In this document: positions 1 through 64,000 of the stretch, in pieces
How the letters are laid out: the number at the start of each line of letters is the position of its first letter
Numbering within the stretch: the stretch's first letter is position 1
Assembly: GCF_014850975.1 (NCBI RefSeq)
Contig: NZ_JACXST010000003.1
Span: 868,001 to 932,000, forward strand
From: Methylomonas fluvii
GTDB taxonomy: Bacteria > Pseudomonadota > Gammaproteobacteria > Methylococcales > Methylomonadaceae
Reading direction: 5' to 3'
DNA: 64,000 nucleotides
Notes under the pieces: model-generated
Databases searched by the model: none
What the model saw: only the letters and a program-made list of their open reading frames with translations
Told to the model about the DNA's origin: nothing
Made by a program: the position numbers and the translations under genes

Positions 1-19
1 CACCAAGCAAGACGAGAAA

Positions 20-2578
20 ATGCAACACACGCCGATGATTCAACAATATATGCGCATCAAATCCGGCCAGCCTGACACGCTGCTGTTTTACAGAATGGGA
101 GACTTCTACGAGCTGTTTTTCGATGATGCAAAAAAGGCCGCCCAGTTATTAGACATTACGCTGACCGCTCGCGGCCAGTCCGGGGGCCAACCCATCCCTA
201 TGGCCGGCATTCCTTATCATGCGGCGGAAAACTACATCGCCCGCCTGCTGAAACAAGGCGAATCGATTGCCATATGCGAGCAAATCGGCGACCCGGCCAA
301 ATCCAAAGGCCCAGTGGAACGCAAGGTGGTGCGCATCGTCACACCAGGCACTGTCACCGACGAAGCCTTATTGGAGGATCGCAGGGACAATCTGCTGGTG
401 GCTTTAGCCGTATTCGACAAGTTGTTCGGACTGGCCTGTCTGGACCTAGGCAGCGGGAAATTTACACTACAGCAAGTAGACAACGAAACCCAGCTACTCA
501 GCGAGATTGAGCGCTTGAACCCGGCTGAATTGTTGTATAGCGAAGATATTAAACTGCCGCCAGCCGTCAAGGAACGCCGGGGCTTATGCAAACGACCGCC
601 CTGGCATTTTGACTTGGATAGTTGTCGGCTATTGATTTTAAAGCAGTTCAACAGCCACGATTTAAAAGGCTACGGCTGCGAGCATTTACCGGCGGCGATT
701 TGCGCAGCGGGTTGTTTATTGCAATACATCCGCGACACCCAGCAAAGCGCCCTGCCCCATATTCAAGGTATTCGCGTCGAGAACAGCGACGACAGCATCA
801 GCCTGGACGCCGCCAGCCGCCGCAATCTGGAGCTGGACAGCCATCCCAGCGGCCAAATGCAATACACCTTATTAGGGGTGTTGGACAAAACCGCCACCGC
901 GATGGGCAGCCGGTGCCTGCGACGCTGGATACACCGGCCGCTACGCGATCACGCTGTTGTCAATGGCCGTTATGCTTGCATAGCCAGTCTATTGCTGAAT
1001 CATTTACATGAAGATCTACAAGGCAGCCTGCGCCAAGTGGGCGATATAGAACGGATTAGTTCACGTATCGCGCTGAAATCTGCGCGACCGCGCGATTTGC
1101 TGGTATTACGACAGACCTTGGCGGTTTTGCCGCAACTGCAAAGCCAACTGGCAGATAGCGATAATCCACACCTGGAAAGCCTACGCGGCCAACTGCGCGA
1201 ACAGCCGGAATTACTAGCACTGCTGCAACGCGCCATCATCGACAACCCACCGGTACTGATTCGCGACGGCGGCGTCATCGCCCCCGGCTATCATCCCGAG
1301 CTGGACGAGTTACGTAATCTCAGTCAAAACGCCGACCAGTTCCTGATCGACATGGAGCAGCGCGAGCGAGCCGCTACCGGCATCGCCACGCTGAAAGTCA
1401 ATTACAACCGGGTGCACGGTTATTACATCGAGATTTCCAACGCCCAGGCCGACAAAGTGCCGGTACATTACACCCGCAAACAAACACTGAAAGGTGCGGA
1501 ACGCTACATCACGCCGGAGCTTAAATCTTTTGAAGATAAGGTGTTAAGCGCCCGCGAAAAATCGCTGTCCTTCGAGAAGGCCTTGTACGATCAATTGCTG
1601 GATACGCTAGGCGATGCATTACTCGATCTGCAGCAGTGCGCCAATGCCTTAGCCGAACTGGATGTGTTGGTAAATTTTGCCGAACGCGCCGAAACCTTAA
1701 ACTTGTCGCAACCGGCCTTGGATCAACAGCCGGGCATCGACATCGTTGCCGGCCGGCATCTGGTGGTGGAAGCCCTGTCCAGCATTCCCTTCGTCGCCAA
1801 CGATCTTAATTTCTCTACAGAGCGGCGGATGCTGGTCATCACCGGCCCTAACATGGGCGGTAAATCGACTTATATGCGCCAGGCGGCATTGATTGTTTTG
1901 ATGGCCCACATCGGCTGTTATGTGCCGGCGCAAGCACTGCGTTGCGGGCCGATAGACAAGATATTCACCCGCATCGGCGCGTCGGATGATTTGGCCAGCG
2001 GCCGCTCGACTTTTATGGTGGAAATGTCGGAAACCGCCAATATTCTGCATAACGCCACGAGCAACAGCTTGATATTGATGGATGAAATCGGCCGCGGCAC
2101 CAGCACCTTCGACGGTTTGTCGTTGGCATGGGCCTGCGCGGATTATCTGGCCCGCCATACCCAGGCGTTCACGCTGTTTGCTACCCATTATTTTGAATTG
2201 ACCACGCTCGCCGAAGAGCAAGGCAACATCCATAACATCCATTTGGACGCCATGGAACACGGCGACAAGATCGTATTTTTACATACCGTGAAAGAGGGTC
2301 CGGCCAGTCAAAGTTATGGTTTACAAGTGGCGGCGCTGGCCGGTGTACCGCAAAGCGTAATTGCCAACGCCAAAAACAAGCTGGCGCAATTGGAAAATAC
2401 CGCCTATATCGAATTGCAAAATCATAGCGAAATCAACCAGTTTGATTTATTCACCAGCCAGGAATGCCACCCAGCGGTGGTACTTTTAGAAGAACTCGAT
2501 CCAGACCATTTAAGTCCTCGGCAAGCATTGGACGCCTTGTATCGATTGAAAGCGCTGCTAAAAGCTAACAAGCGTTGA
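20..2578 (+). CDS. mutS: DNA mismatch repair protein MutS
   Basis: This is the ATPase that recognises base-base mismatches and small loops and recruits MutL. The 852 residues match the usual length of about 850. The mismatch-reading Phe-X-Glu is F29-Y30-E31, in the family motif GDFYELF. The Walker A motif GPNMGGKST and the Walker B segment [14 protein letters not shown] are both intact in the C-terminal third, followed by the FATHYFEL signature. The reading frame stays open to the left edge of the window, and E. coli MutS carries about ten more residues before its HTPM motif. The true start could therefore lie just upstream. No other mismatch-repair gene is nearby. Confidence 0.96.
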
Positions 2579-2718
2579 TAGCGTCAGGTTGGCGGGTTCA
2601 AGACAATTTCCGCCCTGCGGTCATGCCGTTAACAGCGGAAACCCTTGTTTTACATTAACTGTTTGCGCTTGCAACTAGTATACTTTTCCGAGTATTTCCA
2701 CTTTGCACAGTAAATTCC

Positions 2719-4980
2719 ATGGCGACTTGCCACTTCGAAAAATCATTGATCGTCTTGCTGCTGATACTGTTTACGGTCGGCTTAAGCTATACGGATGCAC
2801 TGTGGCGCTTTGATCGGTGGATTTATGATGCTCAACTAAAGCTGCTGGCTACACCGGCTTCAAAAGATATTGTCATTATCGAAGTCGATCAAAAAAGTCT
2901 GCAAAAACTGGGGCGCTGGCCTTGGTCAAGAGATATTCACGCTCGCCTACTGGAGACGCTGGCGCCGGCAAAACCCAAGGCAATTGGGCTGGATTTTATT
3001 TTTTCCGAAGCGGATCGGCAACATCCTGAGTTGGACGCGCACTTAAGCCGTGCTCTAGCCAATTATGGACAGGTCGTACTGCCGGTGATTATCGAACAAA
3101 ACGGTAACAAGATGGTGGAAACGCTGCCCTTGCCGGACTATGCCAAACATGCAGTCCTGGGACACGCCAATGTCGATTTGGACAAAGACGGCATCAGTAG
3201 AAGCATTTTATTGCAATTGTCCTTGGGCGACTCGCAGTGGTCGGCGATGCCGCTGGCTATTTATGCGTTGAGCCATCCGGAAATACTTGCTAATTTACCG
3301 GGCTTACGAATCGAAACATCGCCAGAAAGCATGCATGGCGACTATCGGGTGTGGTTGCCGTTCTTTGCGCCGGGCAGTGATTTCGTTAGGGTTTCTTATT
3401 TGGACGTATTGTCGGGTAAGGTGTCCGGACAATTATTCACCGACAAATACGTATTGGTTGGGCTCACCGCCAGCGGCATAGAACGTGACCTGCCGGCTCC
3501 TCTGGCTATCGGTAGTCGGCCCATGAGCGGTGTGGATTTCGTCGCAGCCGGCTTGGATGGCCTGTTAAAACAAACCCTTTGGCAACCGCTACCGGGCCAT
3601 TGGCAGTTTCTGTTAAGCCTGGCCATAGCCGGTATTGCCATCAAGATCAGCACCTGTTTTTCACTGCGCTGGCTGGCGCTGGCGGTTTCTACGCTGTCCA
3701 TGGCAATTTTACTGTTTTGCTTAGTCTTACTACATACCAGCCACTATTGGTTTGCACCGTCCGTGGCATTACTGGTGTTAATAATCAGCTATCCACTACG
3801 CAGCTGGCGGCATTTTGAGAAACTGATCCAGTCCTTATTCGCCGAACGAAAACGCGCCTATATCACCTTAAACGCTATCGTCGATGGGGTAATCACCACC
3901 GATAACAAAGGCTCCATCGAATACATGAATGCCGCCGCTCTGGACATCATCGGCAGCAAACGCCCCAAGACCTCCAGCCAAAATATCGACGACATTTTTA
4001 GTTTGGAAATAGACGGCAAACCTCACCGCATCGCTGAATTGATACAACAAAGCGTCATCAATCAGGGACCGTTAAAAATCAGCAATTCTCGCCTATCCAT
4101 TTCCGACCACTACGCGATGAACGCCAATCTGACCATCGCCCCTTTGATAGGCAGTCGGGGCGCACTGATGGGCACGGTGTTGACGATCAACGATATTGGT
4201 GAGCGGATGCTCATGGCGAAAATGCTGCTGAAAAAAGCCGAAGAACAAACCGTAATGCGGGAATTAATTAACCGGACCGAACAAGTCAGCTTAGCCAAAA
4301 GCCAATTTCTGTCGCAGATGAGCCACGAATTGCGCACGCCGCTGAATGCCATTATCGGTTTTGCGCAGCTGATGCAAATGGACGATCCGGAACATCCTTT
4401 GGCCGAAACTCACCTGGACTCGGTGAATGAAATACTCAAGGCCGGTCTGCACTTGCTCGGGCTGATTAACGAGCTTTTGGATTTGGCTAAAATTGAGTCC
4501 GGCAAAATCAGCGTGAATATCGGCAGCATCAATTTGGCCGAGCTGATCAAGGATTGCCAAACCCTGATCACACCCTTGGTGCAAAATAAAGGCTTGGCGC
4601 TGATTGTCGATAATCCCTTACCCGAGAACATTGAGCTGCAAGCAGACCCGAAACGCGCCAAACAAATTTTATTGAATTTTCTGTCCAACGCCGTGAAATA
4701 TAATCGCCCTAACGGTTCCATCAACTTGAGCAGTAGTTGGGTAGACGACAATCGGGTGAGAATTTCTATTACCGATACCGGCAAAGGTCTGGCGGAGCAA
4801 CAACAGCAATTATTATTCCAATCGTTTCAGCGCCTGGGTGCGGATAATACCGAAATAGAAGGCACCGGTATCGGATTGGCGATTACCAAACAACTGGCGG
4901 AATTGATGAACGGTACCGTCGGGGTAAGCAGCACACCGGGTGTGGGCAGCACATTCTGGGTAGAATTGCTGATCCGTTAA
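2719..4980 (+). CDS. CHASE2-PAS hybrid-free sensor histidine kinase
   Basis: The protein is a membrane-bound sensor kinase of 753 residues. An N-terminal membrane anchor leads into a periplasmic CHASE2 domain (about residues 30-295) and then three membrane helices (about 295-360). A PAS domain follows (about 385-490, containing IVDGVITTDNKG). The HisKA dimerisation helix has the motif SHELRTPLN with phospho-acceptor His536. The HATPase domain shows an N-box (NFLSNAVKYN), the G1 box DTGKGL and the G2 box GTGIGLAI. There is no receiver domain and no adjacent response regulator, so its partner and signal are unknown. A weak -10-like TATACT at 2679-2684 precedes it without a convincing -35. Confidence 0.9.
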   Translation: MATCHFEKSLIVLLLILFTVGLSYTDALWRFDRWIYDAQLKLLATPASKDIVIIEVDQKSLQKLGRWPWSRDIHARLLETLAPAKPKAIGLDFIFSEADRQHPELDAHLSRALANYGQVVLPVIIEQNGNKMVETLPLPDYAKHAVLGHANVDLDKDGISRSILLQLSLGDSQWSAMPLAIYALSHPEILANLPGLRIETSPESMHGDYRVWLPFFAPGSDFVRVSYLDVLSGKVSGQLFTDKYVLVGLTASGIERDLPAPLAIGSRPMSGVDFVAAGLDGLLKQTLWQPLPGHWQFLLSLAIAGIAIKISTCFSLRWLALAVSTLSMAILLFCLVLLHTSHYWFAPSVALLVLIISYPLRSWRHFEKLIQSLFAERKRAYITLNAIVDGVITTDNKGSIEYMNAAALDIIGSKRPKTSSQNIDDIFSLEIDGKPHRIAELIQQSVINQGPLKISNSRLSISDHYAMNANLTIAPLIGSRGALMGTVLTINDIGERMLMAKMLLKKAEEQTVMRELINRTEQVSLAKSQFLSQMSHELRTPLNAIIGFAQLMQMDDPEHPLAETHLDSVNEILKAGLHLLGLINELLDLAKIESGKISVNIGSINLAELIKDCQTLITPLVQNKGLALIVDNPLPENIELQADPKRAKQILLNFLSNAVKYNRPNGSINLSSSWVDDNRVRISITDTGKGLAEQQQQLLFQSFQRLGADNTEIEGTGIGLAITKQLAELMNGTVGVSSTPGVGSTFWVELLIR

Positions 4981-5082
4981 GCCGCTCAGGCTTTTATCTA
5001 GTACAGGTAACCCATCTATAAGCGCTAGTTTCCGATAGTGAGCGCGCGCCCGAAAGCCAGACCACGAATCGAATCCCACATA

Positions 5083-6599
5083 GTCGCCCCTGAAAAGCCA
5101 CAAATTCACGGCTAAAGCATTGAAACACAATAAATAATTGAAGAAAAAGACGGGCAATAATTGCAAGAAATTAGTAAAATAGATATTAATTTCTTGCAAA
5201 TTTTTATCGAAAATGAAGCCAAAATCCCAAGAAAGTAGCGGCCAAATCGATCTATTCAACACACCACTGGCCGACCTGTTGAATCCGAAGCATGAGCTTT
5301 ACCAACTGGCAAATTTGATCGATTGGAAAGTACTGGATGATGCGTTCGGTGAATTTTTTACCGAGAACCAAGGCGCTCCGGCGTTGCCAACGCGTCTTAT
5401 TGCCGGGCTTCATTACCTCAAACATGCGTTTGCACGCTCGGACGAAGCGGTCGTGGCACAGTGGCTTGAAAATCCCTATTGGCAATATTTTTGTGGCGAA
5501 GAGTATTTCCAACACCAGATACCTTGCCACCCCACGTCACTGACCTATTGGCGAAAACGGATCGGAGAAGAAGGTTGCGAGTGGATGTTATCGGTGACGA
5601 TCCAGGCTGGCGTAGCCAGCAAGACCGTGAAGAAACAGGATTTTGAATCGGTGACGGTTGATAGCACGGTGCAAGAGAAAGCCATCACGTATCCGACCGA
5701 TGGAAAATTGTATGAACGCTGTCGCCAGCACATGGTACGTCTGGCTGAGCAGCATGAGATTACACTACGGCAGAACTACAACCGCAAAGCCCCCTATTTG
5801 CTGATGATGGCGAACCGGTACAGTCATGCCAAGCAAATGAAGCGCAAACGCAAAATGCTCAAACAGCTCAAAACTTTGGTGGGTCGGGTTTACCGAGATA
5901 TCGAGCGCCAATTGACGGATCAATCCGATGCAGTCAAATTGGCTTTTAAAGAGACGCTAGAGAAAACCCAACGGATTTTGAACCAACAACCCCAGGATAA
6001 AAACAAGCTGTACAGTTTCCACGCCACGGAAGTCGAATGCATTTCCAAAGGCAAAGTCCACAAGAAGTATGAATTCGGCGTCAAAGTGGGCATCACCGTC
6101 ACCAACAAAAGTAATTTTGTGCTCGGCGCCCGCAGCTTTTCCGGTAATCCCTACGATGGACACACCCTGGAATCGTGTCTGGAACAGGCGGAGATTCTAA
6201 GCGGTACACGCGCAAAAGAAGCTTTTGTGGATTTAGGATACCGTGGTGTCGAGGTCCCGAACGTGACCATTTACAAAGCCCGGCAAAAGAGAGGAATAAA
6301 CACCCGGCGACTCAAACGCGCCCTCAAACGCCGCAATGCCATCGAACCCGTCATCGGGCACCTCAAAAACGACGGATTGCTGGGCCGCAATTACCTGAAA
6401 GGCGAACTGGGCGATGCCATGCATGCCATCTTATGCGGTGCTGGCCACAATATCCGTATGATCCTCAGGCAGTTGAGGATTTTTTTGCCTCATTTTTGGA
6501 GACCGCCATGTCGGATTTTGGCGCGGCCATTGAGCGCGCCGTTTTTATTGTCGGCCTGAATGCTGGTGTTCGGAAAATATCGGCTTTTTCAGGGACGAC
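5083..6599 (+). mobile_element. Complete IS5-like insertion sequence
   Basis: The 1517-bp element has matching ends. The left terminal inverted repeat (5083-5099, GTCGCCCCTGAAAAGCC) pairs with the right end (6582-6599, reverse complement GTCGTCCCTGAAAAAGCC), with one mismatch and one extra A. The 6-bp sequence CACATA flanks it directly on both sides (5077-5082 and 6600-6605), a perfect target duplication. The single transposase gene inside is intact, so the element may still be active. Its assignment to a named IS is not possible from sequence reading alone. A 6-bp duplication is longer than the 4 bp typical of IS5 itself, so the IS1182-related branch is an alternative. Confidence 0.88.
5213..6559 (+). 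CDS. DDE transposase, IS5/IS1182 superfamily
   Basis: The 448-residue protein catalyses cut-and-paste movement of the surrounding element. The N-terminal part contains the DUF772-type segment typical of IS5/IS1182 transposases (around LIAGLHYLKHAF). The DDE catalytic triad appears as D150 (VTVDSTV), D340 (VDLGYRG) and E378 (NAIEPVIGH). The stretch between about 180 and 270 is very basic and probably binds DNA. The last 30 residues read through to near the right inverted repeat and may be poorly conserved. No frameshift or internal stop is seen. Confidence 0.9.
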   Translation: MKPKSQESSGQIDLFNTPLADLLNPKHELYQLANLIDWKVLDDAFGEFFTENQGAPALPTRLIAGLHYLKHAFARSDEAVVAQWLENPYWQYFCGEEYFQHQIPCHPTSLTYWRKRIGEEGCEWMLSVTIQAGVASKTVKKQDFESVTVDSTVQEKAITYPTDGKLYERCRQHMVRLAEQHEITLRQNYNRKAPYLLMMANRYSHAKQMKRKRKMLKQLKTLVGRVYRDIERQLTDQSDAVKLAFKETLEKTQRILNQQPQDKNKLYSFHATEVECISKGKVHKKYEFGVKVGITVTNKSNFVLGARSFSGNPYDGHTLESCLEQAEILSGTRAKEAFVDLGYRGVEVPNVTIYKARQKRGINTRRLKRALKRRNAIEPVIGHLKNDGLLGRNYLKGELGDAMHAILCGAGHNIRMILRQLRIFLPHFWRPPCRILARPLSAPFLLSA

Positions 6600-6687
6600 C
6601 ACATAGCCGCTGGGCTCCCGCCTTCGCCGGTGAGACGACATATAAAAGCGCCGTACGAATAGCCCTAAAACAAATAAGCTCTTGAAT

Positions 6688-6715
6688 CTGACAACAATTA
6701 AATGCTGTCTATACT
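6688..6715 (+). promoter_or_regulatory. Candidate sigma-70 promoter for the FecR/OmpA-like pair
   Basis: CTGACA at 6688-6693 and TATACT at 6710-6715 are separated by 16 bases, close to the sigma-70 consensus. They lie about 70 bases before the FecR-domain gene. This is read by eye only; no start site is known. Confidence 0.45.
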
Positions 6716-6783
6716 TACACGCTGAATTTCAATACCGCACACGCGGCTATTGATGTCCCAAAACACCGTTTGTAGAGGCCATT

Positions 6784-7230
6784 ATGAAACGTCTTTTCGC
6801 CTGTTGTAGCCTGGGGTTAGCCCTTTGCATACCGAATGCGGTATCTGCCGATGAAACAGTCATCGGCTACATCAAAACCATCAACGATCAAACGACTATT
6901 GACGAGAGTAACGGCCCGATCAAAGCCAGCCTTGGTTCGCCGATTCATGTCGGCAACGTCATCAAGACCGACCAAAACGGCGCCGCCGGGGTAACGCTGA
7001 AAGACAATACCATTTTGTCGATCGGCCCGAATACCGAGTTCAAAATAGAAGCGTATCAATTCGAACCGCAACAGGACAAATTGCAATTAAACGCCAGCTT
7101 ATTAAAAGGCACCCTGCACTATATTTCCGGCGTCATCGCCAAACTCAAGCCGGAAGCGGTAACGGTAAAGACTCCTACCGGCGTAATTGCGGTGAGAGGC
7201 ACGCGTTTTTTAGTCAAAGTTGAAGAATAA
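6784..7230 (+). CDS. Secreted FecR-domain protein
   Basis: This 148-residue protein has an N-terminal signal peptide (about residues 1-22, ending near VSADE). The rest is a single FecR-type domain, with the family pattern of a glycine-rich turn (IHVGNVIKTDQNGAAGVTL) and a closing KTPTGVIAVRGTRF segment. It lacks the transmembrane helix and anti-sigma part of true FecR, so it is more likely a periplasmic structural or sensory protein than an iron regulator. It ends 14 bases before the OmpA-like lipoprotein gene, so the two are probably co-transcribed. Similar FecR/OmpA pairs are known beside CHASE2-domain signalling genes. The upstream CHASE2 kinase, now separated from it by the IS, may have belonged to the same locus. 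Confidence 0.82.
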   Translation: MKRLFACCSLGLALCIPNAVSADETVIGYIKTINDQTTIDESNGPIKASLGSPIHVGNVIKTDQNGAAGVTLKDNTILSIGPNTEFKIEAYQFEPQQDKLQLNASLLKGTLHYISGVIAKLKPEAVTVKTPTGVIAVRGTRFLVKVEE

Positions 7231-7244
7231 GCCGAGTATTTGCC

Positions 7245-7835
7245 ATGAAGACAATTTCCTTACCCAAAACCCTAACATTCGCAGTCGCGCTGGCTTTAAG
7301 CGGTTGCGCCAAATCTTATTTGGTATTACTGGAAGATCACGACGGCTCAACCGGAAAAGTGATCTTCAGCGATGCCGGCAGCGAAACCGTGGTTGAACAA
7401 GCCGGTTTTGGTGCGGCTCTGGACAACTCTAAAACCGTATTCAAAGTAGAACAAGAGAAGATCAATAAGGACTTTGGCCGAGCCTTGGCTTCCGAGCCGG
7501 TATTGCCGGAAACATTTTTATTGTATTTTGAAACCGGCGGCACCAAGCTGACCGCGGACTCGGCGGCCTTGATTCCGAAGATCATCGAAGCCGCAGGCAA
7601 ACATCCTGCCGCTGATATTTCAGTGATCGGCCACACCGACACCGTGGGCGATGCGAGCAAAAACGAAAAGCTGGCTAATGAGCGCGCCGTTCAGGTCAGC
7701 AAGTTATTCGATGCCGGCAAGATGGATGTCAAAGAAGTCGCCGTGACATCACACGGCGAAAAGAATTTGTTGATCAAGACCGGCGATGAAACGTCCGAGC
7801 CGCGAAACCGTCGGGTAGAAGTGACGATCCGATAA
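7245..7835 (+). CDS. OmpA-family peptidoglycan-associated lipoprotein
   Basis: The 196-residue protein has a type II signal peptide with lipobox LSGC (Cys21), so it should be lipid-anchored, probably in the outer membrane. The C-terminal OmpA domain (about residues 90-196) carries the peptidoglycan-binding signature: HTDT, then ANERAVQV, and NRRVEVTI at the end. The region between is short and of unknown fold. It is the second gene of the FecR/OmpA pair, and a terminator follows at once. Confidence 0.87.
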   Translation: MKTISLPKTLTFAVALALSGCAKSYLVLLEDHDGSTGKVIFSDAGSETVVEQAGFGAALDNSKTVFKVEQEKINKDFGRALASEPVLPETFLLYFETGGTKLTADSAALIPKIIEAAGKHPAADISVIGHTDTVGDASKNEKLANERAVQVSKLFDAGKMDVKEVAVTSHGEKNLLIKTGDETSEPRNRRVEVTIR

Positions 7836-7850
7836 TTTTCTAACCCATCA

Positions 7851-7880
7851 AACCGCCGACTCGGAAGCTGGCGGTTTTTT
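7851..7880 (+). terminator. Rho-independent terminator after the OmpA-like gene
   Basis: AACCGCC (7851-7857) pairs with GGCGGTT (7870-7876) and is followed by a T run to 7880. It lies between the convergent OmpA-like and dsbC genes. The opposite strand has only a short T run, so it acts mainly in the plus direction. Confidence 0.8.
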
Positions 7881-7888
7881 GTATTTGC

Positions 7889-8599
7889 TTATTCGCTGGC
7901 TAGCACTTTTGCCAACTGCGCGGCAGGCACATAGCCCGGCAGAATATTACCTTTTTGCGTGACTATCATCGGTGTGCCGTTCATACCGAACGCTTCGCCC
8001 AAGGCCATATGTTCATCCACTGGGTTTTCGCAGGTTTTCGCATCCAGATGTTCACCCTTCTTCGCGGTGGTTAACGCTTTGTTTTTGTCTGCGGCACACC
8101 AGACTGAGACGGCCTTTTTATAGGAATCCGACCCTTTGCCGGCTCTAGGGAAAAACATATAGCGTATCGTAATACCCTGCGCCATGTATTGATCGATTTC
8201 AGAGTGCAACTTACGGCAATAACCACAATCGATGTCGGTAAAGATAGACACGACATGTTTGCTGTTTTCCGGTTTGAAAATAATCATTTTTTGTTCGCCG
8301 ACTTTATCCAGCGAGGCTTTACGCACCTCAGCCAGCTTAGATTCGGTGATATTTTTCTTTGCTTCGGCGTCAAACAACTGCCCTTGCAGTAAATATTTAC
8401 CGTCTTCGGATGCATAAAATATATTGCCGCCCATAGACACTTCGTACAGACCTTTGACTTCCGATGGTTTCACCGAGTCAATCTGCCCCCCCGGCATAAA
8501 GTCACTCAAGGCTTTTTTTATTGCGGCTTCGTCGGCAAATAATGCTGGGCTAGTCAAAGCCAGTAGCGTCAGAGCCAGCGTGTGTGTGATTTTTTTCAT
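7889..8599 (-). CDS. dsbC: Thiol:disulfide interchange protein DsbC
   Basis: This periplasmic disulfide isomerase corrects wrong disulfides. The 236-residue protein has a signal peptide (about 1-22, cleavage near LFADE), an N-terminal dimerisation domain, and a thioredoxin fold with active site CGYC. The cis-proline loop is NGTPMIV. An extra cysteine pair (WCAA...KTCEN) corresponds to the second, structural disulfide of the family. The gene starts 63 bases after rseP on the same strand and may be read with it. Confidence 0.93.
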   Translation of the reverse strand: MKKITHTLALTLLALTSPALFADEAAIKKALSDFMPGGQIDSVKPSEVKGLYEVSMGGNIFYASEDGKYLLQGQLFDAEAKKNITESKLAEVRKASLDKVGEQKMIIFKPENSKHVVSIFTDIDCGYCRKLHSEIDQYMAQGITIRYMFFPRAGKGSDSYKKAVSVWCAADKNKALTTAKKGEHLDAKTCENPVDEHMALGEAFGMNGTPMIVTQKGNILPGYVPAAQLAKVLASE

Positions 8600-8662
8600 G
8601 TAATTACCAGGGAAGATTAGAAAGGAATGTGGTTGACCACAACGCTGCTGCTTTGTTCAGCG

Positions 8663-10027
8663 TTATTGAAACAATCTGCCTATATCCAGAAACATCGCCA
8701 GGCCCATCAGCAGCATCAACAGCAACATACCGGCTTGTTGAAAATACAGTTGTATTCTTTCCGGAATCGGGCTGCCTTTAACGGCCTCAACGGCGAAAAA
8801 CAGCAAATGACCGCCATCCAGCACCGGGACCGGCAGCAAATTCAACACACCGAGACTGACGCTAACCAAGCCTAGAAACTTCAGAAACGCCGTAAATCCC
8901 ATTTCAGCCGATTGACCGGCATATTGGGCAATGCTGATGGGGCCGCTCAAATTCTCGACGGAAGCCGAACCTACCACCATTTTTCCCATCATTTTTAATG
9001 TGGTCACCGCGTAAAACCAGACTCGTTTTCCGGCGACCGGCACCGCCTCCCAAGGCGACAAGGCATGGGTCACCATCATGGAGTCCAGCAAGTCCTTCGG
9101 CGTATCCACTCCGGCGCCGATTTTACCGACGGCCTTACCCTCACCCTGCTGCTCGCTACGCGGCGTGATGCTTAAGGATAATTGCGCGCCGCTACGTTCC
9201 AGCAATAACTTAATCTCAACATCCGGCCTGGCCTGCACATAATCTACCCATTGTTGCCAGTCGGTAATGGCGGTGCCGTCCGCGCTGAGAATTAAATCTC
9301 CGCTTTGCAAACCGGCTTGTTTGGCAACACCATCCTCAAGCACCTTACCGATAACCGGTTTGATAGTGGGCACCCAAGGTTTCAGACCCAATCGTTTATG
9401 CAGCGTTTCCGGGGTTTGTACGTCTTGTTCCGTCAGGTGAATCAAGCGTACTTGTTGACTATCGTCTATCGCCTTAGTCACCACGCTGATCTCGGTTTTA
9501 CCGTCAATCGCCGAGGTCAGCAAGGTGTCCAGAGCTTCTATCCAGGTAGGCGTGGCAGTCTCATCGACGCTGATTATTTCGTCCCCAGCCGCAAAACCGG
9601 CTTGTTCAGCCAGAGATCCAGCCTCGATTCCACCAATCACCGGTCTGACACCTGCTTCACCGATGACCAACACCAACCAAAATAAAAACACGGCCAGCAG
9701 CAAATTGGCGATTGGCCCGGCGGCAACTACGGCGGTTCGGGCTAATAGCGGCTGCCGATTGAATGCGTAAGGTAAATCTTCCGGCTTGACGGCTTCTTCG
9801 CGTTCGTCGACCATTTTCACATAGCCGCCCAATGGAATGGCAGCGACGACGAATTGAGTATCGGCAGGGCTTTTTTGCCAGCTGATCAGCGGTTTGCCGA
9901 AACCAATGGAAAAACGGATAACTTTGATGCCAACCTTGCGTGCCGCCCAAAAATGGCCGTACTCATGAAACGCCACCAGTACCGCGATGGCGACGATGAA
10001 ATAAAACAAGGTGTGCAAAGTATCCAT
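8663..10027 (-). CDS. rseP: Site-2 zinc metalloprotease RseP
   Basis: This inner-membrane protease cuts RseA to release the envelope-stress sigma factor E, and also clears signal-peptide remnants. The 454-residue protein has the zinc motif HEYGH at residues 21-25 in the first membrane helix. Two periplasmic PDZ domains follow (about 120-290), and the second catalytic segment PVLDGGHLLFF lies near residue 393. It starts 3 bases after dxr ends. In most gammaproteobacteria bamA follows rseP; here dsbC does. Confidence 0.95.
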   Translation of the reverse strand: MDTLHTLFYFIVAIAVLVAFHEYGHFWAARKVGIKVIRFSIGFGKPLISWQKSPADTQFVVAAIPLGGYVKMVDEREEAVKPEDLPYAFNRQPLLARTAVVAAGPIANLLLAVFLFWLVLVIGEAGVRPVIGGIEAGSLAEQAGFAAGDEIISVDETATPTWIEALDTLLTSAIDGKTEISVVTKAIDDSQQVRLIHLTEQDVQTPETLHKRLGLKPWVPTIKPVIGKVLEDGVAKQAGLQSGDLILSADGTAITDWQQWVDYVQARPDVEIKLLLERSGAQLSLSITPRSEQQGEGKAVGKIGAGVDTPKDLLDSMMVTHALSPWEAVPVAGKRVWFYAVTTLKMMGKMVVGSASVENLSGPISIAQYAGQSAEMGFTAFLKFLGLVSVSLGVLNLLPVPVLDGGHLLFFAVEAVKGSPIPERIQLYFQQAGMLLLMLLMGLAMFLDIGRLFQ

Positions 10028-10030
10028 TAA

Positions 10031-11215
10031 TTAGTGCTTGAGTTCGGCAATCACTGCATTAGCAACGTCCCTGGCCTGCTGGTCAGCTGCTAGGACATGT
10101 TCAAGCGTATCGGCGCAATCGGCTTTAAATTTTGCCATGCTCAGCTCTATGATGCGGGCAATATCGGTAAAGCGCACCTGCTCGTTCAAAAAAGCTTCCA
10201 CAGCAATCTCATTGGCAGCGTTCAAAACGGTCGGCATGATACCGCCAGCTTTGATAGCCTCGTAAGCCAGCCGCAAACACGGGAAACGCTGTAAATCGGG
10301 TTGTTCGAAATCCATGTGTTTGACTTCGAATATATTCAGCGGCGCCACACCGGAGTCAAAGCGCTCCGGCCAAGCCATCGCATGAGCGATGGGTGTGCGC
10401 ATGTCGGGGTTACCCATCTGTGCCAACACGGAGCCGTCGACATAATCGACCATGGAGTGAATGATGCTTTGCGGATGAATTACTACTTGGATCGCATCGG
10501 GGTCCATATTGAACAGCAGACAGGCCTCGATCAACTCCAAGCCTTTGTTCATCATCGTCGCGGAATCCACCGAAATTTTTCGGCCCATATCCCATTTCGG
10601 ATGCGCGACCGCTTGTTCGGGCGTCACAGTATCCAAATCGGCAATCGGAGTTTGCCGAAACGGGCCGCCGGATGCGGTCAACAAAATGCGTCGAGCCTGT
10701 TTAGCGGGATTTCCCGCGGTATAACCGGCAGGCATACATTGAAATATCGCGTTGTGCTCGCTATCTATCGGCAACAAGGTCGCGCCGTTTTCGGCGACGG
10801 CTTGCATAAAGATTTGCCCGGACATGACCAAGGCTTCCTTGTTAGCCAGCAATACCGTTTTGCCGGCTTTCGCAGCCGCCAAGGTTGGCAACAAACCAGC
10901 CGCACCGACGATGGCAGCCATCACCGCGTCGACATCGTCCAAGGTTGCAACAAAGGCCAACGCCTCCGCACCGGATAATACGTTCATTGCGGCGACCGGC
11001 GAACCGACGATTTTATCTTTAAACGCTTGAGCGTTGTCCGGGTTGGCGACTACCGCATATTCCGGCCGATGTGCCAGACATTGTTCGAACAAGGCGTCTA
11101 TATTACCGTTGGCGGTTAAAGCCACCACTTTGTATAGATCGGGATGGCGAGCTACGACATCGAGTGTGCTGACGCCAATCGAGCCGGTGGCTCCGAGTAT
11201 GCAAATACCTTTCAT
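10031..11215 (-). CDS. dxr: 1-deoxy-D-xylulose 5-phosphate reductoisomerase
   Basis: This cytosolic enzyme makes 2-C-methyl-D-erythritol 4-phosphate with NADPH, the committed step of the non-mevalonate isoprenoid pathway. The 394 residues match the family. The NADPH-binding loop GATGSIG lies at residues 8-14, and the active-site segment [11 protein letters not shown] is present. The start codon overlaps the end of cdsA by 4 bases (ATGA), and rseP follows after 3 bases, so the three are translated in series. Confidence 0.96.
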
Positions 11216-12135
11216 GCGTAAAACACCCTACCAATCAATAAAATACCAGCATAGAAAAAAGGCGCGGCCGCGATGATACTATCGACTCTGTCCAACATCC
11301 CGCCGTGGCCAGGCAACAAATTACCACTGTCTTTAACGCCTTTTTTGCGTTTGATCAAACTGAAAAACAAATCGCCGTAAATCGAAATCAGCACGGTCAT
11401 CACCGACAAAATCAACATATCGGTCCACACCAGTCCGTTCAGAAAGCGCAACGTTCCGGAGTCAACATCTTCTGGCTGAGTAGCGGTGATCCAACCATAA
11501 ATAGTAAAACCTATACCGCATACAGCTGCGGATATTAGCGCACCATACATGCCTTGAATGGTTTTACCCGGACTTATTTCTGGCGCGAGTTTATCTTTAC
11601 CCCAAGTTTTACCGGCAAAAAATGCGGAAATATCCGCGGCCCAAATCAACAAGAGGAAATAGATCACCATGCCCGGACCGTAATAAGCTCTTAATTTGCT
11701 GAGAAACATCCAGGCAGAGAGCAATACCAACCAACCGCTAAAAGTCTTGAGCCGCGACTTGAATTCGATATTCAACAACTGCGGACCGGCTTTTCGGATC
11801 AAAACCATCGTTAACACCCAGAATAGCACCGGAGCGATGACAAACCATTCCAAAGCATCCGAATAGTCTTTGATTTCAGGCCATTCCATCGCCTCGCTAA
11901 GCAGCTCCAGCAATACCGTCCAATAGGTAACGCCCAACATTGGCACGATCAGAAATGTTACGAAAAGTATTTTGCGTGTGAGCGTGTTTACGTCCGTCAA
12001 GGCCATCCATTCGAAGGCAGCGATCAGCGTAATGACAGCGATAAATAAGGAGAAATAAAGGGCTGGCAGCAGCATAACTGCCGTGATGACCACGGTAGCC
12101 AGTACTAGCGCGGTTAAGATGCGTTTTAATAACAT
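11212..12135 (-). CDS. cdsA: Phosphatidate cytidylyltransferase
   Basis: This inner-membrane enzyme converts phosphatidate and CTP to CDP-diacylglycerol, the precursor of the phospholipids. The 307-residue protein has about eight hydrophobic segments. The C-terminal signature is intact: [10 protein letters not shown] followed by [13 protein letters not shown]. It lies between uppS (40 bases upstream) and dxr (4-base overlap). A 307-residue form is slightly longer than the usual 285 because of an added internal loop near residues 90-115. Confidence 0.94.
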
Positions 12136-12175
12136 GTGTGTGGTTTTTTAATTATTATGGTTATAGAAAAAATCC

Positions 12176-12940
12176 CTAGAGAACTCTGTTATCGATGACT
12201 TGTTCGCCAGTGTGCCCAAAACGTCTTTGCCGACCTTTGAAGCTGCCGATAGCTTTTTCCAATGCTTGCTGATCGAAATCCGGCCAAAGGGCATCGGTAA
12301 AATAAAATTCGGTATAGGCCAGTTGCCACAGCAGAAAGTTACTGATCCGTTCCTCGCCGCCGGAACGGATAAACAAATCAGGCTCGGGTAACTCAGCGGT
12401 CACCAGATATTGATTGACGAGTTGTTCGGAAATGGCTTGCTCGTCGATCTCGCCCGATTTCACCCCGGCGACGATTTGCCGCAAAGCTTGGGTGATGTCC
12501 CAACGCCCGCCGTAGTTGGCAGCAATCAGCAAAGTCAATCCGTCATTTTGTGCAGTTTGCCCTTCGGCAGTGGCGATTTTTTCCCGTAGTTTCTCCGGAA
12601 ACGCACTTTTATCGCCGATAATTTTCAATCTGATATTATTTTTGTCGAGCTTATCGACCTCGGATTGCAGTGTGTTCATGAATAGTTCCATCAACAAACT
12701 CACTTCATCTTGCGGCCTGCGCCAGTTTTCACTGCTGAAAGCGAACAGTGACAGCACTTCAATGTTCTCTTTGGCACAATACTCGACGATCTTCCTGACC
12801 GCCTTCACACCAGCGTAATGTCCCATGATTCTGGGCATCAAGCGTTTTTGCGCCCAGCGGCCATTGCCATCCATGATGATGGCAATATGCCGTGGATTAC
12901 CGTTATTTATCGCCGATTTATCGTTGTCAGCAGCAGTCAT
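12176..12940 (-). CDS. uppS: Undecaprenyl diphosphate synthase
   Basis: This cis-prenyltransferase makes C55 undecaprenyl diphosphate, the lipid carrier for cell-wall and O-antigen units. The 254-residue protein has the substrate motif IMDGNGRWA with the catalytic Asp. The C-terminal signature is RSGGEERISNFLLWQ followed by YTEFYFTDALWPDF. It starts 12 bases after frr. The surrounding order (frr-uppS-cdsA-dxr-rseP) is the standard one. Confidence 0.95.
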   Translation of the reverse strand: MTAADNDKSAINNGNPRHIAIIMDGNGRWAQKRLMPRIMGHYAGVKAVRKIVEYCAKENIEVLSLFAFSSENWRRPQDEVSLLMELFMNTLQSEVDKLDKNNIRLKIIGDKSAFPEKLREKIATAEGQTAQNDGLTLLIAANYGGRWDITQALRQIVAGVKSGEIDEQAISEQLVNQYLVTAELPEPDLFIRSGGEERISNFLLWQLAYTEFYFTDALWPDFDQQALEKAIGSFKGRQRRFGHTGEQVIDNRVL

Positions 12941-12952
12941 TTCGCCTCTCGA

Positions 12953-13510
12953 TTACATGGAAAGCAAATCGGCTTCTTTTTCTTCAAGATGCTTCTCTAC
13001 TTCCTTGATGTATTGATCGGTGAGCTTCTGGATCTTTTCTTCGGCTTGACGCGCATCGTCCTCGGAAATTAATTTCTCTTTCAAAGCATCTTTGATCGCG
13101 GCATTGGCGTCGCGGCGAATATTACGAATCGCTACGCGGCCTTGTTCGGCTTCGTTTTTGACGATTTTAACCAAATCGCGACGACGCTCTTCGGTCAGCG
13201 CCGGCAACGGCAGTCTGATGACGGTGCCTTGCGTAGCCGGATTTAAACCCAAGCCGGACGACATGATGGCTTTCTCGATAGCCTGGATCATGCTTTTTTC
13301 CCAAGGCACGACTTTCAAGGTACGCGCGTCCTCGACGGACACGTTGGCAACCTGCGACAACGGCGATTCGTTGCCATAATACGTAACGCTGATTTGGTCC
13401 AGCAAGCTGGGATGCGCGCGCCCGGTTCTTATTTTGGTAAATGCTTTTTGCAAGGACTCGATGCTTTTTACCATACGGCTGGCGGCATCTTGTTGAATAT
13501 CGCTGATCAT
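12953..13510 (-). CDS. frr: Ribosome-recycling factor
   Basis: The factor splits post-termination ribosomes together with EF-G. At 185 residues it has the standard length. The typical [11 protein letters not shown] segment near the N-terminus and the basic [12 protein letters not shown] segment of the three-helix bundle are present. It lies 4 bases after pyrH, which suggests coupled translation. Confidence 0.96.
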
Positions 13511-13514
13511 TCTA

Positions 13515-14234
13515 TTAGTTCCTCTCGATTAGGGAGCCTATATCTTCACCGCGCATCAAGCGCATAATTGCTCCCGGCTCAAACACATTCATTACCCGCA
13601 TGGGTAGGTTGTTATCCCGACACAAAACCAAGGCCGTGGTGTCCATTACGTTCAAGCGCTGGTCGATGGCTTCGTCATAGGTCAAGCGGGGATAAAATAC
13701 GGCGTCAGCCACCTTATTCGGGTCGGCTGAATAAACGCCTTTGACTTTGGTCGCCTTAATCATCAACTCGGCGTCAATCTCAATAGCACGCAAACTGGCG
13801 GCGGTATCGGTGGTAAAAAACGGATTACCAGTACCGGCAGCGAAAATAGCCACTCTACCTTTTTCCAAATGCCTGACGGCCCGGCGACGGATATAATCTT
13901 CGCACACCTGATTGATTTTCAAGGCAGTCATGACCCGAACCGGCTGCCCGAGATACTCCAGCGCGTCCTGCATGGCCAAGGCATTAATCACCGTTGCCAA
14001 CATACCCATTTGGTCGCCGGTGACTCGATTTAGGCCTTCCGAGGCTTTCTCGCCGCCGCGCAAAATATTGCCGCCACCGATCACCAAGCCAACCTGGATA
14101 CCTGTATCGCACAAGTCTTTCACTTCTTGAGCCAAGCGTTGCACTATATCCGGATCGATACTGCCACCGCGTTCGCTCGCCAGTGCTTCGCCGCTCAATT
14201 TAAGTAAAATTCTCTGACAAATCAATTGACTCAT
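13515..14234 (-). CDS. pyrH: UMP kinase
   Basis: The enzyme phosphorylates UMP to UDP in pyrimidine synthesis and is a hexamer of the amino-acid-kinase fold. I place the start at 14234 (protein beginning MSQLICQRI, 239 residues) because this fits the family length. An upstream in-frame ATG at 14270 would add 12 unrelated residues. GGTGG lies about 10 bases before the chosen start. Motifs seen are [15 protein letters not shown] and [14 protein letters not shown] terminator hairpin separates it from tsf, so it may also have its own promoter. Confidence 0.95.
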
Positions 14235-14282
14235 AATCAAATATCCACCGTAAACATGGGTTAAAAGCAACGAACTGATATA

Positions 14283-14308
14283 AATAAACCCGGCGAACCG
14301 GGTTTATT
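14283..14308 (-). terminator. Terminator between tsf and pyrH
   Basis: A perfect 11-bp inverted repeat (14283-14293 and 14298-14308) with a 4-base loop follows tsf on the minus strand. A T-rich stretch comes after it. It should end most rpsB-tsf transcripts before pyrH. Confidence 0.78.
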
Positions 14309-14317
14309 CCGAGGCGT

Positions 14318-15199
14318 TTAGCCTCTAACTTGTGCCATTACTTCGGCGGCAAAATCTTCTTCTTTTTTCTCAATGCCTTCGCCCACTTCGAAACGAGCAA
14401 AACGCACTACAGAGTTGCCTTTAGAGGTCAGCAATTTACCCACGGTAACGCTGTCGTCTTTGATAAAAGGCTGACCCAACAAAGTCACTTCCGCCAGGAA
14501 TTTATTGATACGACCGCCAATCATTTTTTCAACGATCTCGGCTGGCTTGCCACTTTCCAGTGCTTGCGCGGCAAAAATTTCTTTTTCCTTGGCAATTACA
14601 TCGGCTGATACTTGATCATCCGAAACGTACTCAGGTTTAGCAGCGGCCACATGCATCGCCACGTCTTTACCCAAAGCGGGATCGTTTTTGGTCAATTCAA
14701 CGATAACGCCAATTTTACTGCCGTGCAGGTAAGCTGCCTGACCACCATCAGTGGTGGTGAATTTAACGAAACGGCGCACAGTAATGTTTTCACCGATTTT
14801 AGCAATCAACGCACGACGGGTATCGTCTACGCTGACGCCGGTGTTCAGTACCATTGCTTGCAATTCTTCGTCGCTGTTGACATTGCTGGTCAACAAACTA
14901 TTGACGACATCGTTGGCAAAACCGATAAAATCATCGCCTTTGGCGACGAAATCGGTTTCGCAGTTAACGTCTACCATAACAACGGTTTTAGCATCGTCGG
15001 AAACTTTAACGCCGATTATGCCTTCCGCCGCGATACGGCCGGATTTTTTATCGGCTTTTGCCAGACCGGCTTTACGCATGTTTTCAATGGCCAGTTCCAT
15101 ATCGCCATTGGCCTCAACCAGGGCTTTCTTGCACTCCATCATGCCTGAGCCGGTACGCTCACGCAATTCCTTGACCATCGCCGCACTAATACTCATCAT
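14318..15199 (-). CDS. tsf: Elongation factor Ts
   Basis: EF-Ts is the guanine nucleotide exchange factor for EF-Tu. The 293-residue protein has the N-terminal UBA-like domain ([19 protein letters not shown]) and the core [12 protein letters not shown] segment that contacts EF-Tu. Two adjacent ATGs (15199 and 15196) could start it; GAGG lies 5 or 8 bases before them, so the second may be used. It follows rpsB, with a terminator-like hairpin between, as in many bacteria. Confidence 0.96.
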
Positions 15200-15222
15200 T
15201 TTTTCCTCAAATTTTATTAACT

Positions 15223-15250
15223 AAAAAAACGCCTCACAAAGGAGGCGTTT
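15223..15250 (-). terminator. Terminator or attenuator between rpsB and tsf
   Basis: AAACGCCTC and GAGGCGTTT (15227-15235 and 15242-15250) form a 9-bp stem with a 6-base loop. On the minus strand it is followed by seven T. Partial termination here would lower tsf expression relative to rpsB. Confidence 0.78.
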
Positions 15251-15318
15251 AAAAGACAGTCTGTTCTGAATACCAGATTCAGCGGCGCTCAACCGCTTTG
15301 GCCGAGCGCGTTTAAAAC

Positions 15319-16062
15319 TTACGCTTCCGTTACGACTTCTTCTACAAAATCGTCGGCTTTGGCTGAAGCATCCATACGCAAGGCTTTCGCTTCCAGCACG
15401 GAGGCTGAAGCACTTTGGCAATACAAAGTCACTGCGCGGATAGAATCGTCATTACCTGGGATAACGTAATCAATTTTTTCGGGTGAGTTATTGGAGTCAA
15501 CTACGCCGACCACTGGAATGCCCAATTTTTTGGCTTCCATAATGGCATTTTTTTCATAACCCACATCCAAAACGAAGATGGCGTCGGGAGTACCGCGCAT
15601 GTCTTTGATACCGCCCAAGCTACGCTCAAGCTTTTCCAGCTCGCGCTCCATGCCCAAAGCTTCTTTTTTGCTGAAACGTTGGTACAAGGTGCCATCGGCT
15701 TTCATCGCTTCCAGTTCTTTCAAACGGTTGATGGATTTTTTGATGGTTTTAAAGTTGGTCAACATGCCGCCCAACCAACGATGATTGACGTAAGGCATGC
15801 CACAACGTTTTGCTTCTTCGGCCACTACCTTACGCGCCGCTTTTTTGGTACCGACGAACAAGATGGTACCTTTGTTGGCGGTCATTTGGCCTAGATAGTT
15901 CATGGCATCGTTAAATAATGGAAGCGTTTGTTCCAAGTCGATGATATGAATTTTGTTACGCGCTCCAAACAAGTATGAAGCCATTTTCGGGTTCCAGTAA
16001 CGGGTTTGATGTCCAAAGTGAACACCCGCTTCCAGCATTTGACGCATTGACACTGCTGCCAT
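15319..16062 (-). CDS. rpsB: 30S ribosomal protein S2
   Basis: The 247-residue protein opens with the family signature [15 protein letters not shown] and has the later segment [17 protein letters not shown]. It binds the small subunit between head and body, together with S1. An AGGAGA ribosome-binding site stands 6-8 bases before the ATG. The C-terminal tail is acidic (FVEEVVTEA). It is divergent from map. Confidence 0.97.
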
Positions 16063-16200
16063 TTACTTCTCCTAAAATTGCCGAATAATTCGGCGTTGGG
16101 TTACGCCTCCACTCGCCCCGATCAGTGACCGAAAATCTGCAATAGACTTTCAGCACCCCACCGACCGTGTCGACAAGTGTGAGTATTGGTTACATAGTGA
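16063..16200 (-). promoter_or_regulatory. Candidate structured leader of rpsB
   Basis: The 140 bases before rpsB hold a perfect hairpin (GCCGAAT-A-ATTCGGC, 16080-16094) just upstream of the ribosome-binding site. Further upstream, a GGAGGCGTAACCC-type segment can pair with other parts of the leader. Gammaproteobacterial rpsB mRNAs often carry an autoregulatory leader bound by S2 (the t44 RNA). Position and hairpin fit that, but I could not match the full consensus by eye. Confidence 0.35.
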
Positions 16201-16343
16201 ACTTGCCTTTATACCATGATTAGAATTTCACAACAACTTCAAGTCTGATAGACTCCTGTCGGCGCTTGCCTGCGAGAGCATCTTGTTTGGATAGCAAAAC
16301 CGGGCCCGCACTCGCTTTTATCCCAATAATTAGCCACCTGCCG

Positions 16344-17108
16344 ATGACCATTACCATAAAAACCGCTGAAGAAATCGACAAGATGCGCGTTGCCGGAAAA
16401 CTGGCCGCCGAAGTACTTGAAATGATCGCCCCCTACGTCGTTGCCGGCATATCAACCGATGAGCTTGACCAAATCTGCCACAACTACATCGTCGATGCGC
16501 AACAGGCTATTCCCGCGCCTTTAAATTATCGCGGCTTCCCTAAATCGATTTGCACATCGATCAATCAACAGATTTGCCATGGCATTCCCAGCGAGAAAAA
16601 ACTGAAGAACGGCGACATCGTCAACATCGATATAACGGTGATTAAAGACGGTTACCACGGCGACACCAGCAAAATGTTTTGCATCGGCGAGGTCAGCCCA
16701 CACGCCAAACGCTTGGTAGACATCACCCACGAATGCCTGTTTTTGGGGATAGCAGAAGTCAAACCCGGCGCCCGTCTTGGCGATGTAGGTCACGCCATTC
16801 AAAAGCACGCTGAGAATAATCGCTACTCCATCGTCCGAGAGTTCTGTGGCCACGGCATAGGCAAAAAATTCCACGAAGATCCACACGTGATGCATTTCGG
16901 CAAACGCGGTGAAGGCGAGATAATCGAGCCAGGCATGATTTTTACGATAGAACCCATGCTCAATCAAGGCAAACGCCATATGAAGATCCTCGCCGACGGC
17001 TGGACCGCAGTGACCAAGGATCGCAGTTTGTCAGCACAATGGGAACACACGATTTTGGTGACCGACACCGGCTACGAGATTTTGACGCTGAGACAGGAAG
17101 AACTGTGA
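16344..17108 (+). CDS. map: Methionine aminopeptidase, type I
   Basis: The enzyme removes the initiator methionine from nascent proteins. I start it at 16344 (MTITIKTAEEI, 254 residues), as in the family; the longer frame from 16266 adds a non-homologous leader. The five metal ligands are visible: Asp in NIDITV, Asp in HGDTSK, His in CGHGIG, Glu in FTIEPM and Glu in QWEHTI. The stop codon overlaps the GTG start of glnD (GTGA), so the two are translationally coupled. Confidence 0.95.
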   Translation: MTITIKTAEEIDKMRVAGKLAAEVLEMIAPYVVAGISTDELDQICHNYIVDAQQAIPAPLNYRGFPKSICTSINQQICHGIPSEKKLKNGDIVNIDITVIKDGYHGDTSKMFCIGEVSPHAKRLVDITHECLFLGIAEVKPGARLGDVGHAIQKHAENNRYSIVREFCGHGIGKKFHEDPHVMHFGKRGEGEIIEPGMIFTIEPMLNQGKRHMKILADGWTAVTKDRSLSAQWEHTILVTDTGYEILTLRQEEL

Positions 17109-19750
17109 GCCAAGCGCTGTTCACCGAAAACGATTTTCTCGACTGTTTCGCGGGCAACAATCCGGTCGCCAAATTCAAAAATGCGATTAACGAGGAAAAT
17201 GCGCAGTTAAAAATGCGCTTTAACCCGGACCAGGCGACAGTCGGCCTGCTGACCGAGAAAGCTCGCTTCATCGACAACCTATTGACCGCCTGCTGGCTGC
17301 ATTTCCTCGACGCAGCTGCCAGCCGTCACAGCCTGATCGCGACCGGCGGGTACGGCAGAAGCGAATTGTTTCCTTACTCGGATATCGATATCTTGGTGTT
17401 GCTCGACACCGCCAACCCAATAGACTATCAACAGCCAGTATCCGGTTTTTGCAATTTCTTATGGGATATTGGCTTAAAACCAGGACTCAGCACGCGCACC
17501 GTAGCAGAGTGCCTGACTGTTGCCGAGGATGACCAAACCGTATTTACCAACCTGCTGGAAATGCGCCTGATTACCGGCAACGCCGGACTATTTAGCGATT
17601 TAAAACAACAGATAAATTCCGAAACGCTCTGGCCATCTGACCAATTTTTTCCAGCCAAAATGGCTGAACAGCAAAAGCGGTACAGCAAGTTCCACGACAC
17701 CGCTTACAACCTGGAGCCCAACATCAAGGAAGGCCCCGGCGGACTTCGCGACTTGCAGGTAATCAGCTGGGTATTCAAACGCCATTACAACGCATCCTCT
17801 CTCCGCGAGTTGATCAAGTACGGTTTTTTACCGAAATCGGAATACGACAATCTAATTACCGCTCGCGACATCCTGTGGCGCCTGCGCTTTGCACTACATA
17901 ATCTGACCAGCCGCTGCGAAGACCGATTGGTGTTCGATTACCAACGCGAGCTAGCTAGTCAATTCGGTTACGTCGACAAGAACGAACAACCCGACGTCGA
18001 GCAATTCATGCAGTTTTACTTCAAGACTGTCGTAGACATTGAGCGTCTGAATGAAATGCTGTTGCAACTGCTGAACGAGAGACTAATCAGCAATAAGGAA
18101 AGCCTAACTCCAATCCCTATCACCGCCAACTTTTCATCGATTGACGGCTATGTGGAAGTCAGCCACAAAGACGTATTTCAAAAACAACCACTGGCTTTGC
18201 TGGAAATTTTTTTAATCTTGCAACAATCGCCCTCTTTGAAGGGAATTCGCGCCAGCACCATCCGCTTGATTCGCAAAAACCTACACCTAATCAATGCCGA
18301 ATTCCGCACCAACAAACAGGCCAACCGCCTGTTTATGGATATTCTCAGACAGCCGCGCGGCATTACCAGCCAACTCAAGCGGATGAACCGATACGGCGTG
18401 CTTGCCGCCTATTTGCCCGATTTCGCCAATATCGTGGCGCGCATGCAATACGACCTGTTCCACATCTATACCGTGGACGAACACACTCTGTTCGTTATCC
18501 GCAATTTGCGGCGCTTCTCGTTGGCCAAACACAACAAGGAATTGCCGTTTTGCAATAATATTTTTTTACTGATTTCAAAGCCTGACATTTTGTACATCGC
18601 CGCCATGTTTCACGACATAGCCAAAGGCAGAGGCGGGGATCATTCGACGCTCGGCGAAACCATTGCCAACAATTTTTGCCAGCAGCACGATTTATCTAGC
18701 CACGATACCAAGTTGATCACTTGGCTGGTTCGTCAGCACTTGTTGATGTCGATGACCGCACAACGCAAGGATATTAGCGATCCGGACGTCATCCACACCT
18801 TTGCCCAGGAAGTCGGCAGTATAGAGCGGCTAAATTATTTATATTTACTGACAGTAGCGGACATTCGCGCCACCAACCCCAGCTTGTGGAATGCCTGGAA
18901 AGATGTATTGCTGAAAGATTTGTATATTTCCACCCACCAGGCCTTGCACCGCGGCCTGCAAAATCCGGTGGCCCGCTCGGAACGGGTACAGGAAAACAAA
19001 AAAGAAGCCGGCGACGAGCTTTTGAAACTCGGCATATCCAAAACCAATATCACGCAGTCCTGGCGGCATCTCAGCGACGACTATTTTCTACGTTATTCGG
19101 CGGACGAAATCGCCTGGCACACCATTGCCATTGCAGCCTGCCAAGAAAGCGAACTACCGTTGGTATTACTACGCCCGCAAACCCAACGCGGCAGCGCGGA
19201 GATTTTCGTTTACACCCGCAACGAAGCGCAGATTTTTTCGATTTCCACCGCCACCCTGGACCATCTGGGCCTGACGATTCTGGATGCCAGAATCATCACG
19301 ACTGCCGATCAATACGTACTGAACAGTTTTCAGGTGCTGGAACAATCCGGCGAAGCGATTAACGACTTGTATCGTGAAGTACATATCTGCACCTCGCTAC
19401 GCCACAGCCTGATCGCCAAAAAAGTGAAAGCCTCAAAGAATATCCACAAGCAATCGCGTCAGGCTCGACACTTTCCGATCGAAACCAGCATCACCTTTCT
19501 GGAAGATCTGTCGCACAAACACACCGTCATCGAATTAGTGACGACGGACCGCGCCGGCCTGCTATCAACCATAGGTAAGGCGTTTACTGAGCTGGATATT
19601 CAGCTGCACGACGCAAAAATCACCACGATAGGCAGTCGCGCGGAAGACATGTTCTACATCAGCGACCAGCAATCAATGCCGATCACCGACGAAGACCAGA
19701 AAGCCCAAATACGCACCACCATGTTGCGATATTTGAGCCTGAAAAGCTAA
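17105..19750 (+). CDS. glnD: Bifunctional uridylyltransferase/uridylyl-removing enzyme GlnD
   Basis: GlnD senses glutamine and adds or removes UMP on PII proteins, controlling glutamine synthetase and nitrogen regulation. I start it at GTG 17105 (881 residues), because this overlaps the map stop codon and the family begins here; the frame is open further upstream inside map. The nucleotidyltransferase motif GGYGRSELFPYSDID lies near residues 80-95. The HD hydrolase motif FHDIAKGRGGDHS starts near 502. Two C-terminal ACT domains (about 690-880) bind glutamine. It sits 1.5 kb before the glutamate synthase gene, in keeping with a nitrogen theme. Confidence 0.95.
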   Translation: MSQALFTENDFLDCFAGNNPVAKFKNAINEENAQLKMRFNPDQATVGLLTEKARFIDNLLTACWLHFLDAAASRHSLIATGGYGRSELFPYSDIDILVLLDTANPIDYQQPVSGFCNFLWDIGLKPGLSTRTVAECLTVAEDDQTVFTNLLEMRLITGNAGLFSDLKQQINSETLWPSDQFFPAKMAEQQKRYSKFHDTAYNLEPNIKEGPGGLRDLQVISWVFKRHYNASSLRELIKYGFLPKSEYDNLITARDILWRLRFALHNLTSRCEDRLVFDYQRELASQFGYVDKNEQPDVEQFMQFYFKTVVDIERLNEMLLQLLNERLISNKESLTPIPITANFSSIDGYVEVSHKDVFQKQPLALLEIFLILQQSPSLKGIRASTIRLIRKNLHLINAEFRTNKQANRLFMDILRQPRGITSQLKRMNRYGVLAAYLPDFANIVARMQYDLFHIYTVDEHTLFVIRNLRRFSLAKHNKELPFCNNIFLLISKPDILYIAAMFHDIAKGRGGDHSTLGETIANNFCQQHDLSSHDTKLITWLVRQHLLMSMTAQRKDISDPDVIHTFAQEVGSIERLNYLYLLTVADIRATNPSLWNAWKDVLLKDLYISTHQALHRGLQNPVARSERVQENKKEAGDELLKLGISKTNITQSWRHLSDDYFLRYSADEIAWHTIAIAACQESELPLVLLRPQTQRGSAEIFVYTRNEAQIFSISTATLDHLGLTILDARIITTADQYVLNSFQVLEQSGEAINDLYREVHICTSLRHSLIAKKVKASKNIHKQSRQARHFPIETSITFLEDLSHKHTVIELVTTDRAGLLSTIGKAFTELDIQLHDAKITTIGSRAEDMFYISDQQSMPITDEDQKAQIRTTMLRYLSLKS

Positions 19751-19754
19751 AATT

Positions 19755-20974
19755 TTACCTGGACAACAAACGCTCGCCGCGCGCCAATTTCGGCAGGCGC
19801 CCCTCCAGCCCCATCGCAGCCTTCATTGCTTTATTGCGCGCAGGTGTGATGCGCTGCGCCAAACCCAGGCCAAGATTTCTTAACAGTTTGATCGGCAAAA
19901 TATCGTTGCTAAACGATTTATAAAACACATCCATCAGGGTCATCATTTTCAGATTTTCGTTGCGGCGCATCGCTTCGTAACGCTGTAACACCGCCAGCTC
20001 AGCAATGTCTTTACCGCGTTTACGAGCATCCACCAGAATCTCCGCCAGCGCCGCAGCGTCCAGTAAGCCGATATTCACGCCCTGCCCGGCCAAGGGGTTA
20101 ATCATGTGCGCCGCATCACCCGCCAAAGCCACACCTTGTTTCACATAGCGTTGCGCATGCTGCCGCTTCAGCGGGAAACTCGCCACGCCTAACACCTGCT
20201 TGACCTCGCCCAGACAATCAGGGAAAGCCGCTACCAGCTCATCCCGCAATTGCTCGTATGACAAGGCTTGTAAACGCCGAACTTCATCGGGGATTGATAC
20301 CAAACTATGGAGCCATAATGACCTGTCAACGGCAAAAAGGCTTGCGGACCGCTGGACACAAAGCGCTGCCAAGTGATGTCTTGCTGCGGATAGGCGGTCT
20401 CTATGTAAATGACCAAAGCGTGCTGATTGTAATCCCAACTAGTCACACCCAAACCTACCGCCTGCCTGACTCGCGACTGCCCGCCGTCCGCCGCCACCAG
20501 CAACTTTGCCTGGAGTACACGACCGTCCGCTAATATCAACTCCGATTCGTGACCGTCGTAATTGATCTTGCTGATGGCTTGCGGCATCAGCAATTCGATA
20601 TTGTCGAAATGGGGCAACCTATCCAGTAACGCCAGCTGGGTGATGCGATTTTCGACAATATAGCCCAGCTCGGGATAGCGAATGTCATCGCTATTAAAAG
20701 TTGTATCGCCGGCCGTTTCCCAAACCCGCATGCGCTTGAACGGGCAATAACGCCGTGATGTCACGCCCTCCCAAGCGCCAACGGCTTCCAGAATATTTTT
20801 CGAGGCGATACTGAGTGCCGAAACCCTTAAATCATGTGGCTGATCGCTGGCAAAAGCTTCCGGAACCTGCGCTTCTACCACAGCTACTTTTAACTCGCTA
20901 CCACCCAGACAACAAGCCACGGCGGCACCCACCATCCCCCCGCCGACGATCACCACATCAAATTGTTCTTTCAT
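19755..20974 (-). pseudogene. UbiH/UbiF/COQ6-family FAD hydroxylase, single frameshift
   Basis: The two halves together give about 405 residues of a ubiquinone-biosynthesis monooxygenase. The N-terminal half has the FAD-binding GGGMVG, and AADGGQSRVRQ in the middle. The C-terminal half has GDAAHMINPLAGQGVN. The reading frame changes at a run of four G (C on the coding strand) at 20289-20292: a fifth base would restore a normal SPDEV joint. This may be a real mutation or a sequencing error in a homopolymer. Because the rest is perfectly conserved and ubiquinone genes are usually essential for respiration, I favour a base-call error or a very recent lesion. The exact ring position hydroxylated cannot be told from the sequence. 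Confidence 0.85.
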
Positions 20975-21226
20975 ATTTCTTCACAAAGTTTTAAAACTAA
21001 AGACCAGACGAGAGAACGACGCCGCCATTGGCTTTACGGAATGACAGAGGCCGCGCCACATGGTAGAATTACAAAGTTTCGCCAACTGAAATTCCGAAGT
21101 TAATCAGGGGTTCTCGCCGCATGGGACGACTCTAACACGCAGCAGGCAGAAAAACCATAAACGGCACTACCGGTAAGGAAAATACCGGCTAGCGCATTTA
21201 TTCAGTATGAGAGGATCTGGATAGCA

Positions 21227-24200
21227 ATGATTAAAAACGCCCAGAAAATTAACGCAATACACATGCTTTACGACGCTGATCTTTCCCAGGACAGCTGCGG
21301 TGTTGGATTTATCACCCGCAAAGACAGCAAACAGACTCACGAGCTCCTAGTCAAGTCACACGAAGCCTTGTGTACTATTCCGCATCGCGGCGGCATGAGC
21401 GCGGAAGGCATAGGCGACGGCGCCGGCGTTAATATCGATTTGTCTCTGAAGTTTTTCCGTAAGGCCACAGGGAATGCGGACCTGGAACTGGGGCAATTTG
21501 GCGTAGCCAACTTTTTCTTTCCGGAAGATCACGCGCATTACGATTCTGAAGCGCAAAAACTGGTCGAAGAACAATTTCTGGAATTCGATCTGCCGATTAT
21601 CAAATGGCGGGAAGTGCCGGTTGACAGCTCTGTATTGAATGCGGCAGCGTTGCGCGCGCAATTACCGATCAAACAGGTAATTTTCGGCCGCCCCAAAGCC
21701 CTGACAGATGCCAGCCATGAGGCTTTTGAAAGACATATTCAATCCGCGCTGTTAACGATAGAAGCCAATGGGTTTACCCGTTCAGAACTAAAAGGCTTTT
21801 ATCCGCTGTCTATGAGTTCCCGCACTCAAGTCTATAAAGGCCGCCTGAACTCATTCGAAGTAATTCCCTACTTTGTTGATTTGTACGACGCCGACCACGA
21901 AATCAGCACGCTGTTCTTCCACACGCGTTTTTCCACCAACACCGCACCGGCGACGATGATGGCCCAGCCGTTCCGTTACATGGCGCACAACGGCGAGTTA
22001 AACACCGACAAGAAAAACCGCCTTAGCGAAAACGCTATTGCCCGGCAAAACAACAAACATGTGGTGTTTCCCTGCGGTCAATCGGATTCCGGCCGACTGG
22101 ATCAAACCCTAACCCGCCGTATCAACGAAGACCAGCTGGATATCGTTACCGCCATTTTGGCGATGATGCCGCCAGCCTGGGAAAACGATACTACCCTGTC
22201 GGAAGACGTACGCGCGATGCTGGAATATTTCAGCCTGTACGAAGAAAAAAACGACGGCCCGGCCGCGTTGATCTTCAATGACGGCATTCGCGTCGGCGCC
22301 CGTTTGGATCGTCTGGGCCTACGGCCATTGCGTTCGGTGGAAACCGAAGATTACCTGGCAGTCATGTCCGAAGCCGGGCAAATCGATTTTCCACCCGAAA
22401 AAGTGCTACGGCGCGGCCGCATCGAGGCAGGTGGCATGCTGTACTTCGATCACAACACTGGCGAGTCTTACAACAGCCATCAAGTCATGGAACGCTTGGC
22501 CAAGGAACGGGACTATAAAACACTGCTGAAACAAAGCTGCATTCATCTTAGTGAGTTACCCAAAGTGGAACTGGCGGAACTTAACAACGCGCATGAACTG
22601 AATATCGATCAGCGTCATACTGCTTATTCGCTGAACCAGGAGAGCTTTAAATTTTTGTTGGACCCTATCCTACAAACCGGTTTGGAAAAAGTGTCCGCGA
22701 TGGGTTACGGCCTGACGCCGAATGCTTTGAGCGCCGCAGAAGGCGGGATGTCGCGTTATTTCAGCCAGCGCTTCGCTCAGGTCACCAATCCGCCTCTGGA
22801 TTCGCTACGCGAAAGCGACGGCATGACCTTGCGTGTGGCCTTGGGTGCCAAGCCGACGTTTGCACCGCAACACAGCAAACAGCTGATCATTGAATCACCG
22901 ATCCTGCAACGTACTCAATTGGAACAGATTCGCCGGCAAAGTCAGGTAAAAACTGCGACCGTAGCGGCGCTATACACTCCAAACTTTGAAAATGGCGCGC
23001 AAAACGAACTGGCTTTGGAACAAGCCTTGCAATCGGTGTGCGCACAAGTCGAACAGGCCGCGCGCAGTAACACCGGCATTATCATTTTAAGCGATGCCAA
23101 CATCAGCAAAGCCCAGGCGGCTCTCCCGGCGTTGCTGACCATTGCCGCGGCCAATCAGCATCTGGTCAAACATGGTCTGCGCTTTAACAGCTCTTTGATC
23201 ATGGAAACTGGTCAGGCTGCCAGCCCGCACGACGTTGCCACCATTCTGGGCTTCGGCGCTTCCGCTATCTGCCCGCTCAGCGTACATAACCGGGTAATCA
23301 CCGAATACGCCGATCCGGCAGCGCAGCAAAAAGCGTTGTACAGCTTTCAAAAAGGCGTCGAAAAATCGCTGATGAAAACCATGGGCAAATTCGGCCTGTG
23401 TACTGCGGAAAGCTATATCGGCGGCGAGTTTTTCGAATCCAACTATCTGGATACCGACGAACCAAAGCTAAAACCCTATTTCCCCAACATCAATGCTTCG
23501 GTGGGCGGCGTGCGTTACAGTGACATCGCCGCCAGCGCGACGGAATGGCACCATAAGGCGCTATCCGTAACCAGCGAAAGCGACATTCCATTTCTTGGCT
23601 TATTTAAAGAGCGGAATGAAGGTGCCGGCCACACGTTTGGCAATACGGCGGTGCGTGAATACATCAACATGACCGATGAAGCGATCATGTACATAGCGCC
23701 ACAACAAGCGCCGGAAGCCAACGATAAGGCGTATTTGGATTTCGGCTACGAAAAGCGCACACCCGAGCAAATCGACGCTTTTGGCATTACGCCGGCTTAT
23801 CGCAGCTTTACCCACAATCTGGCTCAGGAACGCGCCAACCGTCCGGCTGCTTTGCGCGACGTCATGGAGTTTCCAGCCGATGTCAGCGGCGCTAACAGCA
23901 AAGCCGATTTTGATCGCCTGCTGGGCAGCCAAGATTTGCACGGTAACAACAACTACCTGATCCGCGGCCTACACGTCGAGAAAAGCAACGGTGTGGTGTT
24001 CAGCATTCGGTTTACCGAAAACTCAAGCAAAGCGCGTCTGGAACAACTTGCCGAACATCTGAAAACTCGTTTTGCCGGCAACGATTTCGGTTTAACCCTG
24101 GAAATCGACAGTATCAGTCTGCGGGCAAACGATAGCGACAGTCTGATTTACCACTATTTAAGCGACGTGCGCCCTGCCCGCTCGCGGATAGCGTTGGATC

Positions 24201-26710
24201 ACGTACAACCAGCCCATCAAATCACCCCGACTTTCGCGTCCGGCGCGATGAGCCACGGCGCGCTGCTGGCCGAAGCCCACGAAGCCGTGGCGCAAGGCAC
24301 CAACATAGCCGGCGGCATGAGTAACTCCGGCGAAGGCGGCGAGCATTCCAGCCGCTTCGGTACAATTCGCTCCAGCAAAATCAAACAATTCGCGTCCGGC
24401 CGCTTCGGCGTTTGGGCTGGCTATTTGGCCGATCCGAATCTGGAAGAAATCGAAATCAAAATCGGCCAAGGCGCCAAGCCCGGCGAAGGCGGCCAATTGC
24501 CTGCGCCCAAAGTATCGGTGGAAATCGCTGCATTACGTGGCGGCACACCCAAAGTAGAACTGGTCAGCCCGCCGCCGCATCACGACACTTATTCCATCGA
24601 AGACCTGGGCCAATTGATCCACGATGCCAAAGCCGCCCGAGTTCGTGTGGTGGTCAAGCTGGTATCTTCGGAAGGGATTGGCACGATCGCGGTAGGCGTC
24701 GCCAAAGCCGGCGCCGATGTGATTAACGTGGCTGGTAACACCGGCGGCACGGGCGCGGCGGCGGTGACCAGTTTGAAAAACACCGGCCGTTCGCCGGAAA
24801 TCGGCATAGCCGAAGTGCATCAAGCGCTGGCGGCTAACGGTTTGCGCGATAAAGTGATATTACGTTGCAGCGCGGCCCACCAGAACGGTGCCGACGTTGT
24901 CAAATCCGCTATTTTAGGCGGCGATTCCTTCGAGTTCGGCACCACCGCCCTGATGATGCTGCGCTGCGTGATGGCAAAAAACTGCAACATCCGCTGCCCG
25001 GCCGGTTTGACCACCGCCCACGAGGAATTCAAAGGCGACCCGCGCGTGTTGGCGCAGTTCTTTATGAACCTGGCCCACGAAGTGCGCGAAATCCTGGCTG
25101 ATTTAGGCTACACCAGTTTGCAGGAAATTCGCGGTAAAACCGAGTTGCTGCATCTGATCGACCATCCGAGCATGGTCGGCCAAATCCACTTGCAAAAACT
25201 GCTGGCGGAAGTACCGGTTGTTAAAATCAAGAAACCGATTTATCTGGAAAAAGATTTCGCCATCGACGATTTGATCTTTGCCCGCGTTAAATCGACCTTG
25301 TTCGAAAAAGCTCAAAAACAGGTGATCGTCGAAGGCGACGAGTTCAAACTGAACAACCGTAACAAAACCGTTGGCGGTCAAACTGCCGTCGATCTGGAAC
25401 GCTTGTTGGCTTATGAACTCAGCCCGGAGCAAGTCGCTAAATCAAATATCATCTATACCAACCAACACGGTCGCCGCTATTTAGCCGACGATACGATTAT
25501 CGTCCGCACCCATGGTTCGGCGGGTCAAAGTTATGCCGCGTTCAACAACGACGGCATGCGCATGGAACATACCGGCACCTGCAACGACGGCGTCGGCAAA
25601 ACCGCTTGCGGCGGCACCATCGTTATCAAATCCCCCGGCGGCGGCTCAAAACTGCCTGGCGAGAACGTGTTGATCGGTAACTTCGCTCTGTTCGGCGCGT
25701 CCGGCGGCAAAACCTTTATCAACGGCGAAGCCGGCGACCGGTTTGCCGTGCGTAACTCGGGAGCTATGGCCGTTGTCGAAGGCGTCGGCGATTTTGCCTG
25801 CGAATACATGATTAACGGCGCGGTATTGAATCTGGGTGGTTTCGGTAAAGGCTTCTGCACCGGCATGTCGGGCGGCAACGCTTATCAGTACGACCCGGAC
25901 AATCGCTTACACGATTTGTATGACGATACTTCGGTATCGATACACAGTTTGACCGATGCCAACGACGTAGCAAGCAGCCATGAGCAATTCATTTTGTACA
26001 TGCTGGAGCAACACGTTGAACATACCGACTCGGAAAAAGCCAAGGCCATCCTGGCTAATTGGGCCAACGAGCGTCAGCACTTCAAATTTGCCTTGCCCCT
26101 CTGGTTAAACCGCACGCAAACGGCGGAATACCTGAGCAAAGCGCTGGATCGCAAGGCGATGATCGAAGAATTGTCAGTGGCATTTGCCCAAAAACAAATC
26201 GAGCAGATCAAACAGGCTTACAAACGCAACATCCCGTTGTTCGATGGTGCCATTCCCGGTTACGGCGAAACCGACACCGATCTGACCTTGAAGCTGATCA
26301 ACAGCTATGCGGTGATCGATAAAGCCCAGCAAATTGCCCGCGATCAGTTAACTAAAGCCGGCCAAGCTGCCACCGAAGCTTTAGTCGATAAGCATGCCTA
26401 CAAACTCGTGATGGAACGTCCGCGCAAGCTGCAAGACGCGCTGATTAAAAATATCCGCGAAGCTTACAGCCAGTACGATGATGGTCAGTTAGCCGCTTTG
26501 ATGGCGGAAAAACGCCTGAACGACTACAAAACCACGCTTATGCTCCGCGACGTGCAAAGCATTTACTCGATAGGCTCGACGGCCTGGATTATCGAACAAG
26601 ATAGATTCAACCGCTTAGTTTTGGCCGGCCTGCCGTCTATCGATAAAAATCTGGCGAGCTTGGAGAGCCTGTCTATTGTGAAAGACATGCTGGAAAGCGC
26701 GCCCGCCTAA
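21227..26710 (+). CDS. gltB: Divergent, extended glutamate synthase large subunit
   Basis: The protein should make two glutamates from glutamine and 2-oxoglutarate. At 1827 residues it is roughly 300 longer than E. coli GltB. The domains run in the usual order. The glutaminase has catalytic Cys24 (DSCGVGF), RFSTNT and HNGELNT. After a central domain comes the FMN synthase domain (GNTGGTGAAAVTS). The 3Fe-4S cysteines are C1247, C1253 and C1257, spaced C-x5-C-x3-C instead of the usual C-x5-C-x4-C. The GXGXG beta-helix follows (RNSGAMAVVEGVGDF). A C-terminal extension of about 200 residues has no fold that I recognise. There is no gltD next to it; a CysJ-like diflavin reductase follows after 101 bases, which may supply electrons. 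Family identity is firm; the reaction and donor are inferred. Confidence 0.88.
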   Translation: MIKNAQKINAIHMLYDADLSQDSCGVGFITRKDSKQTHELLVKSHEALCTIPHRGGMSAEGIGDGAGVNIDLSLKFFRKATGNADLELGQFGVANFFFPEDHAHYDSEAQKLVEEQFLEFDLPIIKWREVPVDSSVLNAAALRAQLPIKQVIFGRPKALTDASHEAFERHIQSALLTIEANGFTRSELKGFYPLSMSSRTQVYKGRLNSFEVIPYFVDLYDADHEISTLFFHTRFSTNTAPATMMAQPFRYMAHNGELNTDKKNRLSENAIARQNNKHVVFPCGQSDSGRLDQTLTRRINEDQLDIVTAILAMMPPAWENDTTLSEDVRAMLEYFSLYEEKNDGPAALIFNDGIRVGARLDRLGLRPLRSVETEDYLAVMSEAGQIDFPPEKVLRRGRIEAGGMLYFDHNTGESYNSHQVMERLAKERDYKTLLKQSCIHLSELPKVELAELNNAHELNIDQRHTAYSLNQESFKFLLDPILQTGLEKVSAMGYGLTPNALSAAEGGMSRYFSQRFAQVTNPPLDSLRESDGMTLRVALGAKPTFAPQHSKQLIIESPILQRTQLEQIRRQSQVKTATVAALYTPNFENGAQNELALEQALQSVCAQVEQAARSNTGIIILSDANISKAQAALPALLTIAAANQHLVKHGLRFNSSLIMETGQAASPHDVATILGFGASAICPLSVHNRVITEYADPAAQQKALYSFQKGVEKSLMKTMGKFGLCTAESYIGGEFFESNYLDTDEPKLKPYFPNINASVGGVRYSDIAASATEWHHKALSVTSESDIPFLGLFKERNEGAGHTFGNTAVREYINMTDEAIMYIAPQQAPEANDKAYLDFGYEKRTPEQIDAFGITPAYRSFTHNLAQERANRPAALRDVMEFPADVSGANSKADFDRLLGSQDLHGNNNYLIRGLHVEKSNGVVFSIRFTENSSKARLEQLAEHLKTRFAGNDFGLTLEIDSISLRANDSDSLIYHYLSDVRPARSRIALDHVQPAHQITPTFASGAMSHGALLAEAHEAVAQGTNIAGGMSNSGEGGEHSSRFGTIRSSKIKQFASGRFGVWAGYLADPNLEEIEIKIGQGAKPGEGGQLPAPKVSVEIAALRGGTPKVELVSPPPHHDTYSIEDLGQLIHDAKAARVRVVVKLVSSEGIGTIAVGVAKAGADVINVAGNTGGTGAAAVTSLKNTGRSPEIGIAEVHQALAANGLRDKVILRCSAAHQNGADVVKSAILGGDSFEFGTTALMMLRCVMAKNCNIRCPAGLTTAHEEFKGDPRVLAQFFMNLAHEVREILADLGYTSLQEIRGKTELLHLIDHPSMVGQIHLQKLLAEVPVVKIKKPIYLEKDFAIDDLIFARVKSTLFEKAQKQVIVEGDEFKLNNRNKTVGGQTAVDLERLLAYELSPEQVAKSNIIYTNQHGRRYLADDTIIVRTHGSAGQSYAAFNNDGMRMEHTGTCNDGVGKTACGGTIVIKSPGGGSKLPGENVLIGNFALFGASGGKTFINGEAGDRFAVRNSGAMAVVEGVGDFACEYMINGAVLNLGGFGKGFCTGMSGGNAYQYDPDNRLHDLYDDTSVSIHSLTDANDVASSHEQFILYMLEQHVEHTDSEKAKAILANWANERQHFKFALPLWLNRTQTAEYLSKALDRKAMIEELSVAFAQKQIEQIKQAYKRNIPLFDGAIPGYGETDTDLTLKLINSYAVIDKAQQIARDQLTKAGQAATEALVDKHAYKLVMERPRKLQDALIKNIREAYSQYDDGQLAALMAEKRLNDYKTTLMLRDVQSIYSIGSTAWIIEQDRFNRLVLAGLPSIDKNLASLESLSIVKDMLESAPA

Positions 26711-26717
26711 AGCCCGT

Positions 26718-26742
26718 GGAGGGTGCCTACCACGTACCCTCC
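26718..26742 (+). repeat. Hairpin between gltB and the diflavin reductase
   Basis: GGAGGGT (26718-26724) pairs with ACCCTCC (26736-26742). There is no T run, so it is more likely an mRNA-stabilising or attenuating hairpin than a terminator. A related hairpin with the same GGGTGC...CGTACCC core follows the next gene. Confidence 0.5.
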
Positions 26743-26811
26743 AATCCGCAATCGGCAAAAACCAAATACAGTGACTGGACAGCCTGACACCTGTCCACAG
26801 ATGGTAATGAA

Positions 26812-28551
26812 ATGAAAGCACCTTTAATCCCGCAAAACGCCCCTTTTAGTGATACTCAACGCGCCTGGCTTGGCGGTTTTTTCGCCGGCATGCATAGTCA
26901 TATGTTGCAAAGCGCCGGTAGTGTCAATCAAGCGAACGCCCGCACCTTGCACATTCTTTATGGTACTCAGACCGGCAACTCAGAGTCGCTGGCTAACGAC
27001 GCCGCCAATGCAGCCAAGAAGCATGGCTTGCAACCGGTCGTCAAAAGCATGGATGAAGTCGAAATCGGCCAATTGCCGCAAATGCAATACTTGCTGATCA
27101 TTACCAGCACATACGGCGAAGGCGCTATGCCGGACAATGCCGAAATGCTCTGGGAAGCGGTCAATAGTGATGCGGCACCGCGCCTGGACAATGTCAATTA
27201 TTCGGTATTGGCCCTGGGCGATACCAGCTACGACCTGTTCTGCCAAGCCGGTATAGACTGGGACAGTAAACTGGCGGCTCTGGGCGCCAAACGCTTATTC
27301 GACCGCGTCGATTGCGACGTGGATTTCGAAGCGCCGGCGGAAAAGTGGCTCAGCGAAGTGATTCCTTTGATGGCCGAAGGTGCCAGCACGGTTGCGGTAG
27401 TCGATACCGAAACCCAGGTTGCTAAATCGGTTTACAACCGCAAAAACCCATTCCCAGCCAAAATGCGCGTCAACCGCATTGTCACGGCTTTGGATTCGTC
27501 AAAAGAAACCCGACATTACGAAATTTCTATCGATGGCTCCGGCCTCAGTTACGAAGCCGGCGACGCACTGTGCGTGATCCCAACAAACTGCCCGGACTTG
27601 GTGGCGCAAATTGTAAAAGCCATCGGCTGCACCGGCGCGGAGGATGAACCGGTCAATGGCGAGTTAATGAAGCTGTCGGATGCCTTGCGCACACATTTCG
27701 AAATCAAATTACCCAGCAAAGAACTGGTTGAGGAAATCGCCAGCCGTTCCGGCGATCAAGAGTTAAATGCCTTATTGCTGTCCGGTGACAAGGAAAAACT
27801 GTCCGATTACCTTTGGGGCCGCGACATACTTGATCTGTTGTTGCAATTCCCCGGCGTGGAATTTTCCGCTGCCGAATTTTTGCGTTTATTAAAACCTTTG
27901 CAACATCGCGCTTACTCCATCTCCTCAAGCGGCAAGAAACATCCGGACAGCGTCCATTTGACCGTCGCCAGCGTGCGCTACGACGCGCATGGCCGCCAAC
28001 ACAAAGGCGTGTGCTCCACCTATCTGGCGGATTTGGTTAATGAAGAAACCGACGTACGGATATTCTTTACGCCCAATAACAACTTCCGGGTGCCGGCCGA
28101 TGATAACCTGCCCATGATTATGGTTGGACCCGGCACCGGTATCGCCCCGTTCCGCGCTTTTCTGCAAGAACGCGAGTTCCGTAAAGCGCCCGGCAAAAAC
28201 TGGCTGTTTTTCGGCGACCGCAACGCCTCAACCGATTTCATCTACCGCGAGGAAATCGAAGCGATGCGATCCAGCGGCCTACTGACCAAACTGGATTTAG
28301 CGTTCTCGCGCGACCAGGCGGAAAAAATCTACGTGCAGGATCGCATGAAAGAACATGGTGCGGAACTCTATGCCTGGCTGGAACAAGGCGGCTACTTCTT
28401 CGTGTGTGGCGACGCTTACCGGATGGCCAAAGACGTCGATCAAGCCCTGCACGATGTGATCCGCGAGCACGGCAAGAAAACCCTGATTGAGGCGGTTGAT
28501 TACGTCAACCAACTGAAAAAAGATAAACGCTACGTCAGAGACGTTTATTGA
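26812..28551 (+). CDS. CysJ-like diflavin reductase
   Basis: The 579-residue flavoprotein resembles the sulfite reductase alpha subunit over its whole length. It has an FMN flavodoxin domain (about 48-190, phosphate loop GTQTGNS at 51-57), a FAD domain with RAYSISSSG, and an NADPH domain with GPGTGIAPFRAF and CGDAYRMAKDV, ending in the conserved RYVRDVY. Such proteins pass electrons from NADPH through FAD and FMN to a partner. In sulfate assimilation the partner is CysI, but no cysI, cysH or cysG is nearby. Its position right after the glutamate synthase gene suggests that it serves that enzyme instead. The N-terminal 40 residues match the CysJ leader, which argues that it came from a real CysJ. 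Confidence 0.88.
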   Translation: MKAPLIPQNAPFSDTQRAWLGGFFAGMHSHMLQSAGSVNQANARTLHILYGTQTGNSESLANDAANAAKKHGLQPVVKSMDEVEIGQLPQMQYLLIITSTYGEGAMPDNAEMLWEAVNSDAAPRLDNVNYSVLALGDTSYDLFCQAGIDWDSKLAALGAKRLFDRVDCDVDFEAPAEKWLSEVIPLMAEGASTVAVVDTETQVAKSVYNRKNPFPAKMRVNRIVTALDSSKETRHYEISIDGSGLSYEAGDALCVIPTNCPDLVAQIVKAIGCTGAEDEPVNGELMKLSDALRTHFEIKLPSKELVEEIASRSGDQELNALLLSGDKEKLSDYLWGRDILDLLLQFPGVEFSAAEFLRLLKPLQHRAYSISSSGKKHPDSVHLTVASVRYDAHGRQHKGVCSTYLADLVNEETDVRIFFTPNNNFRVPADDNLPMIMVGPGTGIAPFRAFLQEREFRKAPGKNWLFFGDRNASTDFIYREEIEAMRSSGLLTKLDLAFSRDQAEKIYVQDRMKEHGAELYAWLEQGGYFFVCGDAYRMAKDVDQALHDVIREHGKKTLIEAVDYVNQLKKDKRYVRDVY

Positions 28552-28567
28552 TCCGACAGTGATGTTC

Positions 28568-28591
28568 ACGGGTGCGTCTCGACGTACCCGT
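28568..28591 (+). repeat. Hairpin after the diflavin reductase
   Basis: ACGGGT (28568-28573) pairs with ACCCGT (28586-28591). Its core GGGTGC...CGTACCC is shared with the hairpin after gltB, so the two are copies of one small repeat or processing signal. Confidence 0.45.
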
Positions 28592-28624
28592 AAGACCTCT
28601 TCCATCGCAACCATCTGAAATACC

Positions 28625-28834
28625 ATGCCTTTCACGCCTTTTCACATGGGACCCGGCACGGCAATCAAAGCAGTTTTCGGCAGATATTTCAGCCTGACGG
28701 TGTTCGGATTCGCACAGGTAATAATGGACATAGAACCATTGGTGCGCATGGTTCGTGGCGATAATATTTTACACGGCGTAACTCACACCTATCTTGGCGC
28801 GGTTATCACCTTTCCCTATATAAAGATTAAATAA
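28625..28834 (+). pseudogene. N-terminal fragment of a conserved membrane protein, cut by the element
   Basis: The 69-residue frame begins like a family of integral membrane proteins often named metal-dependent hydrolase or DUF4184-like (MPFTPFHMGPGTAIKAV, then MDIEPLVRM and HGVTHTYLGA). Full members continue for 100 or more residues with several membrane helices. Here the match ends near FPYIKIK and the sequence becomes AT-rich, then plasmid-like. The gene was probably cut by insertion of the mobile element that follows; the 3' part is not in the window. The family name is from memory and only moderately certain. Confidence 0.6.
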
Positions 28835-28933
28835 AGATTATAAATAGATTAGCACCCTCAAATTTCAGCACAGGAGAATCGCTGCAGATCATGAGTGGCA
28901 TGGCCTGCGGCGATTTATCGATTTGCTCGAAGC

Positions 28934-28979
28934 GTCGGCCTAATGCCGTGCTTTTTGTCGGTCTAATGCCGTGCTTTTT
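28934..28979 (+). repeat. Two tandem 23-bp direct repeats next to trfA
   Basis: The sequence from 28934 to 28956 is repeated at 28957-28979 with one C/T difference (core CTAATGCCGTGCTTTTT). TrfA-type initiators bind tandem direct repeats (iterons) of about this size at their origin. Two copies could be a remnant of such an origin, but only two are visible and they lie at the 3' end of trfA. Confidence 0.5.
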
Positions 28980-29848
28980 TAGTGCTGCTGGTCGTCGAGA
29001 AAACGCAATTGACTGGGCGTCGGTAGGCGTTTGATCTTCACGATATCGTCAGCGAATTCAAAGCTCGCCAAAGTACCGATGCTCACCAAGGCCTCCAACG
29101 CTTTACCCAGCCGATACTTGAAGTCGCGCAGGGTTTTCGCACCACTGCCGCTCAACCGGTGAATAGTGGTAATCTTCATCGGGAACGGAGCGGCATTGGA
29201 CGACAGGAAACCGTGTAACCACAACGCCAAGGGTTGTTTGCGCAATTTTTGCCGCTACTCGAATTCGATGTAGGTGTAGCCCTCCTCGAACAGGCGCAGC
29301 ATGGATTCGGTCAATTCCACCACGTAGCGCTGCGTCCGTTCATCACGGTAATAGCGCAAGAAGCCTTTTTCACCGAAGGCATCCCGGCCGTGAAAGGTAA
29401 TTTCGACAAAGGCACCGCCCAATCGCGCCATCGATTCTTTCAGCCATTCGTGTTGGCTTTTGCCGCTACCGCGCCCCAAGGCCGTCAACAGGGAATGTGC
29501 GCTGAAAGTCACGCTAAATCCCGGTAATTGCTGCCGGGACAAGTGCACGATCTGCATCCAGACATCGAGATCCGATTGATTGAGTTGTATGCCGAGGTAG
29601 CGCACCTCAATCCCGTCGACCGCTGCCAGCAGGGTGCGTTTTTTGTAGGCAATGCGTTCCTTACCTTGGATACAAGCGAACAATGCGCTCCGCAAGCAGG
29701 CATTCGGCGTACCGCGGATTGCCGTCGGCCAGTTGGGCAAAGACGACAAGCGTTCTACGACCCGCAATTTGGCTTTTTTCCGCTCCGTTAGCGACTGGAA
29801 ACGTTCGGTGAGATTGTCGAGCGAATGGTTTGTGCTATTTCTGTCCAT
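28979..29848 (-). pseudogene. trfA: TrfA-type plasmid replication initiator with in-frame amber stop
   Basis: The frame gives about 290 codons of a TrfA protein, the initiator of IncP-type plasmids. Family segments are LPNWPTAIRGTPNACLRSALF and LPGFSVTFSAHSLLTALGRG in the N-terminal part, and LALWLHGF in the C-terminal part. A TAG at 29255-29257 divides the gene. The same frame continues on both sides without loss of similarity, so a single base change created the stop. By alignment from memory the position is often Gln, which fits CAG to TAG. Without the C-terminal part, DNA binding is probably lost. The gene shows that this region came from a plasmid or a replicating integrative element. 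Confidence 0.85.
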
Positions 29849-29858
29849 GACGACCGCC

Positions 29859-30323
29859 TCACTTCTTCAGGCTGCCAAGATTGCAGCCATGGCTCAGCAC
29901 GCTGTGCGGGATAGTCATGGTTCTGACTAACGCCTGCTCCTCTGGCGTCATATCGAGTTGGTGATGGCAATACTTTCGCCAGGCGCGTTCGATGTCCTGT
30001 GCATCGTCATCCGGGCTATCTGGAATGTGCCGCGTGCTGACATTGAGAACGCGATCCGCTACGTCTTCATTCGCAATGTAAACACCAAGCGGCTGATCGA
30101 CTTGCCTGACGACGTGTTCCATTGCTGCGGCTCGCAGCACTGAACCGCCCAATCCACCTGTCTGCCACGCATTATCCAGGCGCCAGGGTTGTTCGGATTG
30201 AATCGGCACCATCGATTCGATGACGGTCTCACTTATGGCAGCATCGGGCCGATTTAGCGAAGTACAGGCCGCGCCACATATTGCGGACACAAGGCAGTGG
30301 ATTGCGACAGATTTGGATTTCAT
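29859..30323 (-). CDS. Unknown secreted protein upstream of trfA
   Basis: The 154-residue protein has a signal-like N-terminus with Cys residues near its end (SAICGAACTS). It could be a lipoprotein, although the lipobox is imperfect. The rest is soluble, with no motif I know. It ends 10 bases before trfA on the same strand, so the two are probably co-transcribed from the intergenic region that carries the 36-bp palindrome. Its function is unknown. Confidence 0.6.
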   Translation of the reverse strand: MKSKSVAIHCLVSAICGAACTSLNRPDAAISETVIESMVPIQSEQPWRLDNAWQTGGLGGSVLRAAAMEHVVRQVDQPLGVYIANEDVADRVLNVSTRHIPDSPDDDAQDIERAWRKYCHHQLDMTPEEQALVRTMTIPHSVLSHGCNLGSLKK

Positions 30324-30383
30324 GGGAGCTCCAGGGCTAATTTTTAGGAGCTCGTTACACTAAACACTCTTTTGCGAGGCCTA

Positions 30384-30419
30384 CTTGCAGCTGACGTCGA
30401 ATTCGTCGTCAGCTGCAAG
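30384..30419. repeat. 36-bp near-perfect palindrome between divergent element genes
   Basis: CTTGCAGCTGACG (30384-30396) and its exact complement (30407-30419) flank TCGAATTCGT, whose centre CGAATTCG is itself palindromic. The whole is an 18-bp-arm palindrome with one central-flank mismatch. It lies between the minus-strand lipoprotein-trfA pair and plus-strand traI. It could be a repressor site for both, part of an origin of transfer, or a cruciform. Confidence 0.75.
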
Positions 30420-30532
30420 CGACGATTGAAAAATTCCCGGCAAGATGCAGCGTTATAGAAAATACGCCCTCGACGCTCATTACCCGCATCCGCCAACGTT
30501 TATTTGGCGTCGAGTCCGCGCCTGTCGCTCAG

Positions 30533-32881
30533 GTGGCGACAACGATTGATGAGGATGCGCCGCGTTACCCGCCGTTCATGAAGGGTCTGCCGGCTGCGCC
30601 AGTAGAACGTATTCTATCCAGTCAAACGGAGTTGATTGCCGCCATCGAACAGGCACTGGCCATGCCGGATAGTTTGTATCAAACCATAGCCGCGCCGGTC
30701 ATACGCCGCTATGCCGCCTACAGCCATTTGTTGCCGGCTTCCGAATCGCATCATCATCGCGGCGCTGGTGGTTTGTTTCGGCATGGTCTGGAAGTCGCTC
30801 ATTGATCGACCTTGGCATCTCAAGGCAGTTTGTTTGCCACGTCAGCATCACCCAAGGAACGAAAAGCACAAGAATTACGTTGGCGTCTGGCGGTTTGTTT
30901 TGCCGGGCTGTTACATGACATCGGCAAACCGGTCGCCGACATGGCAGTGGTCGATGCACAGGGGCAACATACCTGGAACCCTTGCGATGAAAACATCACC
31001 GACTGGGCTGTGCGAAATGAGATCGACCGATACTTTCTACGTTGGCGGGATAACCGCCATAAACGCCATGAACAGTTTTCGGCCTTGGTGATCGAGCGCG
31101 TCCTGACCCGCGACGCCCGCACATTCATTCTGGAGTCCGGCCCCGACATCATGCAGGCCATGCTGGAAACCATTAACGGTTTGGACCGCGGTTCCAAAGT
31201 CTACGCACTGGTAATCACCGCCGACTGCAAAAGTGTGGAACGCGATTTAAAAGCGCACTACCAAAACATCGACTCGGCCTTGGGCATGCCGGTGGAAAGG
31301 TACTTGTTCGACGCCATGCGCCGCCTAGTCAAGTCCGGACAGTGGACCGTCAACGAAAAAGGCGCTCGGCTATGGCGTTTTGAGGATGGCCTTCATATCG
31401 TCTGGCGGGCCGGTGCGCAAGACATCGTCACCTTGCTGGCCAAGGACAAAGTGCCCGGCATTCCGCGCGACGAAGATACCTTGGCGGACATTCTGATCGA
31501 ACGCGGCTTGGCAAGCCCTAAGTCCTGGCCGGATGGCCGGCAATACCGTTATTGGCAAATGCAGCCCGAAGGTTTGGACAATCCGCTGTATCTGCTGCGT
31601 CTGAAATCCGCGGAACTCATTTTCAGCGGCGAACCGCCGCTCGTGGTTGCAGCGCGCGAAATCAACGAACCAGATCCCGCAGAAAAATCCGAAACCGTTA
31701 CCAGTCAGGCACCGAAAACTAGCAAACAGGCAAAAGGCAAAAACGCCGCAGTTCTGAAGCAATCCCAACGCACAGATAATCCGTCGTCAGTTTTGCCAGA
31801 AGCAACCTCACCAGAACCCGGGCTTGACCCAAGCGCCCTACCCGACTCGCTGCTTACCGAATCGGCGCCAGCCATTTCGAATTCGCAAGCCGCGAAGGAC
31901 ACGACGACCTTGCCATCCGTTCCCGATCAAGGACTGTCGCAAGCCAAATCAACCGATGGCGCCCCTTCGTTGTGTCAGACAGAGCAATCGAAAATAGAAA
32001 CGCCGGCCAAACCGACCAACACAAAAAAAACTGCTTTAGCCGCACAACCCGATCTCTCCACGACAGACACGAAATGCATTTCTAATCCGGTCGACAGCGC
32101 CAAGTGCTGGTTGGAAAGCCATGGCGATGCCGGTCAATGGCTGATGGACATCGCCAGCATGCTCAATCAAGGCCAATGGCAGTTAGGCAGAGATATGTTG
32201 GAAGTCCAAGATAAATACTTGCTCCCGTTTCCGGCGACTGCTGAAAAACTTGCCGTTGATCCGCCTCAGTTCATCAAAACATTTGAGGCCACCGGCTGGC
32301 TGGTGACCGATGTCCTGTCGCCGATGCGCAAGGTACAAACCATCCAATCGGTCCGCGGCGTCCTGCTGACATTGGAACCGAGCTTGGCTTTGAAGGTGTT
32401 ATTGAAATGCCAAGGCGAAATCATGCTGACAGCGGAATCAGTGCGACCTCAAAGCAGCAATACCGACAATGCCAGAGCTCTGGTTGAACCTTCTCCGCCT
32501 CAAGACAACACCTTTCGGGAACCCAAGCCTGTCCGGTCCAAATCAAACACTACAGGCACGCAAAAATCATTAAGCGGCGGCAACGCTGCAGACAGTTCGG
32601 TCAATTCCCAGTCAGACAAAGCAAGCGCTCCCCCAACAACCCCACCGGAAAAATCCGGAACGATCGACTTGCTGATAACGCATGTGCGGCAACAAAACAT
32701 TCCGCCCGATGAATCATCACCAGACGGTCACTGGCACACAGTGTCCAATACCGAGCTGGAACAGTTTCTGACCCAACATCCGACGGTCAAGCGCACTCGC
32801 CTGATGCTCGATATTGCTAACCATCCAGATTGTCGCTCGGTCAGTGCCACGGAGGGCATTCAGGTGAGATTACGCCCATGA
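30533..32881 (+). pseudogene. traI: MobH-family relaxase TraI with in-frame opal stop
   Basis: The 783-codon frame is a MobH (TraI_2) relaxase, which nicks DNA to start conjugation. It has the triple-His motif HHHRGAGGLFRHGLEVA, an HD motif (GLLHDIGKP), and near the C-terminus a TraI_2_C-type domain (about codons 520-640). Between them is a long, low-complexity linker. A TGA at 30803-30805 interrupts the frame right after GLEVAH, where MobH proteins keep a Trp, so TGG to TGA is the simplest explanation. The likely start is GTG 30533; no ATG fits. Its end overlaps traD (ATGA). Downstream sequence is still open, so the lesion looks recent. Confidence 0.85.
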
Positions 32882-34579
32882 AATCCGATTACGACTATCA
32901 GTTTCCTTGGCGCCTGATTTTCGAGGTCTATGCCATCTCGGGTTGGTTGGGCGGCGCCGGTTTGGCGAATTTCACCAGTCGGTGGTCGGGATTGCCGCGT
33001 GAGCCCTTCGATTGGTTGATGACGGCGTGCGGGGTAATGGCGTGTTGGCGATTGTTACCGGCATTAAGTCTCTGGCACCGCAAACGCCGGTTGCGACAGT
33101 TTCGATTCCAATACCTGGATGCTGAAAAGCTGGTAACGATGGTGAAGCGCAACCCCGAGGCTTTGTGGTTCGGTTGGGGATTCGATTGGGTACAAAAGCA
33201 CGCGCAATTGGCCTACGAGATTTTGAAACGAGATGTCTCGACGCTGATACCGAGCCATGGGCTCGGCGTGGATACACGGTTTGGAAGTCTCCGAAGGCGA
33301 TATTCGCCAGCCATTGCAGCATACCGCCGGCCATACGCTGCTGGTCGGTACCACCGGTGCCGGTAAAACCCGCGCCTTTGATGTGTTGGTCACTCAAGCC
33401 GTGTTGCGCGGTGAGGCGGTGATCATCATCGACCCCAAAGGTGACAAGGACTTGATGGCCTGCGCCAAACGGGCCTGCGCCTTGGCTAAGCGCCCTGATC
33501 GCTTCGTGTATTTCCACCCGGCGTTTCCAGAAGACAGCGTGCGTCTGGATCCCTTACACAATTTCAACCGGCCTTCGGAAATCGCCAGTCGCATCAGCGC
33601 CATTTCACCCAGCGAAAGCAGTAATGATCCCTTCAAGGCCTTTGGTCAAAAATCCCTGGATAACGTGATTCAGGGTTTGATGGTGATCGAGGAACGGCCA
33701 ACCCTGGTCAAACTGCGCCGTTACCTGGAAGGCGGTCCTTCGACACTGGTGATTCAAGCCTTGGAACGATATTTCGACAACAACCTGGGCCATTGGCGAC
33801 ACGAGGCGCGGCCTTACTTGAAGAATGCCAAGGACATCGATTCCAAAGCTTTAGGACTGGTCAAGTTCTACCGAGAGGTCGTGCAATATCAATTGCCGAA
33901 TCTGGATTTGGAAGGCTTGTTGTCCTTGTTCGAACACGACCGAGCGCACTTCAGCAAGATGGTCGCCTCCTTGATTCCGATCATGAACATGTTGACCTCA
34001 GGTTCCTTGGGGCCTTTGCTGTCACCGAATCCGTACGATGTGGATGATCTACGGCCGATTACCAATACTGGCCACATCATTGAAAAGGCTCAGGTCGCCT
34101 ATATCGGTCTGGACTCGTTATCGGACGGCATGGTGGGTAGCGCCATTGGATCGATTCTGTTAGCCGACTTGGCCGCTGTCGCCGGCGATCGCTACAACTA
34201 CGGTGTCTCGGATAGACCGGTGAATGTGTTCGTCGATGAGGCGGCCGAAGTCATCAACGATCCTTTCATCCAGGTGTTGAACAAAGGTCGTGGCGCTAAG
34301 ATTCGTTTGTTCATCGCCACGCAAACCTGCAAGGCATCGCGACACGGCGTCAAGTCATGCGAGAGCCGATGTTTCGACCCCTTGTTGGGTCGTAACGAGG
34401 TGACGCGGACGAATCGGGGCGCCGAAGGCATAAGCGGTCGCGTGATTTTTGCCGATTTTTTCCTGCTGGGAAGCTCGAAAAAATCTTTCGGCAAAAATAG
34501 CGACTCCCCGGTCCGGTTTCAATGCCATTTGTTTCGCATTGAATTGCTGACCAATTGGTGTGCTATCGGTGGTCTTTAA
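32878..34579 (+). pseudogene. traD: TraD coupling protein, frameshifted and 3'-truncated
   Basis: The type IV coupling protein feeds relaxase-DNA to the transfer channel. The first part (32878 to about 33250) has two membrane helices. The frame then shifts by one base near 33250-33257 (joint SHG / GSAWIHGLE). The ATPase part has Walker A (GTTGAGKTRAF) and Walker B (VFVDEAAEV). Similarity ends abruptly after FIATQT (about 34327); the last 85 codons are unrelated, so the 3' end was lost by deletion or rearrangement. It starts by overlapping traI. No other transfer gene remains in the window. Confidence 0.82.
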
Positions 34580-34657
34580 TCGATTTTGCCAAGGCATGGG
34601 ATCGACGCTTTCCAAGAATCGATAGTTATGCTGGGATGAATTTGCGCCGATCTGCAT
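34355..34657 (-). CDS. Hypothetical protein next to the traD breakpoint
   Basis: A 100-residue frame with AAGGAG a few bases before its ATG. It is basic, with no membrane segment, signal peptide or motif I recognise. It overlaps the non-homologous tail of the truncated traD on the other strand, so at most one of the two is real; I prefer this one because of its ribosome-binding site. It may belong with the two unknown minus-strand genes upstream. Confidence 0.4.
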   Translation of the reverse strand: MQIGANSSQHNYRFLESVDPMPWQNRLKTTDSTPIGQQFNAKQMALKPDRGVAIFAERFFRASQQEKIGKNHATAYAFGAPIRPRHLVTTQQGVETSALA

Positions 34658-34805
34658 ATATACACTCCTTAATTTCGCGTGAACGTTATCGGCAGGAGCG
34701 ACGAATGATTGAGTCGAAAATCATTAGCTGGTCCGCTAGCTTGACGTGGATCGAACCGCTCATCCAAAGTCTCGCCGGCTAGATCGTTAATTTACGTGAT
34801 GCCGC

Positions 34806-35588
34806 TTACGCCAACAACCGTTTGATGTCGCTAAAAAAGGCCTTGTCGCGGGCATACTGATCCGCGGGTGTCGAGGCTTTGGTGTATTCCAGCCACGCCA
34901 GGAATTTATCGACGCCCTCTCGGTAGCTGTCGATTTGGTCGGTCGGAGCCAAGGCCTTGCTGCTTTGGTCATTGATGTTGATGCCGTACAGCATGATATG
35001 CATTCGAAGTTGATACGTCATCATGTCGCCTTCGTCTATGTTTTGCGTTGCTGTCAGCCAGGCTTGCTTGACTTGCTCCGGCGCGTCCAGCGGTGGGAAG
35101 GTAACACTTTTTCCGGCTCCGACCTCTTGAATACCGTCATGATTGAAATCCACCTAGTAGCCGTCCGGAAGCAACAGATTGTAAGCGCCTTCCTTGCTCA
35201 TCGTAGTAGGGTTAATGGGATCGGCCAAGCAATGCGCCCGCTGCACGACACCTTGTTCTTGCGGAGTCAGGCTCTGTAAAAACGCCACGGGATCTTTCAT
35301 GCCGCCTTGGCTATAGGCCCGATTCAAAATGGCGGCATACGCCGTTTGATCGTTGGCACTGGTTCCTCGGACGGCGGCCATTTCGGTATAGCTCAATCCC
35401 ATGACATCCGATAAGCTGGTCGCGGATGGACTTTGCTTGGCATCCGCCGATGGGTTGTTTGGCAAAGCGGATTGATAATGGGCATACGCGGTTTTAAAGT
35501 CAGAGAAAAAATTCGCGTCCGGACTTTGTATCAAGTGGCGTTGCTGAATCGCGGTTGGCGTGACGTTATTGACGTTTTGTATGCTCAT
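34806..35588 (-). pseudogene. Unknown gene with EF-hand-like loop and in-frame amber stop
   Basis: I place the start at 35588 (MSIQNVNNV), with AAGGAG a few bases upstream. The frame runs 260 codons but is cut by TAG at 35154-35156, just before VDFNHDGIQEVG. That segment fits a calcium-binding DxNxDGxxxE loop of the EF-hand/dockerin kind. Both parts read as normal protein, so the stop is a recent point change (a Gln or Trp codon would fit). There is no signal peptide and no known domain. It is followed, in the same direction, by the frame at 34355. Confidence 0.6.
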
Positions 35589-35662
35589 GGCGAACTCCTT
35601 GCAAATAGCAGGCTTCAATGATAATAGATGGTTGGCGTTTGCATAGATGCGGACGGCGCAAG

Positions 35663-36238
35663 TCAGCCGGCCGTTGCCGGCCACATCATTATGGCTCGGA
35701 AGCGGTCGGGTTGCAGGCCTTGTAAATCGTACAAACGATTGACGCTTTCGCCGGCGCTGACGCCCGCGGCTTTAGCCTCGTCATAAAGCCGAACGGCTGC
35801 TTACCTATACTTGCTGGCCTGTTGCGTGAAATAGGCTTTGCTCTCCTCGGTAACCAACTCGCCGCTGGTGTAATGCAACGGATCGTTGGGCGAAGCGCCC
35901 AAGCTAAGCAAGCCGCCTCCGCCTTGACCATCCGACAACTCGTCGTGCGCCAGGTCGTAGGCGAGTTTTGCAAAATCACTTGAATTGGGGTTGGCCAATG
36001 CGCTGCTGCGCAGAAAGTTTATTCCGGCGGTTTTTTCGGCCATGAGTTGCCGGAACGCGGTATCCGTTCGAGTCGCGCCATCGGCTGTCAACGCTAGCCG
36101 GCCGGCTATACTGATCGTAACAGTGTCTTGCGTAGCCGCCTGCCCTGGCTGGCTAACAAACGTTTGTGTACCGCGCTGGGTGCTAAGCGTGGTGTAATTG
36201 AATGCAAAATTGGATACGGCAGGGATGGTCGAAGTCAT
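35663..36238 (-). pseudogene. Unknown gene with in-frame ochre stop
   Basis: The likely start is 36238 (MTSTIPAVS), with AGGAA 6 bases before. The frame runs 191 codons but has TAA at 35801-35803. After it, the same frame continues sensibly (LYDEAKAAGVSAGESVNRLYD) to the stop at 35663, so CAA to TAA is likely. The protein is Ser/Thr/Gly-rich at its start with a short DTVTISIAGR segment; I know no family. It lies 74 bases before the EF-hand-like gene and probably shared its operon. Confidence 0.55.
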
Positions 36239-36609
36239 GGTCATTTCCTGGCAAAGCGGCATGCTCTTAGGATAAGCAATGCTTATGCCATCTAACAATT
36301 ACCCCAATTACCGCTGTACCAAAGGCACTCCGACACCAGAGCATCGAAAAAACGGCAATAATTTGCCGGAAGAGGCAAAAACCGAACTTTAGCCTATTGC
36401 CCCGAAGCTAGGTTCACGTGTCGATCATCGTGATTGCGATAACACGGTAGGCTCGTTAGTCGGATTTGCTGCATCTTAGCGAGTCCGGACAAGCGCGACA
36501 TCTGCTCAATTACTGTGAAAATCATGGTCACACGGCTTTCATTTGCCTGGGTGACGCGATCTTTTCATGATCGTTAGGTTAAGATTACCATCCGCCAAAT
36601 GCAGTAATG
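36239..36609. other. Intergenic region, 371 bases
   Basis: This stretch separates the mobile-element remnant from the enzyme array. I see a short inverted repeat around 36354-36373 (CGGCAAtaattTGCCGG) and no coding frame, tRNA or clear attachment-site repeat. The right boundary of the element is probably here. Confidence 0.4.
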
Positions 36610-37581
36610 TCAGTCACGATAGCCCGCCCAGGCGCACAGTTGCCGCGCCGGATGCCCCGCCGCATCGTATTGGTATTCGAAGGCGAAGAATTCGTTGCGG
36701 TAAGAAACGCCGTCTGCGCTCAAGCGATGGTCCGCGCCGGGATAAACCTTGACGGTCAGATTGCGCTTGCCCTTTTCGTCGAACTTCGCTTCGAGGAAAC
36801 GCACGGATTCCACGGGAACGCTCTCGTCCAACTCACCGATGCCAACCAGGATGGGAATGTTCAGCTCGAGAAAAATAGAAAGCGGGTCGATATCCATGAT
36901 GTCCGACCACCAGCGATAGGGGTTGCCGTACCAATTTTTGTCGATGCTGTCCGGATCGGAAGCGATTTTTTCCCAGCTGGAAGCAACGTCGAACAGGATT
37001 GCGCACTTTCGCTCAAGGGTGACCAGCGACTGGCGCATCGAATAAGCGCCGCTGCCGATGATGGCGAGATGAGTAACGACGGGGGTAAGCGCGGCAACCT
37101 GGGCGGCGGGTATCGCGCCTTCGGATACGCCGACCAGGACGACATTCTTCGGCTTGAGCGTTGCAGAACCGACTTGAGCGGCGATAAATTCAGAATAGTC
37201 CGCAGTCCATCTGGCCGGGTTGTTCGCTAAATGGAAATCCGGATCGCAGGCAAACAGTCCGGTGGATAGGTCGTCGACGAATCGCTTGTTGAGCACGAAA
37301 ACATGGGCATGGGCCGAAAGGCCATCGACATAACCGGGCATCACGGATTTCCAACTCGGACAGCCCGTTCCGCCATAGAAGAAGACCATGGTATCCGCTG
37401 CCTCAGCGCCGCCAACCGTAAAAGAGTAGTAGATACTCGAGCCGTCGTCGCGGTATTGAAAGGTGCGAGGCGAAGGCGCTTCGGCGCTGTACAAGTGGGC
37501 GGCGCGCTGGATGGCCGTACAGCCGGATAATGCGAAAATAAGCGGCAGGGCAATAAAGCCGATGGCATATACGTAGCTCAT
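36610..37581 (-). CDS. Alpha/beta-hydrolase-type lipoprotein
   Basis: The 323-residue protein has a type II signal peptide with lipobox LSGC (Cys21). The catalytic pattern of the fold is visible: nucleophile elbow GVSEGAIPA (G-x-S-x-G), an acid in GELDESVP and His in GADHRLS. The substrate is unknown. It is the last gene of the minus-strand array (downstream end) and is separated from the methyltransferase gene by 223 bases. Confidence 0.75.
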   Translation of the reverse strand: MSYVYAIGFIALPLIFALSGCTAIQRAAHLYSAEAPSPRTFQYRDDGSSIYYSFTVGGAEAADTMVFFYGGTGCPSWKSVMPGYVDGLSAHAHVFVLNKRFVDDLSTGLFACDPDFHLANNPARWTADYSEFIAAQVGSATLKPKNVVLVGVSEGAIPAAQVAALTPVVTHLAIIGSGAYSMRQSLVTLERKCAILFDVASSWEKIASDPDSIDKNWYGNPYRWWSDIMDIDPLSIFLELNIPILVGIGELDESVPVESVRFLEAKFDEKGKRNLTVKVYPGADHRLSADGVSYRNEFFAFEYQYDAAGHPARQLCAWAGYRD

Positions 37582-37804
37582 GTTTTTTTCATGTTTCAGT
37601 ATGGCAGATGAGGTGTTTGTGCCGGGAAAGTCATTTGCGCTCGTTTTGCGCTTTGTTCAAAGCGATTGATCGGCAAGCCTTACCGGTGAAATCCGCAGCA
37701 ACCAGCCGAACATCCAGTTCGCCGTCCCGTCGTAAAACGACGCAGCCTGCCGGGATTGATCCGGATACCAGTGTAAGCGAACTCTCGCCACACGGATTCC
37801 GGAG

Positions 37805-38938
37805 TCATACCGGGCTGGCGCAGTGAGCCGCTCGCAATACCAATATTTTCCCGAACGTTCGCAAGCTCACCACCTCTTGAAGTACCAATCCGCTGGCATC
37901 GAAAAGCCGCCGCCATTCGGCCAGCGTTCGCTCCCTTCCGCGGGTATTGACGAACATCTGCATGTCGAATGCGGCTGTGGCGATGTCGGTCGGGCTATCC
38001 GGCATCACCATCTCCATCACGGCGATGGCAGCGCCGCTATCTGCACTGGCTTGCGCGACGTTGCGCAGCACGGTGACGCAGGTGTCGTCGTCGAAGCCGT
38101 GCAGCACCGCGCTCAACAAATAGATGTCCTTGCCGCTGTGCGCCTTCGGCACGGCTTTAAGCAGATCGCAGCCTTCGAAGCTCATGCGTTGTAGCGCGGC
38201 ACCCTCGCCCTTTTCCTGCCAGAACTGCGCTGCGCCTTGGATGACCTGTTCGCGGTCGGCCACCAGCGCCTTGAGCTGCGGATGGCGTTTGAGAATGGCG
38301 AGCGATTTAGTGCCCTTGGAGCCGCCGACGTCGATGATACGTTCGAAGCGCGACCAGTCGAAGTCGGTAGCAAAGCTGTCGCCGGCCAAGGCTTCCACGC
38401 TATCCATGGCCTGCGCGAACAAAGCATCGAATTCGGGATGGTCGTCCATGTAGTCGTAAAACGCCTGTCCGTGTACCGATTCGAACGGCACGCCGCCGCT
38501 GCGCACGCCCTGCTCCAGTTGTTCGAACCACGGCCGGCTGATTGCCGGCGAATTGTGCATCAGCACCATCGCCCGCACGCTGTTGGGATGGTCCGGGCGC
38601 AGGCAGGACGAAAGCTTATTGTTTTTGAAGCGCCTGTCGGCCACTTCTTCGAACACGCCCATCGCTGCCAGCATGCGCAGCAAGCGGTAAAGCGCATCGG
38701 CGTCGGCGGCGACGCGTTCGGCCAGGGTTTCGATGCTCGCTTCGCCGCCGGCCAGCGCGCCGGCGATGTCCAGCCGCGCGGCGACATACAGCGCCCGCGA
38801 TTGCCAAAAGGCCGAACCGATCTGAATCAGACGGAACGGCGGCGGCACGATTTTGTTGGGCAAATTTTGCAGCCAGGCGCCGAACCTCGCTAGCTTGGCA
38901 AAACGGCGCACCGCGCCGGCGTTCTTTTGCAATGTCAT
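37805..38938 (-). CDS. SAM-dependent O-methyltransferase
   Basis: The 377-residue protein resembles the plant/polyketide O-methyltransferase family (Methyltransf_2). It has an N-terminal winged-helix dimerisation part (with LDIAGALAGGEASIETLAERV) and a Rossmann part with SAM motif IIDVGGSKGT. Its end has RTLAEWRRLFDASGL. I start it at 38938 (MTLQKN), one base after the tetR stop codon, because the earlier ATG at 39022 lies within tetR. It is probably co-transcribed with, and controlled by, that regulator. The acceptor substrate cannot be told. Confidence 0.82.
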   Translation of the reverse strand: MTLQKNAGAVRRFAKLARFGAWLQNLPNKIVPPPFRLIQIGSAFWQSRALYVAARLDIAGALAGGEASIETLAERVAADADALYRLLRMLAAMGVFEEVADRRFKNNKLSSCLRPDHPNSVRAMVLMHNSPAISRPWFEQLEQGVRSGGVPFESVHGQAFYDYMDDHPEFDALFAQAMDSVEALAGDSFATDFDWSRFERIIDVGGSKGTKSLAILKRHPQLKALVADREQVIQGAAQFWQEKGEGAALQRMSFEGCDLLKAVPKAHSGKDIYLLSAVLHGFDDDTCVTVLRNVAQASADSGAAIAVMEMVMPDSPTDIATAAFDMQMFVNTRGRERTLAEWRRLFDASGLVLQEVVSLRTFGKILVLRAAHCASPV

Positions 38939-38939
38939 G

Positions 38940-39551
38940 TCACGCTCCCGCTTGCGTCGCAGCCATGCCAGCCACCAATAGTTTGCCGTTAAGCGTTGCG
39001 AGTTCGTTGAGGAAGGCCTCATCCATCTGCCCGCCCATCTGTTCCTCGAAGATGTCTTTCAGCAGCATCGGCATCATAGCCAGACTGACGAAGGCCATGC
39101 GCGCCACGTCGGGATTGATCGCCCGATCGACCTGACCGCTTGCCTTCAGCTGTTCCAGCCGCCGCGCGCCGCCGCTGCGGCCGCGCTCCAGCAATTGCAG
39201 GATGAAACGCCGGCCCGGCCCGTGGTTGAGGGCCAGCACCTTGAGGATGAGCTTGGGAAATTCGGGGTGCTTGCGCATAGTGTCGTAATAGAGGCGCAGA
39301 TATTCGGCAAAACCGCCGGCCTCGGACAGCGTATCGCTGTCTAGCATATCCAAGAGGGGCTTGAGCGTCTCGCGTATCATTTCTTCGTAAAGGCCTTCCT
39401 TGTTGCCGAAGTAGTAGCGAATCATCGAAATGTTGGCCTCGGCCTTCTCGGCGATCATGCGGGTGGTGACCTTGTGGTATTCGTCGGAAAGGAAACACTC
39501 CAGCGCCGCCTTGAGCAGACGCGCGTAAACCGGGTCGCTAATATCGTTCAT
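38940..39551 (-). CDS. TetR-family transcriptional regulator
   Basis: The 203-residue protein has the TetR helix-turn-helix at about residues 20-55 (TTRMIAEKAEANISMIRYYFGNK-like pattern) and an all-helical C-terminal ligand domain (similar to TetR_C_6/CecR-type). It starts the tetR-methyltransferase pair. The 113 bases upstream, up to the membrane-protein gene, would hold its operator; I see no perfect palindrome there. Its ligand is unknown. Confidence 0.88.
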   Translation of the reverse strand: MNDISDPVYARLLKAALECFLSDEYHKVTTRMIAEKAEANISMIRYYFGNKEGLYEEMIRETLKPLLDMLDSDTLSEAGGFAEYLRLYYDTMRKHPEFPKLILKVLALNHGPGRRFILQLLERGRSGGARRLEQLKASGQVDRAINPDVARMAFVSLAMMPMLLKDIFEEQMGGQMDEAFLNELATLNGKLLVAGMAATQAGA

Positions 39552-39664
39552 CGTAAAAACTCCTGCAAGCCATGATGGCGGCAGGTTAGCACCGGCGGCA
39601 CAACCGCCCTAGCAGTTTTGCCAATCAAGATGCGGGGTTTGATTGAACGGCAAGCCGTGCGCAG

Positions 39665-40279
39665 TCAGCGCAGCAAGCGAACCCCGAGCAGCATACAGCC
39701 CACGGCAAAGGTGAAAATCCCAACGATAGACACGTATACCGAAATCATAGGCCCCAACGCATAAACCACGGCGCCGATGAAGATCAATGCCGCCGCGGGT
39801 TTGGGATAGATGGCCGAACGGTAGATAGCCAGGCAAAACAGCACGATGCCGATCAATATCGTCGCGGAAGCCGAAATTCTAAACGCCAACACCGCCGGAT
39901 CGTTTTTGATGATGGCGTCGCGTAGCAGGAACGCGGTTTCTGGATAGCGGGCGATGACGGGATAAAGAAACAGCTCCCAAGTCACCTTGCAGACTTGCAG
40001 CAAATAAGCCGCCTCGACGAACAAAAAACCGACGGCGCCCTGCACGCCGGCCGTGTTACGCATCTTGGCATAAACAGCATAGAATCCGACCAGCAACGCT
40101 AACACGCCAGCGAAGGCAACCAGCGCTAAAGGCACCCAAGCCGAGTTGCGCACCATCTCGACATAATCGAAGCTTCTCGTCCCTAAAGGCAGAAAGATCG
40201 GGAACAAGACCGCATAAGCGCTGAGCAATAGCGATCCCACGATGATGGCGATGCCGCCGAGTTTTTCGAAAATGTGCAT
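39665..40279 (-). CDS. Integral membrane protein of unknown function
   Basis: The 204-residue protein has about six hydrophobic helices with few charges between them. I recognise no family. Its ATG is 4 bases after the stop of the VOC-family gene, so they form an operon. Confidence 0.7.
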   Translation of the reverse strand: MHIFEKLGGIAIIVGSLLLSAYAVLFPIFLPLGTRSFDYVEMVRNSAWVPLALVAFAGVLALLVGFYAVYAKMRNTAGVQGAVGFLFVEAAYLLQVCKVTWELFLYPVIARYPETAFLLRDAIIKNDPAVLAFRISASATILIGIVLFCLAIYRSAIYPKPAAALIFIGAVVYALGPMISVYVSIVGIFTFAVGCMLLGVRLLR

Positions 40280-40283
40280 AGTG

Positions 40284-40655
40284 TTAGAAGCCTGTATCGG
40301 CTGAAATCAGTTCAATTCGGTTACCGAATGGATCGGACGTGAAACAGCGAGTAACGTCAGGAATCGAAGTATCCTTCCGCACCTCGTAACCCGCGTCTGC
40401 GAGCTTTTTCAAGAGTTTCTCGTAACCCTCGATCAACAACGCCGGATGCGCTTTCTTAGCGGAACTGAAATCCCTCTCGATCCCAAGGTGGATCTGCAAG
40501 CTTCCACATTGAAACCACACGCCTCCACGCGAAGAAATTTGGGCAGGTTTGGGAATCTCGCTCAATTCAAGAAGTCCTCCGTAAAACGCGCGAGCTGTTG
40601 ATTCGGCTTCTGGCGGGATAGCTAGATGCACGTGGTCGATACCAACTACTTTCAT
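40284..40655 (-). CDS. VOC (glyoxalase/bleomycin-resistance) family protein
   Basis: The 123 residues form one VOC fold: two beta-alpha-beta-beta-beta modules. Metal-ligand-like positions are His in GIDHVHLA at the start, His in LQIHLGIE, and Glu in GNRIELIS near the end. Such proteins include glyoxalases, fosfomycin-resistance enzymes and dioxygenases; the substrate is not clear. Confidence 0.82.
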   Translation of the reverse strand: MKVVGIDHVHLAIPPEAESTARAFYGGLLELSEIPKPAQISSRGGVWFQCGSLQIHLGIERDFSSAKKAHPALLIEGYEKLLKKLADAGYEVRKDTSIPDVTRCFTSDPFGNRIELISADTGF

Positions 40656-40724
40656 AATGCGAAACCTTTCTCCGTGTTCCTTCGAATAAAGAAATAAATA
40701 ATTTTCCGTTATCTACCATGAGCT

Positions 40725-40976
40725 CTACATCACCAACGAATAATGTTCTACCGTTGGAAACGGCTCATAGAAATGATGCAGCAATGCACGCCATTCGTCG
40801 TATTGGACGGAACCTCGAAAGCCTTCGGTATGATCCTCCAGCGAATCCCAATTGACCAACAATACATATCGGTTGGGATGTTCGATGCAGCGCTGTAATT
40901 AATGCGAAACATAGCTGTTCATTGAGGCGATAATATCTGATGCTTGACGAAAAGCAGTCTTAAAATGAATATGATT
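40725..40976 (-). pseudogene. Antibiotic-biosynthesis-monooxygenase (ABM) remnant
   Basis: Reading the minus strand from 40976 to the stop at 40725 gives most of an ABM-domain protein (AFRQASDIIASMNSYVSH, then LQRCIEHPNRYVLLVNWDSL and HHFYEPFPTVEHY). It begins directly after the stop of the next upstream gene, in the same frame and without a start codon. About 15 N-terminal residues are missing, apparently by deletion. A TAA at 40899-40901 replaces what in relatives is a Gln (SHxLQ). Live members are small heme- and flavin-free quinol monooxygenases; this copy is dead. Confidence 0.75.
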
Positions 40977-41273
40977 TCATTCATTCCCCCAAACCGGCGA
41001 ACTCGGGCCTTCGTAGGGAGTGAGGTTGAGACAATATTTGACTGTTAGACCTTCGGCTTCCGAATAAACCAGATGTTTGATGGAGTGAACTGTATATCGG
41101 CTAGGGCGATCTAGCGAAGCGATAATGCCTACACCATCAAGTCGGTCCCAGCCAACATCATCGAAACGCTCGCCAACTAAAACAGTATGGAAAGGTGTAT
41201 CGGATTCGAATGCAGCTATGGGTTTGTGTTTCCCTGATGTGTCGCACAGCTCTAACAGGTATCGAGTAGCCAT
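40977..41273 (-). CDS. Small hypothetical protein
   Basis: The 98-residue protein has no signal or membrane segment. Its alternating hydrophobic pattern suggests a small beta-rich fold. The 3' end abuts the ABM remnant, so the last residues may come from the deletion that joined them. Function unknown. Confidence 0.6.
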   Translation of the reverse strand: MATRYLLELCDTSGKHKPIAAFESDTPFHTVLVGERFDDVGWDRLDGVGIIASLDRPSRYTVHSIKHLVYSEAEGLTVKYCLNLTPYEGPSSPVWGNE

Positions 41274-41350
41274 ATATTTTGCACCTTGCTTATTTTTCTA
41301 GTTACGAAACTCATTACTCACATCCAGCCAAAATGTTTTGGCAGCGCAAC

Positions 41351-41842
41351 TTAGGCCGATGCGCTCAATACATTACCAATAAATGTTTGCCAGATGGAGT
41401 TCGGCGTCCAGATTTCGTTCATCGGATACGTTGCAATCACTTCTTCTTCCGCCAAGCACAACCGGCGATAAAAATAAATGAAAGCGGACGCCCGTTTATT
41501 TTTTGCGCAATGCACCCAGACCTTATGCCCTTCAAATGCCTTGAGGACAGCAAAGAATTGTTCCAGCTGGCTAAGCCTGGGTTGTTCCCAGGCTACGGGA
41601 ATTTGAATATAAGTAATGCCTTGGCCCGCAACCAATTCGGCTTCGCCTGGCAATGCGTTGCTAGCCGTTGGCGGCGCCAAGTTAATCAACGCCTCTATAC
41701 CAAGCTCCGATAGTTTGGCTATGTCCGCCTCAGTCAGCTGTGCGGAACACCAAAGCCAGTCGAATACCTGATAAACGTTTTCAGCTTCAATGGGGTTATT
41801 CAATAGCGAAAGTCGCCTGTATACGTAACACGTTGAAGTCAT
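41351..41842 (-). CDS. Cys-based protein phosphatase-like protein (DUF442/dual-specificity type)
   Basis: The 163-residue protein has the phosphate-binding loop VHCAKNKRAS, a C-x5-R signature of Cys-based phosphatases. A segment LSELGIEALINLAPP is typical of the DUF442 (beta-lactamase-hydrolase-like) or dual-specificity branch. A general-acid Asp is not obvious. It lies 32 bases after the tautomerase gene. Confidence 0.78.
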   Translation of the reverse strand: MTSTCYVYRRLSLLNNPIEAENVYQVFDWLWCSAQLTEADIAKLSELGIEALINLAPPTASNALPGEAELVAGQGITYIQIPVAWEQPRLSQLEQFFAVLKAFEGHKVWVHCAKNKRASAFIYFYRRLCLAEEEVIATYPMNEIWTPNSIWQTFIGNVLSASA

Positions 41843-41874
41843 TCGCTGAGGTTTGGATCGGCGTTGAGCATTTG

Positions 41875-42270
41875 TTACACGTCAACTTTAAAACCCAGAT
41901 CAACATCGCAACCCGCTTGCCCACCTCGAATACCCCAATTCTCTTTGGGGATTTCTCTCAGCAAAATCTTCACATGATCAGGAGGTATGCCAAATGGCTC
42001 GAGATTGGTCACTATGGCCTTGTATAGATTTCGCTTGGCATCAAGCGATCTGCCGGCAAAGGCATCTATGCTGATATGGGTATAAAAATCCGCTTGCTCT
42101 CTCGCAGGCGGATAGGCGAAGCGATGCGGTTCATGAACAATAAGTCGAACATTCTTATCACCCGGGACAATTTTGAACGCTTCGCGTAAGGCCATGTGCA
42201 CGGCTTCCATCAGGGCAAATTCTTGCGTTGGCGTGTATTGGCGACGGACTTCAATCAACACACTTGGCAT
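41875..42270 (-). CDS. Tautomerase-superfamily protein (Pro-1 present)
   Basis: The 131-residue protein starts MPSVLIEV; removal of Met gives the N-terminal catalytic Pro of the 4-oxalocrotonate tautomerase superfamily. It ends with NWGIRGGQAG. At this length it is a fused double-unit form. A second, related protein lies at 47017 but lacks the Pro. The substrate is unknown. Confidence 0.82.
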   Translation of the reverse strand: MPSVLIEVRRQYTPTQEFALMEAVHMALREAFKIVPGDKNVRLIVHEPHRFAYPPAREQADFYTHISIDAFAGRSLDAKRNLYKAIVTNLEPFGIPPDHVKILLREIPKENWGIRGGQAGCDVDLGFKVDV

Positions 42271-42376
42271 TTCTACTCCTTAGCTTTTCAGCGATTTGGC
42301 AACCGACGTCTTGTCTGGTTGCAATGATTGATCAAAAGGGTAACGAGACCCCTCCAAAAAACGAGACGAAAGACCA

Positions 42377-42556
42377 TCATGAAATCATCGACGATGAATC
42401 CGATTTGGCGGAAGGCCGCTTGATAAGAATCCGAATCCAAAACCAAGTCTCCAAGCTTGCACCAACCGCAAATCCAATGTTGCCGACGCCAGAATAGCCG
42501 GCCAGATAACACGTCAAGGCTAACACTAAAATTGTTGCGGTGATGATGTGTTTCAT
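42377..42556 (-). CDS. Small membrane protein (59 residues)
   Basis: The frame starts MKHIITATILVLALTCYLAG, has a strong GGAGGAG 9-14 bases upstream, and contains one clear membrane helix and a second weak one (VGNIGFAVGASLETWFWI), followed by a basic, Ser-rich tail. A damaged copy with the same start, leader and 3' end occurs at 45690-45790, and this supports the frame as a real gene. No function is known. Confidence 0.6.
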   Translation of the reverse strand: MKHIITATILVLALTCYLAGYSGVGNIGFAVGASLETWFWIRILIKRPSAKSDSSSMIS

Positions 42557-42651
42557 ATCCTAGTTCTCCTCCGTATTACGCTTAACGAACAACAATAACC
42601 TACGACGGCCTTGCTTTCCGCATTTCCAAACGCCATGGCGATAAGACTGAT

Positions 42652-43052
42652 TTATCTCTGCCTATCAGCAGGATGATTGATACTATCACCGGTTCGCACT
42701 TCGCCCAGTTCAAAGGGATTAACACCTTCAAGGCAGGCGACGTTGTAGCCGTACTGGCTAGGCACGGATCGGCGTTAGTGGTGGGTATAGATGCCGCAAA
42801 TCGAACAAAAATAATGCTTGGCGCTCATGGTGTTGAATTGGTAAAGCTTCAGCACCTCTTGGCCTTTGACGACCTTTATTCCCGAAAGCGGGACCGATGC
42901 CATAATCGCGCCTTTGCGCCGGCATAACGAGCAATCGCAGCGGCGCGGATCGACGATGCCGTCGGAAGATCGAGTTCCAGCTCAACCGCACCGCAATGGC
43001 AGGTGGCGCGGTGTTTGGCATTGATGAGGGTGTTGCCTACTTTTTTGATCAT
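42652..43052 (-). pseudogene. GFA/CENP-V-family protein, frameshifted and with ochre stop
   Basis: In two frames the minus strand encodes a glutathione-dependent-formaldehyde-activating-enzyme-like (GFA) protein: an N-terminal ATCHCGAVELELDLP, then RRCDCSLCRRKGAIMA, YFCSICGIYTHH and YGYNVACLEGVNPFEL. These hold the zinc-binding cysteines. One base is missing near 42960, and TAA at 42775-42777 replaces the Gln of the THHQRR motif. The copy is therefore inactive. Confidence 0.82.
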
Positions 43053-43144
43053 ATTGTGGTTGTCGGTTGTTTTTGACGGTTCTAATGCTTTCGGCTGGGC
43101 CGATTCGCGTCTTTCATGAGCTTGCTAAATTCGTGCAGACGAAG

Positions 43145-43834
43145 TTACTGACCAACGGCGCGTAAGTCATTCAACCAAGTTCCAGCGTTTCTCGCCATCT
43201 GCTCATGTTCTTCATCCCGCCATGTCTCGCTGAGTGCCGAGGCATACCAGTCACGCATGGCCGGCAAGGCGAGCAAATGGTCGACGTACGAGCGAGCAGG
43301 CGGAGCCATTTCCAAGCCGTAGGTTTGTACGCGAAACGCGACGGGCGCGAAGAAAGCGTCCACGGCGGTAAATTCCGGCCCAGCCAGGTAGGGTCCGCCA
43401 AAGCGAGTTAGCCCCTCTTGCCATAATGCATTCAATCGAGTCAGATCCTTTGCCAAGGCTGGCGAAGGCGATGCCAAGCGAATCCGTAATCCGCAATTCA
43501 TGGTGCAACATTCACGCAAAACATGAAAACCAGAGTGCATTTCTGCAACCGCGCAACGGGCCCAGGTTCGCGCCGTTGCATCGGCCGGCCACACCGCCGG
43601 GCTTCGCTCGGCCAAGTATTCGGTAATCGCCAACGAATCCCACACGACGGTTTCGCCGTCGATCAGACAAGGCACTTTTCCGGTTGGCGAGAAATGGCGG
43701 AAGGCGTTGGCTTGATCCGTTCCGGTAAACGGAACCAGCTTTTCGACAAATGGAATGCCGAGTTCACGCATCAATATCCAGGGCCGTAGCGACCATGACG
43801 AGTAATTTTTATTGGCGATGTAGAGTTCGAACAT
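43145..43834 (-). CDS. Glutathione S-transferase family protein
   Basis: The 229-residue protein has the thioredoxin-like N-terminal domain (YIANKNYSSWSLRPW with the catalytic Ser candidates, then KVPCLIDGETVVWDSLAI) and an all-helical C-terminal domain. This start pattern is typical of the zeta/beta-like GSTs called YfcF/GstA-like in proteobacteria. A truncated relative with the same NKEYSSWPLRPW start is at 58401. It is intact. Confidence 0.88.
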   Translation of the reverse strand: MFELYIANKNYSSWSLRPWILMRELGIPFVEKLVPFTGTDQANAFRHFSPTGKVPCLIDGETVVWDSLAITEYLAERSPAVWPADATARTWARCAVAEMHSGFHVLRECCTMNCGLRIRLASPSPALAKDLTRLNALWQEGLTRFGGPYLAGPEFTAVDAFFAPVAFRVQTYGLEMAPPARSYVDHLLALPAMRDWYASALSETWRDEEHEQMARNAGTWLNDLRAVGQ

Positions 43835-43857
43835 GAGCGATAGTTCTCCTTGGTTTT

Positions 43858-44958
43858 TTAACCGTCGATTTTGCCACTGGGTATAAGCCCGGCGGAAGAA
43901 TGGCTTTGGCGGTCGCCATCCGATTTCAAATTGAACGCATTCACGAATTCACGCACCACGCCGACAAATTCATCGGCTCGATCCTGCATGATGAAATGGC
44001 CGCTGTTGCCGACCACGATATGCCGCGAATGGCTGGACAGACGGGCCAGATCGTCCTGCTCTGCCTGTTGAATTTCGGCGAGCACCTTTTCCGCTTCGAC
44101 ATCTTTGCCCACTCTTGCCGCTTCGCGCGCGACTATATCCGGGTCCACCAGATTGCCGGCGGTTAGCACCAGTAACGGCAGATTGCCTAAACTGCCTGGC
44201 GGCGGTGTGGCCGGATCGAGTCCTTGGCGCATCACGGCGATTTCATTGGCTACCGCCTGAGCGGTATCGGTGCGATTTTGTATCGCGGTTTTCGCGGCCA
44301 GGATTTCAGCCGGTAGCGGAGAAGGCCTGCGATTGGCATCGGCGATACCCAGCAGCCTGACGATACCAAGCCGCGACAACGGTTCGGCAATTGCAATTTG
44401 CAGGGCTTGTTTCCGATAATCCCAGGCAGCGTAGGGATACTGGTGCATGGGGCTTTGCTCGTGCGTCGAATCGACCAGAACAATACCCTGCGTCTGTTCG
44501 GGAAACCGCTGATAGAAAGCACGCACGTAAATTCCGCCACGGGAATGGCCGACCAATACAAACGGAGGGGCAATGCCGGCGTTGTGCAATAAGGCTTGCA
44601 GGTTTTCAGCCACTTCTTCCGGCTGGATGGCAGCGGCTATCGAATCGCTCCAACCCAGGCCTGGGCGGTCGTAGGCGCAAACGCGCATGGTCTGGGCCAG
44701 CTTGGCGTGAACCGGATACCAGCTCAACACGTTTTCGCCGAGGCCCGCTTCGAGAACCAGCGTCGGCGAACCGGAACCCAGGCAGTAAAGATGAAGATTC
44801 ACGCCGTTCACCGCAATCGTGCGTCCAGGCGGCGGGAATGCGGCTAGGTCTGCCGCGGTTGTTTCGGCTTGGTAAACTGCTCCCGCCAAGGCAGTAAGAC
44901 AGGCGATTGCCAAACCGAAAAGCCAGTAGCGCGAACACAGCCGCGATGCAAATTTCAT
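43858..44958 (-). CDS. Alpha/beta hydrolase with N-terminal membrane anchor
   Basis: I start it at 44958 (MKFASRLCSRYW, 366 residues); ATG 44967 is also in frame. A hydrophobic N-terminal segment (about 10-28) may be a signal or an anchor. The hydrolase core has the oxyanion-type GLGENVLSW, nucleophile elbow GHSRGG, and a C-terminal His in GNSGHFI. It lies 31 bases after the DUF6624 gene. The substrate is unknown. Confidence 0.82.
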   Translation of the reverse strand: MKFASRLCSRYWLFGLAIACLTALAGAVYQAETTAADLAAFPPPGRTIAVNGVNLHLYCLGSGSPTLVLEAGLGENVLSWYPVHAKLAQTMRVCAYDRPGLGWSDSIAAAIQPEEVAENLQALLHNAGIAPPFVLVGHSRGGIYVRAFYQRFPEQTQGIVLVDSTHEQSPMHQYPYAAWDYRKQALQIAIAEPLSRLGIVRLLGIADANRRPSPLPAEILAAKTAIQNRTDTAQAVANEIAVMRQGLDPATPPPGSLGNLPLLVLTAGNLVDPDIVAREAARVGKDVEAEKVLAEIQQAEQDDLARLSSHSRHIVVGNSGHFIMQDRADEFVGVVREFVNAFNLKSDGDRQSHSSAGLIPSGKIDG

Positions 44959-44989
44959 GTCAATCAACGAACGTTTGGGTAATCGGGAT

Positions 44990-45595
44990 TCAACTTGCGC
45001 CCCTCCAACCCACGGAATAAAGCCATGTTTGATATTGCTCCTCCAAGTCGGGCAGCGTCGGAATATTCTCTCGCGTACTTTGCGCGGTTAATTCGGCGGT
45101 TCTTTCTTCGATAGTATTCAAGCCGACCGCAAGCCGTCTATCGTTAACGGTTTCCGGATTCTCTATCGGATAAGGTTCGAGTTCTCCGTTTTGATTCGGC
45201 TGGAACTGGGTTCCGTAAATTTGCGGTTTTTCTTCGTACATGCGAATACGGTCTTCCAGAAACGCCGCCTGCCACGGCGTCACGTCGTTATTGGTGGCAG
45301 CTTGCTTCAGCAAAGACAGGCAATGCCGCATGAATGGCGGATTACCGATGGCATGTTGCGCGATCAACCAGGCGCCCCAAGCCCCCTCTTCGCCGACGAG
45401 ACTGTTTCCGGGCCAACCGTATTGTTCGATGATCTCCGCAAGACGAGCGGCATTGCCGATATGTACGGCTTCCATGCGCGGATGGTAGAGAGCTCGGCCC
45501 AGCGAGCCATCGGCGACCAACGCCTCCCGTACCGACAGATCGTTTTTTGCCATCGCCACCAGTTCCCGGCTTAAGGTTTCGTTTGAGTGATGCAT
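44990..45595 (-). CDS. DUF6624-family protein
   Basis: The 201-residue protein has the family patterns HIGNAARLAEIIEQYGWPG and GAWLIAQHAIGN. DUF6624 has no assigned function. It is soluble and all-helical by appearance. Confidence 0.72.
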   Translation of the reverse strand: MHHSNETLSRELVAMAKNDLSVREALVADGSLGRALYHPRMEAVHIGNAARLAEIIEQYGWPGNSLVGEEGAWGAWLIAQHAIGNPPFMRHCLSLLKQAATNNDVTPWQAAFLEDRIRMYEEKPQIYGTQFQPNQNGELEPYPIENPETVNDRRLAVGLNTIEERTAELTAQSTRENIPTLPDLEEQYQTWLYSVGWRGAS

Positions 45596-45689
45596 CAGGG
45601 CTCTGTTTTAGCACTTAGTAAGAGACACTTCAGCTTTTGCCTACCGGTCAACTATCCGGCAGTCAATCAGCGTCCAACATGAAGCAGCT

Positions 45690-45790
45690 TTAAGCGGACG
45701 GACGTTTGATCAAGAGCCGAATCCAAAACCATGTCTCGAAGCCCGCACCAACACCGCTAAAATCATGACGGTGATGATGTGATGTTTCAT
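45690..45790 (-). pseudogene. Damaged copy of the 59-residue membrane protein gene
   Basis: The start (MKHHIITVMIL) and end (FETWFWIR, LIKRPSA) match the intact gene at 42377-42556, and the leader (GGAGAAGA, then CGTAATAAG) is also similar. About 45 bases in the middle are missing and the frame changes, so the copy cannot make the protein. Confidence 0.65.
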
Positions 45791-45865
45791 AGAACTCTTC
45801 TCCTACGTAATAAGTTTAAGGAACAACATTAACCAGCATCCCAGCTAACTCTATATCGGTCCGCA

Positions 45866-46330
45866 TCAATGAATCGATGCCGGGATAGGCAAATGGTAGA
45901 CATAAAACTGTTCGTCACGTGTCCAACCGGTTTTTCGATAAAGTGCCTGCGCCTCGGTGTTGATTGCTGCCGTTGACAAGGTCAGGCGGACTGCCCCTAA
46001 AGCGGCCGCATATTCGACTGCCGCAGCCATGAGCCAGCCGGCAACGCCTTGCCTACGAAATCCGGCATCGACAAATAGATCGTTGAGAATGTAGGTTCGA
46101 GCCAGCGAGACAGACGAAAAGCTGGGATAAAGCTGAACAAAGCCAGTGGCTCTATTGTCCTGCTCGGCCAGGAACAGTGCGGATTCGCCGTGTTCGAATC
46201 GATCCCGCAAAAACGATTTCGCCGCATGCGAATCGCTGGGTTTACCGTAAAACCGGCGGTAAGCATCGAATAACGGAACGAGTGCATCCAGGTCGGACAG
46301 CGTGGCTTGGCGAACGAAGAATGGCTTCAT
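45866..46330 (-). CDS. GNAT-family N-acetyltransferase
   Basis: The 154-residue protein (start at 46330, MKPFFVRQ) has the GNAT acetyl-CoA loop RRQGVAGWLM and a C-terminal NTEAQALYRKTGW. It lies directly after the PaiB-like gene. In Bacillus, PaiA (a GNAT) and PaiB are neighbours, so this could be a PaiA-like partner, although the sequence does not prove it. Confidence 0.85.
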   Translation of the reverse strand: MKPFFVRQATLSDLDALVPLFDAYRRFYGKPSDSHAAKSFLRDRFEHGESALFLAEQDNRATGFVQLYPSFSSVSLARTYILNDLFVDAGFRRQGVAGWLMAAAVEYAAALGAVRLTLSTAAINTEAQALYRKTGWTRDEQFYVYHLPIPASIH

Positions 46331-46354
46331 GACGGATTCCATCAATGGTTGGGA

Positions 46355-46987
46355 TTAGAGCTTGGCAGCATCGGCGACCATATTTGCCATACCCGCCTGC
46401 CCGGATTCGCGCAACGCTTCGATCACGCTGTTTCGGTTTTCCGGCGGCTGGTTTTGGCTGACTTTCCACTTGCCTTGCAGCCGGGTCACGCTGATCTCTA
46501 TACCGACAATCTGCGTGAGCAAGCGTTCGGTAAAATCGGCGGGCGCGTCCGCTACCGACCAAGGCTCTGGGAAACCGGCTTCGAATTCATCCGTCATGGC
46601 CTGCAATTGCCGACGAATCCAGGCCGGGTCGTCGATGATCCTTAGTTTGCCGTATGCATGCACGGCGGTGTAGTTCCAGGTCGGCACCACCTTGCCTGTT
46701 TCCGGTTTGCTGGCATACCAGGACGGCAAGATGTAGGCGTTTTCGGATTGAAACACCGCCAACACCTCGGTCTGTTGATCGAAATCGGTCCAAAGCGGAT
46801 TCGAGCGGGCAATGTGGCCGCGCAAACAGCCGTAAGCCGTATCGCCCTCCTCCAGCCAATGCAGCGGAATGTGGTTGGCGTTCAGACCGTCGGCGGACAA
46901 AGTAACCAGTGTCGCCAGCGGATAATCGCGTATCAAGGCCTGCATGACCTCGATTCTGGGTTCGTCGAAATGTTTGGGAATATACAT
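46355..46987 (-). CDS. PaiB-type FMN-binding regulator-like protein
   Basis: The 210-residue protein begins MYIPKHFDEPR and has the FMN-binding split-barrel pattern: NHIPLHW, then HIARSNPLW, and VPTWNYTAVHAYG. It belongs to the FMN-binding negative transcriptional regulator (PaiB) family. ATG 47017 adds an unrelated leader. It precedes a GNAT gene by 24 bases. Confidence 0.88.
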   Translation of the reverse strand: MYIPKHFDEPRIEVMQALIRDYPLATLVTLSADGLNANHIPLHWLEEGDTAYGCLRGHIARSNPLWTDFDQQTEVLAVFQSENAYILPSWYASKPETGKVVPTWNYTAVHAYGKLRIIDDPAWIRRQLQAMTDEFEAGFPEPWSVADAPADFTERLLTQIVGIEISVTRLQGKWKVSQNQPPENRNSVIEALRESGQAGMANMVADAAKL

Positions 46988-47016
46988 TTGATGTTTACCG
47001 TTTAAAGTTGATGCCA

Positions 47017-47406
47017 CTAGACATTGATTTTGTAATTCAAGGTTACTTCATCGCCGTGCATACCACGGAATCCCCAATTGCAGGCTGGACTTTCATGGAT
47101 GCAGATTTCAATATCTTGGTTAGTAATCCCGATCTTTTCTTGGATGCGGTCGAACAGTAAACGAATCAGCTTTTTCTTGGTGGCGACTTCCCTCCCTGTG
47201 ATCATGCTGATCTCGATGATCGTATAGGCATGGGTTCTGCCACTGGGCGCAAACAGGTCGTCTTTTTCCAGCGGAAAGAATCTGTGCGCCCTCTTGTCTT
47301 GCGGAAACTGCAAGGCTTCCACCACGCATTCATGAATCACATCGGACAATTGCCGCTTGATGGGGTTGAGATGGTCTTTAATCCCGTAGATTTTGATTTG
47401 TGCCAT
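47017..47406 (-). CDS. Tautomerase-like protein lacking Pro-1
   Basis: The 129-residue protein resembles the tautomerase at 41875 (shared end pattern NWGFRG and overall length), but its N-terminus is MAQIKIYG. The catalytic Pro after Met is missing, so it either acts differently or is non-catalytic. It ends 29 bases before the PaiB-like gene. Confidence 0.75.
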   Translation of the reverse strand: MAQIKIYGIKDHLNPIKRQLSDVIHECVVEALQFPQDKRAHRFFPLEKDDLFAPSGRTHAYTIIEISMITGREVATKKKLIRLLFDRIQEKIGITNQDIEICIHESPACNWGFRGMHGDEVTLNYKINV

Positions 47407-47439
47407 TTTAAAGTCTCTTGAAATAAGGAACTGTAGCCA

Positions 47440-48129
47440 TCAGCTTGCACTAACCGCAGTCAAAAACGCCGCAACCAAAGGATGCGGCTGCTCCGGCGTG
47501 GACCGGAGTTGCGGCACGAACAGCGTGCCGATAAAAAACGGATGATCGGGCCATTCGATGACTCGAATTTCGCCTTCTGCATCGGCACCGGTGATTCGCA
47601 TTGGGCCTTGTTTCAAGACTTCGATAAATTCCGGGTTGATGCCGAAATTGCAGTAGTACTGTTCGGTGGCGGTCAACGCTCCGTAGATGTCGGCGGCGCG
47701 GGAGCCCGGTTCGAAACTCAGCGGCAGTTGTCGTCCGGCCAACGAGCAAGCCAGTTTCGAAATGAACAGATCGGACGCATAAGGATCGTACTCGGCATGT
47801 TGCGCGTCTTTAAATCCCAGCACATTGCGGGCGTATTCCAAAATCATGTGTTGAAATCCGCCGCAGGTGCCGAAGCATGGAATACCGTTTTCGCGGGCAT
47901 AACGAATCGCCTCCAGGGTTTTGTCCAGATTCTTATACGGGCTGCCCGGCGCCACCCAGATGCCGGCATAGCGTTCGAACAGGGTTTGGTCGATGTCTGC
48001 GGTTGAAACCCAGTCGGCGTTAATATCCACCCCCAAAGCCGTCTTGGCATGTTCGATGGCGGCGTTGGTCGACAAATGCGGCGGAAATGTCGGCGTGTAT
48101 TCACCGAGCAAGGCGATTGATGGGATCAT
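47440..48129 (-). CDS. CTP synthase C-terminal-region-related glutamine amidotransferase-like protein
   Basis: The 229-residue protein is a class I amidotransferase domain without a synthase part. The nucleophile motif GTCGGFQH is present. The place of the His-x-Glu pair reads FVPQLRSTP, so both residues are replaced (Val and Gln). This family is known as the CTP-synthase-related (seleno)protein; some members have Sec in place of the Cys. The function is unknown. Without the usual triad, glutamine hydrolysis is uncertain. Confidence 0.78.
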   Translation of the reverse strand: MIPSIALLGEYTPTFPPHLSTNAAIEHAKTALGVDINADWVSTADIDQTLFERYAGIWVAPGSPYKNLDKTLEAIRYARENGIPCFGTCGGFQHMILEYARNVLGFKDAQHAEYDPYASDLFISKLACSLAGRQLPLSFEPGSRAADIYGALTATEQYYCNFGINPEFIEVLKQGPMRITGADAEGEIRVIEWPDHPFFIGTLFVPQLRSTPEQPHPLVAAFLTAVSAS

Positions 48130-48152
48130 GGCGGGTCAGTTTCTCAGTTAAT

Positions 48153-48968
48153 TTAGGGTTTCGATCGATAGATCTCCGGAGCTGCTCGATACAGACACGA
48201 ATAATGGGAAAGTCCGTCCACTACCGTGATTTTCGAACAGCCGGGCAACGCCGATGCCAAAAAATCGGCCATGGCAAGCGGCGACCAGTTGTCTTCCGCG
48301 CCGTGCCAGATCTGAGTATCGACGCTGATTTCGGCCAGCGCCGCTTTCCAAGGTTGAACGTAGGCGACGAGGTCGCGAGCATAGCCTAGGGCATCGCGCT
48401 TAAAACAGGTTTTGAGCGTTTTTATCATCGTGGTCCGAAATCCCTGGTCGGCCAGCAATGCTCGGTCTTCGCCGGCCGCGCTGGCAAATAACATTCGCAA
48501 CAACAGGCCTGGAAACCTATTCGCCAGCCATCCTTGTACCCGAGCCAACCGCAGAAATGCGGACGGACGGTTTTGAGCCAGCCGGAAAACGGCTTTTCCC
48601 GCCGCCGCGTCGATGAAGTCGCCGGCATCCAGCGGCGCGGCGGCGGAAACCAAATGCAGGCTGCGAACCTTGCCGTTCATCGCCCGGCAAACTTGCAAGG
48701 CAATGCAGGCGCCGATCGAAAAGCCGATAAAATCGACGGGCTTATCGCCAACCTTCTTGGCAATCTCATCGGCGATGCATTGGTAATACGCATGGCCTTG
48801 CAACCCAGGGGCTATGGTCGAGCGGTCATAACAAATGATAGTCTGCTGATGTTTTTTGCCATAACGATCGAAAATTTCGCATTCGTCAGGCGAACCCGGC
48901 GTACCGTGGAAATAGATCACCGGCCGGCCGTCGGCGGCGCCGAATTGGCTGAATTCTATTGATGACAT
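48153..48968 (-). CDS. Alpha/beta hydrolase
   Basis: The 271-residue protein (start 48968, MSSIEFSQF) has HGTPGSP near the start, nucleophile elbow GFSIGA, Asp in GAEDNWSP and His in LSHYSC. It resembles soluble esterases. Its start overlaps the end of the amidase frame by 13 bases, so translation was coupled. Confidence 0.82.
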
Positions 48969-50258
48969 AAAGGTGGCATCCTGTGTTTCCAAGGTTCGGA
49001 TTGTTCGAGCTGGGCGGCCAGTTGGAACAATAGCCGGTCGTTACCGATTGCGGCCATGAACTGCGCGCCATGCGGCAAACCATCATCGCTCCAATACAGC
49101 GGCACCGACATCGCCGGTTGGCCGGTGATGTTGGCAAGCGGGGTGAACGGCGTTTGCTGCACGGCTTTGCTGATGATCGCATCCAGCAAGCTGTTGCAGA
49201 AAATTTTGTCGGCCAAGCCGCTCGCCAGCAATCCGCACATCAGCCATCGTTCCAGAACATTGGGATCAAGGGCGTCGGATGCCAACGGCGGCGTGGCAAC
49301 CGTCGGCGTCAGAACCACGTCGTAGCGGTTATGAAAATCCGCCAACCGTGCGGCAATCCGCTGCCAGACAGCCAAGGCCTGCTGCAGTTGTTCGTCGCTC
49401 ACGCCTTTGCCGACGCCGGCCATCAGCCGGGTGTTCAACTCGAGGGCCAGCTGAGGTTCAGCCAGTTCCAGCAGTTGCGCCATGTTGGCGACATCCCGCG
49501 CGGTATAGTAAAAAATCACGGTCAGAAAGGCGCGCATCAATTCGTGGCCGTCGAAGTTCCAGGCCGCCTCCTCCACAATGTGGCCGAGCGCAGCGCAGTG
49601 TTTGGCGGCTTTGGCTGCAGCGGAGAGACAGTCGCGGTGTATCAATGTTTCGACAGGCGCCTGGTTGATCAGCGCTATTTTCAGCCTTTTCGGTGGCTGG
49701 CTGGCGGCGTGCAGGTAAGACGTGGAAGCCGGATCGGAGTGGCCGGCCACCCAATCCAGATAGGCGGCGCTGTCGCGCACGCTGATCGTGCAGGCATGGC
49801 TGACCACCGCCCCGCCCCACGCCTTCGATAAATCTTCGAAGCGGTTCAAGCCTCGGGACAGTTTGAAACCGAAAATGCCGCAATAGGAAGTCGGCAGCCG
49901 GATCGATCCACCGCCGTCGCTGGCATAGGCCATAGGCACGATGCGGGCAGCCACGGCTGCGGCACTGCCACCGCTGGAGCCGCCCGAATTGAGGCTTAGA
50001 TTCCAGGGGTTGCGGGTGCTACCGAACACGGCGTTGTTGGTCAGCGCCGAGCTCGGAGGTATTGGTCTTGCCGAAAGTAATCAACCCGGCGGCATTGAGC
50101 CGGGCGGCCATTTCGCTATCGGCGGCGGGACGGTAATCCTTCATCGCCACACTACCGTTCGACATAGTGACGCCAGCGAAACGCAGCATCAAGTCCTTCA
50201 CCAGAAAAGGCACGCCGGTAAACGGCGCACGGTTGCCCAGGTTTTTCACCAGCAATGC
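48956..50258 (-). pseudogene. Amidase-signature enzyme, N-terminally truncated and frameshifted
   Basis: The frame from 50258 carries GVPFLVKDLM (catalytic Lys) and GKTNTSELG. It then shifts by one base near 50046-50056 to the main frame, with the Ser-rich loop [10 protein letters not shown] and [10 protein letters not shown] (cis-Ser and nucleophile Ser). The C-terminal part is intact to the stop. About 50 N-terminal residues are missing and are replaced by a methyltransferase fragment in the other frame. The gene is dead. Confidence 0.8.
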
Positions 50259-50514
50259 GGAATTCCTCGGTCGGCTCGACTGCAACTACCCTGTGTCCGC
50301 GCGCTGCAAACCAAGCAGCATCGATACCAATGCCCGCGCCGATGTCCAAAACAAATCCCGGTGTTGTCGGCAACAGGTGTAATTCGGCGCGGTGAAGCTC
50401 CTCGAATACGATGGTTTCGTATTGGAGAATCAATGTTGCCGCGCACTCGCTGTAACCTTCGGTACCCGGCGTTCTAAGGGCGTTGGGTATGGAAGTTGTG
50501 TCCAGACTTCTCAC
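50259..50514 (-). pseudogene. 5' fragment of a class I methyltransferase fused to the amidase remnant
   Basis: A likely GTG start at 50514 leads into NALRTPGTEGYSE and LDIGAGIGIDAAWFA followed by HRVVAVEPTEEFR. These are the start and SAM motif I of a small methyltransferase family. Similarity ends at the GAATTC near 50258, where the amidase sequence begins. A deletion joined the two genes. The family usually opens with ATG at the position now read as ATA (before PNAL), so the start may also be lost. Confidence 0.65.
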
Positions 50515-50521
50515 CCGGTTA

Positions 50522-50914
50522 TTATTTTTCCGAATGCTTGGCAGCAAATCGCCCGATGCGGCCAAGATGGGTATAGCCGAATCCCTCCGGGTATTTGAGC
50601 CCGTAACCCAGCGCCCGATCAAAGCCAATGTGGGCACACCAGATTAAACCGGCACATTGAAGGGCCGGAACCGTAAAACCGATCACCAGGCTGGCAACGG
50701 CACCGAGGTATGAGTGTGCGGTGTTATAGCTAATGGCGCCAACCTTGGCGCCGGCGAAATAACCGAACAAAGAAATATAGGGCACCAGAAAGTAGATTGC
50801 GAAATTGCTCCAGTCTAGGCTGAGTTTTGCGTAAGCAAGGCAGGCTGCAATCAATACGCAAAGTCCCTCCAGTCGCAATAAAACACGAACGGCACCTGTT
50901 GTTTCACCAGACAT
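50522..50914 (-). CDS. DUF4260-family membrane protein
   Basis: The 130-residue protein has about four hydrophobic helices and the family's C-terminal FDRALGYGLKY. Its function is unknown. A lux-box-like palindrome lies 76 bases before its start, which suggests it begins a transcription unit. Confidence 0.82.
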   Translation of the reverse strand: MSGETTGAVRVLLRLEGLCVLIAACLAYAKLSLDWSNFAIYFLVPYISLFGYFAGAKVGAISYNTAHSYLGAVASLVIGFTVPALQCAGLIWCAHIGFDRALGYGLKYPEGFGYTHLGRIGRFAAKHSEK

Positions 50915-50989
50915 TTGGACTCCAGCAGTTTCCGCATAGAAACTGATTATTTTGTGTTAATTACAACTCAGGATCAGGTCTTGCAACAA

Positions 50990-51005
50990 CTGTCAGTATT
51001 GACAG
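50990..51005. promoter_or_regulatory. Lux-box-like palindrome upstream of the DUF4260 gene
   Basis: CTGTCAGTATTGACAG has arms CTGTCA/TGACAG. With its flank AACAA it matches the site at 56457-56472 at all but two central bases and in the same orientation. On the minus strand it is followed by TTGTT, as at the other site. Lux boxes are imperfect palindromes of about 20 bases with this CTGTc...gACAG shape. Confidence 0.55.
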
Positions 51006-51109
51006 GGTATGGTGTGAAACTTGTAACCCTTGGCGTACAGCTCGCTTATGATCCGCTATCACTGCAACTGCAGTCTAGGATTTATTCTATATCGACAAGC
51101 TCTCTTGGC

Positions 51110-51922
51110 CTATTGCATCTCACTCGGCCCCATGAACGCCAACATCAGCTTCATTTGCGCGGCCAACATGGGAACGCCGGTCTGGATGACCTTCCCTTGA
51201 CCGGACGCTTCCTGGAGTAACGGCGTCATTTCCGGTGCGATCACGCATTCGGCTACTAGGTCGCAATGCCCTATCAATCGCGTGGCTATCGGTAGCTCAT
51301 CATTCGGTTTCATGCCGAGAGATGTGGCGTTAATAGCGAGATCGTAATGGGCATTCGAACGCAGCTCTGTCGATATGTCCACTTGCGGATAGGCATGGCG
51401 GACTCTCGCCGACAGCGCGCAGGCTCTTTCGGGTGTTCGATTTTGTATGCAAAGTGACGAGCAGCCATGTTTGGCAAGGGCAAAAGCAATCGCCGATGCG
51501 GCGCCTCCGGCTCCGACCAGAAGGATGTGCGCGCCTTTCACGCTGTATCCGGCGCCGGCTAATCCGGCAACAAAACCTTCGCCGTCCAGCATGGTGCCAA
51601 TCAAGCGTCCATCACCGTTCCTTCGAACCACATTCACGGCACCGATCAGGCATGCCTCCGACGTCAGTTCATCAACCAAATTGGCGGCAACGACTTTGTG
51701 TGGCATGGAAACGACTGCGCCCCCGAAGTTTTTCAAGGCGCGCAGGCCCTCAATAAATGCGGGAAAGCCTTCCGCCGACACTTGCATGGGGAGCATGACA
51801 AAGGCACCCCAGAGCCCCCTTTCCCTCAGTAATGTGTTTGCCATGGCCGGCGTTCTGGCCTGGCTAACCGGGTCGGCGATGACGCCGAGTATTTTGGTGT
51901 TGCCGGTAATCGATGCAAGCAT
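51110..51922 (-). CDS. Shikimate/quinate dehydrogenase-like protein
   Basis: The 270-residue protein has the AroE fold: N-terminal substrate part with VVSMPHK (catalytic Lys), and a Rossmann part with LLVGAGGAASAI. A TMLDGEGFVAGL segment stands where AroE has a TDxxGF motif, so the catalytic Asp is kept. It is more like the accessory shikimate dehydrogenase-like enzymes than biosynthetic AroE. The true substrate is unknown. Confidence 0.82.
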   Translation of the reverse strand: MLASITGNTKILGVIADPVSQARTPAMANTLLRERGLWGAFVMLPMQVSAEGFPAFIEGLRALKNFGGAVVSMPHKVVAANLVDELTSEACLIGAVNVVRRNGDGRLIGTMLDGEGFVAGLAGAGYSVKGAHILLVGAGGAASAIAFALAKHGCSSLCIQNRTPERACALSARVRHAYPQVDISTELRSNAHYDLAINATSLGMKPNDELPIATRLIGHCDLVAECVIAPEMTPLLQEASGQGKVIQTGVPMLAAQMKLMLAFMGPSEMQ

Positions 51923-51973
51923 GTCTTTTAAATTCTAATGCAAAGTGACGGGTGCAATGCTTCGGACAACCTG

Positions 51974-52594
51974 TCAGAAACCAAAGCCGCTATTCTGCGC
52001 CAGCACATAAGCCTGACGGACAGACGCCAAACCAAAAGCAGCCATCATTAAGGCCAATACTTTCATAACCAGCACGTAACCATGGCTTTCCAGGGCTGGC
52101 CTGAAAAAAGCCGCAAGCAAAGCAACGGCGAATTTTGATGCGATGAGCGTCAGTATAGCGGTGGCCACAAAGACCGAACTCTGCACCGCATTTCCCCGCA
52201 GAATGTAAGCACCACCAACCGTAAACCAAAAGAGATAAGGGCTTGGGTTCAGCAGATTGATTTTCACGGCTTGAGAGAGTGAACTTTCTTTTTCGAGCTT
52301 CCCGGCCAAAACGATTTCCTTAAGGGACAATATTTTCCGGGCCAGATAAACCAAGTACAGACCTCCAATTAGGCTCAGCGTTGTGGCAAACAAATTGATG
52401 CTTTTGAAGCTGGAAAGCAACCATAGCGCTACAATGATTATTGGGCCATCGGTTATCAATGGAGCCAAGCTTGCACGAAAGCCACTCAGCAGACCTTTGC
52501 TCAAGGTTTGTTGGATAACGACGATTCCAAGTGGACCGGGTTTGAGCCCGGCGGCAAGCCCAAACGACAGGGCGGAAAAGAAAAATTCATCCAT
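51974..52594 (-). CDS. LysE-family exporter
   Basis: The 206-residue protein has six hydrophobic helices and the family's N-terminal motif GLKPGPLGIVVIQQTLSKG. It exports amino acids or similar small molecules from the cytoplasm. The substrate is unknown. Confidence 0.86.
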   Translation of the reverse strand: MDEFFFSALSFGLAAGLKPGPLGIVVIQQTLSKGLLSGFRASLAPLITDGPIIIVALWLLSSFKSINLFATTLSLIGGLYLVYLARKILSLKEIVLAGKLEKESSLSQAVKINLLNPSPYLFWFTVGGAYILRGNAVQSSVFVATAILTLIASKFAVALLAAFFRPALESHGYVLVMKVLALMMAAFGLASVRQAYVLAQNSGFGF

Positions 52595-52659
52595 GTGCGA
52601 AATTTATGTGGTTTCTAAAATAGAGATAATTGGCTAACGACCTAAGCTCGATCCTCATC

Positions 52660-53220
52660 CTATGTTGTGCGATAGCGATATACCCCATATTCCCAATAGC
52701 CGCCGCCCGGCTTCGCGGGACCAACCCAGTTTCTGGCTAACAATTCCTGGGCTATGAAGTAATTAACGAAACCATGGCCCACCAGCAACACACTTTGATG
52801 CTCATGCGCCAGGTCTATTAATGTCGATGCCGCGACTTGCGCCCGCCTTTTTGCCATTAACAACGACTCTCCGTTTCGCGAGAATCCAATCACCGACAGA
52901 CACCGCAACAGCACGCCCCAGGCATTGACCGACATCGTCAATGACCCCTGTTTGAAATGAGGGGTAGCGATTTCCCGAAACACGGGGTCGCTCAGCAAAA
53001 TATCGGCAAATCCCAATGCCTTGGCCGATTCCAGAGAACGGATAAAGTCGCTACAAACGGCGACATGGCAAGCCGATGCGCGCTGCTTGGCGTTTTCCGG
53101 CGCTTCGTCCGCGATACCGGATAAATCATAATTTCTGATAATCTCGCAAACGTCCCGCGCCTTGGCCTTGCCTTTCAGCTCGAATGTCGGTTTACCGTGC
53201 CTGATTAATGTAATTTCCAT
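52660..53220 (-). CDS. Histidine-phosphatase family protein
   Basis: The 186-residue protein has the N-terminal RHGKP motif with the phosphorylated His, and a second His in VGHGF. It is of the phosphoglycerate-mutase-like branch. The substrate is unknown. Confidence 0.84.
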   Translation of the reverse strand: MEITLIRHGKPTFELKGKAKARDVCEIIRNYDLSGIADEAPENAKQRASACHVAVCSDFIRSLESAKALGFADILLSDPVFREIATPHFKQGSLTMSVNAWGVLLRCLSVIGFSRNGESLLMAKRRAQVAASTLIDLAHEHQSVLLVGHGFVNYFIAQELLARNWVGPAKPGGGYWEYGVYRYRTT

Positions 53221-53429
53221 GGGTTCTCTTGTTGAAGTTAATTGTCATTTCATGGGTTGCCGAATGATGGTTTTCCAGTTCTTCGGATCTGCGCGCCGTA
53301 TATCGCTCAAATAAATTTCGTGATGTTTGCCAATCCGGCTTGAGGTCGATCTTATCCATGGGTTCTGCCGATGACGGCAATTTTAAAACGTAAGGGCTGC
53401 GCGTTAACGCGTTCCGATTAACGGCGATG

Positions 53430-53783
53430 TTAAACCTCAATACGGTCTCCAATTGTGGCGGGATGAGAGATCACCAAAAACCGGACGTCAGCGCTGGATT
53501 CATTGATGAGTTGGTGTGGCGTCTCGGGAGCGACTTCAATGCCTTGTCCTTCGGATAATTGGATGCGTTTGCCGTTTATTTCCATAATGGCGCAACCTTC
53601 CAAAATATAGAAAAACTGCCGGGCGCTGGCGTGAACATGACGTACTTCGCTTGCGCCGGGCGGTACGCGCTCGGAAATCACCGACATGTCGGCTCGTTTT
53701 ACGAGATGCCAACCGTCGCAGCCGTCGCCCCATGTGTAGTGCTCAGCGGATGAGCGGTCGATTGCTTGCATAAATTTTTCCAT
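53430..53783 (-). CDS. Cupin-domain protein
   Basis: The 117-residue protein has a small beta-barrel with metal-ligand-like residues in EVRHVHASARQFFYILEG and PETPHQLIN. The ATG at 53783 overlaps the thioesterase stop (TAATG), so the two are translated together. The substrate is unknown. Confidence 0.85.
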   Translation of the reverse strand: MEKFMQAIDRSSAEHYTWGDGCDGWHLVKRADMSVISERVPPGASEVRHVHASARQFFYILEGCAIMEINGKRIQLSEGQGIEVAPETPHQLINESSADVRFLVISHPATIGDRIEV

Positions 53784-54208
53784 TAATTGGTTGCACCTTG
53801 AACGATAAACCACTCAACGACGGCCGACATGACTACCACTCCCGCACCATCGACAACCTCAACGGGAATTGCGGCTACTACCCGGCCTCGGGTCGTCAGC
53901 TCAGTAGACCAGCGTTCAGTCCCTGCAACTGGGACATCGCATCTGGCCGACACCTGCCCCAATGCCGGCTTGCGAAACTTGGCCTCAAGCTTTCTGACCA
54001 CCGGAACGATGCCGGCGATACCGGAAAACTGCTGTGAAAGAAACGCACCGGAACCCGCTTCGGCAACCGCCAATAAGGCGCTGCCGTGGACGGTGCCGAG
54101 ATGATTGGTGTATTGAGGGTTTTCCGGTAAGGAAACTAAAAAGCCGCTATCCGGCTTGGCTAGCTCCAAGCCGATCAGTTGATTGAAGGGTAATTTTGAA
54201 ACATCCAT
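53783..54208 (-). CDS. Hotdog-fold thioesterase-like protein (DUF4442)
   Basis: The 141-residue protein (start 54208, MDVSKLPFN) has the hotdog patterns NHLGTVHGSALLAVAEAGSG and KLEAKFRKPA. It may hydrolyse an acyl-CoA or acyl-carrier thioester. It ends by sharing the A of TAATG with the cupin. Confidence 0.82.
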   Translation of the reverse strand: MDVSKLPFNQLIGLELAKPDSGFLVSLPENPQYTNHLGTVHGSALLAVAEAGSGAFLSQQFSGIAGIVPVVRKLEAKFRKPALGQVSARCDVPVAGTERWSTELTTRGRVVAAIPVEVVDGAGVVVMSAVVEWFIVQGATN

Positions 54209-54257
54209 TGCAATGATCTCTGATGAGTGTTCATGTGAAGGTTTGAGTTCCGGTTTT

Positions 54258-54776
54258 TCAAACCGCCGGCGCGGCAAGCAGATCGACATAAGCCTCCTCG
54301 ATAAGCAGACGATCAGAGATGCCCAGCCTTTCCAGCAATTCATGCGCAATTGCCACACCGGTTTCGTTAAGCTCGTTTTCTGTCAGCACCACTTCCAATT
54401 CCAAAAAATCACCCAGCCCTTCGACTTTATCCAAATGCAGCCGAGTCCGTCCCACCATGAACAGTGTGCGCTGCTTTAGCACCCTACCGCCTTCACCGTA
54501 AGCAAGGGCTAGCGTTTGACGGAGAGTATCGGGCGATGCGGTCGGCGAGATCATATAAAACGATGCCGTGGGGCCGGCGCTATCCGGGCGTTGATAGAAA
54601 ATCAGTTGCCCGTCATGATCGGAAAAGGCGCGAAGTTTTAGTCGTCCGTTGGGGCAAGGAAAAAAAGTATCGTCCTGAATGATTTCGATAGGTCCTTCAT
54701 CGGCGACGTTGACCACCAGCGGCCATAGTGATTCGACGCTATCGATTCGGGCTTTGATTTCAATGTTTTTGGCCAT
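54258..54776 (-). CDS. CYTH-domain protein
   Basis: The 172-residue protein has the N-terminal NIEIKARI (EIK of the ExExK-like signature) and the inner barrel pattern GRLKLRAF, then ELEVVL. Members include class IV adenylate cyclase, thiamine triphosphatase and tripolyphosphatases. The activity cannot be told. A product involving cyclic AMP would be notable. Confidence 0.84.
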   Translation of the reverse strand: MAKNIEIKARIDSVESLWPLVVNVADEGPIEIIQDDTFFPCPNGRLKLRAFSDHDGQLIFYQRPDSAGPTASFYMISPTASPDTLRQTLALAYGEGGRVLKQRTLFMVGRTRLHLDKVEGLGDFLELEVVLTENELNETGVAIAHELLERLGISDRLLIEEAYVDLLAAPAV

Positions 54777-54787
54777 ATTGGCTTCGG

Positions 54788-55903
54788 TTAGACAGATTGA
54801 TTTTGATGATCGATGTCCGGCAAGTTGTGATAAACCTGCTCGACGGTTTGGTGTTCGGTTAAGGCTTTAATGACGGCCGGCAAGGGCTCAGCGTGGATGC
54901 CGGGCAAATCTTGCTCCAAGGAATTCATAATCGGAAAGGCCAATTTTTCCAGCGGCGGGCAAAAATCCGCTGCCACACCGGGCTTATTGCCGCGCGCATC
55001 GATCCGGTACCAGCCGTATGGCTCCAGGTAGACCGCGTTCAAACCGTGCAGGCAAAAGGGCGGCGGGTCGCCGTCTATCGTCAGCCGCTGATAACACAGT
55101 CCGGCCGGAATGCCGTTGGCACGCAACAGCGCCGCCAGCAAATGGCTTTTGGCGTAGCAGTAGCCGGTAACGTGACTTAACACATCGGAGGCTTTACAGG
55201 TCACGGGGTTCAGCCGGTAGTCCCAGCTATGCTTGATTTCGTCGCGAACGAATTCGAAACAGCGTTTGGCGATGGCTTCCTCATCGCTGTAACCTTCGGC
55301 CAGTTTTGCGGCTTGGGCGACGATGGCCGGATGTTGACTGTCGATATAAAGACTGCTGCTGAGATAAGGCTTCATGTCCGGCAACCACTTTACCGCGCGT
55401 TGGACTTTGGTTAACACGCCGCTCAGTAATGACACGATTTCCGGCATCGCCAACAGCTCCGCTTCGCCGATGTTGGCACTCGGCAAAGGCAAGGTGATCG
55501 AGGCGGCTTCGATCAGTGTGGCCGACATCGTGATCAAGGTTTCCCGGAGCTCGGTATCGGCATGCTGGGCGCGTGGCGTGGCATTCAATACCGCCACCGG
55601 TTTATCAACAAAGCCCTCGAATGCCACCAACCAATCCAGCGCGTTTTTGATGGTGCCGGTAACCCCGTGCGCATATTCCGGGCTGGCGATCAGCAAGGCG
55701 TCCGCCGCGGCAACTTCGTTGCGCAATTGCTTCGCGACAGCCGGAAGCGTGCTTTCCAAATCCGGATTGTATAAGGGCAAGTCGCCAAGCCCGGAAAACA
55801 GACGGACTTCAATCGAGGCCGGCGCCAAATACCTCACAGTGCGCAGCACGGCGGAATTAATGGACGCCGCCCGCAAGCTGCCGTATAAGGCCAGAATTTT
55901 CAT
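54788..55903 (-). CDS. NADPH-FMN reductase and transglutaminase-like fusion protein
   Basis: The 371-residue protein has two parts. Residues 1-170 form an NADPH-dependent FMN reductase (GSLRAASINSAVLR and SPEYAHGVTGTIKNALDWLV). Residues 177-371 form a transglutaminase-like domain with the triad C249 (TGYCYAK), H286 (CLHGLNA) and D302 (RIDARGN). The second part starts MKPYLSSS, which looks like the start of a formerly separate gene. The fusion may come from loss of the first gene's stop codon. Both active sites look intact. Confidence 0.84.
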   Translation of the reverse strand: MKILALYGSLRAASINSAVLRTVRYLAPASIEVRLFSGLGDLPLYNPDLESTLPAVAKQLRNEVAAADALLIASPEYAHGVTGTIKNALDWLVAFEGFVDKPVAVLNATPRAQHADTELRETLITMSATLIEAASITLPLPSANIGEAELLAMPEIVSLLSGVLTKVQRAVKWLPDMKPYLSSSLYIDSQHPAIVAQAAKLAEGYSDEEAIAKRCFEFVRDEIKHSWDYRLNPVTCKASDVLSHVTGYCYAKSHLLAALLRANGIPAGLCYQRLTIDGDPPPFCLHGLNAVYLEPYGWYRIDARGNKPGVAADFCPPLEKLAFPIMNSLEQDLPGIHAEPLPAVIKALTEHQTVEQVYHNLPDIDHQNQSV

Positions 55904-55910
55904 GGCAAAT

Positions 55911-56342
55911 TTAGGTATTGAAGCTCAGGGAAAAGTAATGGCTGCTCAGCTGAAAGCCCTTATTAAGATACAAGCGATGGGCGGTAAAGCGCTGATGGCC
56001 GGAATCCAGATGCACGCCCTGGCAGCCGTGCGCTTTGGCGTGAGCTATCAGCCAACCGAGCAAGGCGCCGGCGAAGCCTTGCGCAGTCTCGCCGCTAAGT
56101 GTAGCTAAATCGTCGACGTACAGTATTTTGCCCCAGGCCAAAAACTCGGCCAAACGAAAACCCGCCACGCTTTTAACGGCGCCCTGCTGTCTAACAGCCA
56201 GAATTTGGTAGGACTGCAGTTGCTGGCGGCGAACCTGGGCTAGAAACTGTTCTTGCTTGAGGTACAGGCGCAACTCGCTGAACACCGGAAAACAGGCTTG
56301 GATTTCCGCCTCGGTATCGGCAATGAAAATATCGAAAGTCAT
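55911..56342 (-). CDS. GNAT-family acetyltransferase
   Basis: The 143-residue protein has weak GNAT patterns: LYVDDLATLSGETAQG for the acetyl-CoA strand region, and HRLYLNKGFQLSSHYF at the end. It is the first gene of the minus-strand array, and a lux-box-like site lies 114 bases before its start. It is not a LuxI-type autoinducer synthase; the LuxI residues are absent. Confidence 0.78.
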   Translation of the reverse strand: MTFDIFIADTEAEIQACFPVFSELRLYLKQEQFLAQVRRQQLQSYQILAVRQQGAVKSVAGFRLAEFLAWGKILYVDDLATLSGETAQGFAGALLGWLIAHAKAHGCQGVHLDSGHQRFTAHRLYLNKGFQLSSHYFSLSFNT

Positions 56343-56456
56343 GGCTACGGCTTAATAATCAAAAAGGGTGGCTGTTGGCTTGGAACATAATACCGGGTGC
56401 AGTTTAAACGCCTACCTGCTTAGCCGGATTAGACGCTATTTACAACCGCCTAACAA

Positions 56457-56472
56457 CTGTCAACATTGACAG
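56457..56472. promoter_or_regulatory. Lux-box-like palindrome between luxR and the array
   Basis: CTGTCAACATTGACAG lies between divergent genes, 105 bases from the LuxR-type start and 114 from the acetyltransferase start. It differs from the site at 50990 only in the central two bases. It could be bound by the adjacent LuxR protein and drive the array, its own gene, or both. Confidence 0.6.
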
Positions 56473-56577
56473 CATATACCGCCATTCTGGTTTGCCGGTA
56501 AGTATTACCGGACATGGGGTTTCCGCGAACTCAGCCTTTAGGATAAGCTGTCGAACAGATTTAACGACAATAAGCCC

Positions 56578-57288
56578 ATGAAAGCTTGGCAAGAAATTCA
56601 ACTTCAAGCATTGCAAACCAGCGACAGCGAGCATCAGCTTTTTCAAGCCATTGCGGCGTTGGGTGCGGAATTGGGTTTTGATTATTGCGCCTACGGACTC
56701 CGGTTGGCGCTGCCGCTAAGCAATCCGAAGATCGTGAAAGTGAGCAATTATCCATCGGCTTGGCAAACGCAATATCAGGCTAAAAACTATTGTGCGATCG
56801 ACCCCACCGTCAAACATGCTCTCCGCTCGTCTCAGCCCATCCTGTGGACGGACGGTTTGTTCGCCTCAACGGCGGCGTTTTGGGAAGAGGCCCGTTCGTT
56901 CGGCTTGCGGTACGGTTGGGCGCAATCCATGCGGGACGTCCCCGGCGCCACCGGTATGCTGACGTTGGCGCGATCCGATGAGCCGCTGAGCAAAGCCGAG
57001 CTGGCGGACAAGGCTTTTAAAATGGCTTGGTTGACCCAAACTGCGCATATGGCCCTATCGCGCCGCTTATTACCCAAATTGCTGCCGGAAGCGGATACAA
57101 AACTATCGAACCGCGAGATCGCGGTACTACGCTGGACGGCCGATGGCAAAACCGCCGGCGAAATCGCCGACATCATGAAAATAACCGAGCGGACTGTCAA
57201 TTTTCATATCAGCAATGCCGCAGCCAAATTAAATGCCAGCAACAAAACCGCGGCGGCCGTTAAAGCGGCGCTGCTCGGTTTTTTGTAA
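56578..57288 (+). CDS. LuxR-family quorum-sensing regulator (LuxR solo)
   Basis: The 236-residue protein has an autoinducer-binding domain (about 15-160) and a C-terminal LuxR HTH (about 170-230: LSNREIAVLRWTADGKTAGEIADIM, split here as in the family). The six residues that usually contact acyl-homoserine lactones are all present as W in YPSAW, Y in QTQY, D-P in AIDPT, W in ILWTDG, and G in VPGATG. No luxI lies in the window, so it is a solo or its synthase is elsewhere. It faces away from the array it probably controls. Confidence 0.88.
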   Translation: MKAWQEIQLQALQTSDSEHQLFQAIAALGAELGFDYCAYGLRLALPLSNPKIVKVSNYPSAWQTQYQAKNYCAIDPTVKHALRSSQPILWTDGLFASTAAFWEEARSFGLRYGWAQSMRDVPGATGMLTLARSDEPLSKAELADKAFKMAWLTQTAHMALSRRLLPKLLPEADTKLSNREIAVLRWTADGKTAGEIADIMKITERTVNFHISNAAAKLNASNKTAAAVKAALLGFL

Positions 57289-57347
57289 TAAGCAATCGGT
57301 TACTGCTTCCGCCGGGACTGAAAAAAGACCTACCTTTGTTGAGGCCT

Positions 57348-58268
57348 TCATTCGCTCGCGCCTCGCTCCGCTGCCGGCTTGGCCCTTGAGCCGCGCGCAC
57401 TATTCATGAATACGATAGCCCCGATGATGATCGCCGACGCACTCAGGATGCGCGGCGTAAGCGGTTCGTTCGCGAACCAGTTGCCTAAAAACACCGCCAC
57501 CAGCGGATTGACGTAGGCGTAGGTCGCTACCAGCGGGATAGGTGTGTTTTGCAGCAACCAGGCGTAGGACGCGAAACCGATCATCGAGCCAAACACTATC
57601 AGATACGCCAAGGCCAGCCAGGAGTTAGCCGATACTTGAGCCAGATTGAAAACACCCCATTGTTCGCTTAGTGCACTGACCAGCAACAACGCAAAGCCGC
57701 CGGCCAGCATTTCCGCGCCGGTTGTCATCAGCGCCGTGTTCGGCAAATCCGCAGTCTTGCTGTAGATTGAACCAAGCGCCCAAAGCAAGCTGGCGAGTAA
57801 TAGCGCCGCCACCCCGGGCATATTTAACGGCATACCGTCCGCAAACACCGACGGACCGACCAGCAGGTAAATCCCCATGAAGCCGATGACCAACCCAACC
57901 AGTACGCGCAGCGTCGGTCTAACGCCGTTGGGCCGGATTGCGTCGGCAATTACCAGAAACATCGGCACGGCACCGATGATCAACGCGGCGATGCCGGACG
58001 GGACGGTTTGTTCGGCCCAACAGACCAAGCCGTTGCCGCCGAGCAATAACAAAATACCGACAACGGCGGCCGAACGCCACTGCCTTAAGGTCGGCGCGGC
58101 ATCGCCGGCCAGACGCCGCCAAGCCAACAAAATGAAGCCGGACACGACAAAACGCAATCCACCGGACAAAAATGGCGGCAATGTTTCGACGACGAAGCGG
58201 ATCATCAAATACGTTGATCCCCACACCAGATAAACGGCCAACAACGCGGCCCAGACTTTAGCTTTCAT
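57348..58268 (-). CDS. EamA-type drug/metabolite exporter (YedA-like)
   Basis: The 306-residue protein has ten hydrophobic helices in two EamA repeats. YLVWGSTYLMIRF at the start and YVNPLVAVFLGNWF in the second repeat are typical. It probably exports a metabolite or toxicant. It ends 59 bases past luxR and is convergent with it. Confidence 0.88.
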   Translation of the reverse strand: MKAKVWAALLAVYLVWGSTYLMIRFVVETLPPFLSGGLRFVVSGFILLAWRRLAGDAAPTLRQWRSAAVVGILLLLGGNGLVCWAEQTVPSGIAALIIGAVPMFLVIADAIRPNGVRPTLRVLVGLVIGFMGIYLLVGPSVFADGMPLNMPGVAALLLASLLWALGSIYSKTADLPNTALMTTGAEMLAGGFALLLVSALSEQWGVFNLAQVSANSWLALAYLIVFGSMIGFASYAWLLQNTPIPLVATYAYVNPLVAVFLGNWFANEPLTPRILSASAIIIGAIVFMNSARGSRAKPAAERGASE

Positions 58269-58284
58269 TCTGCAAACGCCTGAC

Positions 58285-58400
58285 TATTAACCCGGCCGTT
58301 CAATACCGTTCGTCCTGAGCCTATCGAAGGACCGGCCACATCAGGCTTCGACAGGCACAGCCCGAACGGTGTACTCATGTTAAATAGGGCCGGGTTAATA
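58285..58400. repeat. MITE-like element with nested inverted repeats in a GST gene
   Basis: Perfect 13-bp ends (TATTAACCCGGCC at 58285-58297 and its complement at 58388-58400) flank 90 bases that contain a further inverted pair (CCGTTCG/CGAACGG, 58306-58312 and 58363-58369). They also hold CCTGAGCCTATCGAAGGA and CTTCGACAGGC segments of a widely spread repeat. It has no gene. It cuts a GST-like gene after about 29 codons. Confidence 0.72.
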
Positions 58401-58489
58401 ATATCGGCTGCTACTTGCGCCTCTGCCACCCACGGGCGTAGCGGCCAGGACGAATACTCTTTGTTGCCGCTGATTAAGGTTAGTAGCAT
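58401..58489 (-). pseudogene. Truncated glutathione S-transferase fragment
   Basis: About 29 codons (MLLTLISGNKEYSSWPLRPW) match the start of the GST family, close to the intact copy at 43145. The rest is replaced by the MITE-like repeat. Confidence 0.7.
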
Positions 58490-58608
58490 AGGAAAACCTA
58501 TCGGTTGGAAAATTGCTTGAATGTTATCGAAGCGTAGACGGGCTCGTCCGCTGTCAGTCGCCGTGTTTAAGCGCAGTTTATACGAAGCGGTCTGCCAGTT
58601 TAGAATAG

Positions 58609-59082
58609 TCAGCGCCCTTCCCCAACCGGAAACGCCGTTTTATCTACCACCCGCCGCAATACAAAGCTGGTGTGTACCCCGCTGACGCCGGCAATGCCGG
58701 TGATGCGTTTCAGCAGTAACTCCTGGTAGGCGTCCAAGTCCTTGACCACCACCTTGAGCTGGTAGTCGGCGGCTTGGCCGGTGATCAGCAGACATTCCAG
58801 GACTTCAGGAATACCGGCGACCGCCGCTTCGAAAGTGCTGAAACGTTCCGGCGTGTGCTGGTCCATCGAAATGTGGATCAAGGCCATCAACGTCAATCCC
58901 AAGGCTTTGGCATCCAGCAGCGCCCGGTAGCCGACGACCAAGCCGCCCTCCTCCAAGGCCCGCACCCGCCGCAAACACGGCGACGGCGACAAGCCGATGC
59001 GGTCGGCCAGTTCCTGATTGCTGATGCGGCCGTCGGTTTGCAGGATGTTCAAGATTTGCCTGTCGTATTTATCCAGCTCCAT
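58609..59082 (-). CDS. Lrp/AsnC-family transcriptional regulator
   Basis: The 157-residue protein (start 59082, MELDKYDRQ) has the HTH (about 19-38, ISNQELADRIGLSPSPCLRR) and a C-terminal RAM domain that binds amino acids. The gene is divergent from leuA across a short AT-rich region, so it may control leuA and leucine synthesis. Confidence 0.88.
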   Translation of the reverse strand: MELDKYDRQILNILQTDGRISNQELADRIGLSPSPCLRRVRALEEGGLVVGYRALLDAKALGLTLMALIHISMDQHTPERFSTFEAAVAGIPEVLECLLITGQAADYQLKVVVKDLDAYQELLLKRITGIAGVSGVHTSFVLRRVVDKTAFPVGEGR

Positions 59083-59242
59083 AAAATGCCCGCTAATCAT
59101 TTAATAAAACAATAAAATAAATATTTATTCATATTTACAGCAACATTCTATCAATATTTAACCTTTTAAACAGCATAAACGCAATCGGCTGGCGGACGGT
59201 TTGGCCTATCCTATCGGCTACCGTTTTGAGGAGTTAAAAGCC
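59083..59242. promoter_or_regulatory. AT-rich divergent regulatory region between lrp-like and leuA
   Basis: The region has long A/T runs (59101-59180), suitable for bending and for Lrp-type binding. It should hold the promoters of both genes. No exact consensus is seen. Confidence 0.5.
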
Positions 59243-60976
59243 ATGTTGACCGACCCTTCCCACAAATACCGCCCGTTTCCACCGATAGCGCTTGCCGACC
59301 GCCAATGGCCCAATCGCACGATCAGCCAAGCGCCGATCTGGATGAGCACCGACTTGCGCGACGGCAACCAAGCTTTGTTCGAGCCGATGAACGCCGAACG
59401 CAAGCTGCGCCTGTTCCGCACCTTATGCAGCATCGGTTTCAAGGAAATCGAAGTGGCGTTTCCGTCGGCCTCGCAAACCGATTTCGATTTCGTGCGCCGC
59501 TTGATAAACGAGGGTTTGATCCCCGCCGACGTGACCATCGAAGTGCTCAGCCACGCTCGCGAACCCTTGCTCCGTAGAACCGTCGAAGCCTTGCAGGGCG
59601 CGCGCTCGGCCATCGTCCATATCGTCAACGCCACCTCCCAAGCGTTTCGCGACCAGGTGTTAGGCATGAGACGGTCCGAGGTGTTGGCGATGGCTGTCGA
59701 TGCGGTGCGCTTGGTCAAACAATTGACCGCCGACCAACCGCAAACCCAGTGGCGCTTGCAATACAGCCTGGAAGCCTTCACCGCCACCGAGCCGGATTTC
59801 GCCGTCGAGGTGTGCGATGCGGTCAGCGCCGCCTGGGGCGCGACGCCGGACAACAAGATCATCCTCAACTTGCCGTCGTCGGTGGAAACGGCGACGCCGA
59901 ACGTCTACGCCGACCAGATCGAATGGATGCACCGGCATATCGCCCGCCGCGACAGCGTCATCCTCAGCGTGCATCCGCACAACGACCGTGGCACGGCGGT
60001 GGCCGCTGCCGAACTGGCGTTGATGGCCGGCGCCGAGCGCGTCGAGGGTTGCTTGTTCGGCAACGGCGAACGCACCGGCAACGTGGATTTGGTGACGCTG
60101 GCCTTGAATCTTTATACCCAGGGCGTGGCGCCGGGCTTGGATTTTTCCGACATCGACAAGGTGGTGGGCGAATTCGAGGCTTGCACCGGCATGAGCGTAC
60201 CGCCGCGCCAACCCTATGCCGGCGAGTTGGTGTTCACCGCGTTTTCCGGCTCGCACCAGGACGCCATCAAGAAAGGCTTTGCCGTCCGGCAACCCGATAG
60301 TGTCTGGAACGTGCCGTATCTACCGTTCGATCCGGCCGACGTCGGTCGCGGTTACGACGCGGTGATCCGCATCAACAGCCAGTCCGGCAAGGGCGGCATC
60401 GCCCATTTATTGGAAAGCCATTACGGCGTGGTGCTGCCGCGCCGTTTGCAGATCGAATTTTCGCGAGTGGTCCAACAGCACACCGACCGCCACGGCGGCG
60501 AAATCGGCGCGGAAGCGTTGTGGCAATTGTTTGCCCAGACCTATCTGGATTTGGCAAAGCCTTTGCGTTACCGGGGCCATCAATTGTTCGAGCACGCGCA
60601 AGGCCAAGGCATACAACTGAACATTGAATGGGACGGCGAACCGCGCACATTAACCGGCGTAGGTAACGGACCGATAGACGCCGCCGTCCAGGCTTTGCAC
60701 TGCCTCGGCGGCGCAGTGTCGGTACGCAGTTACGAAGAACGCTCGGTCGGCAGCGGCGGCGATGCCCAGGCCTGCGCCTTCGTCGAACTGGCGGCAGCGA
60801 ACGGAACCACGACCTATGGCGTCGGCTTGGACGCCAACATCGTTACAGCATCAATTAAGGCGCTGATCAGCGGTTGCAATCGCTTGGGCGGCGATTTGGG
60901 CATTATGCAATTTCGCAAAATTGAACATGCAGGTTTGAGCGCCGATAGCACGGCGGCGTCCGAGGCAACCGTTTAA
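59243..60976 (+). CDS. leuA: 2-isopropylmalate synthase (LeuA type 2)
   Basis: The enzyme condenses acetyl-CoA and 2-ketoisovalerate, the first step of leucine synthesis. I start it at 59243 ([12 protein letters not shown], 577 residues), with GAGGAG about 9 bases upstream; an upstream TTG at 59201 is unlikely. The catalytic domain has [14 protein letters not shown] and [26 protein letters not shown], and the C-terminal regulatory domain of the family has [19 protein letters not shown]. It is of the longer LeuA type. Confidence 0.94.
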
Positions 60977-60990
60977 CGCAGGAGACAACA

Positions 60991-61711
60991 TTGAATACTT
61001 ACCGCCGGAATGCCCAGGATTATGCCCAAAACTCGCAAGCCCAACAGCAATGGGCTAAAGAACTGATCGCGGGCATGCGCTTGACCGGCCGCGAAACCGT
61101 GCTGGATTTGGGTTGCGGCGACGGCAAAGTAACGGCGGAAATCGCCGCAATCGTCGATCAAGGCACGGTGGTCGGCATCGACAACTCGGAAGCGATGATC
61201 GCCCTGGCCCAGCGCCGATACCCGCAAACGCAACATCCCAACCTGGCTTTCCAAGTCATGGATGCGGGGAATTTAAGCTTTGCCGAACAATTTGACGTGG
61301 TGTTCTCCAACGCGGTACTGCACTGGGTCAAGCAACACCAACCAGTGGGCGGCGATGGACCGAGTCAAAGGCACGGCGCCATGGTCGCGGTATTTCGGCG
61401 GCTTCGAGTTTCCGAACACCTTTTCGGGAGTCGATGAATACCGGGTGATGCTGAAAGCCGCCGGATTTACCGTCGAACGGCTAGAGCTCGTCGCCAAGGA
61501 CATGACCCACGATGGCCGTGCCGGTTTGGCGAGCTGAATTCGAACCACCTGGCTGCCTTACACGCACCGTGTTCCCGAGGCATACCGGGAAGCCTTTATC
61601 GAAGCGGTATGTTCCAGATATCTGGATCAAGTGCCCTTGTGCGCTGACGGCCAAGCCCATGTGGCGATGGTCTTGCTTGAGGTTGAAGCGGAGAAATCGG
61701 CAAAACGTTAA
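60991..61711 (+). pseudogene. Trans-aconitate-methyltransferase-like gene, broken twice
   Basis: The start is TTG 60991, and the first part has the SAM motif LDLGCGDGKVTAEI and SNAVLHWV. After VKQHQPV the frame shifts by one and several codons are missing. The second frame has FSGVDEYRVMLKAAGF. A TGA at 61535-61537 stands where relatives have Trp (G-stop-IRTTWLPY), and the frame then continues to 61711. The gene is inactive. It directly follows leuA, 14 bases after its stop. Confidence 0.8.
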
Positions 61712-61720
61712 TCCGAGTAG

Positions 61721-61746
61721 CCCCGAATAGCGAAGCGAATTCGGGG
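61721..61746. repeat. REP-like hairpin
   Basis: CCCCGAAT (61721-61728) pairs with ATTCGGGG (61739-61746) over the loop AGCGAAGCGA. There is no T run. It resembles short repetitive extragenic palindromes. Confidence 0.55.
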
Positions 61747-61925
61747 GAATGGGATGCCTTTTTCCGTATGAATATGGTTCGATATTCGCACGGTCCTTAT
61801 GCGTCAAATGCTTAGCTGATTGTGTTAGTTCGGCCAAGACCCGCCAAACGAAACGAACCTGCCAATGGCGGAAAATTTCAAGCTAGTTGTCGCCTCAATG
61901 CAAAAACTCATGCGGCTATATTGCC

Positions 61926-63047
61926 CTAGCTGGCGGCCTCCTGGTTTGTGGTATTGGCAGAGTTTTGCGTATCGGCCTGGTCAGGATTGAGATACACGGT
62001 ATGGACGCGGTTCCAGCGGCGGGTCTGTCGGCTCCAGCGCCGGGGGTTTTGAGCCTTGGCTTGTTCGTACAACGCCTGGCGTTGAGCAAGCAGGGCCTGG
62101 TCCAAGCCGGCATGGCGTTGCGCCGGGGTCACGAAGCCGATGGCGCTGTGGCGGTGTTCGTGGTTGTAACCTGAAGGTCATAAATACCACTGCACGAGAT
62201 CAGCCACCCAGTGCCGGGCGGACGTTAAGTCGGCAAACGGTTGCAACGGGTATGGCGGACGGTATTTCAAGGTTTTGAACAACGATTCCGAATAGGGGTT
62301 GTCGTTGCTGACCGCCGGTCTGCTAAAGGACGGCATGATGCCGAGCCGTTGCAGGGTGGCCAGCATCGTGGCGCCTTTCATTGGGCCGCCATTATCCGAA
62401 TGCAGGACGACCTGTTGGGGCCGCAGGTCTTCGCGCTGATAGATGTCCCGTAACAGCTCGCTGGCCAATTGGCCGCTTTCTGCCTCGAACACCTGCCAAC
62501 CCACGACCTGCCGACTGAAAATATCCAGGAACAGGTAGAGATAGTAGAACCGGCCTTTGACCGCCGCCGGCAGATAGGTGATATCCCCGCTATAGAGCTG
62601 ATTCGGCGCGGTGGCCGTCAGCGCCTTGGGCTGGGTACGGGGCTGGCTGGGGCGCTCGCTACGGCGGTGCTTCAGTTGCCTTGCGGCTTTCAGAATGCGG
62701 TAGAAGGTCGATTCGGACGCCAGATAAATCCCTTGGTCGGCCAGGCGCGGGACAATCTGGCTGGGCGGCAGATCGGCAAACTCAGCCGAATTCGCGACGA
62801 CCAAGAGGTGACTCCGCTCCGCATCGCTCAAGGCATGCGACGGCGTATAGTGCCGTTGCGGCCGGCGGTCTTCCGTCAATGTTTCCCCGGCCTGCCAACG
62901 TTGCAAGGTGCGCGGGCTCAGGCCCAGTACGGCACAGGCTTGGTCCTGGCGAGCACCGGCCGCCGTGGCTTCGGCGACTGAGTCGACCAGCTGCTGGCGC
63001 TGCGGAAGGGAGGTCATTCGACCGCGCCCACCCAACAGCGCCCGCAC
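61926..63047 (-). pseudogene. IS3-type OrfB integrase with 18-base insertion and stop
   Basis: OrfB has an N-terminal HTH part and an rve integrase part with DDE: Asp in SGDITYLP, Asp in LHSDNGGPM, and Glu in YSESLFKTL. A short insertion that adds L-stop-P-S-G-Y interrupts the frame at 62178-62180, between WY and NHEHRHSAIG. The C-terminal part then continues to 61926. OrfB overlaps orfA in the -1 frame, as needed for programmed frameshifting. Confidence 0.82.
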
Positions 63048-63538
63048 CTTTTCTTGTGCCCTGTGGGTATTTGCAGGATCAACAAGGCAGCGGCTTCGGC
63101 TAGTGCTTTCTCCTTACGCTGGAGTTCGCGTGCCAGACGCTGGTTCTCGGCCTTGAGGCTACGCAGATTCTGGCTTTCTTCGCGATCAGGACGCAACCTG
63201 GCTGAGGCGCAAAACTCGCTTTTCCACTGCGCCAGTTGATGGGTAAATACGCCACGCTCCCGGCACCAGGCATTCAGCACCTCGCCGCTCAAACTATGGC
63301 TTTCCTGGAGGGCCAGCAAACGTTCTTCGGGCCGCCAATCTTGAGGCCGCTGGGCGGACTTGGCTGTGACAGGACGGTGATCGGTCGAGGAGGTGTGGCT
63401 CATCCAGGTTTTTAGGGTATGTATGCTCAGGTTTCATTCATCGGCAACCGTTTGAATGGATCGGTTGCCCCGGCTGTAGACTTTCGCCAACGCTTGGTCT
63501 TTGAATGCATCAGAATACTGCTTTTTGGAACGGCTCAT
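63014..63538 (-). pseudogene. IS3-type OrfA with in-frame opal stop
   Basis: The frame starts MSRSKKQYSDAFKDQALAKVYS (a helix-turn-helix start) at 63538, has TGA at 63434-63436 after VADE, and continues through NLSIHTLKTW and a leucine-zipper-like part (ENQRLARELQRKEKALAEAAALL). The end before the orfB overlap contains an extra IPTGH-like insertion, where relatives have a lysine-coding slippery run. The OrfA product is therefore doubly damaged. Confidence 0.75.
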
Positions 63539-63587
63539 GGTTCATCTCAAATTTCAAAAGGAATGGAAATTTGAGGCGACAACTATT

Positions 63588-63677
63588 CTGACTCAGGGGG
63601 CTTTGATGTTCTCGCACCATGCGAATGGCTCGCTCTCGGATTTCTGATGAATATTGGTTTGATGTTTTCTCTTTCAT
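63588..63677 (-). pseudogene. 5' fragment of another IS3-family orfA
   Basis: The frame from 63677 reads MKEKTSNQYSSEIRERAIRM followed by VREHQS, the start of the IS3-group OrfA family. It stops matching at the inverted repeat of the element at 61884-63585, so that element inserted in it. The rest of the gene is gone. Confidence 0.7.
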
Positions 63678-63724
63678 TGCTCCATTCTCTCAAAGGTTGG
63701 AGCCTCCGAGAAAACCGGGGCGAT

Positions 63725-64000
63725 TCACAGCAGTTCCGCAACCCAACTCGCCGAGATCGAAGCAGGCAACTCCAAACGATGGCCTTGGGCATCCGTAAAG
63801 ATAATCGCCGCAGTTGGCGCCTGCTCAATCTGCACCGGTATCAGTGCAGACGAACCAGGTGCCGGTAATTTTCGATAGTCACTCAGTCGCGTCGTGAACG
63901 TGCGGACGTTAATCTGTTGCTCAGCGCAATACTCGGCTTGCGATAGATCACTGCGTTGCCACGCTTCAATATGCTGACGCCATTTCGATGTGATCGCCAT
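63725..64000 (-). CDS. IS66-type accessory protein TnpA
   Basis: The 91-residue protein has the IS66 TnpA helix-turn-helix pattern (WRQHIEAWQRSDLSQAEYCAEQ). The ATG is the last codon of the window, so the start is complete but upstream sequence is missing. The tnpB and tnpC genes that normally follow are absent, and another IS begins 48 bases later. It is a remnant of an IS66 element. Confidence 0.78.
   Translation of the reverse strand: MAITSKWRQHIEAWQRSDLSQAEYCAEQQINVRTFTTRLSDYRKLPAPGSSALIPVQIEQAPTAAIIFTDAQGHRLELPASISASWVAELL

Follow-up and report, generated by a model that had tools for sequence, protein, structure and literature searches.

In Methylomonas fluvii, a LuxR-type receptor probably listens for acyl-homoserine lactones (AHLs) and switches on two promoters that face a long one-directional gene array. 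This is the reading we favour, with moderate confidence: the receptor, MmsR, would act as an eavesdropping switch, and the array would be a replaceable set of small-molecule-modifying enzymes, most plausibly serving chemical defence. We drew it from the window, by which we mean the whole 64,000-nucleotide stretch analysed (C3 868001-932000 of a 5.59-Mb genome in four contigs), and from its relatives.

The regulator gene stands at the upstream end of the array:
56578..57288, plus strand: mmsR orthologue, LuxR solo, 236 aa

Its product has the two domains expected of a LuxR solo, with Pfam matches to Autoind_bind (E 1.6e-39) and GerE (E 3.3e-19), and it is the sole Autoind_bind match in the genome. 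The sequence-only reading had described a LuxR-type gene with six AHL-contact residues, and we found them at what we take to be the contact positions (W62, Y66, D75, P76, W90 and G113, the last placed by eye). These residues are also present in the alignments with QscR and RhlR variants, the nearest PDB sequences (E 8.9e-53 and 1.5e-44, respectively). The LuxR of Methylomonas sp. LW13 (chromosome CP033381.1) is 92% identical and lies at the same locus. Both have the same FMN-reductase neighbour, which a review lists beside the LW13 gene as 'NAD(P)H-dependent FMN reductase' (PMC10134790, in the excerpt available). In the same excerpt, MmsR of LW13 is described as a class B LuxR solo with the ligands 3-OH-C10-HSL, 3-OH-C8-HSL and 3-OH-C12-HSL; it answers exogenous 3-OH-C10-HSL, and Methylobacter tundripaludum is given as a source of 3-OH-C10-AHL (PMC10134790). 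Part of another article states that Methylobacter signals may draw a response from Methylomonas (PMC6977074). Because it is an orthologue of the published LW13 protein at the same locus, the regulator is not new: judged by its sequence and its place, it is the Methylomonas LuxR solo MmsR.

We searched the genome for luxI with the Pfam model PF00765 and with the LuxI of a relative (G130) as query and found none, adjacent to mmsR or elsewhere, in agreement with the earlier view that the LuxR stands alone. Across 237 genomes of the family, PF00765 had matches in 71 genomes at E <= 0.001. True luxI was accepted in five genomes (six rows, E below 1e-11, a cut that we chose), and the other matches (best E 1.2e-8) were taken for chance or GNAT-like matches. 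Each of the five (G048, G130, G053, G162 and G202) carries a relative of the window LuxR within ~3.2 kb. Since the model gives strong matches in these five relatives, its silence in the M. fluvii genome is informative, although it was also silent in all 14 control genomes. In a tree of 77 LuxR rows, 69 of them different (some genomes appear under two names), the mmsR clade comprised 26 rows from ~19 genomes, all without luxI (support 99/92), and stood beside the luxI-paired G130 and G048. One luxI loss in the ancestry of this clade is apparently the simplest account; outside it, solos and pairs are intermixed (10 changes). Three luxI-paired loci that we compared (G048, G130 and G162) held 0 of 19 tested window array genes. 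Relatives with a luxI-paired LuxR carry a small ORF of ~146-156 aa between luxI and luxR (L111:17015-17455; L112:17782-18252).

Two palindromes and two putative promoter elements mark the array:
56457..56472, unstranded: site 1, lux-box-like palindrome CTGTCAACATTGACAG, between mmsR and the array
50990..51005, unstranded: site 2, palindrome CTGTCAGTATTGACAG, before the DUF4260 gene
56428..56433, minus strand: putative -10-like hexamer TCTAAT, array side, 34 nt from the site 1 centre (alignment by eye)
50960..50965, minus strand: putative -10-like hexamer TGTAAT, array side, 35 nt from the site 2 centre (15 of 15 rows, by eye)

Site 1 is an exact palindrome, and a repeat scan found a 26-nt direct-repeat copy of it, 85% identical, at 50985-51010. 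The scan returned mainly low-identity families, of which we used D15, formed by the two boxes, and D2/D18, a short stretch present in duplicate. Allowing up to three mismatches, the window holds two sites (four hits when both strands are counted), where 0.29 hits would be expected, and none of 100 shuffles scored as high. The M. fluvii genome contains three CTGTCANNNNTGACAG sites and no site for the reversed control; site 2 lies ~5.5 kb into the array, and the third site precedes a second DUF4260 copy at C3:296083. These are the sites with zero or one mismatch; a two-mismatch search gave 17 matches against 13 for the control, and its 11 two-mismatch matches were dropped. The palindrome is therefore not scattered at random positions over the genome, its copies standing at mmsR and at two DUF4260 genes.

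Both sites are conserved. Site 1, taken in each relative as the top-scoring place within 250 nt before mmsR, lies 78-106 nt before that gene and matches at 12-14 of 14 positions in 18/18 relatives examined, among which are four out-of-genus loci and G170 (a metagenome bin from a different genus that carries a genus-like contig). Site 2 lies 74-75 nt before the DUF4260 start in all 13 relatives with DUF4260 in the stretch (counted without G131 and the four out-of-genus loci). Aligned by eye, the plus-strand hexamer at site 1 reads ATTAGA in 13, ATTAAA in four and ATTTAA in two of 19 rows (G129 fragments left out), and at site 2 it reads ATTACA in 15/15; in the same rows we saw no conserved -10-like hexamer toward mmsR. 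A distance of 34-35 nt from hexamer to box centre would place the centre near -43 or -44, which is the layout of LuxR-type activated promoters. Each site is thus an inverted-repeat box upstream of, and next to, a predicted -10 element, as in a LuxR-activated promoter. A general promoter scan of the window detected neither boxed promoter and returned 11 promoter-like sites against 13.6 expected; terminator-like sites in the same scan numbered 31 against 24.8 expected. The sequence-only reading had placed a lux-box-like palindrome in one promoter region shared by mmsR and the array. Comparison across 37 genomes of the genus supported and strengthened this view, with the correction that two boxed promoters, not one, face the array. 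These footprints support control by the LuxR solo of at least two array-facing promoters.

In the same 37 genomes, the palindrome occurs in 17/17 LuxR-bearing and 2/20 LuxR-less genomes (G135 and G137; Fisher 1.2e-8, uncorrected for kinship), and the reversed control in 3/37. Fifteen of the LuxR-bearing genomes have an MmsR of 86-100% identity, G130 has a luxI-paired LuxR and G138 a distant one; G130, G131 and G138 hold one exact palindrome copy each, away from their LuxR. Three array genes were counted in the same way. The shikimate-dehydrogenase-like gene is found in 13/17 LuxR-bearing and 0/20 other genomes (LW13 has fragments only), DUF4260 above 80% identity in 13/17 versus 1/20 and the hydrolase abH3 in 12/17 versus 1/20, G115 being the exception both times.

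Natural controls come from genomes that kept an enzyme gene and lack the regulator. The FMN-reductase/transglutaminase gene has a match in five LuxR-less genomes of the genus, and we examined four, leaving out G132 (73%, one domain). In G104, G108, G115 and G122 the gene is kept at 78-87% identity (partly split in G115), with no site nearby that matches at 11 or more of 14 positions; three 11-of-14 sites in G115 all lie more than 2.7 kb from it. G122 has the GNAT gene followed by EamA, with mmsR absent between them. Five FMN-reductase paralogue loci in LuxR-bearing genomes (L131-L135) likewise have no nearby box, the 11-of-14 site of L134 lying 1.4 kb off. Thus, the presence of a box goes with the regulator rather than with the enzyme. 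One of these loci is in the M. fluvii genome itself, where a second FMN-reductase/transglutaminase fusion gene (86%) lies beside EamA at C3:832777-833874 (L131), without a box.

The array runs away from mmsR as follows:
55911..56342, minus: GNAT acetyltransferase, first gene of unit 1 (Pfam)
54788..55903, minus: NADPH-dependent FMN reductase fused to a transglutaminase-like domain (Pfam)
54258..54776, minus: CYTH-domain protein (Pfam)
53783..54358, minus: DUF4442 thioesterase-like protein, probably starting further in (Pfam)
53430..53813, minus: cupin (Pfam)
52660..53220, minus: histidine phosphatase family (Pfam)
51974..52594, minus: LysE-type exporter (Pfam)
51110..51922, minus: shikimate-dehydrogenase-like protein, scoring under the curated cut-off in all AroE models listed; predicted last gene of unit 1
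50522..50914, minus: DUF4260 protein, first gene of unit 2 (Pfam)
50152..50637, minus: methyltransferase remnant at a ~4-5 kb deletion relative to siblings (Pfam, comparison)
48956..50029, minus: amidase, N-terminally truncated (Pfam, comparison)
48153..48992, minus: alpha/beta hydrolase abH3 (Pfam)
47440..48129, minus: class-I glutamine amidotransferase, related to the CTP synthase C-terminal region
47017..47406, minus: tautomerase (Pfam)
46355..47017, minus: FMN_bind_2 protein (Pfam)
45866..46345, minus: GNAT acetyltransferase 2 (Pfam)
44990..45595, minus: DUF6624 protein (Pfam)
43858..44967, minus: alpha/beta hydrolase abH2 (Pfam)
43145..43834, minus: glutathione S-transferase (GST), possible far end of unit 2 (Pfam)
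36610..42270, minus: remaining one-directional run, without a box, possibly in the regulon (Pfam)

The last stretch contains a tautomerase, a DSP phosphatase-like protein, TetR, an O-methyltransferase and a hydrolase, together with three proteins that match no Pfam family. Over the 20 kb beside mmsR, 97% of the called coding length is on the minus strand, and the minus-strand array first seen from 56.3 down to 36.6 kb is real. A single 19-kb regulon was too strong a claim: the boxes would serve two units covering ~56.3-43 kb at most, with predicted ends, and below ~43 kb the array has no box and its own TetR gene. Gene numbers per array are approximate, because the ORF caller was crude (longest frames without much overlap); the 'first minus run', which is broken by plus-strand frames, counts nine genes in the window and none in LW13. 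We scanned 27 array ORFs against Pfam and found among their proteins no backbone-forming enzyme (PKS, NRPS, terpene synthase and the like) of the kind that marks a secondary-metabolite cluster. Positions 42658-43138 hold no good ORF here, are 83-92% conserved in relatives of the genus and match inside the GFA gene of G039; they are probably a decayed GFA gene. Two similar stretches (81-84%), 42408-42550 and 45694-45781, look by eye like a ~50-aa membrane protein on the minus strand and are conserved in relatives.

We compared array content between species. At 12 loci of the genus, two of them shorter than 20 kb, FMN reductase and DUF4260 are present in 12 each, GNAT1 in nine, DUF4442 and cupin in seven each, CYTH in four and LysE in two. 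A gene was scored as present when a match of 35% identity or higher covered half or more of the window protein, and a gene scored as absent may instead have diverged. Outside the genus, four solos (G027, G028, G056 and G039) have the box facing a run of 12-24 small genes, all in one direction. Each of these arrays repeats 3-7 of 19 window genes, the glutamine amidotransferase being in 4/4. The other genes mostly differ and belong to like classes: GNAT, GFA, GST, glyoxalase, SnoaL, polyketide-cyclase-like, methyltransferase, DJ-1, ketopantoate reductase, cupin and EamA (Pfam scan of 25 proteins: 17 from G056, three from G039, five from G027 and none from G028). Since members are lost singly and similar classes fill the arrays elsewhere, independent modifying reactions, such as detoxification, fit better than one pathway. 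Two observations count against the defence reading. Much of the array keeps its gene order across the genus, as might be expected of a pathway, and the out-of-genus arrays also carry a penicillin-binding transpeptidase domain, a pyridoxal decarboxylase, EthD and TfoX_N; the transpeptidase domain, the decarboxylase and TfoX_N do not look like detoxification.

Most array genes are maintained: against each of G126, G103 and G128, 10-13 of 17 genes could be compared, and their dN/dS values are 0.06-0.31 (abH2 versus G126 in this set is not an orthologous pair). Decay is visible beside this. Relative to three siblings, the window has lost ~4-5 kb behind DUF4260, leaving the methyltransferase remnant; its amidase has 357 aa, with upstream in-frame stops, against open frames of 497-502 aa in eight relatives compared, and in LW13 the FMN reductase is split.

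The second DUF4260 copy has kept its box. It belongs to a second, partial array in the M. fluvii genome (C3:296083-310000, L120), in which the box and the DUF4260 copy (86%) are followed by GNAT, HAD, methyltransferase, a stop-interrupted abH3, FMN_bind_2 and others; the ORF just before the box resembles, by eye, an IS3-type transposase. Beyond the second array (C3:308653-311060; L120, L190), a TetR gene and a membrane-protein gene repeat those at window 37598-40279 with 99.9% identity over 1348 bases, and adjacent stretches match at 98-99.8%.

The same genes could instead make an unusual small molecule, by an AHL-induced biosynthesis with shikimate-dehydrogenase-like, FMN-reductase, methyltransferase, GNAT, amidase and export steps. 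A relative, Methylobacter, makes tundrenone under quorum control (PMC6977074, in the part available), and the constancy of FMN reductase and DUF4260 at all 12 genus loci agrees with a biosynthetic role. However, a pathway is hard to square with the lack of a backbone-forming enzyme among the 27 proteins, with the single losses of GNAT1, CYTH and LysE and with the few window genes that recur outside the genus, and we consider it unlikely. The hydrolases and the amidase raise a second possibility, quorum quenching, in which the array would degrade or modify the foreign AHL itself; amidase and hydrolase folds include AHL-degrading enzymes. Such a task would leave ~20 further enzymes unneeded, and the window amidase is truncated, so that quenching is very unlikely.

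A more conservative proposal limits MmsR to the first gene or two behind each box and makes the remaining run an ordinary cluster of unrelated accessory genes. It draws on the facts that box positions bear on promoters alone, operon ends being predicted, that unregulated one-directional gene runs exist too and that part of this run is decaying (amidase, methyltransferase). The distribution of distal genes makes it quite improbable: the shikimate-dehydrogenase-like gene, last in unit 1, and abH3, deep in unit 2, are both concentrated in LuxR-bearing genomes at the counts given above. Small one-directional genes, their turnover and a GTTAGGC next to site 1 also recall an integron cassette array, with the palindrome as recombination site. 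We dropped this as scarcely credible, because GTTRRRY occurs 107 times in the whole window against 108.35 expected, without the enrichment that attC core sites would bring; moreover, there are two palindromes for ~25 genes, and the palindrome tracks the LuxR gene, not the enzymes.

We therefore return to MmsR as an eavesdropping switch. In the window strain, MmsR would most likely bind AHLs from neighbours; as a dimer it would bind the two palindromes and activate the two array-facing promoters. Promoter 1 would drive the unit from GNAT to the shikimate-dehydrogenase-like gene and promoter 2 the unit from DUF4260 to the hydrolase/GST genes, the extents being predictions. With competitors near, an array of modifying enzymes and an exporter would thus be switched on, most plausibly for chemical defence. 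The footprints suggest the regulation of the array by MmsR, and from there we infer the defence role; detoxification or signal processing is a plausible function. The published ligand and the array together suggest an alarm, in which a competitor's signal is heard and a chemical-defence set comes on. More tentatively, and with somewhat less than even confidence, we propose that such loci are LuxR-solo expansion sites: after one luxI loss, the promoter of the orphaned receptor may have become a platform that collects and exchanges enzymes, an inducible and fast-evolving chemical-defence island in methanotrophs.

The sequence-only reading knew of no such regulon. Its regulator has already been described as MmsR (PMC10134790, in the excerpt available). 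For a two-box regulon or a changing array, we found no description in the literature searched. The primary LW13 study (Puri et al. 2019) may describe part of the MmsR regulon, hence newness is not proven. Many LuxR solos lack a clear regulon; here the footprint points to likely target promoters, and the target is unusual, a modular array of enzymes whose membership turns over from species to species. If the reading is true, a lineage lost the ability to signal, kept listening and turned it into an inducible defence, which is testable in a cultured methanotroph (LW13), and the array offers a set of uncharacterised enzymes whose expected substrates are the compounds of competitors.

Several known systems resemble this one in part. 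QscR and RhlR of Pseudomonas aeruginosa have the closest solved structures by sequence; their organism, targets and neighbourhood differ. SdiA of E. coli and its relatives is a LuxR solo that eavesdrops on foreign AHLs. It resembles the window LuxR in lacking its own synthase and in sequence (E 4.5e-42), but it is not the closest relative, and it is not known to us to have a comparable neighbouring enzyme array. MbaI/MbaR is the quorum sensing system of Methylobacter tundripaludum. It shares AHL signalling and the methanotroph family with the window system, and its host is the published ligand source; mbaI is named in PMC6977074 (part of the text). Unlike the window genome, in which no synthase was found, MbaI/MbaR has its own and drives the tundrenone genes. 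The nearest system is MmsR of LW13, an orthologue (92%) at the same locus with the same FMN-reductase neighbour. Unlike LW13, M. fluvii has the FMN-reductase fusion unbroken and preceded by a GNAT gene; it also has the shikimate-dehydrogenase-like gene and, at the second DUF4260 copy, a third box.
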